Assembly: GCA_021730205.1 (NCBI GenBank)
Contig: CP072533.1
Span: 773,380 to 837,379, forward strand
From: Candidatus Ruthia sp. Cpac_8_S14
GTDB taxonomy: Bacteria > Pseudomonadota > Gammaproteobacteria > PS1 > Pseudothioglobaceae
Length of the DNA: 64,000 nt
Direction of reading: 5' to 3'
Shown here: piece after piece, positions 1 to 64,000 of the stretch
Layout of the letters: each line of letters opens with the position of its first letter
How positions within the stretch are numbered: position 1 is the stretch's first letter
Program-made: the position numbers and the translations under genes
The notes under the pieces: generated by a model
What the model was told of the DNA's origin: nothing
The model's database searches: none
The model's input: the letters and a program-made list of their open reading frames with translations, nothing else

Positions 1-39
1 CCATATCCTGATGTTCGAAATCAATTAATATTTTATCTA

Positions 40-628
40 CTATGGCTTCACACTCATGTCTGCATGAAGGCGATTGTCATAAAGGATCTTTAGTAGTAAA
101 TCATCCAAATCTCTTAATAAATCTAGTACACTTTTGTCATTTTGCAATGGAAGGGCTAAAACCCCATTTGGAAGTTCCATTGCTTACGTTAATTCTTCAA
201 CAACAAAAGTAGGCAATAAACCATAGTGTATTGCATGATCAACAGAAATAATAACCAGTGCATTAGTTAATTCGGATTTCTAAATTTAACAAACAATTAC
301 TCTGAGTATCGAGATTTTTGATGTTGATATAACGATTAATCGCCGATTTACAATGCGCTTTTTTGGTTAACAGTATTTTAAAATTAGGATTTTTATCATT
401 TTTATTAATAATCACTCTTGTAATTTTAGATAAATCTTGGAAATGGTCTTGGATAAGTGCTTCAGCAATATCAACTCGGTATCTAATTGGTTGTTGCCAA
501 CGTCTTAATTTTGTTTGTCTTAACTAATACTCGTTCTTAGATTGCCATGGTGCCAATAAGTCAGCACATACAATGTTTGAGTAAAAACAAACTAATAATA
601 TCCACACTCCACTCAAACGATATTTAAT
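40..628 (-). pseudogene. DUF2927 family secreted protein, pseudogene
   Basis: On the minus strand, fragments in two frames rebuild one secreted protein. A hydrophobic leader (LSGVWILLVCFYSN) is followed by RRWQQPIRYRVDIAEALIQ and, in a second frame, by EELT-stop-AMELPN and LDDLLLKILYDNRLHADM. The last two blocks match the C-terminal pattern of DUF2927 proteins (EELTQALGLPND, then LD-LLL-LYDPRL-GM). In-frame stops at about 524-526 and 184-186 and a frameshift near 265-280 show that the gene is dead. It starts where the HlyD-type gene stops, so it was probably the last gene of the type I secretion operon. The function of DUF2927 is not known to me. Confidence 0.6.
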
Positions 629-1797
629 TACTTCTCGTTAAGAGCGCCACTAAAGCCACGACTAATTGGCTTGGTTAAATAAGTGAATAAAGAACGCCTT
701 CCGACTTTAACATCAATCGTGCCTGACATGCCTAATTTGACATTAATCGCCTTGGATTTGACATTATCTTCATGCTCTGGCCCTTCAATTTTAACATTTA
801 CTTGATAAAAAGTCGTTTGTCTTCCAGAAGAGTCTTTATCTAACAAAGTGTCCGAACTGATGTAATTTAGTGTGCCTTTTAAACCACCAAAAATAGTATA
901 ATCAAATGCATCAAGTTTAATCACCACTGGCATGCCCAATTTTAGTCTACCAATATCAACAGGATTAATTTTTGCTTCTAAAATAACACCACCTTGAGAA
1001 GGGGATATTTCCATCAATTGCTCTCCAGCACGTAAAACACCACCAACAGTGGTTACTTTTAGCTCTTTAACAATACCTGATACAGGTGAATAAATATCAG
1101 TATATTCTAAGACACTTTTTTGTTTTTTAAGTTTATATAGATTTTTAGCCAACTCACCCTCCAACTTTTCAATTTCGGCACTGATTCTTCCGTAATATTT
1201 ATTTTTAGTATCTACCAATTTACGCTTAAAGTCTAATACTTTCTGTTTAGCTCTTAAAACTTCTAACTGACTAACATCACCTGTTCTTTCTAAACTTTGA
1301 GTAATTTCCCACTCCTCAGTACTCATTGCAAGACTTTCCTCCAGCATGGACACCTTTTGATTTAAAGAGCGCTTCTTTTGAACATACAAAGCTTTTTGTG
1401 TACTCATAAAATGAGGATAATCTTGGGTTAATTCATCAAATACAATGGGGTTTTCTAAAATTTCTGCATTGGCTCTTGCCAATGCAGACTTCAAATATGC
1501 TACTTGAGACCTTACCTCGTAATAACTCGCCTGTGCACGATCTTTTTCAAGCGTTGCTAGAAGTTGCCTCTGCTTAACGTGCTCACCCTCGCTAACTAAT
1601 AATTTAGATAAAACACCGCCATCAACCACTTGAATAATTTGGCTACTGTTATTAGCAACCACTTTACCTTGACAACGAACTGTTTCATCAATATCAAATA
1701 ATGATGCCCATAGTATAAAAGCAATGAAGCCGCCTAATAAAACATAAATAATCGAAAATGAATGCTCAATTTTTGACAAAATTTTCTCTAAATTCAT
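628..1797 (-). CDS. HlyD-family type I secretion periplasmic adaptor
   Basis: This 389-residue membrane-fusion protein would bridge the inner-membrane ABC exporter and the TolC-type outer-membrane channel. A single N-terminal membrane segment (about residues 15-32, IIYVLLGGFIAFILW) is followed by a short lipoyl/biotinyl-like half (GKVVANNSSQIIQVVDGG), a long coiled-coil hairpin (about 95-240) and the second half-motif (YSPVSGIVKELKV), then a C-terminal beta-barrel region with GQ-like GMPVVIKLDAF. This order is typical of HlyD/LapC. The start overlaps the ABC transporter stop by 4 bp (ATGA), so the two are translationally coupled. The length is normal and no lesion is visible. The likely cargo is the giant repeat protein at 9255-16943. 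Confidence 0.9.
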   Translation of the reverse strand: MNLEKILSKIEHSFSIIYVLLGGFIAFILWASLFDIDETVRCQGKVVANNSSQIIQVVDGGVLSKLLVSEGEHVKQRQLLATLEKDRAQASYYEVRSQVAYLKSALARANAEILENPIVFDELTQDYPHFMSTQKALYVQKKRSLNQKVSMLEESLAMSTEEWEITQSLERTGDVSQLEVLRAKQKVLDFKRKLVDTKNKYYGRISAEIEKLEGELAKNLYKLKKQKSVLEYTDIYSPVSGIVKELKVTTVGGVLRAGEQLMEISPSQGGVILEAKINPVDIGRLKLGMPVVIKLDAFDYTIFGGLKGTLNYISSDTLLDKDSSGRQTTFYQVNVKIEGPEHEDNVKSKAINVKLGMSGTIDVKVGRRSLFTYLTKPISRGFSGALNEK

Positions 1798-3887
1798 GAC
1801 TTGGCCTCTTGTACTTTACCAGAAAGTTGTGCAATTACACCAACCTTTGGTCCATCCATCACTATTTGGTTTTTATTAACAACAATTAAACGGTCAACCA
1901 ATTCTATCATTTCCATTTTATGTGTTACCAACACCAACGTATCTTCTGCCTTTATTGTTTTCTTAAACATGTTGATTAACAACGCTTCTAAGTTACGATC
2001 AACAGATGCAGTTGGTTCGTCTAATAACCATATTTTTGGTGCTCGTAAAACTACCCGAGTTAAATTAAGTAATTGCTTTTGCCCACCAGACAAACCTAAC
2101 CCACCTTCAGATATTTCTTGTTCTAGCCCTTTTTCAGTAGTAGAGATAACACTATTTAATAAGCCTGTTAATTTAGATACTTCCAAAATTTTATCATCAC
2201 CCGGATCGAGCAAACCTAAAATTAAATTTTCTCTAAGTGTGCCTTTGAATAGTCGCCCTTCTTGTTGTAAAAAACCAATTCTTTCAGCTAGAACAGGTTT
2301 TGAAATATGGGCCAAATCAATATCATCTAATAAAATCTGACCAACATTGGGCTTATACATACCACTTAACAAACGTAATAATGATGTTTTCCCAGAGCCA
2401 ATAGGTCCTAAAACACCAATTTTTTCACCTGGGTTGATTTTCATTTCTGGCAAAGTTAAAGCCACCTTTTCGCCATAATTTATTTGTGTTTTTGCTTCAA
2501 CACAAAATTCACCACATATATTTTCAGGCACAATAGGCAAGTCTATACCATCATGGTCACATTTTAAATCCCAAATCACATCTAATGATCTAACTGCTGA
2601 CTCAGTATTTGCCCATTGAACTAGGTGAGATGGAATTTGTGCAACAGGTGCCAAAATTCGACCTGACAAAATAGAGCAAGCAATTAATCCACCCATGGTC
2701 AAACCTCCACCACTAATCAATAACGCACCTGATGCTATCATCAGCACAAACGAAGATTGTTGAAAAAATGCTACCATATACTGAGATTGGTCAGTCATTC
2801 GCTTCATCTCTAAATCATAACCACGGCCTTCGTCAGTGATATTCATCCAATTAGAAAGCATGCGCCAACCACCTTGGCCCGATTTGATCGTTTCAGCCCC
2901 TTCAATTGACTCCACTAATAAACCCACTTTAAGATTAACAGATTCATTAATACTATCTGCTAGCATTTTTATTTTCTTATGGAAATATAATCCTGTTAAA
3001 GTTGCTATAAAAAAAAATATCATAGGTACCAAGACCAAATAACCACCAATAGCGGCGATTAATAAAACATAGAACAGCACAAATGGAACGTCAACCACCA
3101 GATAAGTCGTAATGGCAGATAAAAAACTACGTACTGACTCATAACCTCGCATTTGCGAAGCCAAACTACCCACACTTCTTGGCAATTGATCCATTCGTAA
3201 TGCCAAAAACCGTTTGTATACATCTCTAGATAGGCGTCTATCTATATTATCAATTAACTTTTCGTACAGCCCTGCACGCACTAACTTAGCAATAAAATCT
3301 AATACAATTATTGCTAATACGCCTATTGTCAACACCAATAAAGTTTGTTGAGCGCCTGTTGGCACAACGCGGTCATAAATCTGCATAGAATAAAAAGCAC
3401 TAACCACAGCCACAATATTAATCAAAATTCCTGCTAAAGAAGCGTCAATTAGCCATCTCTTATGGGTAATTAATTCAGTTTTAACCATTTGAAAGATTCG
3501 ACTATTACCTGCATCGAATTTTTTCTTCATTTTTATGGCAAAAATTTCATACTCATCCAAATCATCAAGTATTACTTCTAACCAAGTATTCTTCTCTTTA
3601 GAGAACCATTCTGCCACCCATTCGCCTTTGGTATTAAAACTTTTAAGAATGCCCCATTGCTGAAATTCATCAAAAATCAATAAAGGCAACAAAGAGGGGT
3701 CATTAATAGATTTTAATGCTTTAGGATTAGGAATTAATAATGCATGGCATATATTATGCAACATTACCAATTTTTCAATTAAGCCATTACATTCATCCTC
3801 AATAACCTGTTGTAATTCTAATGCATCAAAACGAGACCTTTGCAACTGCGATAAACGCTGCAAACTAAATAATAAACTTTGCTCCAT
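1794..3887 (-). CDS. LapB-type type I secretion ABC transporter (permease/ATPase)
   Basis: This 697-residue exporter energises type I secretion. Residues 1-130 resemble a degenerate C39-peptidase-like domain without an obvious catalytic Cys, as in LapB/HlyB exporters that do not cleave their cargo. A six-helix ABC membrane domain follows (about 145-430), then a nucleotide-binding domain with Walker A GPIGSGKTSL, signature LSGGQKQ, Walker B IWLLDEPTA and the H-loop VTHK. It is coupled by a 4-bp overlap to the HlyD-type gene downstream, and the tolC-type gene lies about 580 bp upstream on the same strand. All catalytic motifs are intact, so the system looks functional. Confidence 0.92.
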   Translation of the reverse strand: MEQSLLFSLQRLSQLQRSRFDALELQQVIEDECNGLIEKLVMLHNICHALLIPNPKALKSINDPSLLPLLIFDEFQQWGILKSFNTKGEWVAEWFSKEKNTWLEVILDDLDEYEIFAIKMKKKFDAGNSRIFQMVKTELITHKRWLIDASLAGILINIVAVVSAFYSMQIYDRVVPTGAQQTLLVLTIGVLAIIVLDFIAKLVRAGLYEKLIDNIDRRLSRDVYKRFLALRMDQLPRSVGSLASQMRGYESVRSFLSAITTYLVVDVPFVLFYVLLIAAIGGYLVLVPMIFFFIATLTGLYFHKKIKMLADSINESVNLKVGLLVESIEGAETIKSGQGGWRMLSNWMNITDEGRGYDLEMKRMTDQSQYMVAFFQQSSFVLMIASGALLISGGGLTMGGLIACSILSGRILAPVAQIPSHLVQWANTESAVRSLDVIWDLKCDHDGIDLPIVPENICGEFCVEAKTQINYGEKVALTLPEMKINPGEKIGVLGPIGSGKTSLLRLLSGMYKPNVGQILLDDIDLAHISKPVLAERIGFLQQEGRLFKGTLRENLILGLLDPGDDKILEVSKLTGLLNSVISTTEKGLEQEISEGGLGLSGGQKQLLNLTRVVLRAPKIWLLDEPTASVDRNLEALLINMFKKTIKAEDTLVLVTHKMEMIELVDRLIVVNKNQIVMDGPKVGVIAQLSGKVQEAKS

Positions 3888-4201
3888 ATATGTACTATTA
3901 AAGGTTACTTAGAAAATTTAGAAGTAATTTTTTTCACTGCTTGATTTCAATTGATTATTTTGGTTTGGCCAAATTTTACCAAAAGAGCGCCCTGAAAGTA
4001 TCGTGACAATTACACCCGACACTAAAATATATTTAACTAAATTATAACGCTGTAACACTCGTTAGTATATTTTTTTCACTTTACATTCACTTCAAAAAAA
4101 TATTAATACTGCTTGCTTTCTACGTCATATAATCTTTTTAGTAGACTGTCTGTTGTTAAGAAGACTCTTTGTATTTAATTTGATTTTAAATATTTTTTTC
4201 A
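3888..4201. other. Gap between tolC-type and ABC transporter genes
   Basis: These roughly 310 bp lie between the last codon of the tolC-tail reading frame and the start of the ABC transporter. I see no coding similarity on either strand. The sequence is very AT-rich with long T runs. Any promoter for the lapB-hlyD pair should lie here, but I cannot single out a convincing -35/-10 pair. Confidence 0.4.
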
Positions 4202-4467
4202 TTAAGGTTTTTTTTGATCTTCTTCCTCTTTCTTAAACGTTGTGTATTTTGTCTTGAACACTTTTAACATTTTTAAATTCAAAAATTTTATTAAGATGTT
4301 GATACTGAGAGTTAACATTATTTTTGCTCCATACATTTTTTTACCTAAAGCATTAGATATGGCTTTAACTGCTCCATTTTGTTTTCTTCCTGTAATTAAC
4401 GCTTTTTTCTTTTGATTAGTTTTTGAATGGCATTGCTTTGTTTTTTTATCCTGTTCTTGATTAATAC
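4202..4467 (-). pseudogene. Out-of-frame basic tail downstream of the TolC-type gene
   Basis: Directly after the TolC-type stop, the -1 frame stays open for about 88 codons, to a TAA at 4202-4204. It encodes a very lysine-rich sequence (KKTKQCHSKTNQKKKALITG, later KKEEEDQKKP). It has no good start codon of its own. It joins the TolC frame if the A7 run at 4476-4482 (minus strand) is read as A8, so it may be the lost C-terminal tail of that protein. It could equally be a chance open frame in AT-rich DNA. No function is proposed. Confidence 0.35.
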
Positions 4468-6072
4468 TTATCTGCTTTTTTTGCGTAATGTACCCTCTAC
4501 CGGAGCCGTCTTTGTTGTCTTTTTTTGAACAACAATTTTAGTTAATTTTTCACGACTGGGCTTTTCTTCTTCATCAAAAAGTTCTACAAATGTTACGAAA
4601 TCTCTTTTCTTTAAAGAGGATTTAAAGTTTTGGATGCTATCAATATCAAAATACCAGATAATTTTTTCTACCGGCTTTTCATCAGGTATAACAAAATTTA
4701 GCATTTTATCAATGTCACTTTGCTCTTCTTTAGGGCTCATTGTTGGATGCCACAATATCTTATCTGTTCGATTAAATGTTAAACTTTCATTAAAACTTGT
4801 CACAACAGCGCCAATATCTTCAACATAGACAAAAATACGCCAATTGGCTAGTATTATCTCGCCGTAAACACTAGCCAATTGAGATTCCAATTGAGAAACT
4901 TCACGAATGGAGTTCATAACATCTTGCCATGTTTTTCTACCTGCCAAGAATTGTCGATAATAGGATTTCCGTACTTTTTCTGTATTGGCTAGTGATGACT
5001 CAAGCAATGTTTTTTGTTTTTTCAAAGAGATGGAAGACATCCAATCTAGCTCAATTTGCTGCGCGACTTTATTTTCTTCGTCTTTAATTTTTGCTTGTAG
5101 AGACTGATAGCGACTCTTAATTTGTCTAATTTGTGAAAAATTAGACAAACCTGCGCCAAAACTACTGTTAAGTTCAATAAAAACGCGATTCTCAGTCTTG
5201 GCACCCTTATCAGTAAAGCTACCCCACTGGCGTTCTAATTTAAGATTAACATCTGGATAAAGTTTGGCATGAGTTTGATCCAGTTCAGCCTCGATCACTA
5301 AGCTTTCCGCTCTAATTTGCTTAATTCTAGGATTAGTTAATAATGCCCTTTTGCTTAATTTGGCTTGACTAGTTTCAAACTTAACAATGCTAAAGTCTCT
5401 AATCAAATCTTTTGGATCTAGCGAAGTGCCCAATAGCTCTTCCAAATTAAGCAGACTATTTTCATGTTGAATAATAGCCGAATTAAGGCCAGCTTCTGCC
5501 TGAGTTGAGCGTGAATTTGCCAAATTTAAATCACTACTAGAAGACAACCCTTGTTTAATACGACGCCTTAGACGGGCGCGCAATATATCATGCTCCTCTT
5601 GACTCTTACTATACGACTTTTTTTTTAAATAACTGTCATACCATTTACTATAAGCATTGATTACTTTTAAAGCCAAATCTTGCTGTGCGGCCTTAGTTGA
5701 TGCCTGAGCTGATAAAAGCTGAGCTCTTGATTTTGCCAAACCTGCATCAATAGATCCGCCCGCCCAAAGTGGTTGCGTTAAACTGATAACTGAAACACGA
5801 CTATCACTATTTTTATAACTAAGGTCTGTACTAGAACTGTCAACTTGACTTACTGAAAACCTAGGGGTTGGAAAATATTGCCATTTAGCACTGGTAATCT
5901 CATTTTTAGCAGCCTCCTCTAAGAAAACATTACTTTTAATAGAAGGGTGGTAGGTAATTGCCTTATTAATTAAATTAGATAAATTAAACTCACCTTTTGA
6001 TTGCTCTTGTGCGCTCGCACTATCAAGAAAGAGATCAAAAAATAATAATAATACAACCGTTCTTTTAATCAT
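4468..6072 (-). CDS. TolC-family outer-membrane efflux protein for type I secretion
   Basis: This outer-membrane channel subunit completes the type I secretion system. The reading frame opens at a GTG at 6090, but the ATG at 6072 begins a clean signal peptide (MIKRTVVLLLFFDLFLDSASAQ is split here as MIKRTVVLLL then FFDLFLDSASAQ) and is preferred. Two long helical OEP repeats (about 40-230 and 245-430) contain typical motifs such as SLTQPLWAGG and LAGRKTWQDVMNSIREV. After about residue 430 comes an unusual charged extension of roughly 100 residues that ends at RKKSR, next to the A7 run that may have cut it short. It lies 3 bp and in the same frame downstream of the decayed adhesin copy, so the two formed one transcription unit. 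Confidence 0.85.
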   Translation of the reverse strand: MIKRTVVLLLFFDLFLDSASAQEQSKGEFNLSNLINKAITYHPSIKSNVFLEEAAKNEITSAKWQYFPTPRFSVSQVDSSSTDLSYKNSDSRVSVISLTQPLWAGGSIDAGLAKSRAQLLSAQASTKAAQQDLALKVINAYSKWYDSYLKKKSYSKSQEEHDILRARLRRRIKQGLSSSSDLNLANSRSTQAEAGLNSAIIQHENSLLNLEELLGTSLDPKDLIRDFSIVKFETSQAKLSKRALLTNPRIKQIRAESLVIEAELDQTHAKLYPDVNLKLERQWGSFTDKGAKTENRVFIELNSSFGAGLSNFSQIRQIKSRYQSLQAKIKDEENKVAQQIELDWMSSISLKKQKTLLESSLANTEKVRKSYYRQFLAGRKTWQDVMNSIREVSQLESQLASVYGEIILANWRIFVYVEDIGAVVTSFNESLTFNRTDKILWHPTMSPKEEQSDIDKMLNFVIPDEKPVEKIIWYFDIDSIQNFKSSLKKRDFVTFVELFDEEEKPSREKLTKIVVQKKTTKTAPVEGTLRKKSR

Positions 6073-6093
6073 TTCCAAGTCTACAAACACAAT

Positions 6094-7470
6094 TTAAGTT
6101 ATTCTCGTAATATAACCCTCATCAGTGCTTCCAGAGCTAGAATAAGCAGTGTCATCGCTAATGTTGATATTGTCAATTTGAGATTCAAAACCGCTAATAA
6201 AATTATTAGCTACACCTGCATTCTCGTCTTGTTCATCTGATTTTTTCGCACCTGCAATTAGATCATTTGCTACATTTTGATTTAATTTACCATTAACTAA
6301 TTCGTTCAACACTTGGTTAATAAATTTAGGAATTGTAAGATCACCATTTTTATCCCTTGTTTCCATACCAGAAATAGCTGTCAAAGCATAACCTAATGCT
6401 TGCTCATCCTCAATTACATCAATATTGGTAAACTTATCGTCTTTTTTAGTATTAACCAGTGCAGGCCTGGTGGTAATAATATCGTCATTCAAACCAAATG
6501 CTATGGCAATATTCCCATTATCAGTGCTAATTTGAGCAGACGTAAAATCTGATAAACCAGTGTCTACATTATTACTATCTTGAAATAATTGACGTGTGGC
6601 TATTTCAGTTAACATATTGAGATTAATAGTTATGTTATTACTATTTGAGTTAGCAATGGCGCGCAAATCTACGCTTAAATCTTTGTTTTGACTGTACCCT
6701 TCATCTAAATAATCTACGCCTGTTCTTGTATTTTTCAAGTGAATAAGAATATTACCCGTATAGGCTTCATTGACTTTTATCGTAAACGAGCCATCGTCTT
6801 TAAAATTAATTGTTGTTTTTAATATCTCTCCATTCTTATCATAAACCTCAATTGTATAGCTACTCACATCAAAAACTTGTCCTGGATTAATACTACCTAG
6901 AATGGTAAATATAGTTGGATCGCCACCAGAGGTAAAACTAGAACCGCCGCCTGCCAGTCCAAGCGCACCTAGGGCACCCGCACCCAAAGTCGATAATGAC
7001 CACGAAGAGTCTAGACTCACGTGCGATTGACCTAAAAATTGCAACAACGCGTTATCACCAGAGGCTATTTCTTGAAGCACGGACTTATCATCATAAATAT
7101 AAACAATCTCAGTATCATCGGCCAAAACCATAGATTAATTGCCAACAATATGACGCAACACCCTTACCCTTGAAGCAGACAAAGAAACCACACAACTCAA
7201 ATCAATACAGGCTGAAAAATAACCATCAAAAACAACCGTGGTAGAGTCATCTAATAATAAAGTTAAATCATCGCCTACCTTCTTGGCAATAACATCAAGA
7301 TCCATATCTATTGTTATTTTGTTGAAAAATAATTTAATAAGCTTCACCGTGCTTAACCTGAATATACTTGTCTTGAGTCTGATTAACAACAATATTTTTC
7401 TGCTTTAGGGCGCCAGAATTAATTGCTTGTTGTGCTTTATTGTTGTTTATTTTCCACCACATTTCCTTAT
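6094..7470 (-). pseudogene. Truncated N-terminal paralogue of the giant adhesin, interrupted
   Basis: This gene copies only the first 430 or so residues of the giant repeat protein at 9255-16943. Matching blocks in order are KVGDDLTLLLDDSTTVVFDG (giant: KVGDDLEVLLSNDTTVVFDG), a Gly-rich linker (GALGALGLAGGGSS), a regulatory-type beta domain, and IAFGLNDDIITTRP with an SG-MET/VDSDKNGD block. A TAA at 7135-7137 splits it in frame, and upstream the frame is broken again: QKNIVVNQTQDKYIQVKHG is in a different frame, with a stop after GEAY. The 346-codon part from ATG 7131 is open and could still be translated. It has no Ig repeats and no secretion C-terminus, and runs into the TolC-type gene. Confidence 0.75.
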
Positions 7471-7535
7471 AAAAACTTTGAATACTCCAACTTAGGAAAT
7501 ATTAATTTCATTAGAATTATGCACGCTAAACTTAG

Positions 7536-7679
7536 TATAATGCCAGATCCCGGCATTATACACAATCAAAAGTTTATTTTTCCCATAAATTGCCAAACTC
7601 AATAAGTCGTCTTTGATAGAAATGATTATTTACATGATATTGTAAATAACTTAGAGTGCCAAATTATATTAATAATTTG
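7536..7679. repeat. Cluster of three short perfect hairpins
   Basis: Three inverted repeats stand in 144 bp upstream of the decayed adhesin copy. TATAATGCC (7536-7544) pairs with GGCATTATA (7552-7560). TTATTTACA (7626-7634) pairs with TGTAAATAA (7641-7649). CAAATTAT (7660-7667) pairs with ATAATTTG (7672-7679). None is followed by a clear T-run terminator on either strand. They could be operator sites or parts of an old mobile repeat. The rest of 7470-7770 shows no gene. Confidence 0.5.
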
Positions 7680-7770
7680 ACTGCTAAATTTAACAAAAAA
7701 ATATCAATTTTATACATATATGTGCAAATTAAAGCCATAATTAATAAATGAGTATTACACCTCACATATA

Positions 7771-8040
7771 TCAATCGACACCTCTATTCTTTGTCATAAT
7801 TTTTTGGAAACGCCCTGTGAATGTTTTTAAGCCTTCTTGCTTTTCTGGTAAGAATTCACTATGGTTATAATGTTTAAAGTCAATGGCGCCCCGCCCGTAT
7901 AAGTAAACGGCCAGTTCAGATCTTGTGTGGTTTTTCGCACTTTTTCTAAAATAGCAAGTGTCGTTTTACTTAAAGGCATAACATGTTCTTTAGTCCGATT
8001 TCCCTTGCAATCTATAAAGAATAACTGTACAACGTTGAAA
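7771..8040 (-). pseudogene. Tyrosine recombinase (integrase) remnant
   Basis: One minus-strand frame reads CKGNRTKEHVMPLSKTTLAI followed by LEKVRKTTQ. This fits the segment of P4-type phage integrases around MK-R-H-VPLS-QALEIL. A second frame adds HYNHSEFLPEKQEGLKTFTG and stops at 7771, which could be the enzyme's tail. The catalytic R-H-R-Y residues are not all present, so this is an inactive scrap. A 90-codon frame covers part of it, but it mixes coding and non-coding sequence. It suggests that this island once arrived by site-specific integration. Confidence 0.5.
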
Positions 8041-8249
8041 ATCATAATCAAACCAGCAACAAGCCAAAAATTGTTTGGAACGCTGACCATCGCAAGCAAT
8101 AACTAATTTAATCGCATGAGAGCTAGCAGATCTACACTAGGAATGACACCAAAATTTTACCTCAAACGACGTCGTTTTAGTAGATACCTCAGAGGGAAAT
8201 AGACACCACAAACTAAGTCATAAGCATCCCTAGAAGTTTGGGTAAAAGT

Positions 8250-8616
8250 TAGACTGTATCCATCACCCCCCATCTTCTGGAATCAATGTCATAGATATCA
8301 CTGCAGTTCGTTTACAACTGAATGCAGGAGCAGTTGAAGACGCCAATAGCAATTCTCTAGAGGCTTATGATGCAGGCCGACGCCCCATTATCATTAAGTT
8401 TACAAAATTCTTCAAATTAGTAGTTTATTTAGCTCAAGTTCAGACCTAGAGTACTTTACTGTAGCAGGCAAAACCTTTGATGCAACAGCAACAATCAAAC
8501 TAGACAATAGTCATTACTTTGGTGATGGTGCAACCATTGTTGCCACCAATACAGTGAATGGTTTAGCGACTCAGTTTAAGATTATCTTAGGCACAGGAAG
8601 TAATTTTAAATTATAA
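8250..8616 (+). pseudogene. Fragment of an Ig-like repeat adhesin
   Basis: On the plus strand, opposite to the adhesin genes around it, the frame reads SSGINVIDITAVRLQLNAGA, then VEDANSNSLEAYDAG. This matches a repeat of the giant protein (PPFGFNAIDVTAVRLKIEKT) coded near 12.87 kb. Upstream, a run of six C residues breaks the frame just before SSG. Downstream, another frame gives YFTVAGKTFDATATIKLDNS and ends at TAA 8614-8616. Several frameshifts make it a relic of a second large surface protein or of an inverted duplicate piece. Confidence 0.55.
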
Positions 8617-8635
8617 TGATAATTTTAATTATTTA

Positions 8636-8926
8636 CTATATACGACTACGCCAATAATTTGGCTTTCTACTATTGTGCATAACCACTACGATAGAAATAA
8701 TATGATGATCCTTGCGATAAATCACGGAAAAGAAAACTTACTGAGTAAAAATCGATGGTAGTGTCGATTAAAACTTGGCCACGTATTAGGCAACTCTATA
8801 ATAGCTTTATAGCTAAGTTCTAACTCGTGTAAAATTCTCACCCAGTCCATCATCTTGGCTTTGGTACCATTTATAAGACGCTTTTATTTCAAGCGTAACA
8901 TCAGAGTGAAATATCAAACTAACCAC
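8636..8926 (-). pseudogene. RelE/ParE-type toxin, frameshifted
   Basis: Starting at a GTG inside the antitoxin end, the frame encodes VVSLIFHSDVTLEIKASYKW then YQSQDDGLGENF, typical of ParE/RelE toxins. A shift leads to LHELELSYKAIIELPNTWP, and a further shift to FSVIYRKDHHIISIVVVMHN, followed by SRKPNYWRSRI. Joined together, these cover a full-length toxin of about 95 residues. Two frameshifts mean that no intact toxin is made. It overlaps the antitoxin gene, as is usual for such pairs. Confidence 0.7.
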
Positions 8927-9077
8927 TTTGGGATTCGGCCAATTTTGCCCAAATTTCATCTATATTTTTATCCTGTTCTGACTCTAATAAAGAGATTAAA
9001 CAATGAGTCATTAGCGCTTTTTCACTTGAAGAAAGTGCACCAATATTTTCAACAATTTGCTTAAATACAACTGACAT
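8919..9077 (-). CDS. Addiction-module antitoxin, small
   Basis: This 52-residue open frame (MSVVFKQIVENIGALSSSEK ... EIWAKLAESQSG) resembles short antitoxins of the putative addiction module component family (TIGR02574-like), in which a helix with a LS-EKALL-like pattern precedes an EIW/E-A-R-R tail. It precedes and overlaps the broken ParE-type toxin gene. The antitoxin is intact, but with its toxin dead it is probably a leftover. It is too short for most gene callers. The family assignment rests on pattern and context. Confidence 0.55.
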   Translation of the reverse strand: MSVVFKQIVENIGALSSSEKALMTHCLISLLESEQDKNIDEIWAKLAESQSG

Positions 9078-9254
9078 GTAACCCCCAATATTTAAATATC
9101 TTTGACGAATTTTAACACATCAATATCAAGTCACTAATATAAGCAATGGTTATAAAAATTTCACAATAAAATTAGGCACTATCAATATTCCATTGTTACT
9201 ACAAAAGATAGGCTAGTCATTTATCAAACATCAATAATGAATGACTAAACAACA

Positions 9255-12200
9255 CTACTCAAGCACCAAGTTACCATCACTAATCATGGTAAGCAAATTA
9301 GCCCCAATCACGCCTGTTAAGGTAATGCTAATATCTTCATCAGCAAATGCACCACCGACGGTACCATTCTTACTAGTACTAATGAGCGTGTTACCACCAC
9401 TTTCAATTAAGTTAATAAAGTTAGTTAAGTTTGTAGAATTATAACTGGTGAATAAGTCTTTAAGGTTAAGGGTGTCTTTGCCAACACCAGTGCCGATGGT
9501 AAAGTCAGCAATGCTATCAGCACTGCTGCTTGCTGCGGCATCACTCCATGATTTATAGACAAAGGTGTCGTTGCCGCCTCTGCCATAAACTGTTTCATTG
9601 GAGGAAGACATATTAATGATGTCGTTGCCTATTGTGCCAAAGTTCACAACTTCTTGGGTGGCGTTGTAGTTAAGTGTAGTACCTTCATAGATAATACTAT
9701 CACCGGTGTCCATCAGAACACTTAGGATAGAAACATTTGTGTCTAGTTGTGTGTTGTTGATGGTGAGTGTGTTAGTTTCGCCATTTCGCATGTGGATTAA
9801 TTCAATAGAGTTTAACGCTACTATGATTGTGTCTAAGTTGCTTGAGGCACCTGATAGAATCACTGTATCATAACCAACTTTACCATCAATGCTTGCTAAT
9901 GTAGTCTCCCCCGCGTAGGTAAAGGTGTCGTTGACATCGGTGCCTACAAAAGCCGTTGGGTCTGTTGCAGTGGTGCTGGAATTATTGGTATAGAACAAAA
10001 ATTCACTAATCATCCCTGATTGAAAACCTGAGCCCCCATATCCAAAAGTTGCAAGATACCAAGTAAAACCAAGAATTAAAGCTGAATCCAATAAATTGTC
10101 ATCAGCCCCTTTAACTTCACCATCAACAAAAATAGCTTGTTCTGCATCTACTTTATTTTGAGTAAGGGTTCCAGAACCACTATGATTATAGTTCGCTGTA
10201 AACACCAATTGTTGCACTTGATTTACTGTTTGGATATTAGCAACAGATAAACGAGCGTCACCGACTGCCGAGCCGGCATCCCAATAAGTTATTCCAGTGC
10301 TCCACGGAGCATGTACTGATATACGACCAGTGCTTACAGCAGTTCCTATATTTACCAGAGTTCCGTTAGAAGTAGCGGCATACTGATAAGTAAAATACAT
10401 CTCTATGTTAGTAGCACTTCCCCCGGTTCCGGACATGCTCATCCAGTCATCATTACTACCATTCAATCCTTGATTAAAACTGATAGTCGTTGCCCCATCT
10501 GATGTGATAACAAGTTGCCCATCATTCACAATCACCCCTTGTTTGCTATTGATAGTTTGTGTTAGGTCTCTCCCTCTAGCCGACTGATCACACCAAGTCG
10601 TGATATAACCTGTGTCTCCTGTACCTGTGCCAACAAAATCTAGCAATGCCTGCGTGTCCAAATTACCATACCTATTAAACCCAATATCCAACTCAGCATC
10701 ATCACTTGAACGCCTAACCCTAATCGCATTACTTGCTAAGTCTGCATTTATATCTTTTAGACTAAACGCACCACTCATTGCTGAGACATCCACCTCACTA
10801 ATCTCACCAATACCCGTTGCCTTAGAAATTGCACCCTCTGTTGGATTGGTTAAATCAACAATGATGTTCTGATTCACTTCTTTGTAGTAATCACCATTTA
10901 CTATAAAGGTAATCTCCTTAAAACTTTCACCTACTGCAAAAGTAACTATGCCACTTGCATCTCCACCTCCGTCTACTGAATAGTCATCATCAATACCATC
11001 AGTCGTACCACCTGACTTAGCCAAACTTAATGTCGTATCTACTGCATAATCAATTGTCCCTGTTGCTGACAAATCCCCCTCTCTAGTCACCATAAAGGTC
11101 ATGGTCTTCGTTCCTGTTGTGCCTTCAATCACTCTTGAGTCAGAGATAGAGTAAGAAGAGTCTTGTTTGGTTGCTGTTCCTGTTCTAGTTGTCATGTTAC
11201 CTGTAGCATCGGTGATGCTTACTTGAACACCCAGTTGAGTATCAATATTTGCAAAGGTAGGTGCAATGCCTGAGATAAGTGAGGCAGCATTGGTTAAGTC
11301 TAACGTCCAGTTACCACTGGCATCACTAGTAACTGTGTAAGTGGCATCATCATAGCTATTGTCATTATCTGTATCTAGTTTAATCTCTACAGCTATGTAG
11401 GCACTAGTCTGTCCTGTGATGGTTGGCAAGTCAGTGATGACTTCATCAATCACTACAGTGCTAACAGGTGCTGTCTTATCTACAGTGGTATTTTGTGATA
11501 GTTGTGTGGCAGGGTTGCCATGGTCATCACTGGCATTAACAGTGACTGCATAAATTGTACCTTCCGTTAGCGCGCTTGTGTCTGTTGAAGGAATACTAAC
11601 ATTCCAATTGCCACTAACGTCTGTCACTGTTGTTGTATAAGTTTGAGTGTTAAGTACAATATTCACCTCTCTGTCTATTGCTAAGCCTGTAGAAGTGCCT
11701 GTGATACTAAAGCCACTGGCAGACTCAGCAATGTTAATGACATTGTCTATTGCAATATTACCTATTAAGCTCAGGGTTGGTACATCAGTATCAACCTTGA
11801 CTATTTGTGTGCTTGATGCGTTTATGTTAAGAGCACTACCTATACTACCTGTGACATCGGATTGTATGGTGTAGCTATTCCCATTGGTAAGTCCACCATC
11901 ACTGATGGTGGCTGTCCATATGCCTGTTGCATTATCATAAGTAGTGCCTGTAAATACTACATTGCTACTATCAGAAACCTTAGTCGCTATCACACTAAAG
12001 TCACTAAGCAATAAAGCACCTAAGATAGCAGATGTACTACCAATGGTTACTGCAATGGTAATGTCAGTGGCATTCTCTATCGCGTTAACCTTGTTGTCTG
12101 TAGCAACTGCAATGGTGGCATTCATTTCATTCACAGTAACGTTCCAAGCAGTGTTGCCAGTAATGGTAGTAGATTCATTACCTGCAGTGTCTTTAAAAGC

Positions 12201-15200
12201 ACCTGCATCTATTTCAACATAGTAACTTGTTCCTGCGACTAACTTAATATCGGTTGGGTTAATGGTGACCACACCTGCAGCATTAATACTAACTTGTACG
12301 CCACTATCTACTGCAATGGTTTCTATCACAGTGTCATCACTAAAGCGTTTAATAACAATGTTCTTACCTGTCACTGCATTCATACTCTCTGCAAAGGTTA
12401 AGACAAAGTTGTCTGTGCGAGACATTGTACCACCATCTGCAGGAGAAAGCGTTGGTGTGTCAACGGAAGTATTAACCGTAATATCAGTAATGTATTTAGT
12501 GATATTACTGGTTTGCCCTGCATTGTCCGTTTGTCTAACTCGAATAAGATTAGCACCATAAGTGCCCGCTGCTAAAGTAAAGCTAGTCACAGCACTGTCT
12601 GAAACAGTTGTCCAGTTCACACCACCATCAATACTATATTGCCATGAAGCAAGATCAGCAGCAAGATTAGTAACATCCATCACGCCATTATTAGTAATAC
12701 CGTCAGCAGTGCTTGTACCCGTGTCTGTATTTAGAGTGAAGGTTGGGGCAGAAGGTGGCTGAGTATCAAAACTTTGGGCATCAGCAATATCTTGAGTATG
12801 ATTGATATCAAAAGGGTCGTTGCCATAGATATCTGTCAAGCCTGTTTTTTCTATTTTTAGACGTACCGCAGTAACATCAATGGCATTAAAGCCAAAAGGT
12901 GGGGTGACTGAAACAGTCCATTGAGTGCCAGAACTCCCTGAGAGCTCAGCAAGGGTGCCTATGGCCCAGTCCATGGTATCTATTACTCCCCCTGAATTAT
13001 CTACTAAAGCGATGTCGTTTGAGGTGAAACTCGAATTTACACCGTGACTGAAAGTCACGGTGTAAGTTACTGTCCCAGATGTGACTTCTTGTCCAGACTG
13101 ATCATGGTTATCTGTCACACTAGTAATGGTTGGGGCTACTGTTGCAACAATAATAGATTTAGCTGATGAAGTGGCTGTATTATCATTAGTATCAGTTGCT
13201 GTGGCGGTGATGCTTTCTGAGCCTTGACCCATGGCAGTGATGTCTGCGTCTGTTAATGTATAGCTCCAAGTTGTGCCTGTAACTGCAATAGTTCTAGTGT
13301 TGCCGCCGATAGATAATGTTACAGTGCTATTAACTTCGGTTGTGCCTGTAATAGCTGAGTTTTTCTCAGATAAATTGACTACATCATCTGTAGCTATTGT
13401 ATTAATAGTTGGTGTTATCGGAGCTATTTGATCAATTAAAACTTGTGTACCACTACCAGTACCCATAATACCACCACTTGCAGCTAAACTCATTTCAATT
13501 GTATAGGTTTCTCCGTCTACTAAAAATAAAGTAAGAATATTAGCATGCGTTAATTCCCAAGTACTATCGTTGGTATCACCGCTTAAAGTTGGCATACCGC
13601 CAGAGTAAGTAATATCATTATCACTTCCACTTGCCGCTTTAAAAACTATGCCATCTATAGTAACACCAGTAGCTGCATCACCTATATTGGACAAAGTCCC
13701 TTTAATAGATAAAGCACCAAATTCAGCAATATTAATGCCATTTGATGATACATCAGTTGAGCTATTAGACCATATGGCAGATGTTGTTAAAGCGGCTGCG
13801 GTGAATGCCCAATCTGCTGCGTCAGTAATACCAGCATATTCATTACCTGCTATGTCTTTAAAAGTGCCAGTTGCTATTGTTACATAATAATCTGTATTAG
13901 GCTCTAAATCAACAAATGGATCAATTGTTACTGTGCTGCCAGTAATGCTCACAATTCCAGTAGCATCATTGCCAATAATAGTAGTGTGGGCAGCTGTCGC
14001 TTCACCAACTTTATAAATTTTGATTTCTTTGCCGTCAATCTTTATAACGTTTGCATCAAATGTCATGATTAAGTTTTCTGCTGGTGCTATATTACTACTG
14101 AGTGTTGCTGTTGGTGCAGTTGTGTCAACAACGATAGCGCTTATATCTGAAATGTTACTACCAGAAGGTAATTTGTTGCTAGTCATTGCATTGCCTGTAA
14201 CATCAATTACTGCATCTGCTCCCATTCCGGTTACAAAACTAACAACGCTAAGGTCTGCAGTGTTATCAGATGAATCGACAGTATAAGTACCTGTTAGGGT
14301 AGCGCCGTCTACAGCAATAGTTAATACTGAAGTGCCATCTGAGTTTAGTGTTACTGTAATTTTACCGCCCGCTTTAATTGACTCACTTACTGTAGCAGTG
14401 ATATTAATTTTGCTACCTACACCATGAGAACCACCAACTGTGCTTGAGGTGAATGAGGTGATAGTAGGGGGTATATAGTCAATGGTTATTGCATCTAATA
14501 GAGTGGGTTGGGAGTCATTATCATACTCGTCTACTTTTTTAACCTGTACTTGGCTTTGCACATAAGATTGACTTGATAGTTCAAATGATGAGCCTGAGCC
14601 TTTTTTCCAATTTTCACCACTATCAGTAGAGTACTCCCAAGTGACGCCGCCAGTTACATTAATTACTTTATTACTGGTAATTTTATCACCAACAGCCCCT
14701 GTGTCGCCATCAGATGCAAGTGTTAATGTGGCATCGGCAGTAGCAGTTGATACATCTATTGATGCCACATCGTAATGAGAAAGAGTTACGGCATTTGAGT
14801 CATCTTGACCTGCTACTTTAACCTTGATATTGCTTTGTAAAATATCACCTGTTTCTTGTCCTGGAGTTAATAATTCAAAACTACCATTGCCTGTATCACC
14901 TGGATTCCAATCTGTGCCGCCATTAATTGTGAACTCCCAAGTAACGTCAGAGCCAGTAATTACATTAATAGTGGCATCTTTTGTTTTACCATCTATATCA
15001 TTACCTGTATCGCTATTAAGGCTTAATGCTAGACTTGATCCTGTAATTTCTACAGCATTTTTAAGTACTGTAGACTCATTGCCTGCAGCATCTATTTTTT
15101 TAATTTGTATTTGATTTGCTGCATGGACGACATTAGCAGCCAAAGAAAAGCTAGTACCTACACCTACTTTCCAAGTGCCATCGGCCCCATTTTCAGTAGA

Positions 15201-16943
15201 GTACTGCCAAGTATTGCCGATTGCTATTCCTGCTACATCTATCACTGAGGTGCTAGACAAACTTAGTGCTGTTGAGGTGAGTCTATTTGGCGCCTCTCCA
15301 TCAACAAGAATTGTTCCACTACCTAATATCACTTCAGCACCATCTTTACCAGAAAGGCTGCCAGTAGGTCGAACCATAATGTGTTCTTTGTTGTAGGGAT
15401 TTGCGTTTTCGGCTAAATTAAAGCCAGCACCAAGCTCAGCATCTGTAACGCCTTGAGCCCAACTCACACCATCATTAGTTGAATAAAACCAATCTGAACC
15501 AACACCAACAACATTAATTCTTATATTGCCAGTAGCAGTAGTGCCAACAGTCGGGTTACCATCAGCATCGATAGCCTGAACAATACCATCTGTTGCACTA
15601 GTGCCTGTATCTTCAAAACCTAAAGTAATTTCAATGTTACTAGAACTGTCAATAGCATCAGTACTTTTAATGGCAGCGGCTAACCCTGAACCAACATTAA
15701 TCTTGCTATTGCTTGTTTCGGTTTTAGAGGCACCAGCAAGCAAATCTTCTTGCCCATCTGTGGTTAGTTTTAAATCAGCGCCCGTGCCTGTTAATTCTTC
15801 TTCAAACTGCGTAATGGTTGCAGCCATATCACCTGAGTTTTTGTCTGAGTCTACACCAGATAATGCTGCTAAAACATTACCATAGGCATTGGAAGTAGAG
15901 GTTTCGCCATCTTGTGTTGTTACTGTTTGTACTCTAGTGGTGACCACATCAGCATCATTGCCCAAACCAAAGGCCTTAGCCACGCCTTTATTGGTGTCAT
16001 TAATAGTGGATGCATCTAGCGTTACCCCTGTAGGTAATTCACCGGACGTGGTTAAATCCATTCTAAGTGCAGCTATGGTTGTTAATGGTGTAATACTAAC
16101 GTCAATATTACCACCTTTAGAGGTGTCAATAACTGCTAGTAATATAGCAGATATGTCGGTATCCACGCCCGTTGCTTCGTCTCTAAAATCAGCGTTGTCG
16201 CCATTAGTATCAATTAATTTGGCAACAATAATGCCTTCATAACTACCAATAGAGAAATCTTGCGCGCCTGAATTGTTAAGACCCACGTCCGTAAGAAAAT
16301 CTAACCTTCCAGTGGCAGAATTGTATTTGTATAATTTAACAAGTCCACCATTATTTTCAATAAACTCACCTGCACTAGCGACTATCTGAAGAACAACATC
16401 TCCCAAAGAAGAAATGCCGTTGCCACCTGCACCTGCTAAGCCACCTAATACTTCACTACTATCTATACTTAAAGATGAAAAAATACCAGTAAGATAAACT
16501 TCGTTAAAGCTCTCAGAAAACAACGCAGATTGATGAGTAGCGATGGCTGATAATGCAGATTCATCGCCATAAAAATGAATGATTTGTGAGCTATCAGCAA
16601 ATGTGACAAAATTACCCTCAACAACATGATAAATGCCACCTTCGCTTGGTAAAGACACTAAACAAGACAAATCACTTGCACACACTTCAAAATATCCATC
16701 AAACACGACAGTAGTATCATTAGATAACAACACCTCCAAATCATCGCCTACTTTTCTGGCAATTAAGTCAAAGCCTTTGCCATCTTCAATGCTTAGCTCA
16801 TAGGCACGACCTGGCACGACCCTAATGTGTTGCTCACCTTTGGTGACAATAACAACTTCTTTACTTAGCGTTTGGAAAAGAACTTGTGCTTGAGTTTGCA
16901 ATGCTTTTAATTGTGCCGTTGTTTTTGTACTGTTAGTTTTTAT
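9255..16943 (-). CDS. Giant BapA-type Ig-repeat adhesin with type I secretion C-terminus
   Basis: This cell-surface or secreted protein of about 2560 residues is the probable cargo of the nearby type I exporter. An N-terminal BapA-prefix-like domain (about 1-105, KVGDDLEVLLSNDTTVVFDG) is followed by a Gly-rich linker and a D-rich domain shared with the stub at 6094. Then come many Ig-like and Big_5/SwmB-type repeats (about 430-1900; recurring WQYS-DGG-NW, FKDTAGNES, DTTAPTATLS). A Calx-beta-like domain sits at about 1915-2035 and an arabinofuranosidase-B-like beta-sandwich at about 2040-2300 (IRVRRSSDDAELDIGFNRYG, WCDQSARGRD). The end has a single RTX-like motif (GRGGNDTFVY) and a VCA0849-type secretion signal. 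TTG at 16901 gives the longest conventional frame. The frame extends to an ATA at 16941-16943 behind a good Shine-Dalgarno site, which is the start used here. Confidence 0.85.
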   Translation of the reverse strand: MKTNSTKTTAQLKALQTQAQVLFQTLSKEVVIVTKGEQHIRVVPGRAYELSIEDGKGFDLIARKVGDDLEVLLSNDTTVVFDGYFEVCASDLSCLVSLPSEGGIYHVVEGNFVTFADSSQIIHFYGDESALSAIATHQSALFSESFNEVYLTGIFSSLSIDSSEVLGGLAGAGGNGISSLGDVVLQIVASAGEFIENNGGLVKLYKYNSATGRLDFLTDVGLNNSGAQDFSIGSYEGIIVAKLIDTNGDNADFRDEATGVDTDISAILLAVIDTSKGGNIDVSITPLTTIAALRMDLTTSGELPTGVTLDASTINDTNKGVAKAFGLGNDADVVTTRVQTVTTQDGETSTSNAYGNVLAALSGVDSDKNSGDMAATITQFEEELTGTGADLKLTTDGQEDLLAGASKTETSNSKINVGSGLAAAIKSTDAIDSSSNIEITLGFEDTGTSATDGIVQAIDADGNPTVGTTATGNIRINVVGVGSDWFYSTNDGVSWAQGVTDAELGAGFNLAENANPYNKEHIMVRPTGSLSGKDGAEVILGSGTILVDGEAPNRLTSTALSLSSTSVIDVAGIAIGNTWQYSTENGADGTWKVGVGTSFSLAANVVHAANQIQIKKIDAAGNESTVLKNAVEITGSSLALSLNSDTGNDIDGKTKDATINVITGSDVTWEFTINGGTDWNPGDTGNGSFELLTPGQETGDILQSNIKVKVAGQDDSNAVTLSHYDVASIDVSTATADATLTLASDGDTGAVGDKITSNKVINVTGGVTWEYSTDSGENWKKGSGSSFELSSQSYVQSQVQVKKVDEYDNDSQPTLLDAITIDYIPPTITSFTSSTVGGSHGVGSKINITATVSESIKAGGKITVTLNSDGTSVLTIAVDGATLTGTYTVDSSDNTADLSVVSFVTGMGADAVIDVTGNAMTSNKLPSGSNISDISAIVVDTTAPTATLSSNIAPAENLIMTFDANVIKIDGKEIKIYKVGEATAAHTTIIGNDATGIVSITGSTVTIDPFVDLEPNTDYYVTIATGTFKDIAGNEYAGITDAADWAFTAAALTTSAIWSNSSTDVSSNGINIAEFGALSIKGTLSNIGDAATGVTIDGIVFKAASGSDNDITYSGGMPTLSGDTNDSTWELTHANILTLFLVDGETYTIEMSLAASGGIMGTGSGTQVLIDQIAPITPTINTIATDDVVNLSEKNSAITGTTEVNSTVTLSIGGNTRTIAVTGTTWSYTLTDADITAMGQGSESITATATDTNDNTATSSAKSIIVATVAPTITSVTDNHDQSGQEVTSGTVTYTVTFSHGVNSSFTSNDIALVDNSGGVIDTMDWAIGTLAELSGSSGTQWTVSVTPPFGFNAIDVTAVRLKIEKTGLTDIYGNDPFDINHTQDIADAQSFDTQPPSAPTFTLNTDTGTSTADGITNNGVMDVTNLAADLASWQYSIDGGVNWTTVSDSAVTSFTLAAGTYGANLIRVRQTDNAGQTSNITKYITDITVNTSVDTPTLSPADGGTMSRTDNFVLTFAESMNAVTGKNIVIKRFSDDTVIETIAVDSGVQVSINAAGVVTINPTDIKLVAGTSYYVEIDAGAFKDTAGNESTTITGNTAWNVTVNEMNATIAVATDNKVNAIENATDITIAVTIGSTSAILGALLLSDFSVIATKVSDSSNVVFTGTTYDNATGIWTATISDGGLTNGNSYTIQSDVTGSIGSALNINASSTQIVKVDTDVPTLSLIGNIAIDNVINIAESASGFSITGTSTGLAIDREVNIVLNTQTYTTTVTDVSGNWNVSIPSTDTSALTEGTIYAVTVNASDDHGNPATQLSQNTTVDKTAPVSTVVIDEVITDLPTITGQTSAYIAVEIKLDTDNDNSYDDATYTVTSDASGNWTLDLTNAASLISGIAPTFANIDTQLGVQVSITDATGNMTTRTGTATKQDSSYSISDSRVIEGTTGTKTMTFMVTREGDLSATGTIDYAVDTTLSLAKSGGTTDGIDDDYSVDGGGDASGIVTFAVGESFKEITFIVNGDYYKEVNQNIIVDLTNPTEGAISKATGIGEISEVDVSAMSGAFSLKDINADLASNAIRVRRSSDDAELDIGFNRYGNLDTQALLDFVGTGTGDTGYITTWCDQSARGRDLTQTINSKQGVIVNDGQLVITSDGATTISFNQGLNGSNDDWMSMSGTGGSATNIEMYFTYQYAATSNGTLVNIGTAVSTGRISVHAPWSTGITYWDAGSAVGDARLSVANIQTVNQVQQLVFTANYNHSGSGTLTQNKVDAEQAIFVDGEVKGADDNLLDSALILGFTWYLATFGYGGSGFQSGMISEFLFYTNNSSTTATDPTAFVGTDVNDTFTYAGETTLASIDGKVGYDTVILSGASSNLDTIIVALNSIELIHMRNGETNTLTINNTQLDTNVSILSVLMDTGDSIIYEGTTLNYNATQEVVNFGTIGNDIINMSSSNETVYGRGGNDTFVYKSWSDAAASSSADSIADFTIGTGVGKDTLNLKDLFTSYNSTNLTNFINLIESGGNTLISTSKNGTVGGAFADEDISITLTGVIGANLLTMISDGNLVLE

Positions 16944-16954
16944 TACCTTTTCCT
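16941..16954 (-). promoter_or_regulatory. Ribosome-binding site of the giant adhesin facing an ATA codon
   Basis: Read on the minus strand, AGGAAAAGG is followed by TA and then ATA AAA ACT. The codons from this ATA (KTNSTKTTAQLKALQ) run in frame into the giant protein. The first standard start codon, TTG at 16901, has no Shine-Dalgarno sequence. The simplest reading is an ancestral ATG changed to ATA, which would lower but perhaps not abolish translation. Confidence 0.5.
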
Positions 16955-17000
16955 ATTGTTGTGTTTTTTTATTTATTTCTTTTATTGTACTTGAGTTTTT

Positions 17001-17032
17001 CGGTGTTTTACTCGTAATAACAATAAACACCG
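17001..17032. terminator. Hairpin after the DUF6502-like pseudogene
   Basis: CGGTGTTT (17001-17008) pairs with AAACACCG (17025-17032) around a 16-base loop. It spans the stop of the decayed regulator. The flanks are AT-rich but have no long T run. It may be a weak terminator that separates the regulator from the adhesin. Confidence 0.35.
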
Positions 17033-17604
17033 AAGGTTATTTTGTGTTTTCCACTTTCTTTGTCAGAAATGGGTCGCGTCTCATTAATAATTTTCTTATA
17101 AACTTCTTTTCAAATATCAACACTAAATTTAGACAAATATTTAGCACTATCCTTGTGAATGCCATCAACTTTGACGGCTTGTTCTAAAAACGCTGCATAG
17201 GATGTGTTTGTTAAGCTGACTTGCTTTAAGCACATCAACTCGTCTAAAGTAACGCCTTTGGCTAATGTGACAGAATCAGGCGTGTCATCTTCAGAAGAAT
17301 AAGGAATGACTGACTCTAAGTCTTATGCCCACCCAAAGTAGCAAGGATTCTTACAGGAATGCTAATTTATTCACGACTGGCTTTGGTCTTGTTGTTAATT
17401 AGTTGAGTCACGTAAGTTCTTGATAGCCCGCTAACAATACTAACAGCAGCATCTGTTACTTTGCCGCCCTTGTTTTTAATAATTTCATTGGCTTGCTCGA
17501 CAAACACTTGCTTTATTGCACATCAAACTCTTTATACCTGATGCCTAACTCTAGACCCATGTTCACCATCGTTTGGAAAAATTTTCTAATAATTCTTTTT
17601 TCAT
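17008..17604 (-). pseudogene. DUF6502-like putative regulator, pseudogene
   Basis: From ATG 17602-17604 (MKKELLENFSK) the frame breaks, then continues as VNMGLELGIRYKEFDV and IKQVFVEQANEIIKNKGGKV followed by TDAAVSIVSGLSRTYVTQL. This order (short leader, LG-Y-EF-AKQVFVE, then a helix-turn-helix like region with GKVTDAAVS-SGL-R) fits DUF6502 proteins. A third frame carries IPYSSEDDTPDS, LDELMCLKQVSLTNTSYAAF and KESGKHKITFGVYCYYE, with a TGA inside. At least three lesions are present. It lies just upstream of the giant adhesin, but a regulatory link is only inferred. Confidence 0.5.
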
Positions 17605-17750
17605 AGTTCGCTATTACATAGACAAAAGTTATTTGTGCAAGTTTATTTTTAACTTTTTTGTATTGGTGGTTTGTTGGGTATAAATTTAAACAGGCGTTCT
17701 TAGTCAGGTATTGAGGTTTTCAGTGCTTAAAATCTTAAGATAAGAACTAG

Positions 17751-19205
17751 CTAGAATAATGACAGTGCTAATTTCATCCAAAAATCTGGAAACAAACCAA
17801 CTGCCAATATTAAGATGACATTGATTGACAAAACTAACTGTATGTCTATTGGCGCTTGGATGGTTATGTTTTTATCAGTCTCATCAAAATACATGGATTT
17901 AATAATTTGTAAATAGTAATAAGCGCTAATAACAGTAAAGATAACAGCAATAACTGCAATCATTATAAACCCTGCTGATACCACTTGTTGAAGGATGAAA
18001 AATTTGGAATAAAAACCAACCAATGGTGGAACACCTGCCATAGACAGCATGATAATAAGCATCATCAGTGCAAACCATGGGGCATGCTTACTAAGTCCCT
18101 TAAAGTCAGAAATTTGATCAACCTCAAAGCCTTGTTTATTGAGTAGGATAATCATGCCAAACGCCGCCAAACTCATCAGTACATAAACCAACATATAAAA
18201 TGTTGCTGCACCATAACCCGTTAGTGTCCCAGTGATAAAACCAAGCATGATAAAACCAACATGTGAAATGGTTGAATAGGCCAACATGCGTTTGATGTTG
18301 GTTTGCATGAGCGCAACAACAGAGCCTAGTGCAATGGATAAAATAGACAGTATCATGAATAAATCTGACCAATAGGCATGCATATTGCCCAAGCCATCAA
18401 CCAAGATGCGCAGCAACATAGCAACTGCTGCGATTTTAGGCACGGTTGAGATAAATAGTGTGACTGAAGTTGGTGCGCCTTGATAGACATCAGGCACCCA
18501 CATATGAAAAGGCACAGCGCCTAATTTAAAGGCAATACCAATAACCAAAAATACTAAGCCAAAATTAATAATCAGTGTTTCTCTTGGAGCAAGATTGGCG
18601 TTGGATGCAAAACTAGCAATGTCGTTAATATTAAGACTACCACTAATGCCATAAATCATACTCATGCCATATAACAACAAACCTGATGCAATTGCGCCTA
18701 GGACGAAGTATTTAAGTGCTGCCTCAATGGCGTCTGCCCTTTCACGTGCAATAGCAATAAGTGCATACAGTGACAAAGATAAGATTTCTAAACCTAGATA
18801 TAAAGTTAGTAAACTGTAGCCCGATATCATTACCATCATACCTAGTACTGACAACAAAACTAAAACAAAATACCCCCCCCTAAAAAGGAAGTGTGCTCTT
18901 AAATAATGACGCGAGTAAACCATGGCAACCATGCTGGCACCCATCATAAATACTTTAAACACGGATGCCATGTTATCCAACACGAATGAGCCACCAAAAA
19001 TGATTGTTTGGGGGTGGTTAATCAAATTAAATGCTAGTAGTCCAGTGATTAATAAACTGAATTGGGTTAAATAATAGGTAACTTGTTTAAAACGCTTATC
19101 TAGGAATAAATCTAGCAATAAAATGATCACAATTGCACTGAGTAAAAAAAACTCTGGTAGTGCGATCCACAAAGATGATGTGTCAAATTCGATAATATTA
19201 TTCAT
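17751..19205 (-). CDS. nuoN: NADH-quinone oxidoreductase subunit N
   Basis: This 484-residue polytopic subunit is one of three antiporter-like proton-pumping modules in the membrane arm of complex I. The family core LGLEILSLSLYALIA and the conserved motifs KYFVLGAIASGLLLYG and VPFHMWVPDVYQGAPTSVT are visible, with the lysine-bearing helices expected for proton transfer. It is the last gene of the nuo operon and begins 3 bp after nuoM. The length is normal and the frame is intact. Confidence 0.96.
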   Translation of the reverse strand: MNNIIEFDTSSLWIALPEFFLLSAIVIILLLDLFLDKRFKQVTYYLTQFSLLITGLLAFNLINHPQTIIFGGSFVLDNMASVFKVFMMGASMVAMVYSRHYLRAHFLFRGGYFVLVLLSVLGMMVMISGYSLLTLYLGLEILSLSLYALIAIARERADAIEAALKYFVLGAIASGLLLYGMSMIYGISGSLNINDIASFASNANLAPRETLIINFGLVFLVIGIAFKLGAVPFHMWVPDVYQGAPTSVTLFISTVPKIAAVAMLLRILVDGLGNMHAYWSDLFMILSILSIALGSVVALMQTNIKRMLAYSTISHVGFIMLGFITGTLTGYGAATFYMLVYVLMSLAAFGMIILLNKQGFEVDQISDFKGLSKHAPWFALMMLIIMLSMAGVPPLVGFYSKFFILQQVVSAGFIMIAVIAVIFTVISAYYYLQIIKSMYFDETDKNITIQAPIDIQLVLSINVILILAVGLFPDFWMKLALSLF

Positions 19206-19208
19206 AAG

Positions 19209-20714
19209 TTAGAGTTTAGACGTTAAGGCTTGATGTAATAAATGCTCAATTGAGGTATGTATCAGCTCAATCACTGATTGTGGATACAAGCCCATGGCCA
19301 GTACTGCCACTGCCAAAATAGCAAGGATTGAAAATTCACGAGCATTAATGTCTTTTAGGGTTGCCACAACAGGATTGGTAACAGCACCCCAAAACACTCG
19401 TTTTACCATCCATAATGTATACGCCGCACCTATAATAAGTGTGCTTGCCGCTAATACGCCGTACCAGATATTTGCTTGAATGGCGCCTAGAATGACCATA
19501 AACTCTCCCACAAAACCTGAGGTGCCTGGCAGACCCGCATTGGCCATTGCAAACAGCACAGCAAAGCCTGTGAATTTAGGCATAGAATTAATCACACCAC
19601 CATAAGTTGATATCTCTCTTGAATGTAAACGATCATACAACACACCTACCACTAAGAACATGGCGGCTGAGATAAAACCATGTGAAATCATTTGTACCAT
19701 AGCGCCTTCAAGACCCAATAACGCGCCTTCTATTGCACTTGACTTGTAGACTAAAAATAAGATGAATACACCCAATGTTACAAAACCCATATGTGAAATT
19801 GAGGAGTAGGCGATGAGTTTTTTCATGTCACGTTGCACCAGTGCAACAAAACCAATATAAACAATGGCAATAAGGGATAACACAATGATGATTTCTGAAA
19901 ATTCTAATGAGGCGTCGGGCGTGATGGGCAGTGAAAAACGGAAAAAACCATAGCCACCCATTTTCAACATGATTGCCGCTAGAATAACAGAGCCACCTGT
20001 TGGTGCTTGTACGTGTGCATCTGGTAGCCAAGTGTGCACGGGAAACATGGGTACTTTAACCGAAAATGCTATAAAAAACGCCCAGAAAATATAGCTTTGC
20101 TCCGCAAAGCTTAATTCTAAATTGTGCATATCAAGGATTGAAAACGAGCCACCTTTGTTATACATATAGATGAGCGATACCAACATAAATACCGAACCTA
20201 AGAAAGTGTATAAGAAAAACTTAATAGAGGCATACACGCGATTGCCCCCACCCCAAATACCAATAATCAACAACATGGGGATTAATGATGCTTCCCAAAA
20301 TGCATAAAATAGAATGGCGTCTAATGAGGAAAACACGCCAATAATCAAACCTTCCATCATCAAAAAAGCTGCCATATAATGGGCGCATCTTTTGGTAATC
20401 ACTTCCCAGCCTGCAACAATGACTAAAATTGTTGAGAAGGTTGTGAGGATAATCAGCGGCATAGAAATGCCGTCTATACCAATATGGTAATGAATGTTAA
20501 ATTGTGATATCCAAGAGGTTCTTTCAACAAACTGCATTAAATGTGTTGATGAGTCAAAGCCTGTATAAAGGCTTAGTGACATCATAAAAACAAGTACTGA
20601 AATGATGATACTCGCCCAACGGGCTGTATTAGCGTGATTGTTACCAATGAAAATCACCAATACACTAGAGAAGATCGGCAACCAAATTAGCAAGCTAAGT
20701 AATGAGTTTTCCAT
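19209..20714 (-). CDS. nuoM: NADH-quinone oxidoreductase subunit M
   Basis: This 501-residue antiporter-like subunit of the complex I membrane arm carries the signature FYAFWEASLIPMLLIIGIWG with its proton-channel glutamate, HTWLPDAHVQAPTGGSVILA, and KKLIAYSSISHMGFV. Numerous transmembrane helices span the whole length. It lies between nuoL (2-bp gap) and nuoN (3-bp gap), so translation is likely coupled. No anomalies were seen. Confidence 0.97.
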   Translation of the reverse strand: MENSLLSLLIWLPIFSSVLVIFIGNNHANTARWASIIISVLVFMMSLSLYTGFDSSTHLMQFVERTSWISQFNIHYHIGIDGISMPLIILTTFSTILVIVAGWEVITKRCAHYMAAFLMMEGLIIGVFSSLDAILFYAFWEASLIPMLLIIGIWGGGNRVYASIKFFLYTFLGSVFMLVSLIYMYNKGGSFSILDMHNLELSFAEQSYIFWAFFIAFSVKVPMFPVHTWLPDAHVQAPTGGSVILAAIMLKMGGYGFFRFSLPITPDASLEFSEIIIVLSLIAIVYIGFVALVQRDMKKLIAYSSISHMGFVTLGVFILFLVYKSSAIEGALLGLEGAMVQMISHGFISAAMFLVVGVLYDRLHSREISTYGGVINSMPKFTGFAVLFAMANAGLPGTSGFVGEFMVILGAIQANIWYGVLAASTLIIGAAYTLWMVKRVFWGAVTNPVVATLKDINAREFSILAILAVAVLAMGLYPQSVIELIHTSIEHLLHQALTSKL

Positions 20715-20716
20715 AA

Positions 20717-22678
20717 TTAAAGCTCAAGTAATGGGTTATCGCCTGCAAACAGCGCCCAAGTTAAAATAATTAATAAGCTAAGAATCATAAAAAAAGCGTA
20801 GTGATAAACATAGCCTGTTTGAATGAGGCGCACAACCTTGCCAATAAAACCAATAAATTTTGCACTGCCATTGACCAGTATCTTATCAATCAAACCAACG
20901 TCAGACACCTTATATAAAAAATTGCCTAGTTTCTTAACGCCACTGACAAAAACAATATCGTTAAAACGATCAAAACCGTACAAGGATTCAAGTACGTAGT
21001 TAGTGCGGTGGCATTTCTTTTGTATCCAATCAGCCCATTGTGTTTTATAAATTGAAAAAACCCAAGCAGTGACAATACCACCTATCATCATCCAAAATGG
21101 CAAGGTCTGTATTGCATGGGGAATCATTGAGGCTGCGCCATGGAATTCGCGATTTAACTCAGCCATAGAAGTGTGTTTTGAGGCAATGGTAATTGCATTA
21201 TCTAACCAGCCATTAAACAACATAGGCTCAATCGTTAAATATCCAATCACTAGGGACGGGATGGCCAAAGCAATGAGTGGAAATGTCATTGAAGGTGCGG
21301 ATTCATGTAGGTGTTTAGCGGTATGTTCATCCACCCTAGACTCGCCATGAAAGACCAAGAAAAACATTCTTAATGAATAAAAAGCAGTAATAAATACGCC
21401 CACTACCACCACAACATAAACCCAACTTGCATACGGTAATGATGAAAAGTGCACTGCTTCAATAATCATGTCTTTTGAGTAAAAACCTGAAAAACCTGGA
21501 AAGCCAATCAGAGCTAATGTGCCAATCAGTGCAGTCCAATAAGTAATTGGCATTTTTTTACGCAATCCGCCCATCTTACGAATGTCTTGCTGATGATGCA
21601 TAACAACAATGACTGAACCTGCGCCTAAAAATAATAATGCTTTAAAAAATGCATGTGTCATTAGATGAAAAATGGCAACCGAATAAGCACTCACACCTAA
21701 CGCAACCGTCATATAACCCAATTGTGACAAAGTTGAGTAAGCCACCACTTTTTTAATGTCATTTTGTACAATACCAAGCAGCCCCATAAACAGAGCGGTG
21801 ATTGCACCGACTATCATCACTACTGTTAGTGCAACGTCACTTAATTCAAACATGGGTGACATACGTGACACCATGAAAATACCTGCGGTTACCATAGTAG
21901 CAGCATGAATTAAAGCTGAAATCGGTGTTGGGCCTTCCATTGAACCTGGCAGCCAAACATGCAATGGCACTTGTGCAGATTTACCCATTGCGCCGACAAA
22001 TAGTAACAAACAAGTAATAGTAATAAGATCTAAACCCCAAAGTTGTTGCTTCATCGTTTTATCAAGACTTGAAAATACTTCCATGTAATCTAATGAGCCA
22101 CTAAACGCCAATACCAGGCCAATGCCTAGTAAAAAGCCAAAATCACCCACACGATTAACCAAAAAGGCTTTAAAGTTTGCTTGTACTGCGCTTTCCTTGT
22201 GGTGCCAAAAACCAATCAATAAGTATGAAACCAATCCAACCGCTTCCCAACCAAAGAAAAGTTGCATAAAGTTATTGCTCATCACCAACATAAACATTGA
22301 GAACGTGAACAGCGAAATATAACTAAAAAATTTCGTATAACCCACATCGTCATACATATAGCCAATGGTATAAATATGCACCATGAGCGAGACAAAGGAC
22401 ACCACCACCAACATCACGGACGTTAAATTATCAATTAAAAAGCCAACACTGACGTTTAGATTATTAATTTGCATCCAAGTGTAGAGATTTTGATTAAAAA
22501 CCTCGCCCTGCTCTAAAACGTGATAATTAAACACATATAAAGACAATACAGTTGAAATCAACACACCTAAAATAGTCAGTATATGTGTGGCTATTCTGCC
22601 AAGCATAGTGCCAAGAAACCCTGCAAGGATTGCGCCTACTAAAGGTGAAAGTGCAATTGTTAAGTAAATATTTTCCAT
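20717..22678 (-). CDS. nuoL: NADH-quinone oxidoreductase subunit L
   Basis: This 653-residue protein is the distal antiporter-like subunit of complex I, with the long lateral amphipathic helix in its C-terminal third. Key motifs are LFFGWEAVGLVSYLLIGFWH, KSAQVPLHVWLPGSMEGPTP and KKVVAYSTLSQLGYM. The start codon overlaps the end of a small DUF4160-derived frame, which separates it from nuoK. Elsewhere in the operon the genes abut, so that 169-bp gap is the odd one out. Confidence 0.97.
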   Translation of the reverse strand: MENIYLTIALSPLVGAILAGFLGTMLGRIATHILTILGVLISTVLSLYVFNYHVLEQGEVFNQNLYTWMQINNLNVSVGFLIDNLTSVMLVVVSFVSLMVHIYTIGYMYDDVGYTKFFSYISLFTFSMFMLVMSNNFMQLFFGWEAVGLVSYLLIGFWHHKESAVQANFKAFLVNRVGDFGFLLGIGLVLAFSGSLDYMEVFSSLDKTMKQQLWGLDLITITCLLLFVGAMGKSAQVPLHVWLPGSMEGPTPISALIHAATMVTAGIFMVSRMSPMFELSDVALTVVMIVGAITALFMGLLGIVQNDIKKVVAYSTLSQLGYMTVALGVSAYSVAIFHLMTHAFFKALLFLGAGSVIVVMHHQQDIRKMGGLRKKMPITYWTALIGTLALIGFPGFSGFYSKDMIIEAVHFSSLPYASWVYVVVVVGVFITAFYSLRMFFLVFHGESRVDEHTAKHLHESAPSMTFPLIALAIPSLVIGYLTIEPMLFNGWLDNAITIASKHTSMAELNREFHGAASMIPHAIQTLPFWMMIGGIVTAWVFSIYKTQWADWIQKKCHRTNYVLESLYGFDRFNDIVFVSGVKKLGNFLYKVSDVGLIDKILVNGSAKFIGFIGKVVRLIQTGYVYHYAFFMILSLLIILTWALFAGDNPLLEL

Positions 22679-22845
22679 GCTTTATTGATTGTTATTGTTA
22701 ATATCGTAAATAATCGTATCAGAGCTAAAATAAAACTAGCCTCAAATTTGCCATATTCTGCGTCAATATGAGCAACACTATGTTTACCTTTATCGTAAAA
22801 ATATAGGCGAATGATAATTCCATAAAATACCGATACTACTGGCAC
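22660..22845 (-). pseudogene. DUF4160 protein remnant inside the nuo operon
   Basis: This 61-codon frame begins MPVVSVFYGIIIRLYFYD and continues HIDAEYGKFEASF, the N-terminal half of DUF4160 proteins (usually MPVIS-FYGI-I-MYF-DH-PPH-HAEYGE). After EASF it runs into unrelated hydrophobic sequence and overlaps the nuoL start, and the alternative frame also stops quickly. DUF4160 proteins are often paired with DUF2442 partners in toxin-antitoxin-like modules, but no partner is present. It is therefore probably a truncated, non-functional insertion that has been tolerated between nuoK and nuoL. Confidence 0.6.
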
Positions 22846-22847
22846 GC

Positions 22848-23153
22848 CTATCCCTTTAAACTATTAGTAACATCAACACTAATAGAGCCACGGTTTCTGA
22901 ATAATAAGGTCAAAATCGCCAAACCAATGGCAACCTCAGCTGCTGCTACTGTCAAAACAAAGAAAACAAAAATTTGTCCTGCTTCATTGCCTAAAAAATG
23001 TGAAAAGGCGACAAAATTAGTATTAACAGCAACCAAAATCAACTCCACACACATCAACAGTGTAATAATATTAGTACGATTAACAAAAATACCCACCAAG
23101 CCAATGCAAAAAATAACATTGCTTAGCATTAAATAACTACTTAAACTGACCAT
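22848..23153 (-). CDS. nuoK: NADH-quinone oxidoreductase subunit K
   Basis: This 101-residue membrane subunit has three helices. The second and third carry the conserved glutamates of the proton path ([17 protein letters not shown], and [17 protein letters not shown]). It sits directly against nuoJ and forms the NuoJ-NuoK part of the membrane arm. Length and motifs are standard. Confidence 0.97.
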
Positions 23154-23765
23154 TTATTTATCCTCCTTACTCGGCAAGGTGATTGAAACAAGTCTTACCC
23201 TGTCTTTGGCTTGAACATTTACTTGTTCAGAAATAGATTGTTTTTTATGGCTTGTGTCGTTTCTGTGCACCAAGGTAATAGCGGCAATAATTGCAGTTAA
23301 TAACAACACTGCGGCAAGTTCAAATGGATAAACATAGGTGGTGTAAAGCTGCATTGCCAATACCGTAATGTTGCTATAACCTGCATCGTGACGAGTTGGA
23401 CTACTGAATACATCTAGCCCAAATTGATTAGCGCCTAGTACCAAACTCATCTCAGCAGCAACAATAGCAGCAACAACAAGCCCTAACGGCAAATAGCCTG
23501 TAAATTTTGCCCTGAGTGTTGATTTGTCGATATTAAGCATTTTAATCACGAATAAAAACAACACCATGACCGCACCAACATAAACCAAAATCAAAGTAAT
23601 GGCTAAAAATTCGGCCTCAAGTAAAATCCAGATACTGGCAGCACTAAAAAATACCAGCACTAAAAATAAAACCGCCTTTGCTGCATTGCGTGAAAAAATC
23701 ATCAAAAGAGAGCTGGTGACAAACCAAAATGAGAGAATGTAGAATATTATTTGTTCAGATTCCAT
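23154..23765 (-). CDS. nuoJ: NADH-quinone oxidoreductase subunit J
   Basis: This 203-residue membrane subunit has five hydrophobic helices. The conserved LILVYVGAVMVLFLFVIKML, which contains the pi-bulge helix, supports the call. A polar C-terminal tail of about 40 residues follows the last helix. It lies between nuoI and nuoK with no intergenic space on the nuoK side. It helps couple quinone chemistry to proton pumping. Confidence 0.96.
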   Translation of the reverse strand: MESEQIIFYILSFWFVTSSLLMIFSRNAAKAVLFLVLVFFSAASIWILLEAEFLAITLILVYVGAVMVLFLFVIKMLNIDKSTLRAKFTGYLPLGLVVAAIVAAEMSLVLGANQFGLDVFSSPTRHDAGYSNITVLAMQLYTTYVYPFELAAVLLLTAIIAAITLVHRNDTSHKKQSISEQVNVQAKDRVRLVSITLPSKEDK

Positions 23766-23774
23766 GATTTACCT

Positions 23775-24266
23775 TTATTTATACTTAGCATCTTCAAGCT
23801 TAGCTTGATTAATGGCTTGTTCATTTTGACTGCCTACTTCTAATAGACGCTCCTTGGTCATAATACTGCCCTGCCTTGACTCAAAAACATAATCAAAAAT
23901 TTGTGTCTCAATAATCGCATCAACGGGGCAGGCCTCTTCGCAAAATCCACAAAAAATACACTTAAATAAATCAATGTCATATTGAATAGTACGACGCGTG
24001 CCATCATCACGCATTTCAGATTCAATGGTAATAGCATTGGCAGGACAAACAGCCTCGCACAATTTACAAGCAATACAGCGCTCTTCACCATTGGGGTAGC
24101 GACGTAATGCATGTAAGCCTCTAAAACGTGGTGATATCGGGGTTCTTTCTTCTGGGAATTGAACGGTAATTTTTTTGTTAACCAACTCTTTTGCCGTAAT
24201 TTTCAATCCAGTGCGTAATTCATTTAGGGTGAAATCTTTAATCAATTTACTTAATTTTTTAATCAT
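23775..24266 (-). CDS. nuoI: NADH-quinone oxidoreductase subunit I
   Basis: This 163-residue ferredoxin-like subunit of the peripheral arm carries clusters N6a and N6b. Both 8Fe ferredoxin motifs are complete: [12 protein letters not shown] and [12 protein letters not shown]. An amphipathic N-terminus and the [20 protein letters not shown] loop are typical. It passes electrons towards NuoB and quinone. It lies 13 bp after nuoH. Confidence 0.97.
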
Positions 24267-24279
24267 AAAATATACTCAC

Positions 24280-25353
24280 TTAAAACCACGGACCTAATTG
24301 TAATCGGGTCATTAGCGCCACAACAAATATCCAAATAATGGTGATTGGTAAAAACACTTTCCAAGACAAATGCATAATTTGATCGTATCTAAAGCGTGGA
24401 AAAGTAGCACGCACCCATAAATATAAAAACATAAAGAAAGTAGTCTTTGCCAATAGCCAAATAATACCTGGTACCCAAGCAAATACGTTTTCAAAATAAG
24501 GGATAGCCTCAAAAGGAGAATGCCAGCCACCAAAGAACATCACTACAGCAAGTACCGCCATTAAAATCATATTGGCATATTCTGCTAAGAAAAATACTGC
24601 AAATGTCATACCTGAATATTCAACATGTGTGCCACCCACAATTTCTGATTCACCTTCCACAACATCAAAAGGCGCACGGTTGGTTTCCACAAGGGCCGAG
24701 ATAAAAAAGATAATCATCATGGGAAACAAAGGAATAAAGTACCAATGAACAATACCGCCTTGTTGCGCTTGAACAATGGTGTTTAAGTTAGCACTGCCAG
24801 CAATCATCACAACTGTTACCAGTGCAAAACCAATAACAATTTCGTACGAGACCAACAAAGATGCACTTCTAAGTGCGCCTAATAGTGGATATTTGGAATT
24901 AGACGCCCAGCCTGCCAAAATAATACCGTAAACCCCAATAGAGCCAATCGCTAAAACATACAACAAACTAATATCTAGATTGGTGACATAAATACCTTCA
25001 TCAAATGGGATGACTGCCCATACTGCAATGGCAGGTGCGATTGCTAATACAGGTGCCAATAAAAATAGATAGATATTTGCTTTGGTAGGAAAAATAATTT
25101 CCTTGGTCATTAGCTTTAAAGCATCGGCAATGGGTTGCAACCAGCCTTTTGGACCAACACGATTAGGACCGATACGTAATTGCATATAGCCAATCACTTT
25201 GCGTTCAGCGTAAGTAAAGTAAGCTACCACTAACATTAGTGGCATCACCAAAGCAATTGCCTTAATCAAAATAATCAAAATACTAGCCACTGTGCCATCA
25301 AGCCAAGGAATGAGCGTATGTAGTATTTGCACAAAGGCTTGCCAAAGCTCCAT
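24280..25353 (-). CDS. nuoH: NADH-quinone oxidoreductase subunit H
   Basis: This membrane subunit at the quinone-binding interface is about 357 residues long from MELWQAF. The frame is open for 17 more codons upstream, inside nuoG, but the ATG at 25351-25353 forms a TAATG overlap with the nuoG stop and is the better start. Conserved segments include [20 protein letters not shown] and [19 protein letters not shown], the latter being the loop lining the quinone channel. Confidence 0.96.
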
Positions 25354-27617
25354 TACGTTTGTTCCTGAGTGTTGGTTGCCTGATTGGCATTGATAAATAC
25401 ACAACCATCTGCCACTGCACTAGTAATAACCACAGGCACCCCTAAATATTTATCATCGGCTGATAAGCCTAATGTTTCAGCACTCGCTTGGTTCATATAA
25501 GCACTGTTCATTTGTCCGATCTTAGTTTTTTGCAATGCGCTACTGTGTCTTAATACAGCATCAATACTGTAAGGTGAGCTTTGCCAAATTGTGCTGATGC
25601 TATTATATTTACTGGTGAGATTAATATCCTCATCATGAGTATGTTTTGCATATGGTTGATGAGATATTTCAGCCAAAATCTGAGTAGAATCTGCATAATG
25701 AAAACCTGGCAGTTCTAGTAAATCAGCCATGACTTTTAAGACTTTCCAAGCAGGTTTAACTTCCTTTGGTGCTTTAACTGCTGCTGTGTAAGATTGCATA
25801 TCATTGTTAATATTAAGTTGCGTTCCTGAGGTTTCATAAACACTGGCAATTGGCAAAATAACATCTGAATAGTCAGAGACGATATCGTCTTTAAAACCAT
25901 TTAAAGAAATGACAAAAGTATCATCTTTTGTGAAGGCTTTAACGGCTATTTCTAGATCATGAAAATCGTACTGCGGATAAATATCTAATAAAATAAAGCC
26001 GCGCATATCAGATACAAGCATTGTATTAACATCCATGCCAGAATTTTTCGGTACAAACCCAACCAAATTAGCCGCTATGGTGTTTGCTGTTATGCTCAAA
26101 TTAAGCGTTTTACTATTGGCATTTCGAGCAATTTGGGTGACTAAATTAGCAATGGTTGAAGCATCTTCATTATTAATAATATGCTCACCTAAAATAATAA
26201 CTGAACTGCTAGAATTTAACAACTTAGAAGCTATATTGTTAGCCACTTCATCAACCTCAACAGCTGCCAAATAATCAGGCAATTCTTGGGCATTATTAGT
26301 CATGATTGACTTAAGCACACCTGCCAACGTAAACACTATTTTGTTTGGTGCGGTAATATTTTCAGTATTAAGCAGGTAGTTAAAATCAAACGCCATTACG
26401 TTCAATACATCAATATCAGCACCTTTTTTTGTGGCTTTGCGCAAACGATGATTAATCATGGGTTGTTCTAATTGAATATTAGCACCGATAATGAGTGCGT
26501 AATCTATCTTTTCCAATGCATCCAATTTGATGTTTGAATCAAGTGTAATGATGTTGTCTAAGTTTTTAACATTTAAACGATGATCGATATTATCACAACC
26601 GATTTCTGTTAGGATTTTTTTCAATAAATAAAGCTCTTCCATGGTCGCTGTACTTGATACTAGACCGCCTAATTGATTGGCTTTTTGATGCTTTAAAACA
26701 TGACTATTGAGTCCTTTTACAGCATAATCTAATGCCACTTTCCAGCTCACTTGCTTCCATTGTCCTTGGACTTTAATTTGAGGTTCTAACAATCTATTTT
26801 TATGTGTTAAACCTTCATACGAGAAGCGATCACGATTAGAAATCCAAGTTTCATTAACCCAATCATTATCAGCAGACACAACCCGTTTAACCTTGCCTTT
26901 GTAAGTTTGTACAAACAGATTTGAACCCACCAAATCATGCCTTGCAATACTAGGCATTGAATTCATTTGCCATGACCTTAATTCATATCTAAATGGCTTA
27001 GAGGTGAGTGCGCCAACTGGACAAACATCAATCATATTGCCTGACAATTCAGATTGAATGCCTTCTCTCAAAAATGGCTCAATCTTTAAATTCTCGCCTC
27101 GTCCAGTGCCACCCATCTCCATCATGCCAGCAATTTCTAAACCAAAACGTACGCAACGTGTGCAATGAATACAACGTGTCATATCCGTTTGAATTAGTGC
27201 ACCAATACCATTATCTGGCACAATGCGTTTACCTTCTGAAAAACGAGAAACATCTGAGCCGTATTCAACAGCCACATCTTGCAACTCACACTCGCCACCT
27301 TGGTCGCAAATCGGACAATCAAGTGGGTGATTAATGAGTAAAAATTCTATCACTGCTTTTTGGCTGGCTTTGACTTTGTCGTTTTGTGTATGAACTTTCA
27401 TACCCTCATTCACAGGTGTAGAACACGCAGGTTGAGGTTTGGGTACGCCTTCCACATCTACCAAACACATCCGACAAGAAGCAGCTATTGACAACTTTTT
27501 ATGATAGCAAAATCTTGGCACACTAACGCCTTCTCTATCACTGACTGTGATTAGCATTTCACCTGCTTTAGCGCTCACTACTTTGCCGTCAATTTCAATT
27601 TCAATATCAGCCATCAA
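25353..27617 (-). CDS. nuoG: NADH-quinone oxidoreductase subunit G
   Basis: This 754-residue iron-sulfur subunit has an N-terminal [2Fe-2S] domain ([15 protein letters not shown] then PACSTPV), the [14 protein letters not shown] motif with a His ligand for N5, and the 4Fe-4S motif [11 protein letters not shown] with CPVGAL further on. A molybdopterin-oxidoreductase-like domain without a cofactor fills about 220-700. It is the electron conduit in the peripheral arm between NuoF and NuoI. It starts 1 bp after nuoF and ends overlapping nuoH. The C-terminal half is less conserved, as is usual. Confidence 0.95.
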
Positions 27618-27618
27618 A

Positions 27619-28887
27619 TTATTCCTTCACCATTGATTTACCATGCTTAATATAATATTCGAATTCTGGTCTAAAATTGCGTAAAAAACTCTTCACCGGC
27701 ATTGCTGCAGCGTCACCCAGTGCGCAAATGGTGTTGCCCATAATTTTATCTTGCACACCTAACAACAAGCCAATATCGTCCTGTTTGCCATTGCCATCAA
27801 TAATGCGTTCTAATACGCGATATAGCCAGCCTGTACCTTCACGACAAGGGGTGCATTGTCCACAAGATTCATCATAATAAAAATGTGCCAACCTTGTTAG
27901 CACTTCTACCATGCAAGTTGACTCATCCATAATAATCACTGAGCCTGCGCCAAGCATTGAGCCTACTTTTTCAATGCCGTCATAATCCATGGTCATGCTC
28001 ATGGCAACTTCTGCGGTGAGTACTGGGGTTGATGAACCACCTGGAATCACGGCTTTTAACTTAGCACCGTCACGCATACCACCTGCCATCTTGAGTAAAT
28101 CTTTAAAAGATGTCCCCATAGGCACTTCAAAATTTGCTGGGCTTTTAACATGGCCTGAAACTGAAAATAACTTACAACCGCCAGAATTTTCAACGCCGAT
28201 ATCTGCAAACCATTGCCCGCCACGGCTCAGAATTTCAGGTACACTTGCAAAACTCTCGGTATTGTTAATCGTGGTAGGTTTGCCAAACAACCCCACATTA
28301 GCAGGAAATGGCGGTTTAAATCTAGGCTGACCTTTCTTACCTTCAATAGATTCTAACAAAGCGGTTTCTTCGCCACAAATATAAGCACCTGCGCCTAAGT
28401 GTGTGTGTAAATCAAAATTAACTGAACTGTTGTTAATATTTTGACCTAGTAACCCTGCCTCATAAGCCTCCTTTAATGCATCTTCAAAGCGATAAAATGG
28501 CTCCATGAATTCACCGCGGATATAGTTATATCCAACACTGGCATTCATGACAAAGCCACCAATTGCCATGCCTTCAATTACGGCATGTGGGTTAAACCTT
28601 AAAATATCTCTATCTTTACAAGTACCGGGTTCGCCTTCGTCTGAATTACAAACCACGTATTTTTGTCCATCAGAATGACGTGGCATAAAACTCCATTTAA
28701 GCCCAGTGGGAAACCCAGCACCGCCACGACCGCGCAAACCTGAGGCTTTAAGCTCATCAATAATGTGTTCAGGTGTTAAATCGCCTTTTAGGATTTTGCG
28801 CCAGACTGAATAACCGCCACTAGCTTCATAAGTCTTGAGCGAGTAACATTGGTCTTTGGTCAAATTTTTAAAGCAAACTTCGTTCAT
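27619..28887 (-). CDS. nuoF: NADH-quinone oxidoreductase subunit F
   Basis: This 422-residue NADH-binding flavoprotein subunit has the FMN/NADH glycine-rich region [18 protein letters not shown] near residue 50, a second nucleotide loop ([19 protein letters not shown]), and the N3 cluster motif [11 protein letters not shown] with a distant Cys in NTICALGD. It oxidises NADH and passes electrons to NuoG. The start overlaps the nuoE stop by 4 bp. The frame is intact. Confidence 0.97.
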
Positions 28888-29357
28888 TTGAGGTTGTTCA
28901 CAATTTGATCAATCTTGTCACTGGTAAGGTTTTCAAAATATTCATCATTGATCTGAAACATTGGTGCACCCACACAAGCGCCCAAACACTCAACTTTCTT
29001 AACACTAATCAGACCATCTGCAGTTATTTTACCCGTTTTAACGCCTAATTTATTTTCCAGATGTTTAATTAAATCATCAGCACCATTCAACATACATGAG
29101 ATATTATGGCAAAAACGAATCACATGTTTACCGACTTTTTTATGATTGTAATTTTCATAAAAAGTTGCCACTTCTTGAGCGGCAATGCCTGGCATATCTA
29201 AATAATCAGCCACTGCTTGAATGGTATCGGCACTCAGTCTATTTTCATTTTCTGCTTGAACAATTTTTAAAGCTTGCATAACGGCGGAACTTTGCCTGTC
29301 TTTTGGATATTTTGCAATCCAAACATCAATTTGTTTTTTTGCATCAATTGAAATCAT
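28884..29357 (-). CDS. nuoE: NADH-quinone oxidoreductase subunit E
   Basis: This 157-residue thioredoxin-like [2Fe-2S] subunit pairs with NuoF. Cluster N1a ligands are visible as FCHNISC and [10 protein letters not shown]. The four-helix N-terminus includes the usual VATFYENYN motif. It overlaps nuoD by 4 bp on one side and nuoF by 4 bp on the other, consistent with coupled translation. Confidence 0.95.
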
Positions 29358-30607
29358 CTGTCTATCTCACCAAATACAACATCTTGCGTGCCAATAATAG
29401 TCACAACATCTGACAACATATGCCCTCTTACCATTTCATCCATAGCAGCTAAATGCGCAAAACCAGGTGCTCTAATTTTAACTCTGTAAGGCTTATTGGC
29501 ACCATCAGAAATCAAATACACACCAAACTCGCCCTTGGGATGTTCAACAGCACGATAAACTTCACCTTCTGGCAAGCAATAGCCTTCGGTAAATAATTTA
29601 AAGTGATGAATTAAAGATTCCATATCATCTTTCATGTTAGTGCGTTTTGGGGGTGATACTTTGTGATCATCACTCATGACTGTACCTGGATTTTTTTGTA
29701 GCCAGTTAACACATTGTTTAATAATATGGTTTGATTGACGCATTTCTTCCATGTGTACTAAGTAACGATCATAACTATCACCTGTCACGCCCACTGGAAT
29801 ATCAAACTCTAACTGGTCATAAACTGCATAAGGTTGGTTTTTTCTCAAATCCCACGCTACACCAGAGCCTCTAAGCATAGGACCTGTAAACCCTAGTTGC
29901 TTGGCGCGACTGGCAGAAACAATTCCAATGTTTACCAAACGTTGTTTCCAAATACGATTGTCCGTTAATAACTCATCGTATTGCTGAATACTTTTAGGGA
30001 ATTCTTTAACAAAATCAGCAATAAAATCTAACAATGAGCCTTGACGATTTTCATTCATGACTTTTAATTCTTTATCCGTACGAAAGTCTGATGCCAAATA
30101 TTGTGGCATTTTATCTGGCAAATCTCGATAAACACCGCCTGGGCGATAATAGGTCGCATGCATACGTGAACCTGATACTGCTTCATAACAATCAATCAAT
30201 TTTTCACGTTCACGAAATGCGTATAAGAAAATACTCATCGCACCCACATCAAGCCCGTGCGTACCTAACCACATTAAATGATTAAGAATTCGGGTAATTT
30301 CATCAAACATTACTCGAATGTACTGAGCACGTTCAGGCACTTTGATTCCTAACATGGTTTCAATTGCCATAACATAAGCATGTTCGTTGCACATTATTGA
30401 AACATAATCAAGTCTATCCATATAACCAATTGATTGATTGTATGGCTTTGATTCTATTAATTTTTCTGTACCACGGTGTAATAAGCCAATATGCGGGTCA
30501 GCGCGCTCAATCACCTCGCCATCAATTTCTAAAATAAGGCGCAACACGCCATGCGCTGCAGGATGTTGAGGACCAAAATTAAGGGTATAATTACGAATTT
30601 CAGCCAT
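29354..30607 (-). CDS. nuoD: NADH-quinone oxidoreductase subunit D
   Basis: This 417-residue 49-kDa-type subunit forms the quinone pocket with NuoB. Diagnostic segments are [32 protein letters not shown] and [14 protein letters not shown]. It is related to NiFe-hydrogenase large subunits but lacks the metal-binding cysteines. It is a separate gene from nuoC, unlike the fused nuoCD of enterobacteria. It lies 1 bp after nuoC. Confidence 0.97.
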
Positions 30608-30608
30608 T

Positions 30609-31223
30609 TTATTTTCTGATTACCCTTGGTATGTTAATATTTGACTCAATACTCACTTTTTCATAAATCACTCGACCTAAGTCTTCATCATAACGCATTT
30701 CAACTTCGCCAATCATTGGGAAATCTTTACGCAATGGGTGACCTTTAAAGCCATAATCAGTCAAGATCCGGCGTAAGTCTGTATGATTCTCAAACAAAAT
30801 ACCCATCAAATCAAAGGCCTCGCGTTCATACCAATCAGCAGATACCCAAATATCGGTGACTGACTTGATAATAGGTTCAGCCTCATCAACAAATGATTTT
30901 ACTCTAATGCGTTTGTTCTTACTCACGGATAACAGGTGATACACCACAGCAAAACGCTGCTCGTGTCTGTCTTCCGAGCCTTGATGGTTGCGTCCTCTGG
31001 AGAAGCCAGAAGCGCTAGCATTGCCATTCCAATCTGATTGCCCATAAGTTAAATAATCAACGCCACATAAATCTATTAACGTGTCAAAAGAGAAAAAATC
31101 TCTTAATTTTAAACAGGTTTTAATAATATCCTGAGAATCAACTGTTAAAGTTAACTCGTCGAAAGCTTCAACCAAATGACACTCGCCGAAAACCTCAATT
31201 AATGATGCTTTTAAATCTTGCAT
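30609..31223 (-). CDS. nuoC: NADH-quinone oxidoreductase subunit C
   Basis: This 204-residue 30-kDa-type subunit of the peripheral arm contains the family signature [20 protein letters not shown] followed by [19 protein letters not shown]. The region around residues 70-85 ([20 protein letters not shown]) is a polar insertion. It abuts nuoB with a 1-bp overlap. It is intact. Confidence 0.95.
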
Positions 31224-31702
31224 TAGGTTCTTGCAATGGTGTTAGTACGACGAATTTTATCTTGCAGTTGCATAATGCCGTATAGCAATGCCTCCGCCGT
31301 CGGCGGGCAACCTGGCACATAAACATCAACGGGAACAATACGATCACAACCCCTAACGACTGCATAAGAGTAATGATAATAACCGCCACCATTCGCACAC
31401 GAACCCATAGAAATAACCCATCTTGGCTCAGGCATTTGGTCATAAACTTTGCGTAAAGCTGGTGCCATTTTGTTGGTGAGTGTGCCTGCAACAATCATTA
31501 AATCTGACTGGCGTGGTGTAGGTCTAAAAACAATACCAAAACGGTCTAAATCATAACGAGAAGAACCTGCTTCCATCATCTCTACCGCACAACATGCTAA
31601 GCCAAAAGTCATCGGCCAAAGCGAACTTGTTCTTGCCCAGTTAATAACGCTGTCAAGTGATGTGGTTACAAAACCTTGTTTCATTAAGCCTTCAATTGCC
31701 AT
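31223..31702 (-). CDS. nuoB: NADH-quinone oxidoreductase subunit B
   Basis: This 159-residue subunit carries cluster N2, the last electron donor to quinone. It has the adjacent cysteine pair ([10 protein letters not shown]), [19 protein letters not shown] and [14 protein letters not shown], which together give all four ligands. It lies 3 bp after nuoA. Length and sequence are typical. Confidence 0.97.
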
Positions 31703-31705
31703 TAG

Positions 31706-32062
31706 CTATTCCCATTCAAGTGCGCCGTTTTTCCACTCAAAAATAAAGCCCACGACCAATAAAAATAAGAAAATACTAATCGCGATAAAGCCAAACCAAC
31801 CAAGTTGGGACTGAACTACCGCCCACGGAAAAACAAAGGCAACCTCTAAATCAAACAAGATAAATAAAATAGCCACTAGATAGTAACGTACGTTGAAATA
31901 CATACGCGAATCATCAAAGGCAGGAAAGCCACACTCAAATTGAGTATTTTTTTCTTCATATGGTTTGCTTGGCCCTAGTAAATAACCAATTAACATCGGC
32001 CCAATACCAAACGCAAGCCCCAAGAAAATAAAAACAATGATAGGCAAATAGTTTTCTAACAT
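31706..32062 (-). CDS. nuoA: NADH-quinone oxidoreductase subunit A
   Basis: This 118-residue three-helix membrane subunit opens the nuo operon. The conserved loop with the reactive cysteine is [20 protein letters not shown] in close variant ([13 protein letters not shown]), and the third helix has [14 protein letters not shown]. Its start has a strong GGAGG Shine-Dalgarno sequence and a TATAAT box upstream, so the operon promoter is probably here. Confidence 0.96.
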
Positions 32063-32068
32063 CTAATT

Positions 32069-32104
32069 CCTCCCAACCAAAAAAATAGAATTCTGAACAT
32101 TATA
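32069..32104 (-). promoter_or_regulatory. Probable nuo operon promoter -10 box and ribosome-binding site
   Basis: On the minus strand, TATAAT lies at 32099-32104 and GGAGG at 32069-32073, 6 bases before the nuoA ATG. The 98-bp gap between tldD and nuoA is the only sizeable non-coding stretch upstream of the operon. I could not settle on a -35 hexamer. Confidence 0.5.
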
Positions 32105-32160
32105 TCTAATTTAATCAATCAATTTACCTATAACTAACAAATACATCTTTAAAAACTCAA

Positions 32161-33585
32161 TTACGCATTAACCTCAGTACCGCCTACGGTTAACTGATCT
32201 ATTTTTAAACTGGGTTGACCAACGCCTACGGGTACACTTTGACCATCTTTACCGCACACGCCAACGCCATTATCAAGTTTTAAATCATTGGCTACCATGG
32301 ATATTTTCTTTAACACCTCATCACCAGAGCCTATTAGTGTCACGCCTTTAACGGAGTGCATAATTTTTCCATTTTTAATAAGATAGGCCTCGTTAGCACT
32401 AAAAACAAATTTACCTGAAGTAATGTCAACTTGGCCGCCATCAAAATCAAGCGCATAAATACCATCATCAACAGAAGCAATCATATCCTCTAAAGAATCC
32501 TGCCCGTTTAGCATATAAGTGTTGGTCATCCTGGGCATGGGAATATGAGCATAAGACTCGCGCCTACCATTACCTGTTGATACCGTATCCATTAACTTGG
32601 CATTCATTTTGTCAAATAGATAGCCTTTTAAGATACCATTTTCAATCAACAAAGTATTTTGTGTTGGCGTGCCTTCATCATCAATTGTCAAACTGCCACG
32701 CCTATTTTCCAAGGTACCATTATCAACAATGATGCATTTATCACTGGCCACTTGTTCACCAATTCTGTTGGTGAATATGGATGATTTTTTACGATTAAAA
32801 TCACCCTCCAAGCCATGGCCAATGGCCTCGTGTAGTAATACCCCTGGCCAGCCAGAGCCCAGTATGACCGGCATGTTTCCAGCAGGTGCGTTTTTTGACT
32901 CCAGCGCTACTAACGCCTGTCTAATAGCTTCATTAACATAAATTTCATCCAAAGCATGATCAATAAAATATCGATAATCATACCGACCGCCGCCGCCACT
33001 TGAAGCAGATTCAGTTCTACCATTGTGCTCAACAATAACACTCACACTAACACGTACCATCGGACGATAATCTTTTGCAAATACGCCATCAGTTGAAGCG
33101 ATTAACACTTCGTTAAACCCACCAGAAATCGAAGCACTGACTTGCTTCACTTTAGGCTCCTTTCTAGCAAGCTTATCAATTCTGTTTAGAAAATCAACCT
33201 TTTTTTGCGAAGAAAAACTACTGAGTGGATTCGAGCCGCCATATCTAGCAACCTGTGGAATGGATTGAAAGGCCTGAACTTTTCTCATACCAATTTGAGT
33301 CGATATTCCCTTGGCAAAACTAATGGCTTTTTCAATCGCTTTGAGGTTTAAATCATCTGAATAAGCAAAGCCAGTTTGGTCAGAATTCACAGCTCTAGCA
33401 CCCACACCATGACTAATATGATAAGTGCCAGATTTAACAATACTTTCTTCTAAAAACCAGGATTCGATTATCGAATATTGAAAATACAAATCTGCATAAT
33501 CAGCGCCCTTAACTGCCAAAGAAGACAATAGAGTGGTTATTTTTTCTTGGTTTAGATGATGATCATCTAGTAGTTGCTCAATCAT
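32161..33585 (-). CDS. tldD: Metalloprotease TldD
   Basis: This 474-residue subunit of the TldD/TldE (PmbA) zinc protease acts on peptides such as microcin precursors and some unfolded or modified proteins. The zinc-binding motif HEAIGHGLEGDF lies at about residue 255 and the C-terminal glycine-rich sheet (VKGVTLIGSG) is present. It overlaps the yhdP stop by 4 bp, an arrangement also seen in enterobacteria. No tldE/pmbA gene is in the window. Confidence 0.93.
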   Translation of the reverse strand: MIEQLLDDHHLNQEKITTLLSSLAVKGADYADLYFQYSIIESWFLEESIVKSGTYHISHGVGARAVNSDQTGFAYSDDLNLKAIEKAISFAKGISTQIGMRKVQAFQSIPQVARYGGSNPLSSFSSQKKVDFLNRIDKLARKEPKVKQVSASISGGFNEVLIASTDGVFAKDYRPMVRVSVSVIVEHNGRTESASSGGGGRYDYRYFIDHALDEIYVNEAIRQALVALESKNAPAGNMPVILGSGWPGVLLHEAIGHGLEGDFNRKKSSIFTNRIGEQVASDKCIIVDNGTLENRRGSLTIDDEGTPTQNTLLIENGILKGYLFDKMNAKLMDTVSTGNGRRESYAHIPMPRMTNTYMLNGQDSLEDMIASVDDGIYALDFDGGQVDITSGKFVFSANEAYLIKNGKIMHSVKGVTLIGSGDEVLKKISMVANDLKLDNGVGVCGKDGQSVPVGVGQPSLKIDQLTVGGTEVNA

Positions 33586-36053
33586 AATACAGTTGATATA
33601 TTCTCAATAATGGGCTCATTCCATGAACCTGTTATTTTATATTTAAATTCAACAACTTTATCAACAATCTCATTAATCAACTTGCCTTTAAATAGCATTT
33701 TATCCGCCAGCCAAACCCCTAAACCTGCCAAACCACCACCAGCTAAATAGGTAGCAATCGGCACGGCATCACTAATGGCGGGTAATACTTTTGCTTCTAA
33801 ATGATAGTCTTGTTTAACGATATTACTTGAGCCTGTTAAGTTAATCATGCTTGAGCTTGAGTTAAGTTCAAAATGGCTAATGATTGCCATAGAATTATGA
33901 ATAGAAATTTGTGCATCAATCGCATCATAAACAAACCCTTTGCTAACTAAATCAGTAACATTCAATTCTAAACGCTTGGCAATAGATTTAATATTAAGCA
34001 ATGATAGAATCCGACCAATATTAGGGTCTTTGTCAGTAAATACACCTTCTTTAACTTTCATTCTAATCAAGCCACTGGTGTCTTTAAGACTCATGTTCCA
34101 TGGCGCGCAATTGCAAAATAGACGCGCCTCAAACTCAAATTGACCACCACGAACTTTCTCTTTGATGTTTAATTTGTCAAGAAATTCACTCAATTTACTG
34201 CCTTTTGCTTTGGCAGTGAGTATGGTTCTACCATCAACCCAAGCACCATCAAAACTAAGGTTTTGACTATCCACACCTATGCCTAAAAATTCTAAATTAA
34301 TGATCTTAAGCACCTTGTCTTGTGATTCAAGTGTGGTATTAAAATCAGGCAGCTTGCTTTCACCCACTTGCATGCCTTGTACACTTAAATACATACTGGG
34401 AAAATCCTTTGCTTGAATATCCCAATTGCCTTTTATCCTGTCTAATGCTGTTACTTGAAGGTTTATTAGTTTCACCTCGGGCAAAGCACCTTCATTTAGT
34501 ATAATTTTTACATCAGTTTTTAACGCATCGGACTTAACATTTGCCTGCCATAATTGATCCGAATATTTAGCCAAGTAAAACTCAAAATTATCACTACTGT
34601 TGCTCAATCCTACTTCAAATAATGCATCCAAAGTGCTATCTTGATGATTAAAATTAATGCGAATATTAAATGACTCGCCTCGAATATTGCCTATACCCTT
34701 TGAGGTAATTTGATTATTATGCAATGCTAATTGTGCACTATAGTTCTTAACCACAATTGCACTATCTAATGTTGTTAAACGGTTGCCTTGGATGCTCAAA
34801 TCAATATACAATACCGGCTCTGTTTCATCCAGTGGTATAACCAAGTCTACATTGCCTGAAACCTTGCCAGATAAACTAAATTGCCCAAGCACATCATTCA
34901 CATTATCATTCAATGGTGCATCTTTTAAAAACTGAATTAATATTTCACTTTGGGTGTTAATTTTACCAACGATGCTAACCTCTAACTTGTCTTTGCCCAT
35001 GTCCAACATTTGAACTTTCACACCTTGCAAAGGCATGTCATTTAACATAGCATGATTAACCATAACTGTGATTTTTTTACCATCAATAGCAATATTTGCA
35101 TCTAATTTCTTAAGATTTTGCCAATCAGTATTAAACAATAACTCAGTATTACTTAAGTGTGCATCAAATTTTATCTTTGCTGGTAGTTGCTTTGAAAGAT
35201 TTTTCTTGATATTGATACTGATATCATCCAATTCACCTGATTGAAATGCATGCCTAACCCATTGATGAGTTGCATCACCTATCAATGCTATAGGTAAATA
35301 ATCACTAATATTAATCACATTCATACGCTGAACAAGGCCACTAAATTGGATGAAATCATCATCTTGCTGGTTATACAATTTAAGGTTTGATAACAACTCA
35401 AAATCATCATCATCACTCAAAATAATTGGCAGCGTTAAGAAACCATTCTGATTAGTTTTGGTGCCAGAAAAGGCAATCGTAATGTTAAGATGTTTAGTGC
35501 CAATATTCTGATTAGATATTGTTAATAAAAATTGCATCCCATCTCTTTTAAGCGTCAATGGTGCAATTTCAACTATATCTTTAATAATTGTTTTATTAAT
35601 ATGCAAGGATTCAAAAAAATATAACGCCTCTAACGTGTCAAGTGAGGCCATATTTTTAATATCATCTATACTAAAGTCATTAGAATTAGAATAAAGCACC
35701 AAGGTGTCAATATAAATTTGACTAGGATGATAAATATCATCAAACAAACTTAACAGATTAATATGCCAAGATAAGTTTTTAATCATGGCTATTTTCTGAG
35801 CCTCACTAGACGTAATGGAAATATCATGCACTTTTAAAGCAATGCCTTCATTTTCAAAATCAAAGATAATTTTAGATAACTGAACATCAAGCCCAGTTAA
35901 GCTTGATAATTGAGTCTCAATCGGTGCTTTTAGTAACATTAGAAAAGTCAAAAAAAATAACACTACTAATACAATAACGAACGCAAAAATAACACTAACC
36001 CAAGTGCTTATTTTTGATATTTTAATACCACTTAAGCGTGTGTTTTTAACCAT
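33582..36053 (-). CDS. yhdP: YhdP/AsmA-like phospholipid-transport protein, short form
   Basis: This large envelope protein has one N-terminal membrane helix (VSVIFAFVIVLVVLFFLTFL) and a long beta-rich periplasmic body with AsmA/TamB-like C-terminal elements (LARLFCN-like EARLFCNCAPWNMSL, LLNIKSIAKRL, DAQISIHNSMAIISHFELNS). In E. coli YhdP helps move phospholipids to the outer membrane. The frame opens at GTG 36125, but a TATAAT box inside that extension (36081-36086) favours ATG 36053 (MVKNTRLSG), giving about 823 residues. That is well short of the roughly 1270 of E. coli YhdP. It is coupled to tldD by a 4-bp overlap. Confidence 0.8.
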   Translation of the reverse strand: MVKNTRLSGIKISKISTWVSVIFAFVIVLVVLFFLTFLMLLKAPIETQLSSLTGLDVQLSKIIFDFENEGIALKVHDISITSSEAQKIAMIKNLSWHINLLSLFDDIYHPSQIYIDTLVLYSNSNDFSIDDIKNMASLDTLEALYFFESLHINKTIIKDIVEIAPLTLKRDGMQFLLTISNQNIGTKHLNITIAFSGTKTNQNGFLTLPIILSDDDDFELLSNLKLYNQQDDDFIQFSGLVQRMNVINISDYLPIALIGDATHQWVRHAFQSGELDDISINIKKNLSKQLPAKIKFDAHLSNTELLFNTDWQNLKKLDANIAIDGKKITVMVNHAMLNDMPLQGVKVQMLDMGKDKLEVSIVGKINTQSEILIQFLKDAPLNDNVNDVLGQFSLSGKVSGNVDLVIPLDETEPVLYIDLSIQGNRLTTLDSAIVVKNYSAQLALHNNQITSKGIGNIRGESFNIRINFNHQDSTLDALFEVGLSNSSDNFEFYLAKYSDQLWQANVKSDALKTDVKIILNEGALPEVKLINLQVTALDRIKGNWDIQAKDFPSMYLSVQGMQVGESKLPDFNTTLESQDKVLKIINLEFLGIGVDSQNLSFDGAWVDGRTILTAKAKGSKLSEFLDKLNIKEKVRGGQFEFEARLFCNCAPWNMSLKDTSGLIRMKVKEGVFTDKDPNIGRILSLLNIKSIAKRLELNVTDLVSKGFVYDAIDAQISIHNSMAIISHFELNSSSSMINLTGSSNIVKQDYHLEAKVLPAISDAVPIATYLAGGGLAGLGVWLADKMLFKGKLINEIVDKVVEFKYKITGSWNEPIIENISTVL

Positions 36054-36080
36054 TTTTAATACTTGTTGCTGACTTCGGGC

Positions 36081-36086
36081 ATTATA
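36081..36086 (-). promoter_or_regulatory. Candidate -10 box for yhdP-tldD
   Basis: TATAAT on the minus strand lies 28 bases upstream of ATG 36053. It would place transcription initiation inside the longer GTG-started frame and so argues for the internal start. No clear -35 box was identified. Confidence 0.35.
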
Positions 36087-36155
36087 ACTTATTTCTATAA
36101 ACGAGTTATCTATCGATATTGACACAAAGCTATATTAAAAACAAGGAAAAATATT

Positions 36156-36423
36156 ATGTACTTTAAAAATTCAGTAGCGGCTATTATTGGCGTTGATGCG
36201 TTTTTTTAGTCATTTAATTAAAGTTAACTCTGTATGCGCTAGTTGTCATAGTATTGGTATTGCTGGCACCTAAGTTTGGTGACTGGACACCAAAGGATTA
36301 AACGCGGTATGGCAGATTTAATCAAAGTGGCAATCTCGACGTAGATGCATGCCACCGAAAGGCACCTATATAACTTGTTCAGATGACGAACTAAAAGCAA
36401 CCATTGAATATATGACAAAATAA
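36156..36423 (+). pseudogene. Cytochrome c5-type protein, pseudogene
   Basis: Plus-strand pieces in different frames read MYFKNSVAAIIGVDAFF (leader), VNSVCASCHSIGIAGT (heme-binding CxxCH) and CMPPKGTYITCSDDELKATI then EYMTK-stop. The Met-Pro-Pro-Lys-Gly and C-T-C-S-D-E-E-I pattern is typical of cytochrome c5-like monoheme proteins. A stop after GT, frameshifts and lost sequence between the blocks make it inactive. It is divergent from yhdP and would have been a periplasmic electron carrier. Confidence 0.7.
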
Positions 36424-36447
36424 AATCTGTCGACTTCATTCAAAGGG

Positions 36448-36945
36448 CTAGGAGGATATAAAAATACCCTGCCTTTTGTTTTTCTCTACCTTGTCAAAAT
36501 CAAACACTTGCCCATTCATGGCGATATAAACACCGCACTTTTTGGTTTGTACCGCACTTAAAGCCACGCCTAAATTAAACAAGGCATCAGAGCTTTTGAT
36601 AGAATAGGGCATCATAGCACCAAATAAAACAATGGTTTTGTTATTAATTTCCTTACCCAATAGTTTTGCAGTTTTAACCATGGTATCAGTACCATGAGTA
36701 ATTAAAATACGGCTTATCTCACTTGCCTGACACTTTTGCAAATCAATGCTCGATCAGCACTACTCATAATCCAAGCTGTCTTTTAAAAACAGCGTCTCAG
36801 ACAAAGTGTCAACCATTGATCTAGATTGATTAAGCATATCAACAAGATAAGTTTGTTTGAATACTAACTGACTAGTTAGCTCATTATAAACCTTATCAAT
36901 TGTACCGCCAGTGATTAATAATTTAATTGTTATGATGTGAACAAT
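36448..36945 (-). pseudogene. Short asparaginase-family protein, pseudogene
   Basis: The N-terminal part reads IKLLITGGTIDKVYNELTSQ then LVFKQTYLVDMLNQSRSMVD, including the TGGTID nucleophile motif of asparaginases. After ETLFLKDSLD the frame shifts, passes through SSADRALICK, and shifts again into SEISRILITHGTDTMVKTAK with the second catalytic motif HGTDTM. The C-terminus YIAMNGQVFDFDKVEKNK is intact. Joined together it would be a roughly 165-residue single-domain asparaginase-like protein. The 97-codon open part alone lacks the nucleophile. No ATG start is visible upstream. Confidence 0.7.
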
Positions 36946-36951
36946 ACCTTA

Positions 36952-37420
36952 TCAAAAATATTTAAAATTTAATAAATCATAGTTTAAATCTTTAACAGTT
37001 TTCCAATATAAGTACCAAATATACTGTGAGCAATAAAATGCACTGCCATCAGTTTTTTCAACTATCTTATATTGCTTGTGTTTAGTGTTGAGTAGATTTT
37101 TTAAAAAGCTGTTTTAAACTTCTCATTAAATACTTTATATCTTAGCACCGTAAATTCTTTTTTTCTTGCTAAGCCAAAGTATCACATTAGTTTCGTAATA
37201 TCCATAACATAACTCTAGATACTCTCCGACTTTATACTTACTAACCATGATTGCAGAATGCCCAAACTATGACATTGGTTTTTCCAGTCTTTCCCAACTT
37301 TTAACTTTTTACTAACCTTGCAAAATTGATCCTTGGTTTCCCAAGCATTAAATTCAGGTATATGAGAGATAGGGCAACCGCCAAGAAAGGCGGTTGTGCT
37401 ACAAACTAGAAAATAATAAT
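36952..37420 (-). pseudogene. Remnant of a small secreted or lipoprotein gene
   Basis: Three minus-strand frames follow one another. The first is FLVCSTTAFLGGCPISHIPE then FNAWETKDQFCKVSKKLKV, with a hydrophobic leader and a lipobox-like LGGC. The second is MVSKYKVGEYLELCYGYYET and NVILWLSKKKRIYGAKI. The third is EKTDGSAFYCSQYIWYLYWK, ending with TGA at 36952. The joined product would be about 150 residues. I do not recognise the family. The frameshifts and the lack of a start codon mark it as dead. Confidence 0.4.
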
Positions 37421-37487
37421 TTAATGCCGCTAATCAGCGTTTATTATCACTAAACGCGTTAAGCCGCCTTTACATTTATTTTTTTAT

Positions 37488-37804
37488 TTATACTGTTTCT
37501 ATTGCTTCTAGCATGCCTTTATATTTAGCAACATCTGCTTCACTGTCGCCTGATAATTTACTAGCTGGAGCCAATATTAAAGACACGCTCTGCACATCTT
37601 CAGTTGCTTTTCTGAAAATTTAGCAAGACTAGCTCTAGCATCTGACATTTGTGTGGCCAAAACTGCACAACTAGCATCAATATACCTTTCATGGGACATG
37701 TATAAAGATGCGGCAATACTTTCTGCTCTGTTAGCACAACCTGTTGTGAAAATAATCGCTACCAACACCCCTCCTAATAAAAGTCTTTTGTTCAATATAA
37801 ACAT
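37488..37804 (-). pseudogene. Small lipoprotein, frameshifted near its middle
   Basis: The first frame gives a lipoprotein signal (LLLGGVLVAIIFTTGC, with the lipobox Cys at about 23) and then ASLYMSHERYIDASCAVLAT, QMSDARASLAKFSEKQ. It then ends early at 37577. In the -1 frame, ATEDVQSVSLILAPASKLSG and DSEADVAKYKGMLEAIETV continue naturally to a TAA at 37488-37490. One extra A in the short A run of CAGAAAAGC would restore a protein of about 105 residues. A truncated 75-residue lipoprotein may still be made. The family is unknown. An upstream AGGAGGG-like site (CCCTCC at 37807) supports the start. Confidence 0.55.
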
Positions 37805-37923
37805 GACCCTCCTTTAAACAATTAAAAATAAAATAAATCTTATACTAAATGTTTATTACTTTGCTTTTATTTAGGCTGTTTTAATTTTTAAATTCAAACT
37901 AAAAGAAGTAGAAGTGGCTGTAT

Positions 37924-38558
37924 TTAAATTCTCTTGCCAAAAATATCTGTACCAATACGTACAAAAGTAGCACCACTAGCAATGGCTAATTCTAAATCAT
38001 GACTCATGCCCATCGATAAAACATCTAAGTTGGGATGTTGCTTGATAACGTTCGCCATTCTTGCAAAACTTTGTGCTGAGTTAGAAGGATTAGGTATACA
38101 CATAAAACCCCTTAAAGTGAGATTTTTTAGGTTTTCAAAATGAGCCATTAGTTCATTAATTTGTTCAATCAATACGCCTGATTTACTAGGTTCATTATCA
38201 ATATTAATCTGAAAAAGTATCTTTAATTTGGGTAAGTTTTTTGGGCGTTGATCGTTGAGTCTTTGGGCAATTTTTAATCGCTCTATACTATGTACCCAGT
38301 CAAAATTTTGGGCAATTTTTAAGGTTTTGTTTGACTGAATAGGGCCAATAAAATGCCAAATTAAGTTTTGACCCTTTAAGGGATTAATTTTTATCAACGC
38401 TTCTTGTAAATAGTTTTCAGCATAATGTTGCTGACCCGCATCAATGGCTTGTTGTAACTCATCTGTCGATCTAGTTTTGCTCACTGCAATTAAAGTAACA
38501 GATTGAGAGTGATTGACGCTGTTAATCCTTGCTTGAACTTTTACTAAGTTATCTTTAA

Positions 38559-38562
<4 letters not shown>
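37924..38562 (-). CDS. yggS: YggS/PROSC-family PLP-homeostasis protein
   Basis: This 212-residue protein of the alanine-racemase-like single-domain fold binds pyridoxal phosphate without a known catalytic reaction and helps maintain PLP levels. The PLP lysine is in LIAVSKTRSTDELQQAI, with HFIGPIQSNKTLKIA and LSMGMSHDLELAIASGATFV, RIGTDIFG as family signatures. It overlaps pyrK by 4 bp at the end of an argB-pyrK-yggS unit. The length is slightly short but complete. Confidence 0.92.
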
Positions 38563-40356
<1,794 letters not shown>

Positions 40357-40374
40357 TTACTTAATACTTATACA

Positions 40375-40835
40375 ATAAATCTGATTATTTCTTTGACAAC
40401 CAAAACCAACATCAGCCATAACCAATGCTGGCGTATCATTAATACCACCTCCAACCATACCTACAACGCCGCCATTTACTTGCAATTGTTTTAGTTTTTT
40501 CATTGGACATTACCTCTCAGCAATAACATCGGTGATATTAACTGAATTGACGACAGCTTGTACTGTGGCTTTATTATCACCCGTTAGTAGTATCATTTTT
40601 AATCTAGCCTTTTGCATTTGTTTGACAACTTAGGTCTTGAGGTTTTACATGTTCAACAATAGCTTGTGCCAATGGATGTTCAGATGATGACTCTATTGAT
40701 GCTGCAATACTCAGACACTGTTAATCAGAAATATGCGCTAATGTCATAATATTTGTAATACTTGGCTTGCCAACCTATTGTAAAGCATCACCATTACGAA
40801 TTAATACCCCATGTTCTGCCGCCTTGCCAACGCCA
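40375..40835 (-). pseudogene. Copper-type P1B ATPase (CopA-like), pseudogene
   Basis: Minus-strand fragments read GKAAEHGVLIRNGDALQ, SIAASIESSSEHPLAQAIVE, KQMQKARLKMILLTGDNKAT and VNGGVVGMVGGGINDTPALV then MADVGFGCQ. The HP motif (SEHPLAQ), the TGDN motif and the GDGINDAPAL-type hinge (here GGGINDTPAL) are hallmarks of heavy-metal P-type ATPases. Stops after ALQ, after ISD and before MKKLKQ, together with loss of the first two thirds including the metal-binding and DKTGT regions, show it is dead. It is fused at its 5' side to multicopper oxidase debris. Confidence 0.75.
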
Positions 40836-41259
40836 TCTCAGTTGCATTATAGCCAGCATCCACCAAAAATTGCCCCATCATCCCCCTGTCTTTATGCTCT
40901 AAAATATGACAATGATTCATATAAGGTTTTTTTCATCCCTAAACTTAGGGAACTTAATCAATACCTTAACTTGCTCATCAGGATGAACCAGTACAACATC
41001 TTTATAACCCACAGTTCATGGCCTTGAACATCACCGCTCCTAGAGATAATTTTAAATTGCACATTGTGTGTATGAAATGGGTGTGCCATTAATGCTAAAG
41101 ACACTATCACCAAACATCATCATTGGTCCCATACGCATTTGCAATGTCATTAAACGTTCATTACTCACAGTGGATATTGGCATCTTTTGCCTGCATATCA
41201 TCACTATCAAAACAACTGCTTAAAAACAACACGCTTGATAACATTATTAATACTTTCAC
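40836..41259 (-). pseudogene. Multicopper oxidase, pseudogene with internal deletion
   Basis: The 5' end from GTG 41259 encodes a lipoprotein-like leader (VKVLIMLSSVLFLSSCFDSD). It soon stops, and the sequence jumps to the C-terminal copper sites: HPFHTHNVQFKIISRSGDVQ, VVLVHPDEQVKVLIKFP, and PYMNHCHILEHKDRGMMGQF. The HxH and HCHxxxH copper ligands identify the family. Frame breaks lie between these blocks and most of the enzyme is deleted. Together with the CopA remnant directly downstream it marks a lost copper-detoxification locus. Confidence 0.72.
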
Positions 41260-41575
41260 CTTTCTTTTCTAAAATTAGAATATAGGTTAATATTCTGAAC
41301 TTTGTTAGGCTATTATTGCCATATTTCTTTATCCTAACTTGCGCTAATATAAAAATAAATTCACAATTAGTCTGATAGTATCATCTTACACTTTGCGCCA
41401 ATAATGATACTATTCTTAACAAATGATTTTCTTATTTAATATTTTTGGCTACTTGGTCTTTAAAGTTCCTATGCTTATTTACCAACAAATAAGGCGAATA
41501 TAGACACTATAGGTTTATTACCACTGAGTGGTCGCATCCAAAAAAGAATTAAGCAATGGAAGGAGGATTAATAAT
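41260..41575. other. Non-coding stretch with an inverted repeat
   Basis: I see no gene in these roughly 315 bp. An inverted repeat, ATAGTATCAT (41375-41384) with ATGATACTAT (41404-41413), flanks a 19-base spacer. It could be an operator or terminator left from the copper locus. No T run follows. Confidence 0.35.
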
Positions 41576-41823
41576 AGACTCACTCAAAGAGCGACAACTG
41601 ATATTGACAAAAACATAAGGTGTGAGTACAAACGCTAAGCGTTGTATAGAACTGAGCTAGTGTTTTGAATTGCCACACAAGCACTACAAGCTGAATCACA
41701 CTGAGCGTGTACATTATCTGTTGACATAGTCTGCATAACATCAGTATCATAAGATGCACAACGCGATGGCTCATCGCTAATACTAGGCTGAGCATTTGCC
41801 AGAAATGTCAATAAAATTTTCAT
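41529..41823 (-). pseudogene. Small Cys-rich secreted protein, frameshifted
   Basis: The fragments MKILLTFLA, LSLVLAMSH (leader), CASYDTDVMQTMSTDNVHAQ, CDSACSACVAIQNTSSV and LAFVLTPYVFVNISCRSLSE then SIINPPSIA lie in three frames. Joined, they form a roughly 90-residue secreted protein with a CDSACSAC cluster and a proline-rich end. That layout recalls DUF2946-like proteins near copper genes, but the match is weak. At least two frameshifts are present. Confidence 0.35.
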
Positions 41824-41829
41824 AAGTGA

Positions 41830-42750
41830 AATTGTATCATAAAAAATAGCTTGTAAATCATTCAGAAAATCAAAATCCTTTTCACTAGGTTGAATACTAT
41901 CATTCAATTCAAGTAGTCCCAATGCTTGAATTTTGTTTAATTAACGCTCAATATGTTTGTATTGATTATTCTGTTCTTAATGCAAATAAAGTTAAGTCAA
42001 ACCCATGCTTTAGCCTAAGCGCATTGAGCATAAAATCAAAACTTAAATTTTCAATGGATTTGATTTGCTTTTGCCTATTTTTTTAGATAATCCTTTGGTG
42101 AGCGTACCTTTATCGTTCTAAATGAATGAGGCTCGTTTGAGCAAGTAATTTTTCCATGAGCACCAGCGCCTATACCAATATAATTGCCAATAATTTAAAT
42201 TGTGCTTTGATGGTATCTTTCTAAAAGCAGATACTTCGTAGCGTATATAACCATTTTTCTCTAATAAATTCACACCCCTACTGCCCATTTGTCAAATATC
42301 GTCATCATTTGGCAAAGTCGGTGAAAAATTTTTAAAATAAGCGTTGGGCTCAATGATTAATTGATAAAAGAAATATGTTCAGGATTTAAATTCACAGCTT
42401 AATTGATGTTAGACAAACAGTCGTCTTATGTTTGGCTTTTCAAGCCATACATAATATCAATATTAAAATCCTCAAAACCTGCCTGCTTAGCTTGCTCACA
42501 GACATAAATTACTTCATCAGCATTATGAATACGACCCAATGACTTGAAATGCTAATCGTTAAAAGACTGTACGCCAATTGGGAATCGATTAATGCCGATA
42601 CGTTTAAATACATTACCTAAAGAAAATAGACCGAATGGAACGACCTTGGACATAATCTAATCCTCATTAAGGTCTTTTAACAACGTCGTAATATAGCCAC
42701 TTTGTTGATTGCCCTCATGTGAGTTGAAATCACAATAAGGACACTTTTGG
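41830..42750 (-). pseudogene. hemW: HemW (coproporphyrinogen dehydrogenase-like) pseudogene
   Basis: Recognisable radical-SAM blocks run in order: KCPYCDFNSHEGNQQSGYI (the last part of the CxxxCxxC motif), INRFPIGVQSFND, KSLGRIHNADEVIYVCEQAK, FEDFNIDIMYGLKSQ, LLEKNGYIRYEVSAF, SKHNLNYW, SPKDYLKK, KSKSNPLKI and LNKIQALGLLELNDSIQPSE. They are scattered over frames with many stops. The first Cys of the motif and the N-terminus are gone, replaced by the 5' end of rdgB. HemW is a heme chaperone, so its function must be dispensable or supplied elsewhere. Confidence 0.8.
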
Positions 42751-42916
42751 TATTTCGTGCTTTAATCAATGCATTTTCAACAAAGGTTAGTCCTGTTTCT
42801 GGCACTTCTTCAACCTGCATATTTTACATAGATACAACTTGGTAAATACCGCTTAACATGACATTAAACTCTCTGATTTTTCCTTGATTATTGCTGGCAA
42901 GAATGATTTCTTTCAT
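42751..42916 (-). pseudogene. rdgB: RdgB/HAM1 nucleotide pyrophosphatase, 5' fragment
   Basis: From ATG 42916 the frame reads MKEIILASNNQGKIREFNVM, the substrate-binding start of ITP/XTP pyrophosphatases. It then stops after VVSM and resumes as VEEVPETGLTFVENALIKAR. About 60 of roughly 195 codons remain before the sequence jumps into hemW. In many gammaproteobacteria rdgB and hemW are adjacent, so a single deletion across their boundary explains the fusion. Confidence 0.75.
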
Positions 42917-42920
42917 CGTG

Positions 42921-42926
42921 TATAAT
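42921..42926 (+). promoter_or_regulatory. Candidate -10 box of rpiA
   Basis: TATAAT lies 34 bases upstream of the preferred rpiA start at 42960. It also lies just outside the dead rdgB start. No clear -35 hexamer was identified. Confidence 0.35.
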
Positions 42927-42959
42927 TTAATTTAATATTTAGATTAAATGGAACTCATT

Positions 42960-43622
42960 ATGACTCAAGACGAGATGAAATTCGCTGTTGCGCAAGCCGC
43001 ACTCAAATACGTAGTAAAAAATACTATTATAGGCGTGGGCACTGGTTCTACTGCTAATCTTTTCATTGATGCATTGGCAACAATGAAAAACGACATCAAG
43101 GGGACTGTTGTAAGTTCTAAAGCAACTGCACAGCGATTAGAAGGCCATGGTATTAAAGTATTTGACCTTAATGAGGTAGAAGCTATTTCGGTTTATATTG
43201 ATGGTGCAGATGAATCAGACGACAGTCTAAATCTTATCAAAGGTGGTGGTGGTGCGCTCACACGCGAAAAAATTGTAGCAATGGTGGCTAATCAATTTAT
43301 ATGTATTGCTGATGAATCAAAGTTAGTGACAATGTTGGGCAGCTTTCCGCTACCTATTGAAGTTATTCCAATGGCTTCTAACTATGTCAAACATCAAATC
43401 AGCCAAAGAATTGGTGGAGTACCTAAAGTTAGAGAAAACTTTATCACTGATAATGGTAACTTAATCCTTGATATTAAAGGTTTGGGAATTACTAACCCTA
43501 AAGCAATGGAGACAGAATTAAACAACATTACTGGAGTGGTGACTAATGGGCTTTTTGCTAATCGTGGCGCAGATGTTTTATTATTAGGCACGCCTAATGG
43601 CGTAAAAGTCGTAACTATTTAA
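42960..43622 (+). CDS. rpiA: Ribose-5-phosphate isomerase A
   Basis: This 220-residue enzyme interconverts ribose-5-phosphate and ribulose-5-phosphate in the pentose phosphate and Calvin cycles. Motifs are [36 protein letters not shown] and the C-terminal [19 protein letters not shown]. The frame opens at ATG 42948, but ATG 42960 has a GGA Shine-Dalgarno-like site at the right distance and is preferred. Codons 114-152 or so are duplicated, inverted, just downstream. The gene itself is intact. Confidence 0.94.
43300..43415 (+). repeat. 116-bp inverted repeat, arm within rpiA
   Basis: This internal rpiA segment (encoding [15 protein letters not shown] through SQRIG) recurs with perfect identity in inverted orientation at 43764-43879. 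I compared the two arms base by base and found no mismatch. The bases immediately outside both arms differ. The spacing is 348 bp. Confidence 0.95.
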
Positions 43623-43763
43623 TTGGGTAAATTCTGGTACAAATCTATCAACCGCTTTAAGCGATTAATTCTGACTGTTAAAACATCAAACAAATCTCGC
43701 GACTGAGTGATAGATTTTGTTCGCTGTTAACGAGTAACACCTTTGCTTAACTTACCTTGCAAT

Positions 43764-43879
43764 ACCAATTCTTTGGCTGATTTGATGTTTGACATAGTTA
43801 GAAGCCATTGGAATAACTTCAATAGGTAGCGGAAAGCTGCCCAACATTGTCACTAACTTTGATTCATCAGCAATACATA
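43764..43879 (-). repeat. 116-bp inverted repeat, non-coding copy
   Basis: This is an exact reverse-complement copy of 43300-43415. It lies downstream of rpiA in eroded DNA and interrupts the region just beyond the end of the BepA-like pseudogene. Its perfect identity in a decaying region implies a very recent origin or continuing gene conversion. The copy reads as an 81-codon frame with flanking sequence, but that frame is not a gene. Confidence 0.93.
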
Positions 43880-43926
43880 ATAAATATGAAAGTAACTTAT
43901 GAAAATGATAAATACCTATATTAAAT

Positions 43927-44633
43927 TTTAAATAACGCTTTAATATACTTAGTGATTTTATTATTAGCTGCATAATATACGTCAGTTTCGCTGTCATTCA
44001 CTTTGGAAAAGTATGCTTGTTCTTTACCTATTTGTGTAAATTTTTTAAAAAATTGCGCCATACCTTTAGTTCAAAGCTAGATTTTAATAGCATTTTAGTA
44101 TCTATTCGATCCGCCTCTCACATCATGTGCACGGGTAAAATTAATACTTTGCTGTGCAATTGCTACAATGCCAGAAACTGTAATGGTGGAATTATTTGCC
44201 AAAATTGCAACCAGCATTATATAAATTTGTTTGCATGTCTTCTCACTAAAACGAGTTAGATGATTTTGAGTAACGTGCGATATTTCATGAGAAAGAACAC
44301 CTGCAAACTCAGAATCAGAACTAAGCAACATGCCAGTATGCACACCAATATAACCATATGGACCTGCAAAAGCATTAATACTATCATCATTCAGCATAAA
44401 AGAATCAAGATGCTTAGATAGATTTTCACTATAAGCAGACAATTCGTAACCTAACTTTTTTTAAATAAACTTGGGTTTCAATATCAGCCACCACAGAATT
44501 GTTATCCCAAATAATTTGTAAAAATTTATTACCTTATTTTTGCTTCTGTAACGACTCGAATAGGGTCACTCAGGCATCTCTATGCGAAGGTAGGCAAAAC
44601 TATCAATATCCACATTACTAAAAGTTTAATCAT
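43927..44633 (-). pseudogene. BepA/YfgC-type M48 metallopeptidase, pseudogene
   Basis: A leader (MIKLLVMWILIVLPTFA) is followed by DPIRVVTEAKIR, then SENLSKHLDSFMLNDDSINA, GPYGYIGVHTGMLLSSDSEF and AGVLSHEISHVTQNHLTRFS, with the zinc motif HEISH. In the next frame come EADRIDTKMLLKSSFELKVW and RNFLKNLHK, the expected EADRIG-ML-GF-P-A continuation. Stops and shifts separate the blocks, and the TPR C-terminus is missing. The longest open part is 115 codons. It would have been a periplasmic protease/chaperone for outer-membrane protein assembly. Confidence 0.75.
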
Positions 44634-44744
44634 GTATTTATTATATTTGACTCTTTAACGATAGACGACTAAAATAGCCGAACTTATTAGTTATCTCTAA
44701 TATGTTCATTATTTAAACTTTAAAAAATATAAGGAGTCCACAAA

Positions 44745-44969
44745 ATGGCTGACGAAACTTTAGACGCATCAGGCTTAAACTGCCCATTACCAATTTTAAA
44801 AACTAAGAAAGCATTATCTAAAATGGATACTGGTAAAATTTTAGATGTAATTTCAACTGATGCTGGTTCAGTAAAAGACATTGAGGCTTTTTGTAATCAA
44901 ACAGGTAACAAACTTATATCCACTGTTGAAGAAAGCGGCAAGTACATCTTCACCATTGAAAAGGCTTAA
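44745..44969 (+). CDS. tusA: TusA-family sulfur carrier
   Basis: This 74-residue sulfur-carrier protein has the persulfide-accepting cysteine in the motif GLNCPLPILKTKKAL (Cys at about 14). An AAGGAG ribosome-binding site lies 11 bases upstream. It is followed by a DsrE2-type gene with a 28-bp gap. In sulfur oxidisers such a TusA-DsrE2 pair feeds sulfane sulfur to the cytoplasmic oxidation machinery (Dsr or sHdr). The direction of flow here is inferred from that knowledge. The gene is intact. Confidence 0.93.
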   Translation: MADETLDASGLNCPLPILKTKKALSKMDTGKILDVISTDAGSVKDIEAFCNQTGNKLISTVEESGKYIFTIEKA

Positions 44970-44997
44970 GTACTAATTATTTCATAGGAGAATCATT

Positions 44998-45513
44998 ATG
45001 TCAGACAGTAAAAAAATGACCATCATTGCCACCAAAGGAACTTTTGATTGGGCCTTTCCGCCTTTCATTATTGCTTCTACTGGTGTCGCAATGGATAAAA
45101 AAGTTACCATCTTCTTTACCTTTTACGGGCTTAATCTTTTATTAAAAGATACCTCTAAATTACGTGTTTCTCCTCTCGGAAATCCTGGCATGCCAATGAA
45201 ATTGCCTTTTGGTCCTGAATGGCTACAAAAAATTGATTTTGGTCCAAAAATTCCAAATATATTTTGGTCTTTGCCGTTCACAGAATACTTAGCTACTTAT
45301 TTAATGAAAAAAACCATGAAGAAAAATGGCGTTGCAACGCTTGATGAGTTACGCTCTATGTGTCAGGAATTTGATGTTAAATTTATCGCTTGTGAAATGA
45401 CCGTTGATTTATTTGGCTATACTAAAGACGACTTCATTGATGGCGTTGAATTTGCAGGCGCAGCCACTTATTTCGATGAATGTGATGGCTCAAACCATAA
45501 TCTTTATATGTAA
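44998..45513 (+). CDS. dsrE2: DsrE2-family sulfurtransferase-associated protein
   Basis: This 171-residue DsrE/DsrF/DrsH-like protein (formerly DUF1641-type peroxiredoxin-like) has hydrophobic segments near residues 20-32 and 40-52 (FPPFIIASTGVAMDK, VTIFFTFYGLNLLL). It also has the conserved cysteine in KFIACEMTVDLFGYTKDDFI. Partners with tusA are common in sulfur-oxidising bacteria, where the protein may act as a membrane-associated sulfur acceptor or donor. It has a GGAG ribosome-binding site and is followed by a terminator. Confidence 0.88.
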   Translation: MSDSKKMTIIATKGTFDWAFPPFIIASTGVAMDKKVTIFFTFYGLNLLLKDTSKLRVSPLGNPGMPMKLPFGPEWLQKIDFGPKIPNIFWSLPFTEYLATYLMKKTMKKNGVATLDELRSMCQEFDVKFIACEMTVDLFGYTKDDFIDGVEFAGAATYFDECDGSNHNLYM

Positions 45514-45535
45514 TAACCTATTTTTACCTATCAAT

Positions 45536-45562
45536 AAAAAACTTCCCTTTGGAGGTTTTTTT
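45536..45562 (+). terminator. Intrinsic terminator after tusA-dsrE2
   Basis: AAAAAACTTCC pairs with GGAGGTTTTTT (one T-G wobble) around a CTTT loop and ends in a T run. Its A and T arms also allow it to end the convergent HAD-phosphatase transcript. Confidence 0.75.
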
Positions 45563-45585
45563 ATACCACTTTCAAAAAAATAACA

Positions 45586-46239
45586 TTATATCCAGTCCAA
45601 GCGCTTCCAGCCTCGCTCAATTGCAAGGGCATTTAGTTTATCATCACCATGAACAACAATTGGATAATCTATCAATTCCAACATGGGTAAATCATTATAC
45701 GAATCTGAATAAAAACTTGCGCCTTTGATGTTTTCGCCAGTCTCTTTCAGCCATTTATTAAGATGATTAATTTTGCCAGATTGAAAGCAGGGCTCACCCT
45801 CAACTTTACCTGTATATTGGCCTTCTTTAATTTCAGGATTAGTGGCTAGTAAATGTTCAATCCCATACCTAGCCACAATGGGCACAGTAACAAAGCGATT
45901 AGTGGCAGTAATCACTATTACAGTATCACCTTTTGCTTTATGCATATCAACCACTGCTTGAGCTTTAGGCAATAAAATTTGCTCAATCTTCTGGCTCATA
46001 AACTGCTGATGCCATTGATTTAATGTCTGCATAGAATATTGAGACAAAGGCATTAGGCAAAATTCTAAATACTCATTGATGTCTAATTCTCCAAGTACGT
46101 ATTGGTCAAAAAAATACTGATTTTTACTTTGATAAATATCTGCATCAACAGCGCCAATTTCACTTAAAAATTTCCCCCAAAGAAAATCACTGTCTCCTTT
46201 AATCAGTGTTTTGTCTAAGTCAAAGATTGCAAGTGCCAT
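45586..46239 (-). CDS. HAD-IB family phosphatase
   Basis: This 217-residue HAD-superfamily hydrolase of subfamily IB is related to phosphoserine and histidinol phosphatases. Motif I is FDLDKTLIKGDSD, motif II lies in VIVITATNRF, and motif III with the acidic pair is ASFYSDSYNDLPML. The cap insertion lies between motifs I and II. The substrate is not evident. Its start overlaps the stop of the upstream LOG-family pseudogene by 1 bp, so it once formed an operon with it. Confidence 0.85.
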   Translation of the reverse strand: MALAIFDLDKTLIKGDSDFLWGKFLSEIGAVDADIYQSKNQYFFDQYVLGELDINEYLEFCLMPLSQYSMQTLNQWHQQFMSQKIEQILLPKAQAVVDMHKAKGDTVIVITATNRFVTVPIVARYGIEHLLATNPEIKEGQYTGKVEGEPCFQSGKINHLNKWLKETGENIKGASFYSDSYNDLPMLELIDYPIVVHGDDKLNALAIERGWKRLDWI

Positions 46240-46796
46240 TATACCTCCTTAATACTAGCTAGTATTTGCTCTATCTCCATCAACAAGACAAAATAAAGAT
46301 GATTTAAATCTTGTTGACTAATATAGCTTTGCTGTGCAAGTGTTCTAAACCAAGTAATGACACACCCAGCAAAAAAACAATGCGCTTGTCTTTTCTTGTT
46401 TGCACCAAAGTCAATAACTTCCATCAGTTCATCAGCTGTGCCAAAACCGCCGGGGAAGAAGTGTATACCTAATCAAAGTAACTTTTCGGATAAAAAATAC
46501 TCAAATAGCAAGCATTCGTCCAAATATGGATTAGGGCTTACTATATTAAGCCCGATACTGCTTGATTTTCCATCAAATGCGCCTTGATTTACAACTTGCA
46601 TAATACCAGAACCAGCGCCCGTTAATATGTTAAACTAATTATCAGATAATAATTTACTCAACTGATAAGCTTTTTTGCTAAATCATGCTCTTGGTTAATT
46701 CTTGCAGAGCCAAAAAATGGTGATATTGTTGCTAACATTATCCAGCAACTTAGCGGCAACATTAATCAACTCTGATTCAAGCACATCAATTTTCAT
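46239..46796 (-). pseudogene. LOG-family (TIGR00730) nucleotide phosphoribohydrolase, pseudogene
   Basis: Pieces read MKIDVLESELINVAAKLLDN, KKAYQLSKLLSDN, FNILTGAGSGIMQVVNQGAF, DGKSSSIGLNIVSPNPYLDE, CLLFEYFLSEKLL and FFPGGFGTADELMEVIDFGA. The GAGSGIM-A-NQGA and PGGFGT-DE motifs define the LOG family, which cleaves nucleoside monophosphates. The frame breaks at the start (before KKAYQ), and stops follow LSDN and SEKLL. The last 61 codons, from MEVIDF, form an open frame but carry no full motif set. It overlaps the HAD gene by 1 bp. Confidence 0.75.
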
Positions 46797-46802
46797 AAGA
46801 AT

Positions 46803-48089
46803 TTATGCCAATTTTACAAATGCACGTCCAGCCGCATCAATGGTATTTTGAATGTCTATATCGCTATGAGCACTGGAAACAAAGCCTGCTTCATAAGCAG
46901 AAGGCGCCATATACACGCCCTCTGCCAACATTAGGTGGTAGAATTTTTTAAACAATTCAACATTACATTGTGAAGCTTCTTTAAAGTTAGTCACTGATTG
47001 AGAATCGGTAAAGAACAGGCCAAACATACCGCCCACAACATTAGTAGTCATGCCGATATTGTTTTCCTTGGCCTTGGCTAAAATGCCCTTTGTTAGCTCC
47101 TGAACTTTGGCATTTAAGGCGGTATAAAAATCCTCATCTTTTGATAATATATTTAACATTGCCAAGCCTGCTGACATTGATATTGGATTGCCCGAAAGCG
47201 TTCCTGCTTGATAAACAGGTCCTAGTGGTGCAATCGATTGCATAATGTCACGCTTGCCACCAAATGCGCCCACCGGTAAGCCACCACCAATCACCTTGCC
47301 CAGTGTTGTTAAATCAGGTCTTACATTATAAAGTGCTTGTGCACCACCAAGTGCGACACGAAAGCCTGTCATTACTTCATCAAAAATTAGAATAACCCCA
47401 TGATCATCACACAATTCACGCAATCCTTGCAAAAAACCACTAGTGGGTGGAATGCAGTTCATATTGCCTGCCACAGGTTCAACAATAATACAAGCTACTT
47501 CAGCGCCCACTTCACTTAGCACTTCGCATACTTGATCAATGTTGTTATATTCTAAAGTCAGTGTATACTTTGCAAAATCTTCAGGCACGCCAGGTGAGGT
47601 GGGCACGCCCAATGTCAAAGCACCAGAACCTGCTTTAACCAGTAATGAGTCAGAATGACCATGATAACAGCCTTCAAATTTGATAATTTTGTCTCTACTC
47701 GTATGACCACGCGCCAAACGAATGGCGCTCATGGTTGCTTCTGTGCCTGAACTGACCATACGAAGTAGCTCAATTGAAGGTATTAACTCGCATACTTTCT
47801 CTGCCAATATTGTTTCAATTTGAGTAGGCGCACCAAAACCAAGGCCGTTTCCCAAGGTGATTTTAACAGCTCCAATAACCGCTTGATTAGCATGACCTAG
47901 AATCATTGGGCCCCAAGAGGCAACATAATCAATATACTTTTTACCATCTGCATCAAAAAGATAAGCACCTTCGCCACGGGTAAAAAAAATAGGACTACCA
48001 CCTACACCATTAAATGCTCTAACTGGTGAATTCACCCCACCAGAAATGACAGTTTTTGCTTGTGCAAATAAAGTTTCTGATTGATTCAT
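46803..48089 (-). CDS. hemL: Glutamate-1-semialdehyde 2,1-aminomutase
   Basis: This 428-residue PLP enzyme makes 5-aminolevulinate from glutamate-1-semialdehyde in the C5 heme pathway. The start [20 protein letters not shown], the class-III aminotransferase core [18 protein letters not shown] and the PLP lysine in [16 protein letters not shown] are all present. It is intact, which shows that heme synthesis is retained even though hemW is dead. It stands alone between the LOG pseudogene and holB. Confidence 0.96.
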
Positions 48090-48118
48090 GTCTTCTCCTA
48101 TTTGTTAATAAATGAGTC

Positions 48119-49132
48119 TTATGCGTTTTGGGTAATTTGTGGATATTGTTTTAAATGAATAATATGCGACCATACAATTAAAATATTATCCAATAATAAC
48201 TTAATATTAACAGTGGTTTTTGACAATTTAATGGCATGATAAATATCATCAAGTAGTTTAAATAAAAACTCAAATTTTACTGCCTTGATGACTTGATTAA
48301 GCTCAATCAGTCCACCTTCTTGATGAATGGTTTTTAACCTAACTCCTTCAATAATAATATTTTGCAAACAATTTAGAACCATCAACTCATCACCTTTAAA
48401 ATCTTTAATCTGTGTCACCATTAATGGGTTAATAGCAATATTAAGCAACTGGTTTTGATAATTTTGATAATGGATGAAACTGCCATCAGACAGCTCAGAC
48501 GACACCTTAAATGGAACGCCGTGTGTATTTTCTAATAACTGCGGAATATCAAGATCTGCATTTTGAGTTTTACCAATATGCTCAATTAACCACTGGCAAG
48601 TTTTCCGATCATACGCCGGTGCAATGTGTATATTTTGACACCTTGATACAATCGTGGCTGGCAAATTTTCAATGTGGTGTGCCAAGATAATAATGAGTGT
48701 ATTCTTTTTAGGCTCTTCAAGGGTTTTTAACAAACCATTGGCGGCGTTCATATTCATTTGGTCGCCATAAAAAACAATCCCAATTTGTAATTGATCGGCA
48801 GTTTTGTTCAAAGCATCACAAAAAACGCGTACTTGGTCAATACGGATATTCTTAGGCCTGTTTTTGCTTTTTTCAACCATCTCTCCTGCACGACAATAAA
48901 CCATATTAGGATAATTTGAACGTCTGATTAATACAGGGTAATCCAAATCCTCTCTAATATTGTCTTTTCTAATAATAACGTCATCTTTTAACAACACGCC
49001 CACTAATTGTTGCATGAGTTCAAATTTGCCAATTTTTTCAGCACCCGTAATCAATAATGCATGAGACAGATGATCCTGATCAATCATCTTTTGTAGTTTA
49101 GACCATGCATTTTCGTGCCAAGGAAGATTCAT
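48119..49132 (-). CDS. holB: DNA polymerase III delta' subunit
   Basis: This 337-residue clamp-loader subunit has an N-terminal AAA-like domain with a degenerate P-loop region (HALLITGAEKIGKFELMQQL), IRIDQVRVFCDALNKT, AANGLLKTLEEPKKNTLIII and the SRC sensor segment (IVSRCQNIHIAP). The zinc-binding cysteines of the E. coli protein are not evident. The C-terminal helical domain is divergent. It overlaps tmk by 4 bp in the conserved pabC-mltG-tmk-holB order. Confidence 0.88.
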   Translation of the reverse strand: MNLPWHENAWSKLQKMIDQDHLSHALLITGAEKIGKFELMQQLVGVLLKDDVIIRKDNIREDLDYPVLIRRSNYPNMVYCRAGEMVEKSKNRPKNIRIDQVRVFCDALNKTADQLQIGIVFYGDQMNMNAANGLLKTLEEPKKNTLIIILAHHIENLPATIVSRCQNIHIAPAYDRKTCQWLIEHIGKTQNADLDIPQLLENTHGVPFKVSSELSDGSFIHYQNYQNQLLNIAINPLMVTQIKDFKGDELMVLNCLQNIIIEGVRLKTIHQEGGLIELNQVIKAVKFEFLFKLLDDIYHAIKLSKTTVNIKLLLDNILIVWSHIIHLKQYPQITQNA

Positions 49133-49746
49133 AATGTTTGTAAAATGGTTTTGATTTGTTGGGTTGTCTGCTTAAGTGTTTTTGAAGCGTCAACGAGCTT
49201 AATTCGCTCAGGAAATTGCTTAGACCTTTCAATATAGCCATCTCTCACACGATTAAAAAAGTCATTTGTTTCAAGTTCAATTCTGTCCTTACAATCTCTA
49301 AATTCAACCCGTGACATACCTAGCGCAACTGGCACATCTAATAGTAAAGTCACGTCAGGGGTAAAATCTTGCAACACCCATTTTTCCAACTGCGTAATAC
49401 GTTCAACACTCAAACCTCTGCCGCCGCCTTGGTAGGCATATGAAGCATCCGTGAAACGATCGCTTAATACCCAATCACCTTTCTCAAGTGTTGGCATAAT
49501 TTTAGTCCTAATATGCTCATTCCTAGCAGAGAATATTAATAATAACTCAGTATCATCATGCATTGATTGGATGTCGGTGCTTAATAATAATGTCCTGATT
49601 TTTTCACCTAACTCAGTACCACCTGGTTCACGCGTTAAAATAACATTGATGTTTTTTTTGGCTAAATAGTCACAAATAAAATCAATTTGTGTACTTTTCC
49701 CAGCACCCTCAACGCCATCAATGGTGATAAACTTTCCTCTTTGCAT
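49129..49746 (-). CDS. tmk: Thymidylate kinase
   Basis: This 205-residue enzyme phosphorylates dTMP to dTDP. Motifs are IDGVEGAGKSTQ (P-loop), TREPGGTELGEKIR, SDRFTDASYAYQGGGRGL and the LID region with RIELETNDFFNRVR. All catalytic elements are intact. It lies 22 bp after mltG and overlaps holB by 4 bp. Confidence 0.96.
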   Translation of the reverse strand: MQRGKFITIDGVEGAGKSTQIDFICDYLAKKNINVILTREPGGTELGEKIRTLLLSTDIQSMHDDTELLLIFSARNEHIRTKIMPTLEKGDWVLSDRFTDASYAYQGGGRGLSVERITQLEKWVLQDFTPDVTLLLDVPVALGMSRVEFRDCKDRIELETNDFFNRVRDGYIERSKQFPERIKLVDASKTLKQTTQQIKTILQTL

Positions 49747-49768
49747 GTCAGATATTTTATATAGATAT

Positions 49769-50746
49769 TTATTGATTTTTTAGGTACTTTTTGATATTGT
49801 CTTTATGTTGTTGATAGGTATTTGCAAAAGCGTGAGTACCGTCCTTTTTAGCAACAAAATAAAGTGCATCACTCATGTGTGGATGCATAGCCGCATATAA
49901 CGAATCTGCACCTACTGAGGAGATTGGCCCTGGTGGCAAGCCTTTATTTCTATAGGTATTGTAAGGGCTGTCAAATTCTAAATCTCGTTTTTTGAGTGGT
50001 GCTTGATAATGTTCACCCAGCGCATAAACCACACTTGGATCAGTTTGCAAGCGCATGCCTTTTTGCAAGCGACGAATGAACACACCTGCAATTTTGGATT
50101 TTTCTTGTGCATTAGCCGTTTCTTTCTCAATTAAAGAAGCAAGCACTAACGCTTGTTCAGCGTTCTTCAAGGGTAGAGTGTGAGCTCTATTACGCCAAGC
50201 AAGTTCAAGTTTTTGACGCATCATCTGATGAGCTCTTTTAAACACACTAAGCACACTACTACCATAATTAATTTGATAAGTATCTGGCCAAAAATAGCCA
50301 TCATACGGATGGCTTTGCTTAATTTCAATCATGATTTCTGTTAAAGTTTTACTAGATTTTAGCGCTTTCATATTAATCAACTTTTGATAATAGTTATCAA
50401 TAGTATTACCCTCAATTAAGGTGATACTTCTGGTCGCCACTTTTGCAGATGTAAAATGATTTAACAAATTAATTACGCTCATATCCGTATTAATATCATA
50501 ATAACCTGATTTAATTTTTGACTCAAGATTGAGCGATTTGGCGAGTAGCCGCATAAAAATACTAGAGTTGATATAACCCAGATATTCTAAATTATTTGCA
50601 GTTGAATAAAGGCTAGTCCCTAGAGGTATTTGGTACACACTTGAGTTATTTACCTTAATATCATTTGCCCAATATATCCAAAATAGCAAAAAAGTCGCTA
50701 CAAACAAAAAAATAAACTTCAAATAAAGGGGATTTGGTTTAAGCAA
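49769..50746 (-). CDS. mltG: Endolytic transglycosylase MltG
   Basis: This YceG-family lytic transglycosylase cuts nascent peptidoglycan strands. One N-terminal membrane helix (LKFIFLFVATFLLFWIYWAN) leads into the LysM-like and catalytic domains. The catalytic glutamate lies in LASLIEKETANAQEKSKIAG, followed by FIRRLQKGMRLQTDPSVVYA. The frame is open to GTG 50788 inside pabC. TTG 50746 (LLKPNPLYLK) gives a tight overlap with the pabC stop and is preferred, though neither start is certain. Confidence 0.9.
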   Translation of the reverse strand: MLKPNPLYLKFIFLFVATFLLFWIYWANDIKVNNSSVYQIPLGTSLYSTANNLEYLGYINSSIFMRLLAKSLNLESKIKSGYYDINTDMSVINLLNHFTSAKVATRSITLIEGNTIDNYYQKLINMKALKSSKTLTEIMIEIKQSHPYDGYFWPDTYQINYGSSVLSVFKRAHQMMRQKLELAWRNRAHTLPLKNAEQALVLASLIEKETANAQEKSKIAGVFIRRLQKGMRLQTDPSVVYALGEHYQAPLKKRDLEFDSPYNTYRNKGLPPGPISSVGADSLYAAMHPHMSDALYFVAKKDGTHAFANTYQQHKDNIKKYLKNQ

Positions 50747-51566
50747 GACTAATGGATGAGTGGTTATTTTTAGAGCACACAAAGGCACTGATTAATTGAT
50801 TTGTGAGTTGATGATGGCTAAATAGTTGCTGATTAATTTTAGTCACAGGCTTGATACCCATCACACTATTGGTAATAAACACTTCATCTGCCTCAAGTAG
50901 TTCAGTCAATGACAAAGAACAAGTTTCAAGTTGTAGACCTAATGCTTGTGCCAAATCAAAAACCACGGATCTTCGGGTGCCTTCAATACCACAATTGGTC
51001 AGACTAGGCGTGAGAATCACTTGCTTGAAAATGGCAAAAATATTACCTTGAGTCACTGAAATGACCTGAGCATTTTCATCCAACATAATACACTCTTGCA
51101 CTTGTAATTCTGACCTTGCAAGGATTTGCTCCAAGCGATTACAATGCTTAATTTCAGACAATAATTGATTACTTACGTAGCCACTAGAACACACATCCAA
51201 CTCATATTGCCAAGGCAAATCAGACATAGGGGAAACAATCACAATACGAGTTGGCTTGATGTTTTTCTCATAGCCATAGCCTCTTGTACTCTCACCACGA
51301 GAAAGTATGATTTTAACCACTGCCCGGTCTAATCTGGAAATGGCAAATGCTTTAGCAATTTCTCTAAGCCAAATAGCTTCACTCACTTGATGAATTTTTA
51401 ACTTATCACAGCCTTTTTGTAGCCTTGAAAAATGCTTGGACCAAAACAACAATCTAGTATCTTCAATTAAACAAGTTTCAAACAAACCATCACCAAATTG
51501 AACAAGACGATTAAGCGCGCTGAGTTTAGTTTGTTCTTTCCCGTTAATTAATAAAGCGTTATCCAT
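50739..51566 (-). CDS. pabC: Aminodeoxychorismate lyase
   Basis: This 275-residue fold-type IV PLP enzyme releases p-aminobenzoate for folate synthesis. LNRLVQFGDGLFETCLIEDT at the N-terminus, the PLP lysine in AVVKIILSRGESTRGYGY, and VTQGNIFAIFK, GTRRSVVFDLA, ADEVFITNSVMGIKPV are characteristic. It heads the pabC-mltG-tmk-holB cluster on the minus strand and is divergent from the DUF1538 operon. Confidence 0.92.
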   Translation of the reverse strand: MDNALLINGKEQTKLSALNRLVQFGDGLFETCLIEDTRLLFWSKHFSRLQKGCDKLKIHQVSEAIWLREIAKAFAISRLDRAVVKIILSRGESTRGYGYEKNIKPTRIVIVSPMSDLPWQYELDVCSSGYVSNQLLSEIKHCNRLEQILARSELQVQECIMLDENAQVISVTQGNIFAIFKQVILTPSLTNCGIEGTRRSVVFDLAQALGLQLETCSLSLTELLEADEVFITNSVMGIKPVTKINQQLFSHHQLTNQLISAFVCSKNNHSSISLA

Positions 51567-51672
51567 AAGATAACATTATAATTCAATATATGAAATATGG
51601 AAATCACTTAAAAAAAATTCATCATTTAGCTCAATATTTTCATCAAAAAAATAACGCAAGCTCAAAGTATTC

Positions 51673-52416
51673 ATGAAAAAAACTGCTCGACAGTTTATTA
51701 ACAATCTAACTGATAGTGCTAAAGATTTAGCCCCTATTATGGGTGTAATTGCTTTTTTCCAAATTGTTGTGCTTCAACAAAGCATTCCTAACTTAATGGA
51801 CATTATGATTGGAACAGAGTTTGTTCTATTGGGTTTAACTTTATTCGTCTACGGACTCAAACTAGGGTTGTTTCCTATTGGTGAAACACTGGCTTACAGT
51901 TTTGTCAAAAAAGGGTCAATTTTTTGGTTGCTTTTATTTGCCTTTGCCTTAGGATTTGGCACCACAGTAGCAGAACCTGCTCTTATAGCAGTGGCTAATG
52001 AAGCAGCTAAAGTCGCTCAACTGGGTGGCATTGTCAATACACAAACAGAACTCAATAGTTATGCGCAAACATTACGCTTTACTGTGGGTACCTCTGTGGG
52101 CCTAGCTGTAGTGATTGGCGTGCTCAGAATTTTAAAAGGTTGGCCAATACAATACTTAATTATTGGTGGTTATTTCCTAGTAATTGCTACGACTTTTTTT
52201 GCACCAGACTTTATCATTGGCATCGCTTATGACTCGGGTGGTGTGACTACCAGTACCATTACTGTACCGCTACTCACTGCACTTGGCGTTGGCTTAGCAA
52301 GTTCAATTAGTGGCAGAAATCCATTAACCGATGGCTTTGGCATGATTGCCATTGCCTCACTATTACCCATTATTGCAGTGATGTTGTTTGGTATATTGTA
52401 TGGGCCTAGTGGATAA
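51673..52416 (+). CDS. DUF1538 membrane protein, first copy
   Basis: This 247-residue polytopic inner-membrane protein has six or so hydrophobic segments. Family blocks are [39 protein letters not shown] and [23 protein letters not shown]1538 proteins are uncharacterised; two copies are often encoded together or fused, which suggests a paired-repeat transporter. It opens a four-gene plus-strand unit with a second DUF1538 gene, a PII-like protein and a CBS protein. The first residues ([20 protein letters not shown]) are cytoplasmic and polar. Confidence 0.88.
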
Positions 52417-53140
52417 CTTTATTAGCATGTTCTGGGGTGTAGCCCCTATTGCGGTGGTGTTGTTTGGTTTCCAAATCATCATTCTTAGACAGAAAATACC
52501 ACATTTAAAGAAGATTATTATCGGGTTTATTTTGGTGTGGATTGGGCTCACTTTATTTATTGTTGGCTTAGAAAAAGCACTATTCCCTCTAGGAAAATTA
52601 ATGGCAAACCAGCTTACATCAAGTAATTTTATCGGCAGTGGCAGACTTGGTTGGGGTGATTATTATTGGGTTTATATTTTTGCAGCTAGCATTGGTTTTG
52701 CCACAACCATTGCTGAGCCATCCTTATTAGCGGTTGCCATTAAGGCCAACCAAGTCTCTGGTGGTTTTATCAAAGTATGGCCTTTACGAATTGCAGTTGC
52801 CATTGGTGTGGCTGTGGGTATTGCCATAGGGAGTTTTCGCATTGTAGCTGGATTGCCACTACATTACTTTATTATTACTGGCTACGTTGTTGTACTGATA
52901 CAAACCTATTTTGCACCTAAAAATATTATTGCACTTGCCTATGATTCTGGCGGTGTCACCACATCTACCGTAACCGTGCCACTGGTTGCAGCTCTTGGAC
53001 TTGGACTTGCGAGTACAATTGATGGACGTTCTGCACTTATTGATGGTTTTGGTTTAATCGCCTTTGCCTCACTATTTCCCATTATGAGCGTGATGGCTTA
53101 CGTACAAATTATGAAATTTTTAAAACAAGATAAAAAATAG
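52403..53140 (+). CDS. DUF1538 membrane protein, second copy
   Basis: This second DUF1538 membrane protein is about 245 residues long. It repeats the blocks of the first: [60 protein letters not shown]. The frame is open from ATG 52388; ATG 52403 (MGLVDNF) leaves a short overlap with the first gene and looks better placed. The shared [11 protein letters not shown] motif in a membrane segment suggests a substrate- or ion-binding element. The two proteins probably form a heterodimer. Confidence 0.88.
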
Positions 53141-53148
53141 GTGAGATT

Positions 53149-53499
53149 ATGCACTTTAAACTGATTATCGCTTTTGTTGATTCTGACAAAACTGACAAAA
53201 TACTTGAGGCTACTAGAGTAAAAGGCGCCACAGGTTCAACCATTATCTCTCAAGCACGAGGAGAGGGCCTCAAGCACAACAAAACATTTTTAGGGCTCAG
53301 TATTGAAACACCTAGAGATGTCTTATTACTACTTGTAGAGCAACACCTTTCTAGAGATATACTAGAAACAATTGCTGATACAGGCCACTTTGAATCCAAT
53401 CCACAAGAAGGGATTGCTTTTCAAATTGATGTCGAGGATGCTGTTGGCGTCATGCATCAAATTCATGCACTAGAACACACTATAGAGGAGAAAATATAA
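53149..53499 (+). CDS. PII-like regulatory protein
   Basis: This 116-residue protein has the GlnB/PII ferredoxin-like fold: MHFKLIIAFVDSDKTDKILE starts beta-1/alpha-1, a T-loop-like segment follows (ISQARGEGLKHNKTFLGL), and a C-terminal tail HALEHTIEEKI. The uridylylation Tyr of GlnB is absent. It lies 8 bp after the second DUF1538 gene and overlaps the CBS gene by 1 bp. By analogy with GlnK-AmtB and SbtB-SbtA it may gate the DUF1538 pair in response to a nucleotide or small molecule. That role is inferred. Confidence 0.8.
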   Translation: MHFKLIIAFVDSDKTDKILEATRVKGATGSTIISQARGEGLKHNKTFLGLSIETPRDVLLLLVEQHLSRDILETIADTGHFESNPQEGIAFQIDVEDAVGVMHQIHALEHTIEEKI

Positions 53500-53903
53500 T
53501 GACAAATAATACAATACCAACCCTAGTAAGAGATGTTATGTGGACACAGGTCGATATTGTTGATTCAAAATGCACTGTGCAAAATGCACTTAATGACATG
53601 CAACATAAAAAAACTAAAATGCTTTTGGTTGATAAATCTCATGAGTATGACGAATACGGCATAGTGCTGATTGCTGACATTGCCTCTAAAGTCATTGCCA
53701 AAGACCGAGCCCTTGACCGAGTCAATGTATATGAAATTATGAACAAACCTGTCATCTCAGTTCGACCTAATATGGACATTCGCTATTGCATAAGACTATT
53801 AACAAATCTTGGTTTGTCTCGTTGCCCAGTTCTGGATAATGGAAAAATTGTTGGCGTGGTTAGCTTAACCAACATTGTTTTTAATGGTTTACGGGTTGTG
53901 TAG
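53499..53903 (+). CDS. Tandem CBS-domain protein
   Basis: This 134-residue protein consists of two CBS motifs (VRDVMWTQVDIVDSKCTVQN; VYEIMNKPVISVRPNMDIRY ... GLSRCPVLDNGKIVGVVSLT), which typically bind adenosyl ligands such as AMP, ATP or SAM. It has no other domain. Its start overlaps the PII-like gene by 1 bp. With the PII-like protein it gives the DUF1538 operon two separate ligand-sensing modules. Confidence 0.85.
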   Translation: MTNNTIPTLVRDVMWTQVDIVDSKCTVQNALNDMQHKKTKMLLVDKSHEYDEYGIVLIADIASKVIAKDRALDRVNVYEIMNKPVISVRPNMDIRYCIRLLTNLGLSRCPVLDNGKIVGVVSLTNIVFNGLRVV

Positions 53904-54004
53904 TAAGAAAATATTAACAAATTAACATATAGTGATATATTTATTATTTTATTTCAACCTGCTAGAATGCTGAAATATTTTAATTTTAACAACAGGAAAG
54001 AGAA

Positions 54005-54658
54005 ATGAATGGAATTGTCAATCTAGTCAAATGGTTGTTAATTATCATCGGTGCTATTGCAACTTATTATGCCGTATCACTACAAATCAAATACGATGGT
54101 GTGACTGGAAAGATCATCAGTGAAATGATTTCACCAAAACTACACCCGGAGTCTATGGCCAAAGTCTATATGCCAATGGCAAATACTTTATTGGATACAG
54201 GCGATATTACCATGGCATCTGTTGTACGCGTTAAAGTAGCTGATGACGTCTCAAATGAGGATGTAGAAGAGGCGATGGAAAGTATCGCAACTGCTGAAAG
54301 TATTCGTTCTGTTGGCATGTTGCCATTGTCAGAAATGGTTGAAATTCAAACCAATTCAGAAGGCGTCACCAAAGGTCATCCAGATTTTAAAAAACAACGT
54401 TTCTTAAAAATTTACCAATATTGTTCACCGCGTACAGCTATGACTATGGTTGATCACTCAGATGCATTTTCAGCTTACTTGCCTTGTCGTATCACACTTA
54501 TTGAAGACAAATTTGGACGAAGATGGCTCTATACACTAGACATGGATGCCATGATTTATGGTGGTGTCCCACTACCAGGTTACTTACTTGAAAAGGTACT
54601 GGCAGTTCAAGAAACCATGAATGCTATTCAAAATGGCGGTGCAGAGGGAGATTTTTAG
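54005..54658 (+). CDS. Membrane-anchored DUF302 protein
   Basis: This 217-residue protein has one N-terminal membrane helix (LVKWLLIIIGAIATYYAVSL) and a DUF302 domain from about residue 125 (FLKIYQYCSPRTAMTMVDHS, then YLPCRITLIEDKFGRRWLYT). DUF302 proteins are common in sulfur oxidisers but have no established role. The residues between the helix and the domain are acidic. A GGAAAG ribosome-binding site lies upstream and a terminator follows. It stands 101 bp after the CBS gene on the same strand and may be transcribed separately. Confidence 0.85.
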   Translation: MNGIVNLVKWLLIIIGAIATYYAVSLQIKYDGVTGKIISEMISPKLHPESMAKVYMPMANTLLDTGDITMASVVRVKVADDVSNEDVEEAMESIATAESIRSVGMLPLSEMVEIQTNSEGVTKGHPDFKKQRFLKIYQYCSPRTAMTMVDHSDAFSAYLPCRITLIEDKFGRRWLYTLDMDAMIYGGVPLPGYLLEKVLAVQETMNAIQNGGAEGDF

Positions 54659-54677
54659 AAAAACTTGTCACTATATT

Positions 54678-54706
54678 AAAAAAACCGTCTTTTAGGCGGT
54701 TTTTTT
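54678..54706 (+). terminator. Intrinsic terminator after the DUF302 gene
   Basis: AAAAAACCG pairs with CGGTTTTTT around a short T-rich loop, with a final run of seven T. It stands about 20 bases past the stop codon. Confidence 0.85.
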
Positions 54707-54749
54707 ATGTCAGAATAAAAAAACTTAAATTTACTTAAAGGTATAAAAA

Positions 54750-55700
54750 ATGAAACCCGTTTATCATGAATTAGATTTTAATCTCACTTGTATTGATACA
54801 CAACACATACGCAAAGACTTTGTGGCTAGCTATTTAATTGAAGACAATGGACGGGCTGCTTTTATTGATACGGGCTGCCATCTTTCGGTGCCAATCCTAC
54901 TGGCCACACTAAATGCAAAAAATATTAGCCGCGAAAGTATCGACTATATTCTATTAACCCACATTCATTATAGACCATGCAGGTAGTGCAGGTGAACTTA
55001 TCAAGCATCTACCTAATGCCATGGTTTATGTGCACGAATATGGCTACAAGCATTTAATTGACCCTTCAAAATTACGCGCAGGCGTTGTACAAGTTTATAG
55101 CGAATTGTTTTTTTAAGCAATTTTTAGGTGATTTAATCCCCATATCAGAACAACGTATCATCATTGCCAAAGATAGTGATGAAATAACGCTGGGCAAGCG
55201 AATATTAAGATTTATCAATACACCAGGACATGCACGCCACCACGTATGTATTTGGGATGAAAAATCACGTGGCATTTTTTCTGGTGATACACTCGGTGTG
55301 AGTTATCGAGAATTTAACACCAGTCAAGGTAAGCTCATTTTCCCGCCCACCACCCCCATACAGTTTGACCCAGAAGTATGGAAAAAAACTATCAATCAGC
55401 TAATGGATCTTAAACCAAAATACGCTTATTTAATACACTTTAACCGCATTGATTTTAACCAAGATTCAGCCAATATGCTCATTGAACATATTAATGGATT
55501 TGTTAATATTGCCAACACCTTAAAAAAAACACAATCTAATCGCGTTAAAGCCATTAAAAAAGTCCTTCTTAATTATTTTATTAGCATTTGCTAGTAAACA
55601 AGGTGTAACGCTTGATGAACAACAACAAATCAAACTCTTTAAGGATGATTTAGGAATTTGCGCCCAAGGTCTTAATGTTTGGCTTAATCATCAAAACTAA
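54750..55700 (+). pseudogene. MBL-fold metallohydrolase, frameshifted
   Basis: The first frame gives SYLIEDNGRAAFIDTGCHLS and YILLTHIH, then breaks. The second gives DHAGSAGELIKHLPNAMVYV with HEYGYKHLIDPSKLRAGVVQ. The third gives QFLGDLIPISEQRIIIAKDS, INTPGHARHHVCIWDEKSRG, FSGDTLGVSYREF, and a last shift gives ASKQGVTLDEQQQIKLFKDD to a TAA at 55698-55700. The joined HxHxDH, H and D motifs are those of an MBL-fold hydrolase of about 310 residues. The middle break lies in a T7 run at about 55106-55113. At least three lesions inactivate it as read. Confidence 0.75.
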
Positions 55701-55713
55701 ATTAGAAAAAATA

Positions 55714-55822
55714 ATTTTTGGTTTTTACAGAAACAACAATATTTAGCAAACTATTGAGAGAATATCTAAGTGCCGATGTGCTCAAAAAAATTAAACAGGA
55801 GATAGACAATGAAAAATCGTGA
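55714..55822 (+). pseudogene. Truncated RelE/HigB-type toxin
   Basis: A short frame reads FLVFTETTIFSKLLREYLSA then DVLKKIKQEIDNEKS and stops at 55820-55822, overlapping the antitoxin start. The opening matches NadT/HigB-type toxins (F-ETPIFTK-I---LSDEEY--LQ--L). Only about 33 of the usual 100 or so codons remain, so the catalytic part is gone. Confidence 0.5.
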
Positions 55823-56096
55823 TATAGGTTTAGAAGTTTTACAAGGTATCAAAGAAATTAAAGATTTCAGTCAAGGGAAAAAGACGCTTAAAACTAGAGA
55901 ATTTAAGGAAGTGTCACCTGTACATATTATTCGAAAAAAGCTAAACCTATCTCAATTTAACTTTGCTAATTTAATCGGCGTTAACGTCCGCACCATACAA
56001 GATTGGGAGCGAGGAAAAAGAAACCCAACAGGGTCTGCAAAATCCTTACTCAGAATTGCTGAACAAAGACCAGAAATATTTACACAAATACACTAA
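55809..56096 (+). CDS. XRE-family antitoxin (NadS/HigA-like)
   Basis: This 95-residue helix-turn-helix protein has an N-terminal region with GLEVLQGIKEIKDFSQGKK and a C-terminal XRE domain (IRKKLNLSQFNFANLIGVNV, RTIQDWERGKRNPTGSAKSL). This layout is typical of NadS-like antitoxins encoded after a RelE-type toxin. Its toxin is reduced to a stub just upstream, so it is an orphan that may persist as a DNA-binding repressor. The frame is intact, with AGGAGA as ribosome-binding site. Confidence 0.85.
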   Translation: MKNRDIGLEVLQGIKEIKDFSQGKKTLKTREFKEVSPVHIIRKKLNLSQFNFANLIGVNVRTIQDWERGKRNPTGSAKSLLRIAEQRPEIFTQIH

Positions 56097-56139
56097 AAAA
56101 AGCACTTGCAATAAACAACCATTTGTGAAAATTTAAGTA

Positions 56140-57570
56140 CTAAACATCAACTTTATCCATAATAAATTGCGTTAATAGTGATACTGGTCGTCCTGTTGCG
56201 CCTTTTTTATCACCACTTAACCACGCCGTACCTGCAATGTCTAAATGCGCCCAGCGATAATCTTGGGTAAATCTGGATAAGAAACACCCGGCAGTAATAG
56301 AACCCGCTTCACGCCCGCCAATATTTGCCATATCGGCAAAATTTGATTTCAGCAATTCATCATACTCATCTTCAATGGGTAATTGCCACACGCCATCAAG
56401 CGCAGTTTTAGAAGCGTTGATAATATCATCAGCCAAATTTTGGTCATTACTCATAAGCCCAGAATTGTGCTTACCTAATGCAATAATCACTGCACCCGTA
56501 AGTGTGGCAACATCAATCACCACTTTTGGGTCAAACTTCTTAACATAAGTAAGTGCATCACACAAAATCAAACGCCCTTCTGCATCTGTGTTCAAAATTT
56601 CAATCGTTTGTCCTGACATAGACTTAACAACATCGCCAGGTTTAGAGGCATTATGCGCTGGCATATTTTCAACACTTGGCACCACAACAACTAAATTAAT
56701 GTTTGGCTTAATTTTCGCAATAGCACGCATTGTACCTAATACGCAAGCTGCACCACACATGTCATATTTCATCTCATCCATACCTACACCAGGTTTAAGT
56801 GAGATACCGCCACTATCAAAAGTAACGCCTTTACCCACTAGTACAATCGGCTTTTCATTGCCATTACCTTGATAACTTAAACTAATGAGTCTTGGCGGCT
56901 CGATTGAGCCTTTAGAAACTGACAATAGAGACCTCATACCAAGTTTATCTATGTCCGACTCTTTCAGGATTTCATACTCAAGATTAAATTCCTTAGCTAA
57001 AGACATGGCTGCATCTGCCAAATAGCTAGGTGTACAGATATTAGATGGTAAGTCCCCTAGATGGCGTGTCAAAGACATACCATCAGCAATTGCCTGACCT
57101 TGCATTAAGGCCTGTGTATTATCTATACTAGATTGAACAGCAATGTATTCAATGCTACTACTTGGCTTACTATCATTACCTATTTTTTGAACTTCATAAG
57201 TTGCATTACACATTACCTTAGCAGTTGTTTTATGTACCCACGATTCATCAAAACCTTTAATTTCAACATTCTGAATCATTAAATTTTTAGCCTTCATCTC
57301 AACAAGTATAACACTCACAGCACTCAGCGCTTTAACATAGTCTTTAGCACTCACAACTGCATCACCAAGCCCAGCAACAATTATCTGTTTGGATTTAAAA
57401 CCAGCAACCAAACTTAATAATAGCGCCTTTCCAGGTTTAGACTCAAAATGATTAAGTTCAATTAATTTTTGAACATTCTCATCATCAAAAACCGTATCAG
57501 CATTAGAAAATACAACCACGCCATCGCCCTCAAAATTCTGAATTGTTTCATTAATCAGTGAAAATTCCAT
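56140..57570 (-). CDS. pepA: Leucyl aminopeptidase (PepA family, M17)
   Basis: This 476-residue M17 dizinc aminopeptidase has the conserved segments KGVTFDSGGISLKPGVGMDE, YDMCGAACVLGTMRA and the signature NTDAEGRLILCDALTYV, with the metal ligands present. The N-terminal macro-like domain covers about 1-160. It degrades N-terminal residues of peptides; E. coli PepA also binds DNA at cer sites, which cannot be judged here. It is complete. Confidence 0.94.
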   Translation of the reverse strand: MEFSLINETIQNFEGDGVVVFSNADTVFDDENVQKLIELNHFESKPGKALLLSLVAGFKSKQIIVAGLGDAVVSAKDYVKALSAVSVILVEMKAKNLMIQNVEIKGFDESWVHKTTAKVMCNATYEVQKIGNDSKPSSSIEYIAVQSSIDNTQALMQGQAIADGMSLTRHLGDLPSNICTPSYLADAAMSLAKEFNLEYEILKESDIDKLGMRSLLSVSKGSIEPPRLISLSYQGNGNEKPIVLVGKGVTFDSGGISLKPGVGMDEMKYDMCGAACVLGTMRAIAKIKPNINLVVVVPSVENMPAHNASKPGDVVKSMSGQTIEILNTDAEGRLILCDALTYVKKFDPKVVIDVATLTGAVIIALGKHNSGLMSNDQNLADDIINASKTALDGVWQLPIEDEYDELLKSNFADMANIGGREAGSITAGCFLSRFTQDYRWAHLDIAGTAWLSGDKKGATGRPVSLLTQFIMDKVDV

Positions 57571-57652
57571 CTCATTACCTCATCAAAAATATAATGCTCG
57601 TATTCTACCTAAAAAGGTAAAATTAATCGGTTTATTCAAGCAATCATTCATT

Positions 57653-57910
57653 ATGTTTAAATTACTATTTATCACAATCATCTTACTTGTTAATAGTGCT
57701 TTTGCAAACAAAGATACAATCATCAATAGTTTGTATCCATTTTTTGGCACAATTGACAAACAAGATATTGTCAAAACGCCGTTTGATGGTATTTTTGAGG
57801 TAATTGTTCATGATCCCATTGATTCTCTTGAGGCAGATGAATGATTTGGGTATTACTGTTAAACACCTCGCTTCGCCACTCCGCATCTTTACATCCAAGC
57901 ACTTATAACC
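57653..57910 (+). pseudogene. dsbC: DsbC disulfide isomerase, pseudogene with catalytic deletion
   Basis: A signal peptide (MFKLLFITIILLVNSAFA) and the DsbC dimerisation domain (INSLYPFFGTIDKQDIVKTP, FDGIFEVIVHDP) end after LEADE. In the next frame NDLGITVKHLASPLRIFT follows, which matches the central part of DsbC after the CxxC site. A deletion has removed the active-site CGYC region and the frame shifts. The 64-codon open part cannot act as an isomerase. Confidence 0.6.
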
Positions 57911-57929
57911 ATTCGCGTGCACGCCTCGC

Positions 57930-58414
57930 TTAAATTTAGGCCATTATTAATAAAAACTACAAGAAGAAGACACCTCTCATCTCAACAGCTCACTATAATG
58001 CCACAAGCTTTAGTGCTGGATAAAGCCCACTGCAGTATTTAAAACTTAGAAAAATTTGAACAAGGGATTTGGGACTTGTTACCTCCAAGCTGCCTCAGCT
58101 CAATTAGCTACACCATTATTAAACCCAAAATACTGACTTAGTCTTAGATGCTTGCAGCGCATTAGGCGGTAAAGTCACGCATCTATGTGAGTTGGCACCA
58201 CAATATGCAAAGTTATTGTACTTAATGATGATAATCGGCTCACAAAAGTCAGCTAAAATACACAACGTCTTAAAATAAAAAAAATCCTTGAAAACTTATG
58301 GCAAATGCTAAAACCAAGTGTCATACTACTATACGCCACCCACTTACTCAATCTTAAAGGCTGAAAATGAACAAATCAGCTATTCACTAGCAAAATTCAC
58401 GCATGTTTTTTCTG
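57930..58414 (+). pseudogene. rsmB: RsmB (Sun) 16S rRNA m5C methyltransferase, pseudogene
   Basis: Pieces are KFEQGIWDLLPPS, QAASAQLA-like sequence, NTDLVLDACSALGGKVTHLC then ELAPQYAK, and LKAENEQISYSLAKF near the end. The LDACAAPGGKTTHLCELAP motif of Sun/RsmB is recognisable (APG has become ALG). The PC catalytic block appears as YATHLLNLKAENEQ in another frame, without the cysteine. Many stops and deletions are present. E. coli RsmB modifies C967 of 16S rRNA. Confidence 0.65.
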
Positions 58415-58700
58415 TTATAATTTTGACAGGTTGCCTGATACAGTAAAACCCTCTTTTATATACTGTTGAGGTGTAAAAAATAGTATCTTTTTTCTAAGCT
58501 TAGAACTGTCACAATGTTCCGCCCCAAATAAGGGTTCATGACTGATATAAACTCATCTAATGAATTGTGCTCTGCTTTAATGGCTTTTAAAAACTATGCT
58601 TAACTCTTTTATCAACATGAGTTCGATAGGGCTTAATAAAAAAATCTAAACCCATTGCTGACACCTTGTAAGTAAATTTTCTTGAAACAAGTGTCTAGTT
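58415..58700 (-). pseudogene. Reverse transcriptase C-terminal (thumb) remnant
   Basis: On the minus strand, FTYKVSAMGLDFFIKPYRTH then VDKRVKHSF recalls the G-DFLGYFI-P-Y--VR-RV motif of retron-like bacterial reverse transcriptases. It is followed by AIKAEHNSLDEFISVMNPYL (like LLASINSYLGH) and EHCDSSKLRKKI. The palm domain with YADD is absent. Frameshifts and a stop are present. The assignment rests on the order and spacing of these three blocks. Confidence 0.45.
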
Positions 58701-59111
58701 CCAAGGTTTTAAAAAAATTGATATCTCCTCGATAATTCTCTTTAAGAAACTGGATTTAAAGGATTTAGAGGTTAGAGAAACTCGGGGTACTTAGAAAGCG
58801 ATTTAGAAACTAAAGAGCTTGGGGATATTTTTGAACGTGCTTGTTGCTAGATTTTGTGACATTGGGTGCTCCTTATTATTTGAAAGTATTTTTTAGAACT
58901 AGTAATGTGTTTTATACTGATTTTCTTTTAAAAAATGTTGAATATGAACTTTATTGATGACAGCGTTATAATTATAATATGAATTATATAAATTAAATTT
59001 TGAGTCTTGCCTAAAAAGTAGTCCTGATTATGGCTTTTTTTAATATTTGATGCTATTAATTAATTTTTAAACATTAAAATAAAGTTTTGGCAAAAAAACA
59101 TTCATCTAGCA
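58701..59111. other. AT-rich stretch without a recognisable gene
   Basis: About 410 bp between the reverse-transcriptase remnant and ispF. Minus-strand scraps such as MSQNLATSTFKNIPK cannot be assigned. The upstream part of the reverse transcriptase would be expected here but is not detectable. Any ispF promoter should lie in the last 100 bp. Confidence 0.4.
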
Positions 59112-59582
59112 ATGAAAATCAAAACTGGGCTAGGACAAGACTCCCACGCATTTTGTGATACGAACAAACCACTTGTTTTATCGGGTGTTGTGTTTGATTA
59201 TCCAAAAAGTCTTAATACTAATAGTGATGGTGATGTGGTTTTTCATTCAATTACGAATGCGATTTCTTCTATTACTGGCATTAACGTATTGGGCGCTAAA
59301 GCAGATGCTTTATATAAAAAAGGTGTGGTTGATAGTGCTGAATATTTGAAGTTAGCGTTTCATGATTTAAACCATTGGAAAATTCAACATGTTGCTATTG
59401 CTATTGAATGTTTACACCCTAAAATCTCACCCATGATTGAAAAAATGAAATTTAGTGCTTCCAAATTACTGGATATTGTACCCGAAGATGTGGGTATTAC
59501 CGCCACCACTGGCGAAGGACTGACTGAGTTTGGCAAAGGTAATGGTATTCAAGTTTTTAGTATTATTACGGTAACAAAATAA
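59112..59582 (+). CDS. ispF: Divergent 2-C-methyl-D-erythritol 2,4-cyclodiphosphate synthase
   Basis: This 156-residue IspF-fold protein catalyses the fifth step of the MEP isoprenoid pathway if the family assignment holds. Metal ligands are present as GLGQDSHAF (Asp, His) and SDGDVVFHSITNAI (His). The C-terminal loop is ITATTGEGLTEFGKGNGIQV, where typical IspF has ATTTEKLGFTGRGEGI, and the usual D-G-xFPD loop is replaced by AKADALYKKG. This matches a divergent IspF subfamily rather than decay. Its stop overlaps the murC start in TAATG. Confidence 0.75.
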   Translation: MKIKTGLGQDSHAFCDTNKPLVLSGVVFDYPKSLNTNSDGDVVFHSITNAISSITGINVLGAKADALYKKGVVDSAEYLKLAFHDLNHWKIQHVAIAIECLHPKISPMIEKMKFSASKLLDIVPEDVGITATTGEGLTEFGKGNGIQVFSIITVTK

Positions 59583-60991
59583 TGAAAGATTTACGTATGG
59601 TGTTTAAGTCTAGAATGCATAATATTCATTTTGTTGGTATTGCTGGTTCAGGCATGAGTGGCATTGCTGAAGTACTTCATAATCTTGGTTATAACGTGTC
59701 TGGATCAGACATTAACCCTAACAAAATCACTGATAGATTGGAGGAAATGGGTTGTAAAATTTATCATAAACATCATAAAAATAATATAAAAAACGCACAA
59801 GTAGTTGTTGTATCTAGTGCGATTAAGGATAACAATCTAGAAGTAATCAAGGCGCATCAACTTAACATACCAATTGTGCCTCGCGCAGAGATGCTAGCAG
59901 AATTAATGCGCTTTAGATTTGGCATCGCAATTGCAGGCACTCACGGCAAAACTACTACTACCAGTATTATCATTCACATGTTCAATATGGCTGAACTTGA
60001 TCCAACCTATATTATTGGCGGGATACTAAATTCAAGCGGGATTAATGCCAAACTAGGTGAAAGTGATTATTTAATTGCTGAGGCAGATGAATCTGATGCT
60101 TCATTCTTACACTTACAACCCATGTTGAGCGTTATCACCAACGTTGATTATGACCATATGGCAACTTATGGCAATGACTACCAAAACCTAAAGGATGCCT
60201 TTGTCAGTTTTAGTGCTAATTTACCATTTTATGGCACTTGTGTTGTCTGTATAGATGATGAAGGTGTGAATGAAATATTGAATGATATTCATCGTCCAAT
60301 TATCACTTATGGTTTTAAGAACGGTGCTGATATTCAAGCCATTAATATAGAGCAAGTTGATATGCAAATGCATTTTGATGTTATTTATGATCAATGTACA
60401 AAACCATTCCCCATTAAACTAAATCTAATTGGTCGGCATAATATTCTTAACACGTTAGCAGCGATTGGTATTTGCTGTGAACTTAATATTGAAATTAACA
60501 TTATTCAAAAAGCATTGGCTAATTTTTCTGGTGTTGCTAGGCGACTTGACCATCATGGAAAATTAAATATCAACAATGCCCAAGTGTCTTTGTTTGATGA
60601 TTATGGTCATCATCCAAAAGAAATTAGTGCCATGTTTGAGTCTCTTAAAGACACTTATCAAGATAGACGTTTGGTTGTTATTTTTCAACCACACCGCTAT
60701 TCTCGTACACGTGATTTGTTTGATGATTTTGTTCGCACGCTCAGTAGCGCCGACGCCCTCATATTGCTAGACATATATCCAGTCCAAGAAAAACCCATTG
60801 CCCGTATTAATTCTTCAACCTTGGCTGATGCAATTAGAAAGCGCTCCGACTTAGACCCAGTGGTGATAAAAGAGCCAAAAGAAATCTTAGCCGTATTGCC
60901 TAATCTTATTCACCATAATGATGTTTTACTCACCTTGGGCGCGGGCGATATCCACACTCTACCTGATTTATTAAAATCCAATTACACTTAA
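59582..60991 (+). CDS. murC: UDP-N-acetylmuramate--L-alanine ligase
   Basis: This 469-residue cytoplasmic ligase adds L-alanine to UDP-MurNAc. It shows the N-terminal UDP-binding start IHFVGIAGSGMSGIAEVLHN, the ATP P-loop AGTHGKTTTT, EADESDASFLHLQPM, and FQPHRYSRTRDLFDDF with GAGDIHTLP at the end. It overlaps ispF by 1 bp and lies 11 bp before murB. Confidence 0.96.
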   Translation: MKDLRMVFKSRMHNIHFVGIAGSGMSGIAEVLHNLGYNVSGSDINPNKITDRLEEMGCKIYHKHHKNNIKNAQVVVVSSAIKDNNLEVIKAHQLNIPIVPRAEMLAELMRFRFGIAIAGTHGKTTTTSIIIHMFNMAELDPTYIIGGILNSSGINAKLGESDYLIAEADESDASFLHLQPMLSVITNVDYDHMATYGNDYQNLKDAFVSFSANLPFYGTCVVCIDDEGVNEILNDIHRPIITYGFKNGADIQAINIEQVDMQMHFDVIYDQCTKPFPIKLNLIGRHNILNTLAAIGICCELNIEINIIQKALANFSGVARRLDHHGKLNINNAQVSLFDDYGHHPKEISAMFESLKDTYQDRRLVVIFQPHRYSRTRDLFDDFVRTLSSADALILLDIYPVQEKPIARINSSTLADAIRKRSDLDPVVIKEPKEILAVLPNLIHHNDVLLTLGAGDIHTLPDLLKSNYT

Positions 60992-61002
60992 GGATAACTG
61001 GT

Positions 61003-61836
61003 TTGCTATTACGCAATGAGCCCATGAGTTTACATTGTTCATTTAGAACAGGCGGATTGGCGCAAGATTTTTTTATCCCAAACAATTTAACTGATTTATC
61101 TAGTTCTCTCAAAACCAATGCCAAACCATTGTTATTTTTAGGATTAGGCAGCAATTTGATTGTACGTGATCAAGGGTTTGAAGGTGTAGTGGTAAAACTA
61201 AGCAACCTGAAACAAATGAAAATTGAAAAAAATACGCTTTGGGTTGAGGCAGGTACAACACTGGCAAAACTATCTCGATTATGCCATACAAATAATTTAT
61301 ACGGTGGTGAATTTTTATCCGCCATTCCAGGTACTGTTGGTGGTGCGCTGATGATGAACGCAGGTGCATTTGGGTTTGAATTCTGGCAATACGTTATTAG
61401 CGTGACTACTATTAATCAATCAGGTGTTATATTTAAACGCATGAAAAATAACTTTGACATTGGATATCGATACCTTCATGCTCAATACGCTAATGAATAC
61501 TTTGTTGATGCAACATTGAAATTTAACCAAAAAAAACCTCAGCAAGATATCAAACAATTACTAGATAAACGCAATCAAAATCAGCCAATTGGCAAGGCCA
61601 GTTGCGGCAGTGTGTTTAAAAATCCAAAAAATAATTTTGCAGCAAAACTGATTGAGCAAAGCCAGTTAAAAGGCTTTTGTATAGGTGGTGCCTGCGTGTC
61701 AAACAAACATGCTAATTTTATTATCAACCAAAATAAAGCCAGTAGTGCTGACATTATAAATTTGATTACCCACATCCAACAAGTCGTAAAATCAACCTTT
61801 AATATTGATTTAGAATTAGAGGTGGTAATTAAATGA
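61003..61836 (+). CDS. murB: UDP-N-acetylenolpyruvoylglucosamine reductase
   Basis: This 277-residue FAD-dependent enzyme completes UDP-MurNAc synthesis. Motifs are FRTGGLAQDFFIPN, FLGLGSNLIVRDQGFEGVVV, SAIPGTVGGALMMNAGAFG and GKASCGSVFKNP with the catalytic Ser. This is the shorter type II form. It overlaps ddl by 4 bp. It is intact. Confidence 0.95.
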   Translation: MLLRNEPMSLHCSFRTGGLAQDFFIPNNLTDLSSSLKTNAKPLLFLGLGSNLIVRDQGFEGVVVKLSNLKQMKIEKNTLWVEAGTTLAKLSRLCHTNNLYGGEFLSAIPGTVGGALMMNAGAFGFEFWQYVISVTTINQSGVIFKRMKNNFDIGYRYLHAQYANEYFVDATLKFNQKKPQQDIKQLLDKRNQNQPIGKASCGSVFKNPKNNFAAKLIEQSQLKGFCIGGACVSNKHANFIINQNKASSADIINLITHIQQVVKSTFNIDLELEVVIK

Positions 61837-62714
61837 TTGCAGTGCTAATGGGTGGAAATTCATCAGAGAGAGCGATTTCTCTTAAAAGTGGCGGGGCTGT
61901 TTACCAAACACTAATCAGCCAAAATATTGATTGTTTTAAATTTGATTGGCACGGGGATAACTTATCAAAACTTTGGCAACAAGAGTTTGATCAAGCTTTT
62001 ATTGTTTTGCATGGTCGTGGTGGTGAAGACGGGTATATTCAAAAACAACTAGAAAACCGAGGCATTCGTTATACAGGGTCTGGCTCAAATGCTAGCCATA
62101 ATGGCATGGATAAAGCGCGCACTAAAATGATTTGGAAACAGCATAACCTCATACTTGCACCCTCTATTGTTGCAAGCATTAATCAATCCATTGACTCTAT
62201 TGACTTTCCACTGCCTTGGGTGGTTAAGCCCACTTTAGAAGGTTCTAGTATTGGCATTAGTAAAGTTGACAATCAGATACAATTAGATGAGGCTCTAACG
62301 CTTGCTTGGCAATACAACCCACATGCTTTAGTTGAGCAATGGATTGAAGGTGATGAATACACAGTAGCAATTTTGGGCAATAAAACCTTACCCGTTGTGA
62401 AAATTATGGCTGACCAAGGTTTTTACGATTATGAATCAAAATATCACTTAAATAAAGCTCAATACTTATGTCCTTGTGGTTTGAGCTCGTCCCAAGAACA
62501 AGCATTACAAGCCATTGCATTTGAAGCATTTTTTGCTATTAATGCTAAAGGGTGGGGGCGGGTGGATTTCATTATTAATCAACATAACAAACCTTATTTA
62601 TTAGAAATTAATACCGTTCCAGGCATGACGTCACACTCATTAGTACCCATGGCAGCAAAAGCAATGGGTATAAGCTTTGATCAACTAGTCGTGGCAATTA
62701 TTGATGAAATATAG
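61833..62714 (+). CDS. ddlB: D-alanine--D-alanine ligase
   Basis: This 293-residue ATP-grasp enzyme joins two D-alanines. The start VLMGGNSSERAISLKSGGAV, the loop HGRGGEDGYIQ, VVKPTLEGSSIGISKVDN and the C-terminal LEINTVPGMTSHSLVPMAAK are canonical. It lies in the division and cell-wall cluster, overlapping murB by 4 bp and ftsQ by about 14 bp. Confidence 0.95.
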   Translation: MIAVLMGGNSSERAISLKSGGAVYQTLISQNIDCFKFDWHGDNLSKLWQQEFDQAFIVLHGRGGEDGYIQKQLENRGIRYTGSGSNASHNGMDKARTKMIWKQHNLILAPSIVASINQSIDSIDFPLPWVVKPTLEGSSIGISKVDNQIQLDEALTLAWQYNPHALVEQWIEGDEYTVAILGNKTLPVVKIMADQGFYDYESKYHLNKAQYLCPCGLSSSQEQALQAIAFEAFFAINAKGWGRVDFIINQHNKPYLLEINTVPGMTSHSLVPMAAKAMGISFDQLVVAIIDEI

Positions 62715-63453
62715 GCGTAGAAATAGATACAAAAAGTCTGTTTATCAAGCTGTATCTAAACCATTATCTATTATTATTTTATTAGGGCTCATTATATGGG
62801 GTGTACAAAACATCCATCCGAATGAGTTCTTAAAAGTTGATATTAGTTGGGACATTGATAAAAACTCTCCAGTCACACAGCAAACATTAAAACAACACAT
62901 ACTTCCCTTAATTACTGAAACATACCAACTGGATTTACACGAAATTAAACACGAATTAGAACGCTATCCATGGGTAGCAGAGGCAGAAGTAAGACGTCTT
63001 TTTTGGAATTTTATCAATATCAAGATCAATGCGCAACAAATCAGTATGCGTTGGAAAAATAAAGACTGCCCGAATGATGCCAAAACACAAACCTGCCAAG
63101 GTTATATCTCCACCAAAGGTGAACTATTTACACCCGATAAAATCATCAAATCAGACGCCATCATCGCTACTTCAGCACATAATAAAGACATTGCAAAAAC
63201 CCTATTTGATGATTACCAAATCTATCAAGCCATTATCAAGCCAATGGTTATTATATCCATCTTTAAAACTAATATTGATACTCTTTTTATTAAGCCTAAT
63301 ATTAAAGTCGTATTAGGCTACCAAAAACAGCAGAAACGACTCAAAAATTTTGTTAAAGTCTATAAAAAATTAAGACAATCAATTGCACGCGCTAAACTCA
63401 ATCGCGCTACATTTGATATGCGCTACGCTAAAGGATTTAGCCTCAAGCTTTAA
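62701..63453 (+). CDS. ftsQ: Cell division protein FtsQ
   Basis: This 250-residue bitopic divisome protein has a basic cytoplasmic start (MMKYRRRNRYKKSVYQAVSK), a single membrane helix (LSIIILLGLIIWGVQN) and a periplasmic POTRA domain with the LERYPWVAEAEVRRLFWN motif. It links early FtsZ-ring proteins to septal synthesis. Two adjacent ATGs open the frame. Its 3' end overlaps the convergent membrane-protein gene by 11 bp. ftsA and ftsZ are not in the window beyond it, which breaks the usual order. Confidence 0.92.
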   Translation: MMKYRRRNRYKKSVYQAVSKPLSIIILLGLIIWGVQNIHPNEFLKVDISWDIDKNSPVTQQTLKQHILPLITETYQLDLHEIKHELERYPWVAEAEVRRLFWNFINIKINAQQISMRWKNKDCPNDAKTQTCQGYISTKGELFTPDKIIKSDAIIATSAHNKDIAKTLFDDYQIYQAIIKPMVIISIFKTNIDTLFIKPNIKVVLGYQKQQKRLKNFVKVYKKLRQSIARAKLNRATFDMRYAKGFSLKL

Positions 63454-64000
63454 CATTTTGTTTAACAACAAGTTGATAGCACAATGCCAAGCTAATCAAT
63501 GTCCAATAAAACACAATGGCTTTAACCGCCCACCCCAGTATGTCAGGAGGTCCAATTAGTGACACAAGGAATGAGAAAATCATATCCGCTAATGCTGGAA
63601 AAACAATCTGTAAAAAGAACAAGTTAGCTTGAGAGATGAAATTCAAATTCCATTTGTATCTTGAAGGCTGATCAATAGCAATGTTAATAAAATTCAAGGT
63701 GATTGGAATCATCAAAAAATACATAATTAACTGCAAAAAAGGAATGCCACTGATAATCACTGGCGCCGTGGTTATCAAGCCAATAAACAACGTTAAACCA
63801 ACAAAGCGAATAATTTTATTAAAATTAAGCACTGGCACAATCCCAGAAACGCTATTTTGACCCAAAATAACCAAGCGATACACATTAATTGAAAGCGTTA
63901 AATAGCCATAAAAAAACAGCAATAAATATATCATCATATTGTCGGGTAGTTGAATATCAGCAACTTCCTTATTGCTAAAAACACTGTTCATTATGCTGAA
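63443..64000 (-). CDS. Polytopic membrane protein, possibly continuing past the window
   Basis: From ATG 63991 this frame encodes 182 residues with about four to five hydrophobic segments (MMIYLLLFFYGYLTLSINVY, FVGLTLFIGLITTAPVIISG, LQLIMYFLMIPITLNFINIA, LGWAVKAIVFYWTLISLALC). The frame is open to the window edge (TTC AGC ATA before the ATG), so the true start may lie outside. I do not recognise the family. It is convergent with ftsQ and overlaps its end, so it replaces the usual ftsA at this position. Confidence 0.6.
   Translation of the reverse strand, partial: FSIMNSVFSNKEVADIQLPDNMMIYLLLFFYGYLTLSINVYRLVILGQNSVSGIVPVLNFNKIIRFVGLTLFIGLITTAPVIISGIPFLQLIMYFLMIPITLNFINIAIDQPSRYKWNLNFISQANLFFLQIVFPALADMIFSFLVSLIGPPDILGWAVKAIVFYWTLISLALCYQLVVKQNVKA

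What the first reader, a model, noticed from the sequence alone, without database searches (positions are those of the whole stretch)
6094..7470. N-terminus-only copy of the adhesin fused to the exporter operon
This copy keeps only the prefix, linker and first beta domain of the giant protein, has no repeats or secretion signal, and is broken by stops. It then runs in the same frame into the tolC-type gene with 3 bp between. It looks like the collapsed original passenger of the exporter operon, with the giant gene as the surviving paralogue. Alternatively, the open 346 codons may still encode a shortened product.
Basis: seen in the sequence. Interest (0 to 1): 0.5.

Follow-up and report, generated by a model that had tools for sequence, protein, structure and literature searches.

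The report
Decaying original cargo of an exporter
In a relative of deep-sea clam symbionts, the short gene beside a protein exporter is the wreck of the large surface protein that the exporter probably once carried and that related bacteria still have whole, while a neighbouring giant protein is probably the present cargo; this is ordinary gene decay in a small genome.

Summary
Window 6094-7131 (-) is the open 345-aa rest of a type I-secreted adhesin gene that once began near 7457-7462. Its prefix carries stops and frameshifts. An internal deletion joins the first beta domain to the last few codons, about 20 bp before the probable tolC start (ATG 6072, not GTG 6090).

Long orthologues sit directly upstream of tolC in a same-genus genome (1313 aa) and in two named mussel symbionts (1332 and 2060 aa). 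In a tree, the eight tolC-adjacent N-termini tested form one clade (100/100), apart from the giant's. The nearest genome, G036, lost the part the window kept and kept C-terminal pieces the window lost, so the window's deletion follows their split. None of 82 other genomes of the family showed this short gene.

Corrections: the giant is an old, separate paralogue, not a local duplicate; the '3 bp' rests on a doubtful start codon; nothing is fused.

Translation of the 345 codons is not excluded but unlikely: no secretion domain, weak ribosome site, absent from G036. The exporter genes and the giant's N-terminus remain under purifying selection; the same test on the short copy is inconclusive.

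The parts
7463..7620 (-). 5' leader of the original passenger gene, similar in relatives, with a Shine-Dalgarno-like stretch just before the old start
   Evidence: blastn to G039, G040 and, over 73 bp, G043 leaders; SD duplex -6.2 kcal/mol at the old start
7135..7462 (-). Broken prefix region of the original passenger: old start at about 7457-7462, 2-bp loss near 7440, stop at 7334-7336, 5-bp loss near 7310, stop at 7135-7137
   Evidence: DNA alignment with G039, G040, G043; translations
6094..7131 (-). Remaining open frame, 345 aa: end of prefix, linker and first beta domain of the original passenger; probable pseudogene remnant
   Evidence: ORF list; 72-82% identity to G039, G043 and G040 orthologues; tree
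6073..6100 (-). Footprint of the original 3' end of the passenger gene, joined to the first beta domain by an internal deletion of roughly 860 codons (counted against G043)
4468..6072 (-). tolC-type outer-membrane channel of the T1SS (probable start ATG 6072)
   Evidence: PF02321; TIGR01844 over residues 30-413, 135.5 bits, below its cut-off; start shared by 6 aligned genomes
3888..4467 (-). Remnant around an accessory gene that is a 370-aa ORF in G040 (lipoprotein-like start by eye, no Pfam hit); most of that gene is missing here
1794..3887 (-). T1SS permease/ATPase, LssB-like
   Evidence: TIGR03375 577 bits, below its cut-off of 693; PF00005 and PF00664
628..1797 (-). HlyD-type periplasmic adaptor of the T1SS
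   Evidence: TIGR01843 278.8 bits, above its cut-off
1..627 (-). Degraded relative of a DUF2927 gene that follows HlyD in G043
   Evidence: DNA match; PF11150 in the G043 copy
9255..16901 (-). Giant adhesin, 2548 aa, the surviving passenger-type protein
8934..9254 (-). Remnant of an addiction-module (antitoxin-like) gene between giant and original passenger; homologue in G036
   Evidence: 92% DNA identity; PF09720 in the G036 copy

Best explanation
The short copy is the pseudogene remnant of the exporter locus's original passenger, a large type I-secreted adhesin. Shown: relatives keep the gene long in this exact place, the window's copy descends from it, and it has lost the repeats, the secretion domain and an intact start. 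Inferred: that it was exported by this TolC-ABC-HlyD set; that an old paralogue, the giant next door, whose C-terminus is related, is the cargo that now keeps the exporter under selection; and that the original, once dispensable, decayed by point mutations, small indels and one large deletion between short matching sequences.
For: G043 (CP125320.1, Ca. Ruthturnera sp. Tsphm01) has one intact 1313-aa adhesin between nuoN and tolC with a T1SS_VCA0849 C-terminal domain. Orthologues next to tolC are 1332 aa in BHECKSOX2, 2060 aa in B. brooksi SOXC and an open frame of 2061 aa in the unnamed G052; in Ca. Thiodubiliella it is split into 561 + 619 aa. Tree of 31 N-termini: the 8 tolC-adjacent sequences in one clade, 100/100. 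The nearest genome G036 has no match to the short copy and keeps C-terminal parts (within G043 residues 1121-1273, plus the last codons) that the window, apart from those last codons, lacks. G037, G039 and G040 hold other broken versions. G041 has a giant remnant directly followed by the flank beyond HlyD. tolC and orthologous ABC are in 7 of 12 genus genomes and missing from the same 5. On the window's branch omega = 1 is worse by 25.4 log-likelihood units for ABC, 28.1 for tolC (first 420 residues) and 5.9 for the giant's first 420 residues.
Against: On the window's branch the short copy's omega is 0.43, not 1 (omega = 1 worse by 2.24 units), though that branch includes time when the gene was whole. 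Its rise over the other branches (0.21) is not special: ABC rises too, 0.20 against 0.08. Lesions cluster at the two ends: the 345-codon gap has p 0.007 for 5 or 0.002 for 6 uniform lesions. In two named mussel-symbiont loci with a more distant tolC (44%; L108, L111) no passenger of this family was found in the 133 and 1285 bp held upstream, and G044 has none in 588 bp, so the linkage is not universal. That the exporter serves the giant is not shown; the giant's C-terminus did not itself hit TIGR03661 at E 0.1 and is linked only through homology to C-termini of the passengers.
Confidence: 0.93

Rival explanations
1. The open 345 codons still make a shortened, non-exported protein from the internal ATG 7131, retained for some new role.
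For: The frame is open for 345 codons while both flanks are broken (p 0.007 or 0.002 under uniform lesions); omega 0.43 on this branch; under neutrality for the whole branch (about 140 substitutions) a stop-free frame has probability 0.02; G039 and G040 also have broken prefixes with long open bodies (867 and 561 codons stop to stop).
Against: No C-terminal secretion domain; weak ribosome site, -1.5 kcal/mol against -6.2 at the old start, although several other genes of the window score 0; the nearest genome G036 has no such segment; after about 40 neutral substitutions a stop-free frame still has probability 0.28.
Confidence: 0.05
2. The short copy arose by a recent tandem duplication of the giant's 5' end.
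For: The two genes lie side by side and share prefix and first domain.
Against: About 26-34% identity to the giant against 72-82% to tolC-adjacent orthologues; the tree places it with tolC-adjacent genes of two genera, 100/100; a footprint of the orthologue's 3' end remains beside tolC.
Confidence: 0.01
3. An assembly or consensus error in the window's genome makes an intact gene look broken.
For: Some lesions are small indels in an AT-rich genome; raw reads are not available here.
Against: A deletion of about 860 codons and two separate nonsense codons are not homopolymer errors; the exporter and giant genes beside it are open; related genomes show their own different lesions.
Confidence: 0.01

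Closest known systems
Type I-secreted large repetitive adhesins (the names BapA/LapA are recalled) with a TolC-ABC-HlyD exporter
   Same: The G043 orthologue has the prefix, Ig-like and SWM repeats above cut-off, and a T1SS_VCA0849 domain next to a TolC/ABC/HlyD set.
   Different: The window's copy has only the N-terminal part. The RTX-repeat hit of the G043 orthologue is below its cut-off. No LapG-type protease (PF06035) was found in the window's genome.
The hlyDB, tolC and calcium-binding hemolysin set of vesicomyid clam symbionts (BMC Genomics 2008, PMC2642828; two passages seen)
   Same: Probably the same exporter locus in the same group: reported in R. magnifica and two other symbionts, missing in V. 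okutanii.
   Different: The passages seen mention one hemolysin and no trace in V. okutanii; here two passengers are distinguished, and G042, an unnamed small genome, keeps a 149-bp match to the giant's leader beside nuoN.
Reductive genome evolution in clam symbionts (BMC Evol Biol 2011, PMC3202245; 12 of 26 passages seen)
   Same: For recA the paper proposes point mutations and small indels first, larger deletions later, with independent losses.
   Different: Here the decaying gene is an adhesin with a surviving paralogue, not a repair gene.

Membership tests
T1SS large adhesin passenger (ancestral gene) | N-terminal prefix domain and linker | tested here: met
   Homologous prefix, now in two frames
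T1SS large adhesin passenger (ancestral gene) | Tandem Ig-like or similar repeats | tested here: not met
   No hit in the window copy; PF13753 and PF19077 above cut-off in the G043 orthologue
T1SS large adhesin passenger (ancestral gene) | C-terminal T1SS target domain (TIGR03661) | tested here: not met
   No hit in the window copy; 47.8 bits in the G043 orthologue, above cut-off
T1SS large adhesin passenger (ancestral gene) | Linkage to ABC, HlyD and TolC genes | tested here: met
Pseudogene of the tolC-adjacent passenger | Intact orthologue at the syntenic place in relatives | tested here: met
   Single long frame next to tolC in G043, G052, G057 and G059
Pseudogene of the tolC-adjacent passenger | Disabling lesions | tested here: met
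   Two nonsense codons, two frameshifting losses, one large deletion
Pseudogene of the tolC-adjacent passenger | Neutral evolution after inactivation (omega near 1) | tested here: inconclusive
   omega 0.43 on a branch that includes the functional period; omega = 1 worse by 2.24 log-likelihood units
Pseudogene of the tolC-adjacent passenger | No protein product | not testable with these tools
   Needs proteomics or ribosome profiling
LapA/LapG-type releasable adhesin system | LapG-type periplasmic protease (PF06035; name recalled) | tested here: not met
   0 matches in the window's genome; of 14 control genomes 1 matched

The most novel reading that the evidence does not exclude
Prefix-less bodies of the old passenger are still translated in several of these symbionts: in the window, G039 and G040 the prefix is broken by different lesions while the body stays open (345, 867 and 561 codons), which could mean that selection keeps a shortened body protein after the prefix, and in the window the secretion signal too, has gone.
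Probability: 0.06. Interest if true: 0.45.

Novelty: new member of a known kind. Interest (0 to 1): 0.22.

Why it matters
It is a clear example of cargo turnover at a type I exporter during genome decay: two closely related genomes lost different parts of the same adhesin gene while the exporter and a second adhesin stayed. It lets the window's large deletion be placed after the split from G036, and it warns annotators that the 345-aa ORF is probably not a gene of its own. Otherwise it is ordinary pseudogene decay.

Tried and rejected
Recent tandem duplication of the giant was rejected by the tree. Assembly error was judged very unlikely; no reads were seen. The open frame alone was rejected as proof of a gene: simulation (600 runs each) leaves no stop with probability 0.28 after 40 neutral substitutions, but only 0.02 after 140. 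The omega test was too weak to decide. The lesion-clustering test treats lesions as uniform and independent, uses lesion counts that I set, and was made after seeing the ORF, so it is only a hint. The idea that the remnant is kept because its leader drives the exporter was not supported: G036 keeps open tolC and ABC genes and a HlyD that matches throughout in two adjoining stretches without a match to that leader; promoter-like patterns over 7380-9400 were near chance (12 against 9.0 +/- 3.0). A structure prediction of the 345 aa gave mean pLDDT 47.8, too low to use, so no fold search was made. A scan of genome contigs with the short protein confirmed no relative. I first took the fragment 7827-8099 to be integrase-like by eye; Pfam gave no hit, and the name is not claimed. 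Five paper searches were made; two listed nothing, 54 listed ten papers that I did not open, and from 52 and 53 I saw passages of three papers. The eLife paper describes, in a mussel symbiont, a hemolysin-like operon with type I secretion genes; I did not link it to this locus.

Full report
What is in the window. The ORF 6094..7131 on the minus strand has 345 codons. Upstream, recognisable prefix sequence continues to about 7462 but in two frames, with stops at 7334-7336 and 7135-7137. Pfam and NCBIfam give no family for the ORF apart from one Pfam match at E 0.1, below its cut-off. Downstream lie tolC (4468-6072), an LssB-like ABC permease/ATPase (1794-3887) and HlyD (628-1797), all open. Upstream, about 1.8 kb beyond the old start, lies the giant adhesin of 2548 aa (9255-16901), then nuoN (17751-19205). 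The ORF occurs once in the genome, which is a single contig of 1,184,132 bp, 99.98% complete.

The 3-bp gap is to a GTG at 6090 that the ORF finder chose mechanically. Six genomes aligned here share an ATG-ATT-AAA start of tolC, ATG 6072 in the window, so the gap is about 21 bp. In G043 the passenger's stop is 8 bp before that ATG. The shared frame in the window follows from the deletion and at least one extra base in the 3' footprint.

Relatives. The family search examined 83 genomes: 11 match, the window's own and 10 others. In the same genus (12 genomes with the window's) the state upstream of tolC is: G043 one intact 1313-aa gene; G040 a broken prefix, an inner deletion, and 551 aa open to the original stop including the C-terminal end; G039 a broken prefix, 856 aa open, broken C-terminus; G037 scattered fragments of both halves; G036 C-terminal pieces only; G044 no adhesin match in the 588 bp held before tolC; G041, G034, G035, G038 and G042 have no tolC match. 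Outside the genus the long gene sits directly before tolC in G052, G057 and G059, and in two ORFs in G049. Two more named mussel-symbiont loci, L108 and L111, have a close ABC (77-78%) but a distant tolC (44%), and no match to this passenger in the 133 and 1285 bp held before it. That Ruthturnera are clam symbionts, and that Ca. Ruthia magnifica's genome has the length of G037, I recall; no call confirmed it.

Ancestry. In a maximum-likelihood tree of 31 N-termini the 8 tolC-adjacent sequences, the short copy among them, form one clade (100/100); the 8 giant-type sequences of the genus group together (94/86) among paralogues of the second genus. Pairwise, the short copy is 82% identical to G040, 74% to G043 and 72% to G039, and about 26-34% to the giant. 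Barring transfer between genera, the duplication is older than the split of the two genera.

How it decayed. Against three orthologues the window copy has a 2-bp loss near 7440, a nonsense codon at 7334-7336, a 5-bp loss near 7310, a 6-bp in-frame gain and a nonsense codon at 7135-7137. Just before tolC it keeps a footprint of the original 3' end. Roughly 860 codons, counted against G043, are missing between. G040 on the N side and G036 and G039 on the C side share the seven letters GAACAAC where the window's junction falls; G043 does not. This suggests a deletion between short matches, but it is inference from proxies. G036 is the nearest genome by nuoN (95.9% DNA identity, the highest of 11) and by ABC (96.8%; G039 and G040 were not comparable in that table). 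The window keeps residues about 8-451 (G043 numbering), G036 parts of 1121-1273, and both the last codons, so their ancestor had both halves and the window's large deletion is younger than the split.

Selection. For ABC and the first 420 residues of tolC on the same four genomes omega = 1 is worse by 25.4 and 28.1 units, and for the giant's first 420 residues, on the branch since G036, by 5.9. ABC's omega is also raised on the window's branch (0.20 against 0.08), so the short copy's rise is not specific. Its branch includes its functional past, so the test cannot settle present use.

The exporter and its cargo. Full-length ABC orthologues (87% identity or more) are in 7 of 12 genus genomes and tolC in the same 7; HlyD was not searched genome-wide. 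The giant is a single open frame in the window, G036, G037 and G039 (2548, 2664, 2819, 2168 aa) and in two frames in G040. G043 has no giant at this place but three stop-free frames of 9,191 to 13,438 aa with giant-type N-termini elsewhere; G044 has giant-type N-terminal fragments on many contigs. Of the 5 genomes without exporter, G041 has only a giant remnant followed directly by the flank beyond HlyD; the other four have no adhesin N-terminus match, though G042 has a 149-bp match to the giant's leader beside nuoN. tolC is frameshifted in G037 and G040 after residue about 424-427, beyond the part that matches the TolC model (residues 30-413). These losses are few independent events, so the association of exporter and cargo is suggestive only. 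That the exporter now serves the giant is the inference that fits best.

Known or new. [quoted passage not shown] okutanii. PMC3202245 (12 passages seen) proposes, for recA, point mutations and small indels followed by larger deletions. The listings showed no title or abstract start that treats this decayed passenger; that is no proof that none exists.

Noticed in passing
G043 (CP125320.1), C1 about 2999, 179428 and 401663: Three stop-free frames of 9191, 13438 and 13226 aa begin with giant-type N-termini, together about 107 kb of a 1.52-Mb genome; two of them, and a third of 1261 aa, have nearly identical N-termini.
   Followed up: no
window 7827-8099 (-); L027 11478-11739: A 90-aa ORF between giant and short copy has a relative upstream of the G039 copy; it looked recombinase-like by eye but has no Pfam hit.
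   Followed up: partly
L045 13881-14243 (G036): An antitoxin-like N-terminus (PF09720) runs in frame into a remnant of the original passenger, probably a chimeric ORF made by a deletion; the antitoxin part also lies broken at window 8934-9254.
   Followed up: partly
window 3888-4467 and 1-627: Two neighbours of the exporter genes, a 370-aa lipoprotein-like gene (G040) and a DUF2927 gene (G043), are decayed here.
   Followed up: partly
L028 about 11820 and L026 about 8650: tolC is frameshifted at almost the same residue (about 424-427) in G037 and G040, just after the part matching the TolC model.
   Followed up: no
L118 4098-4236 (G042): A 149-bp match (70%) to the giant's 5' leader lies beside nuoN in a 1.03-Mb genome with no tolC or orthologous ABC match.
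   Followed up: partly
window 16902-17750; L045 4899-5534: A 211-aa ORF with a weak DUF6502 match (below cut-off) lies between nuoN and the giant in G036; the window's stretch is similar in DNA but no ORF of 120 aa or more is listed there.
   Followed up: no
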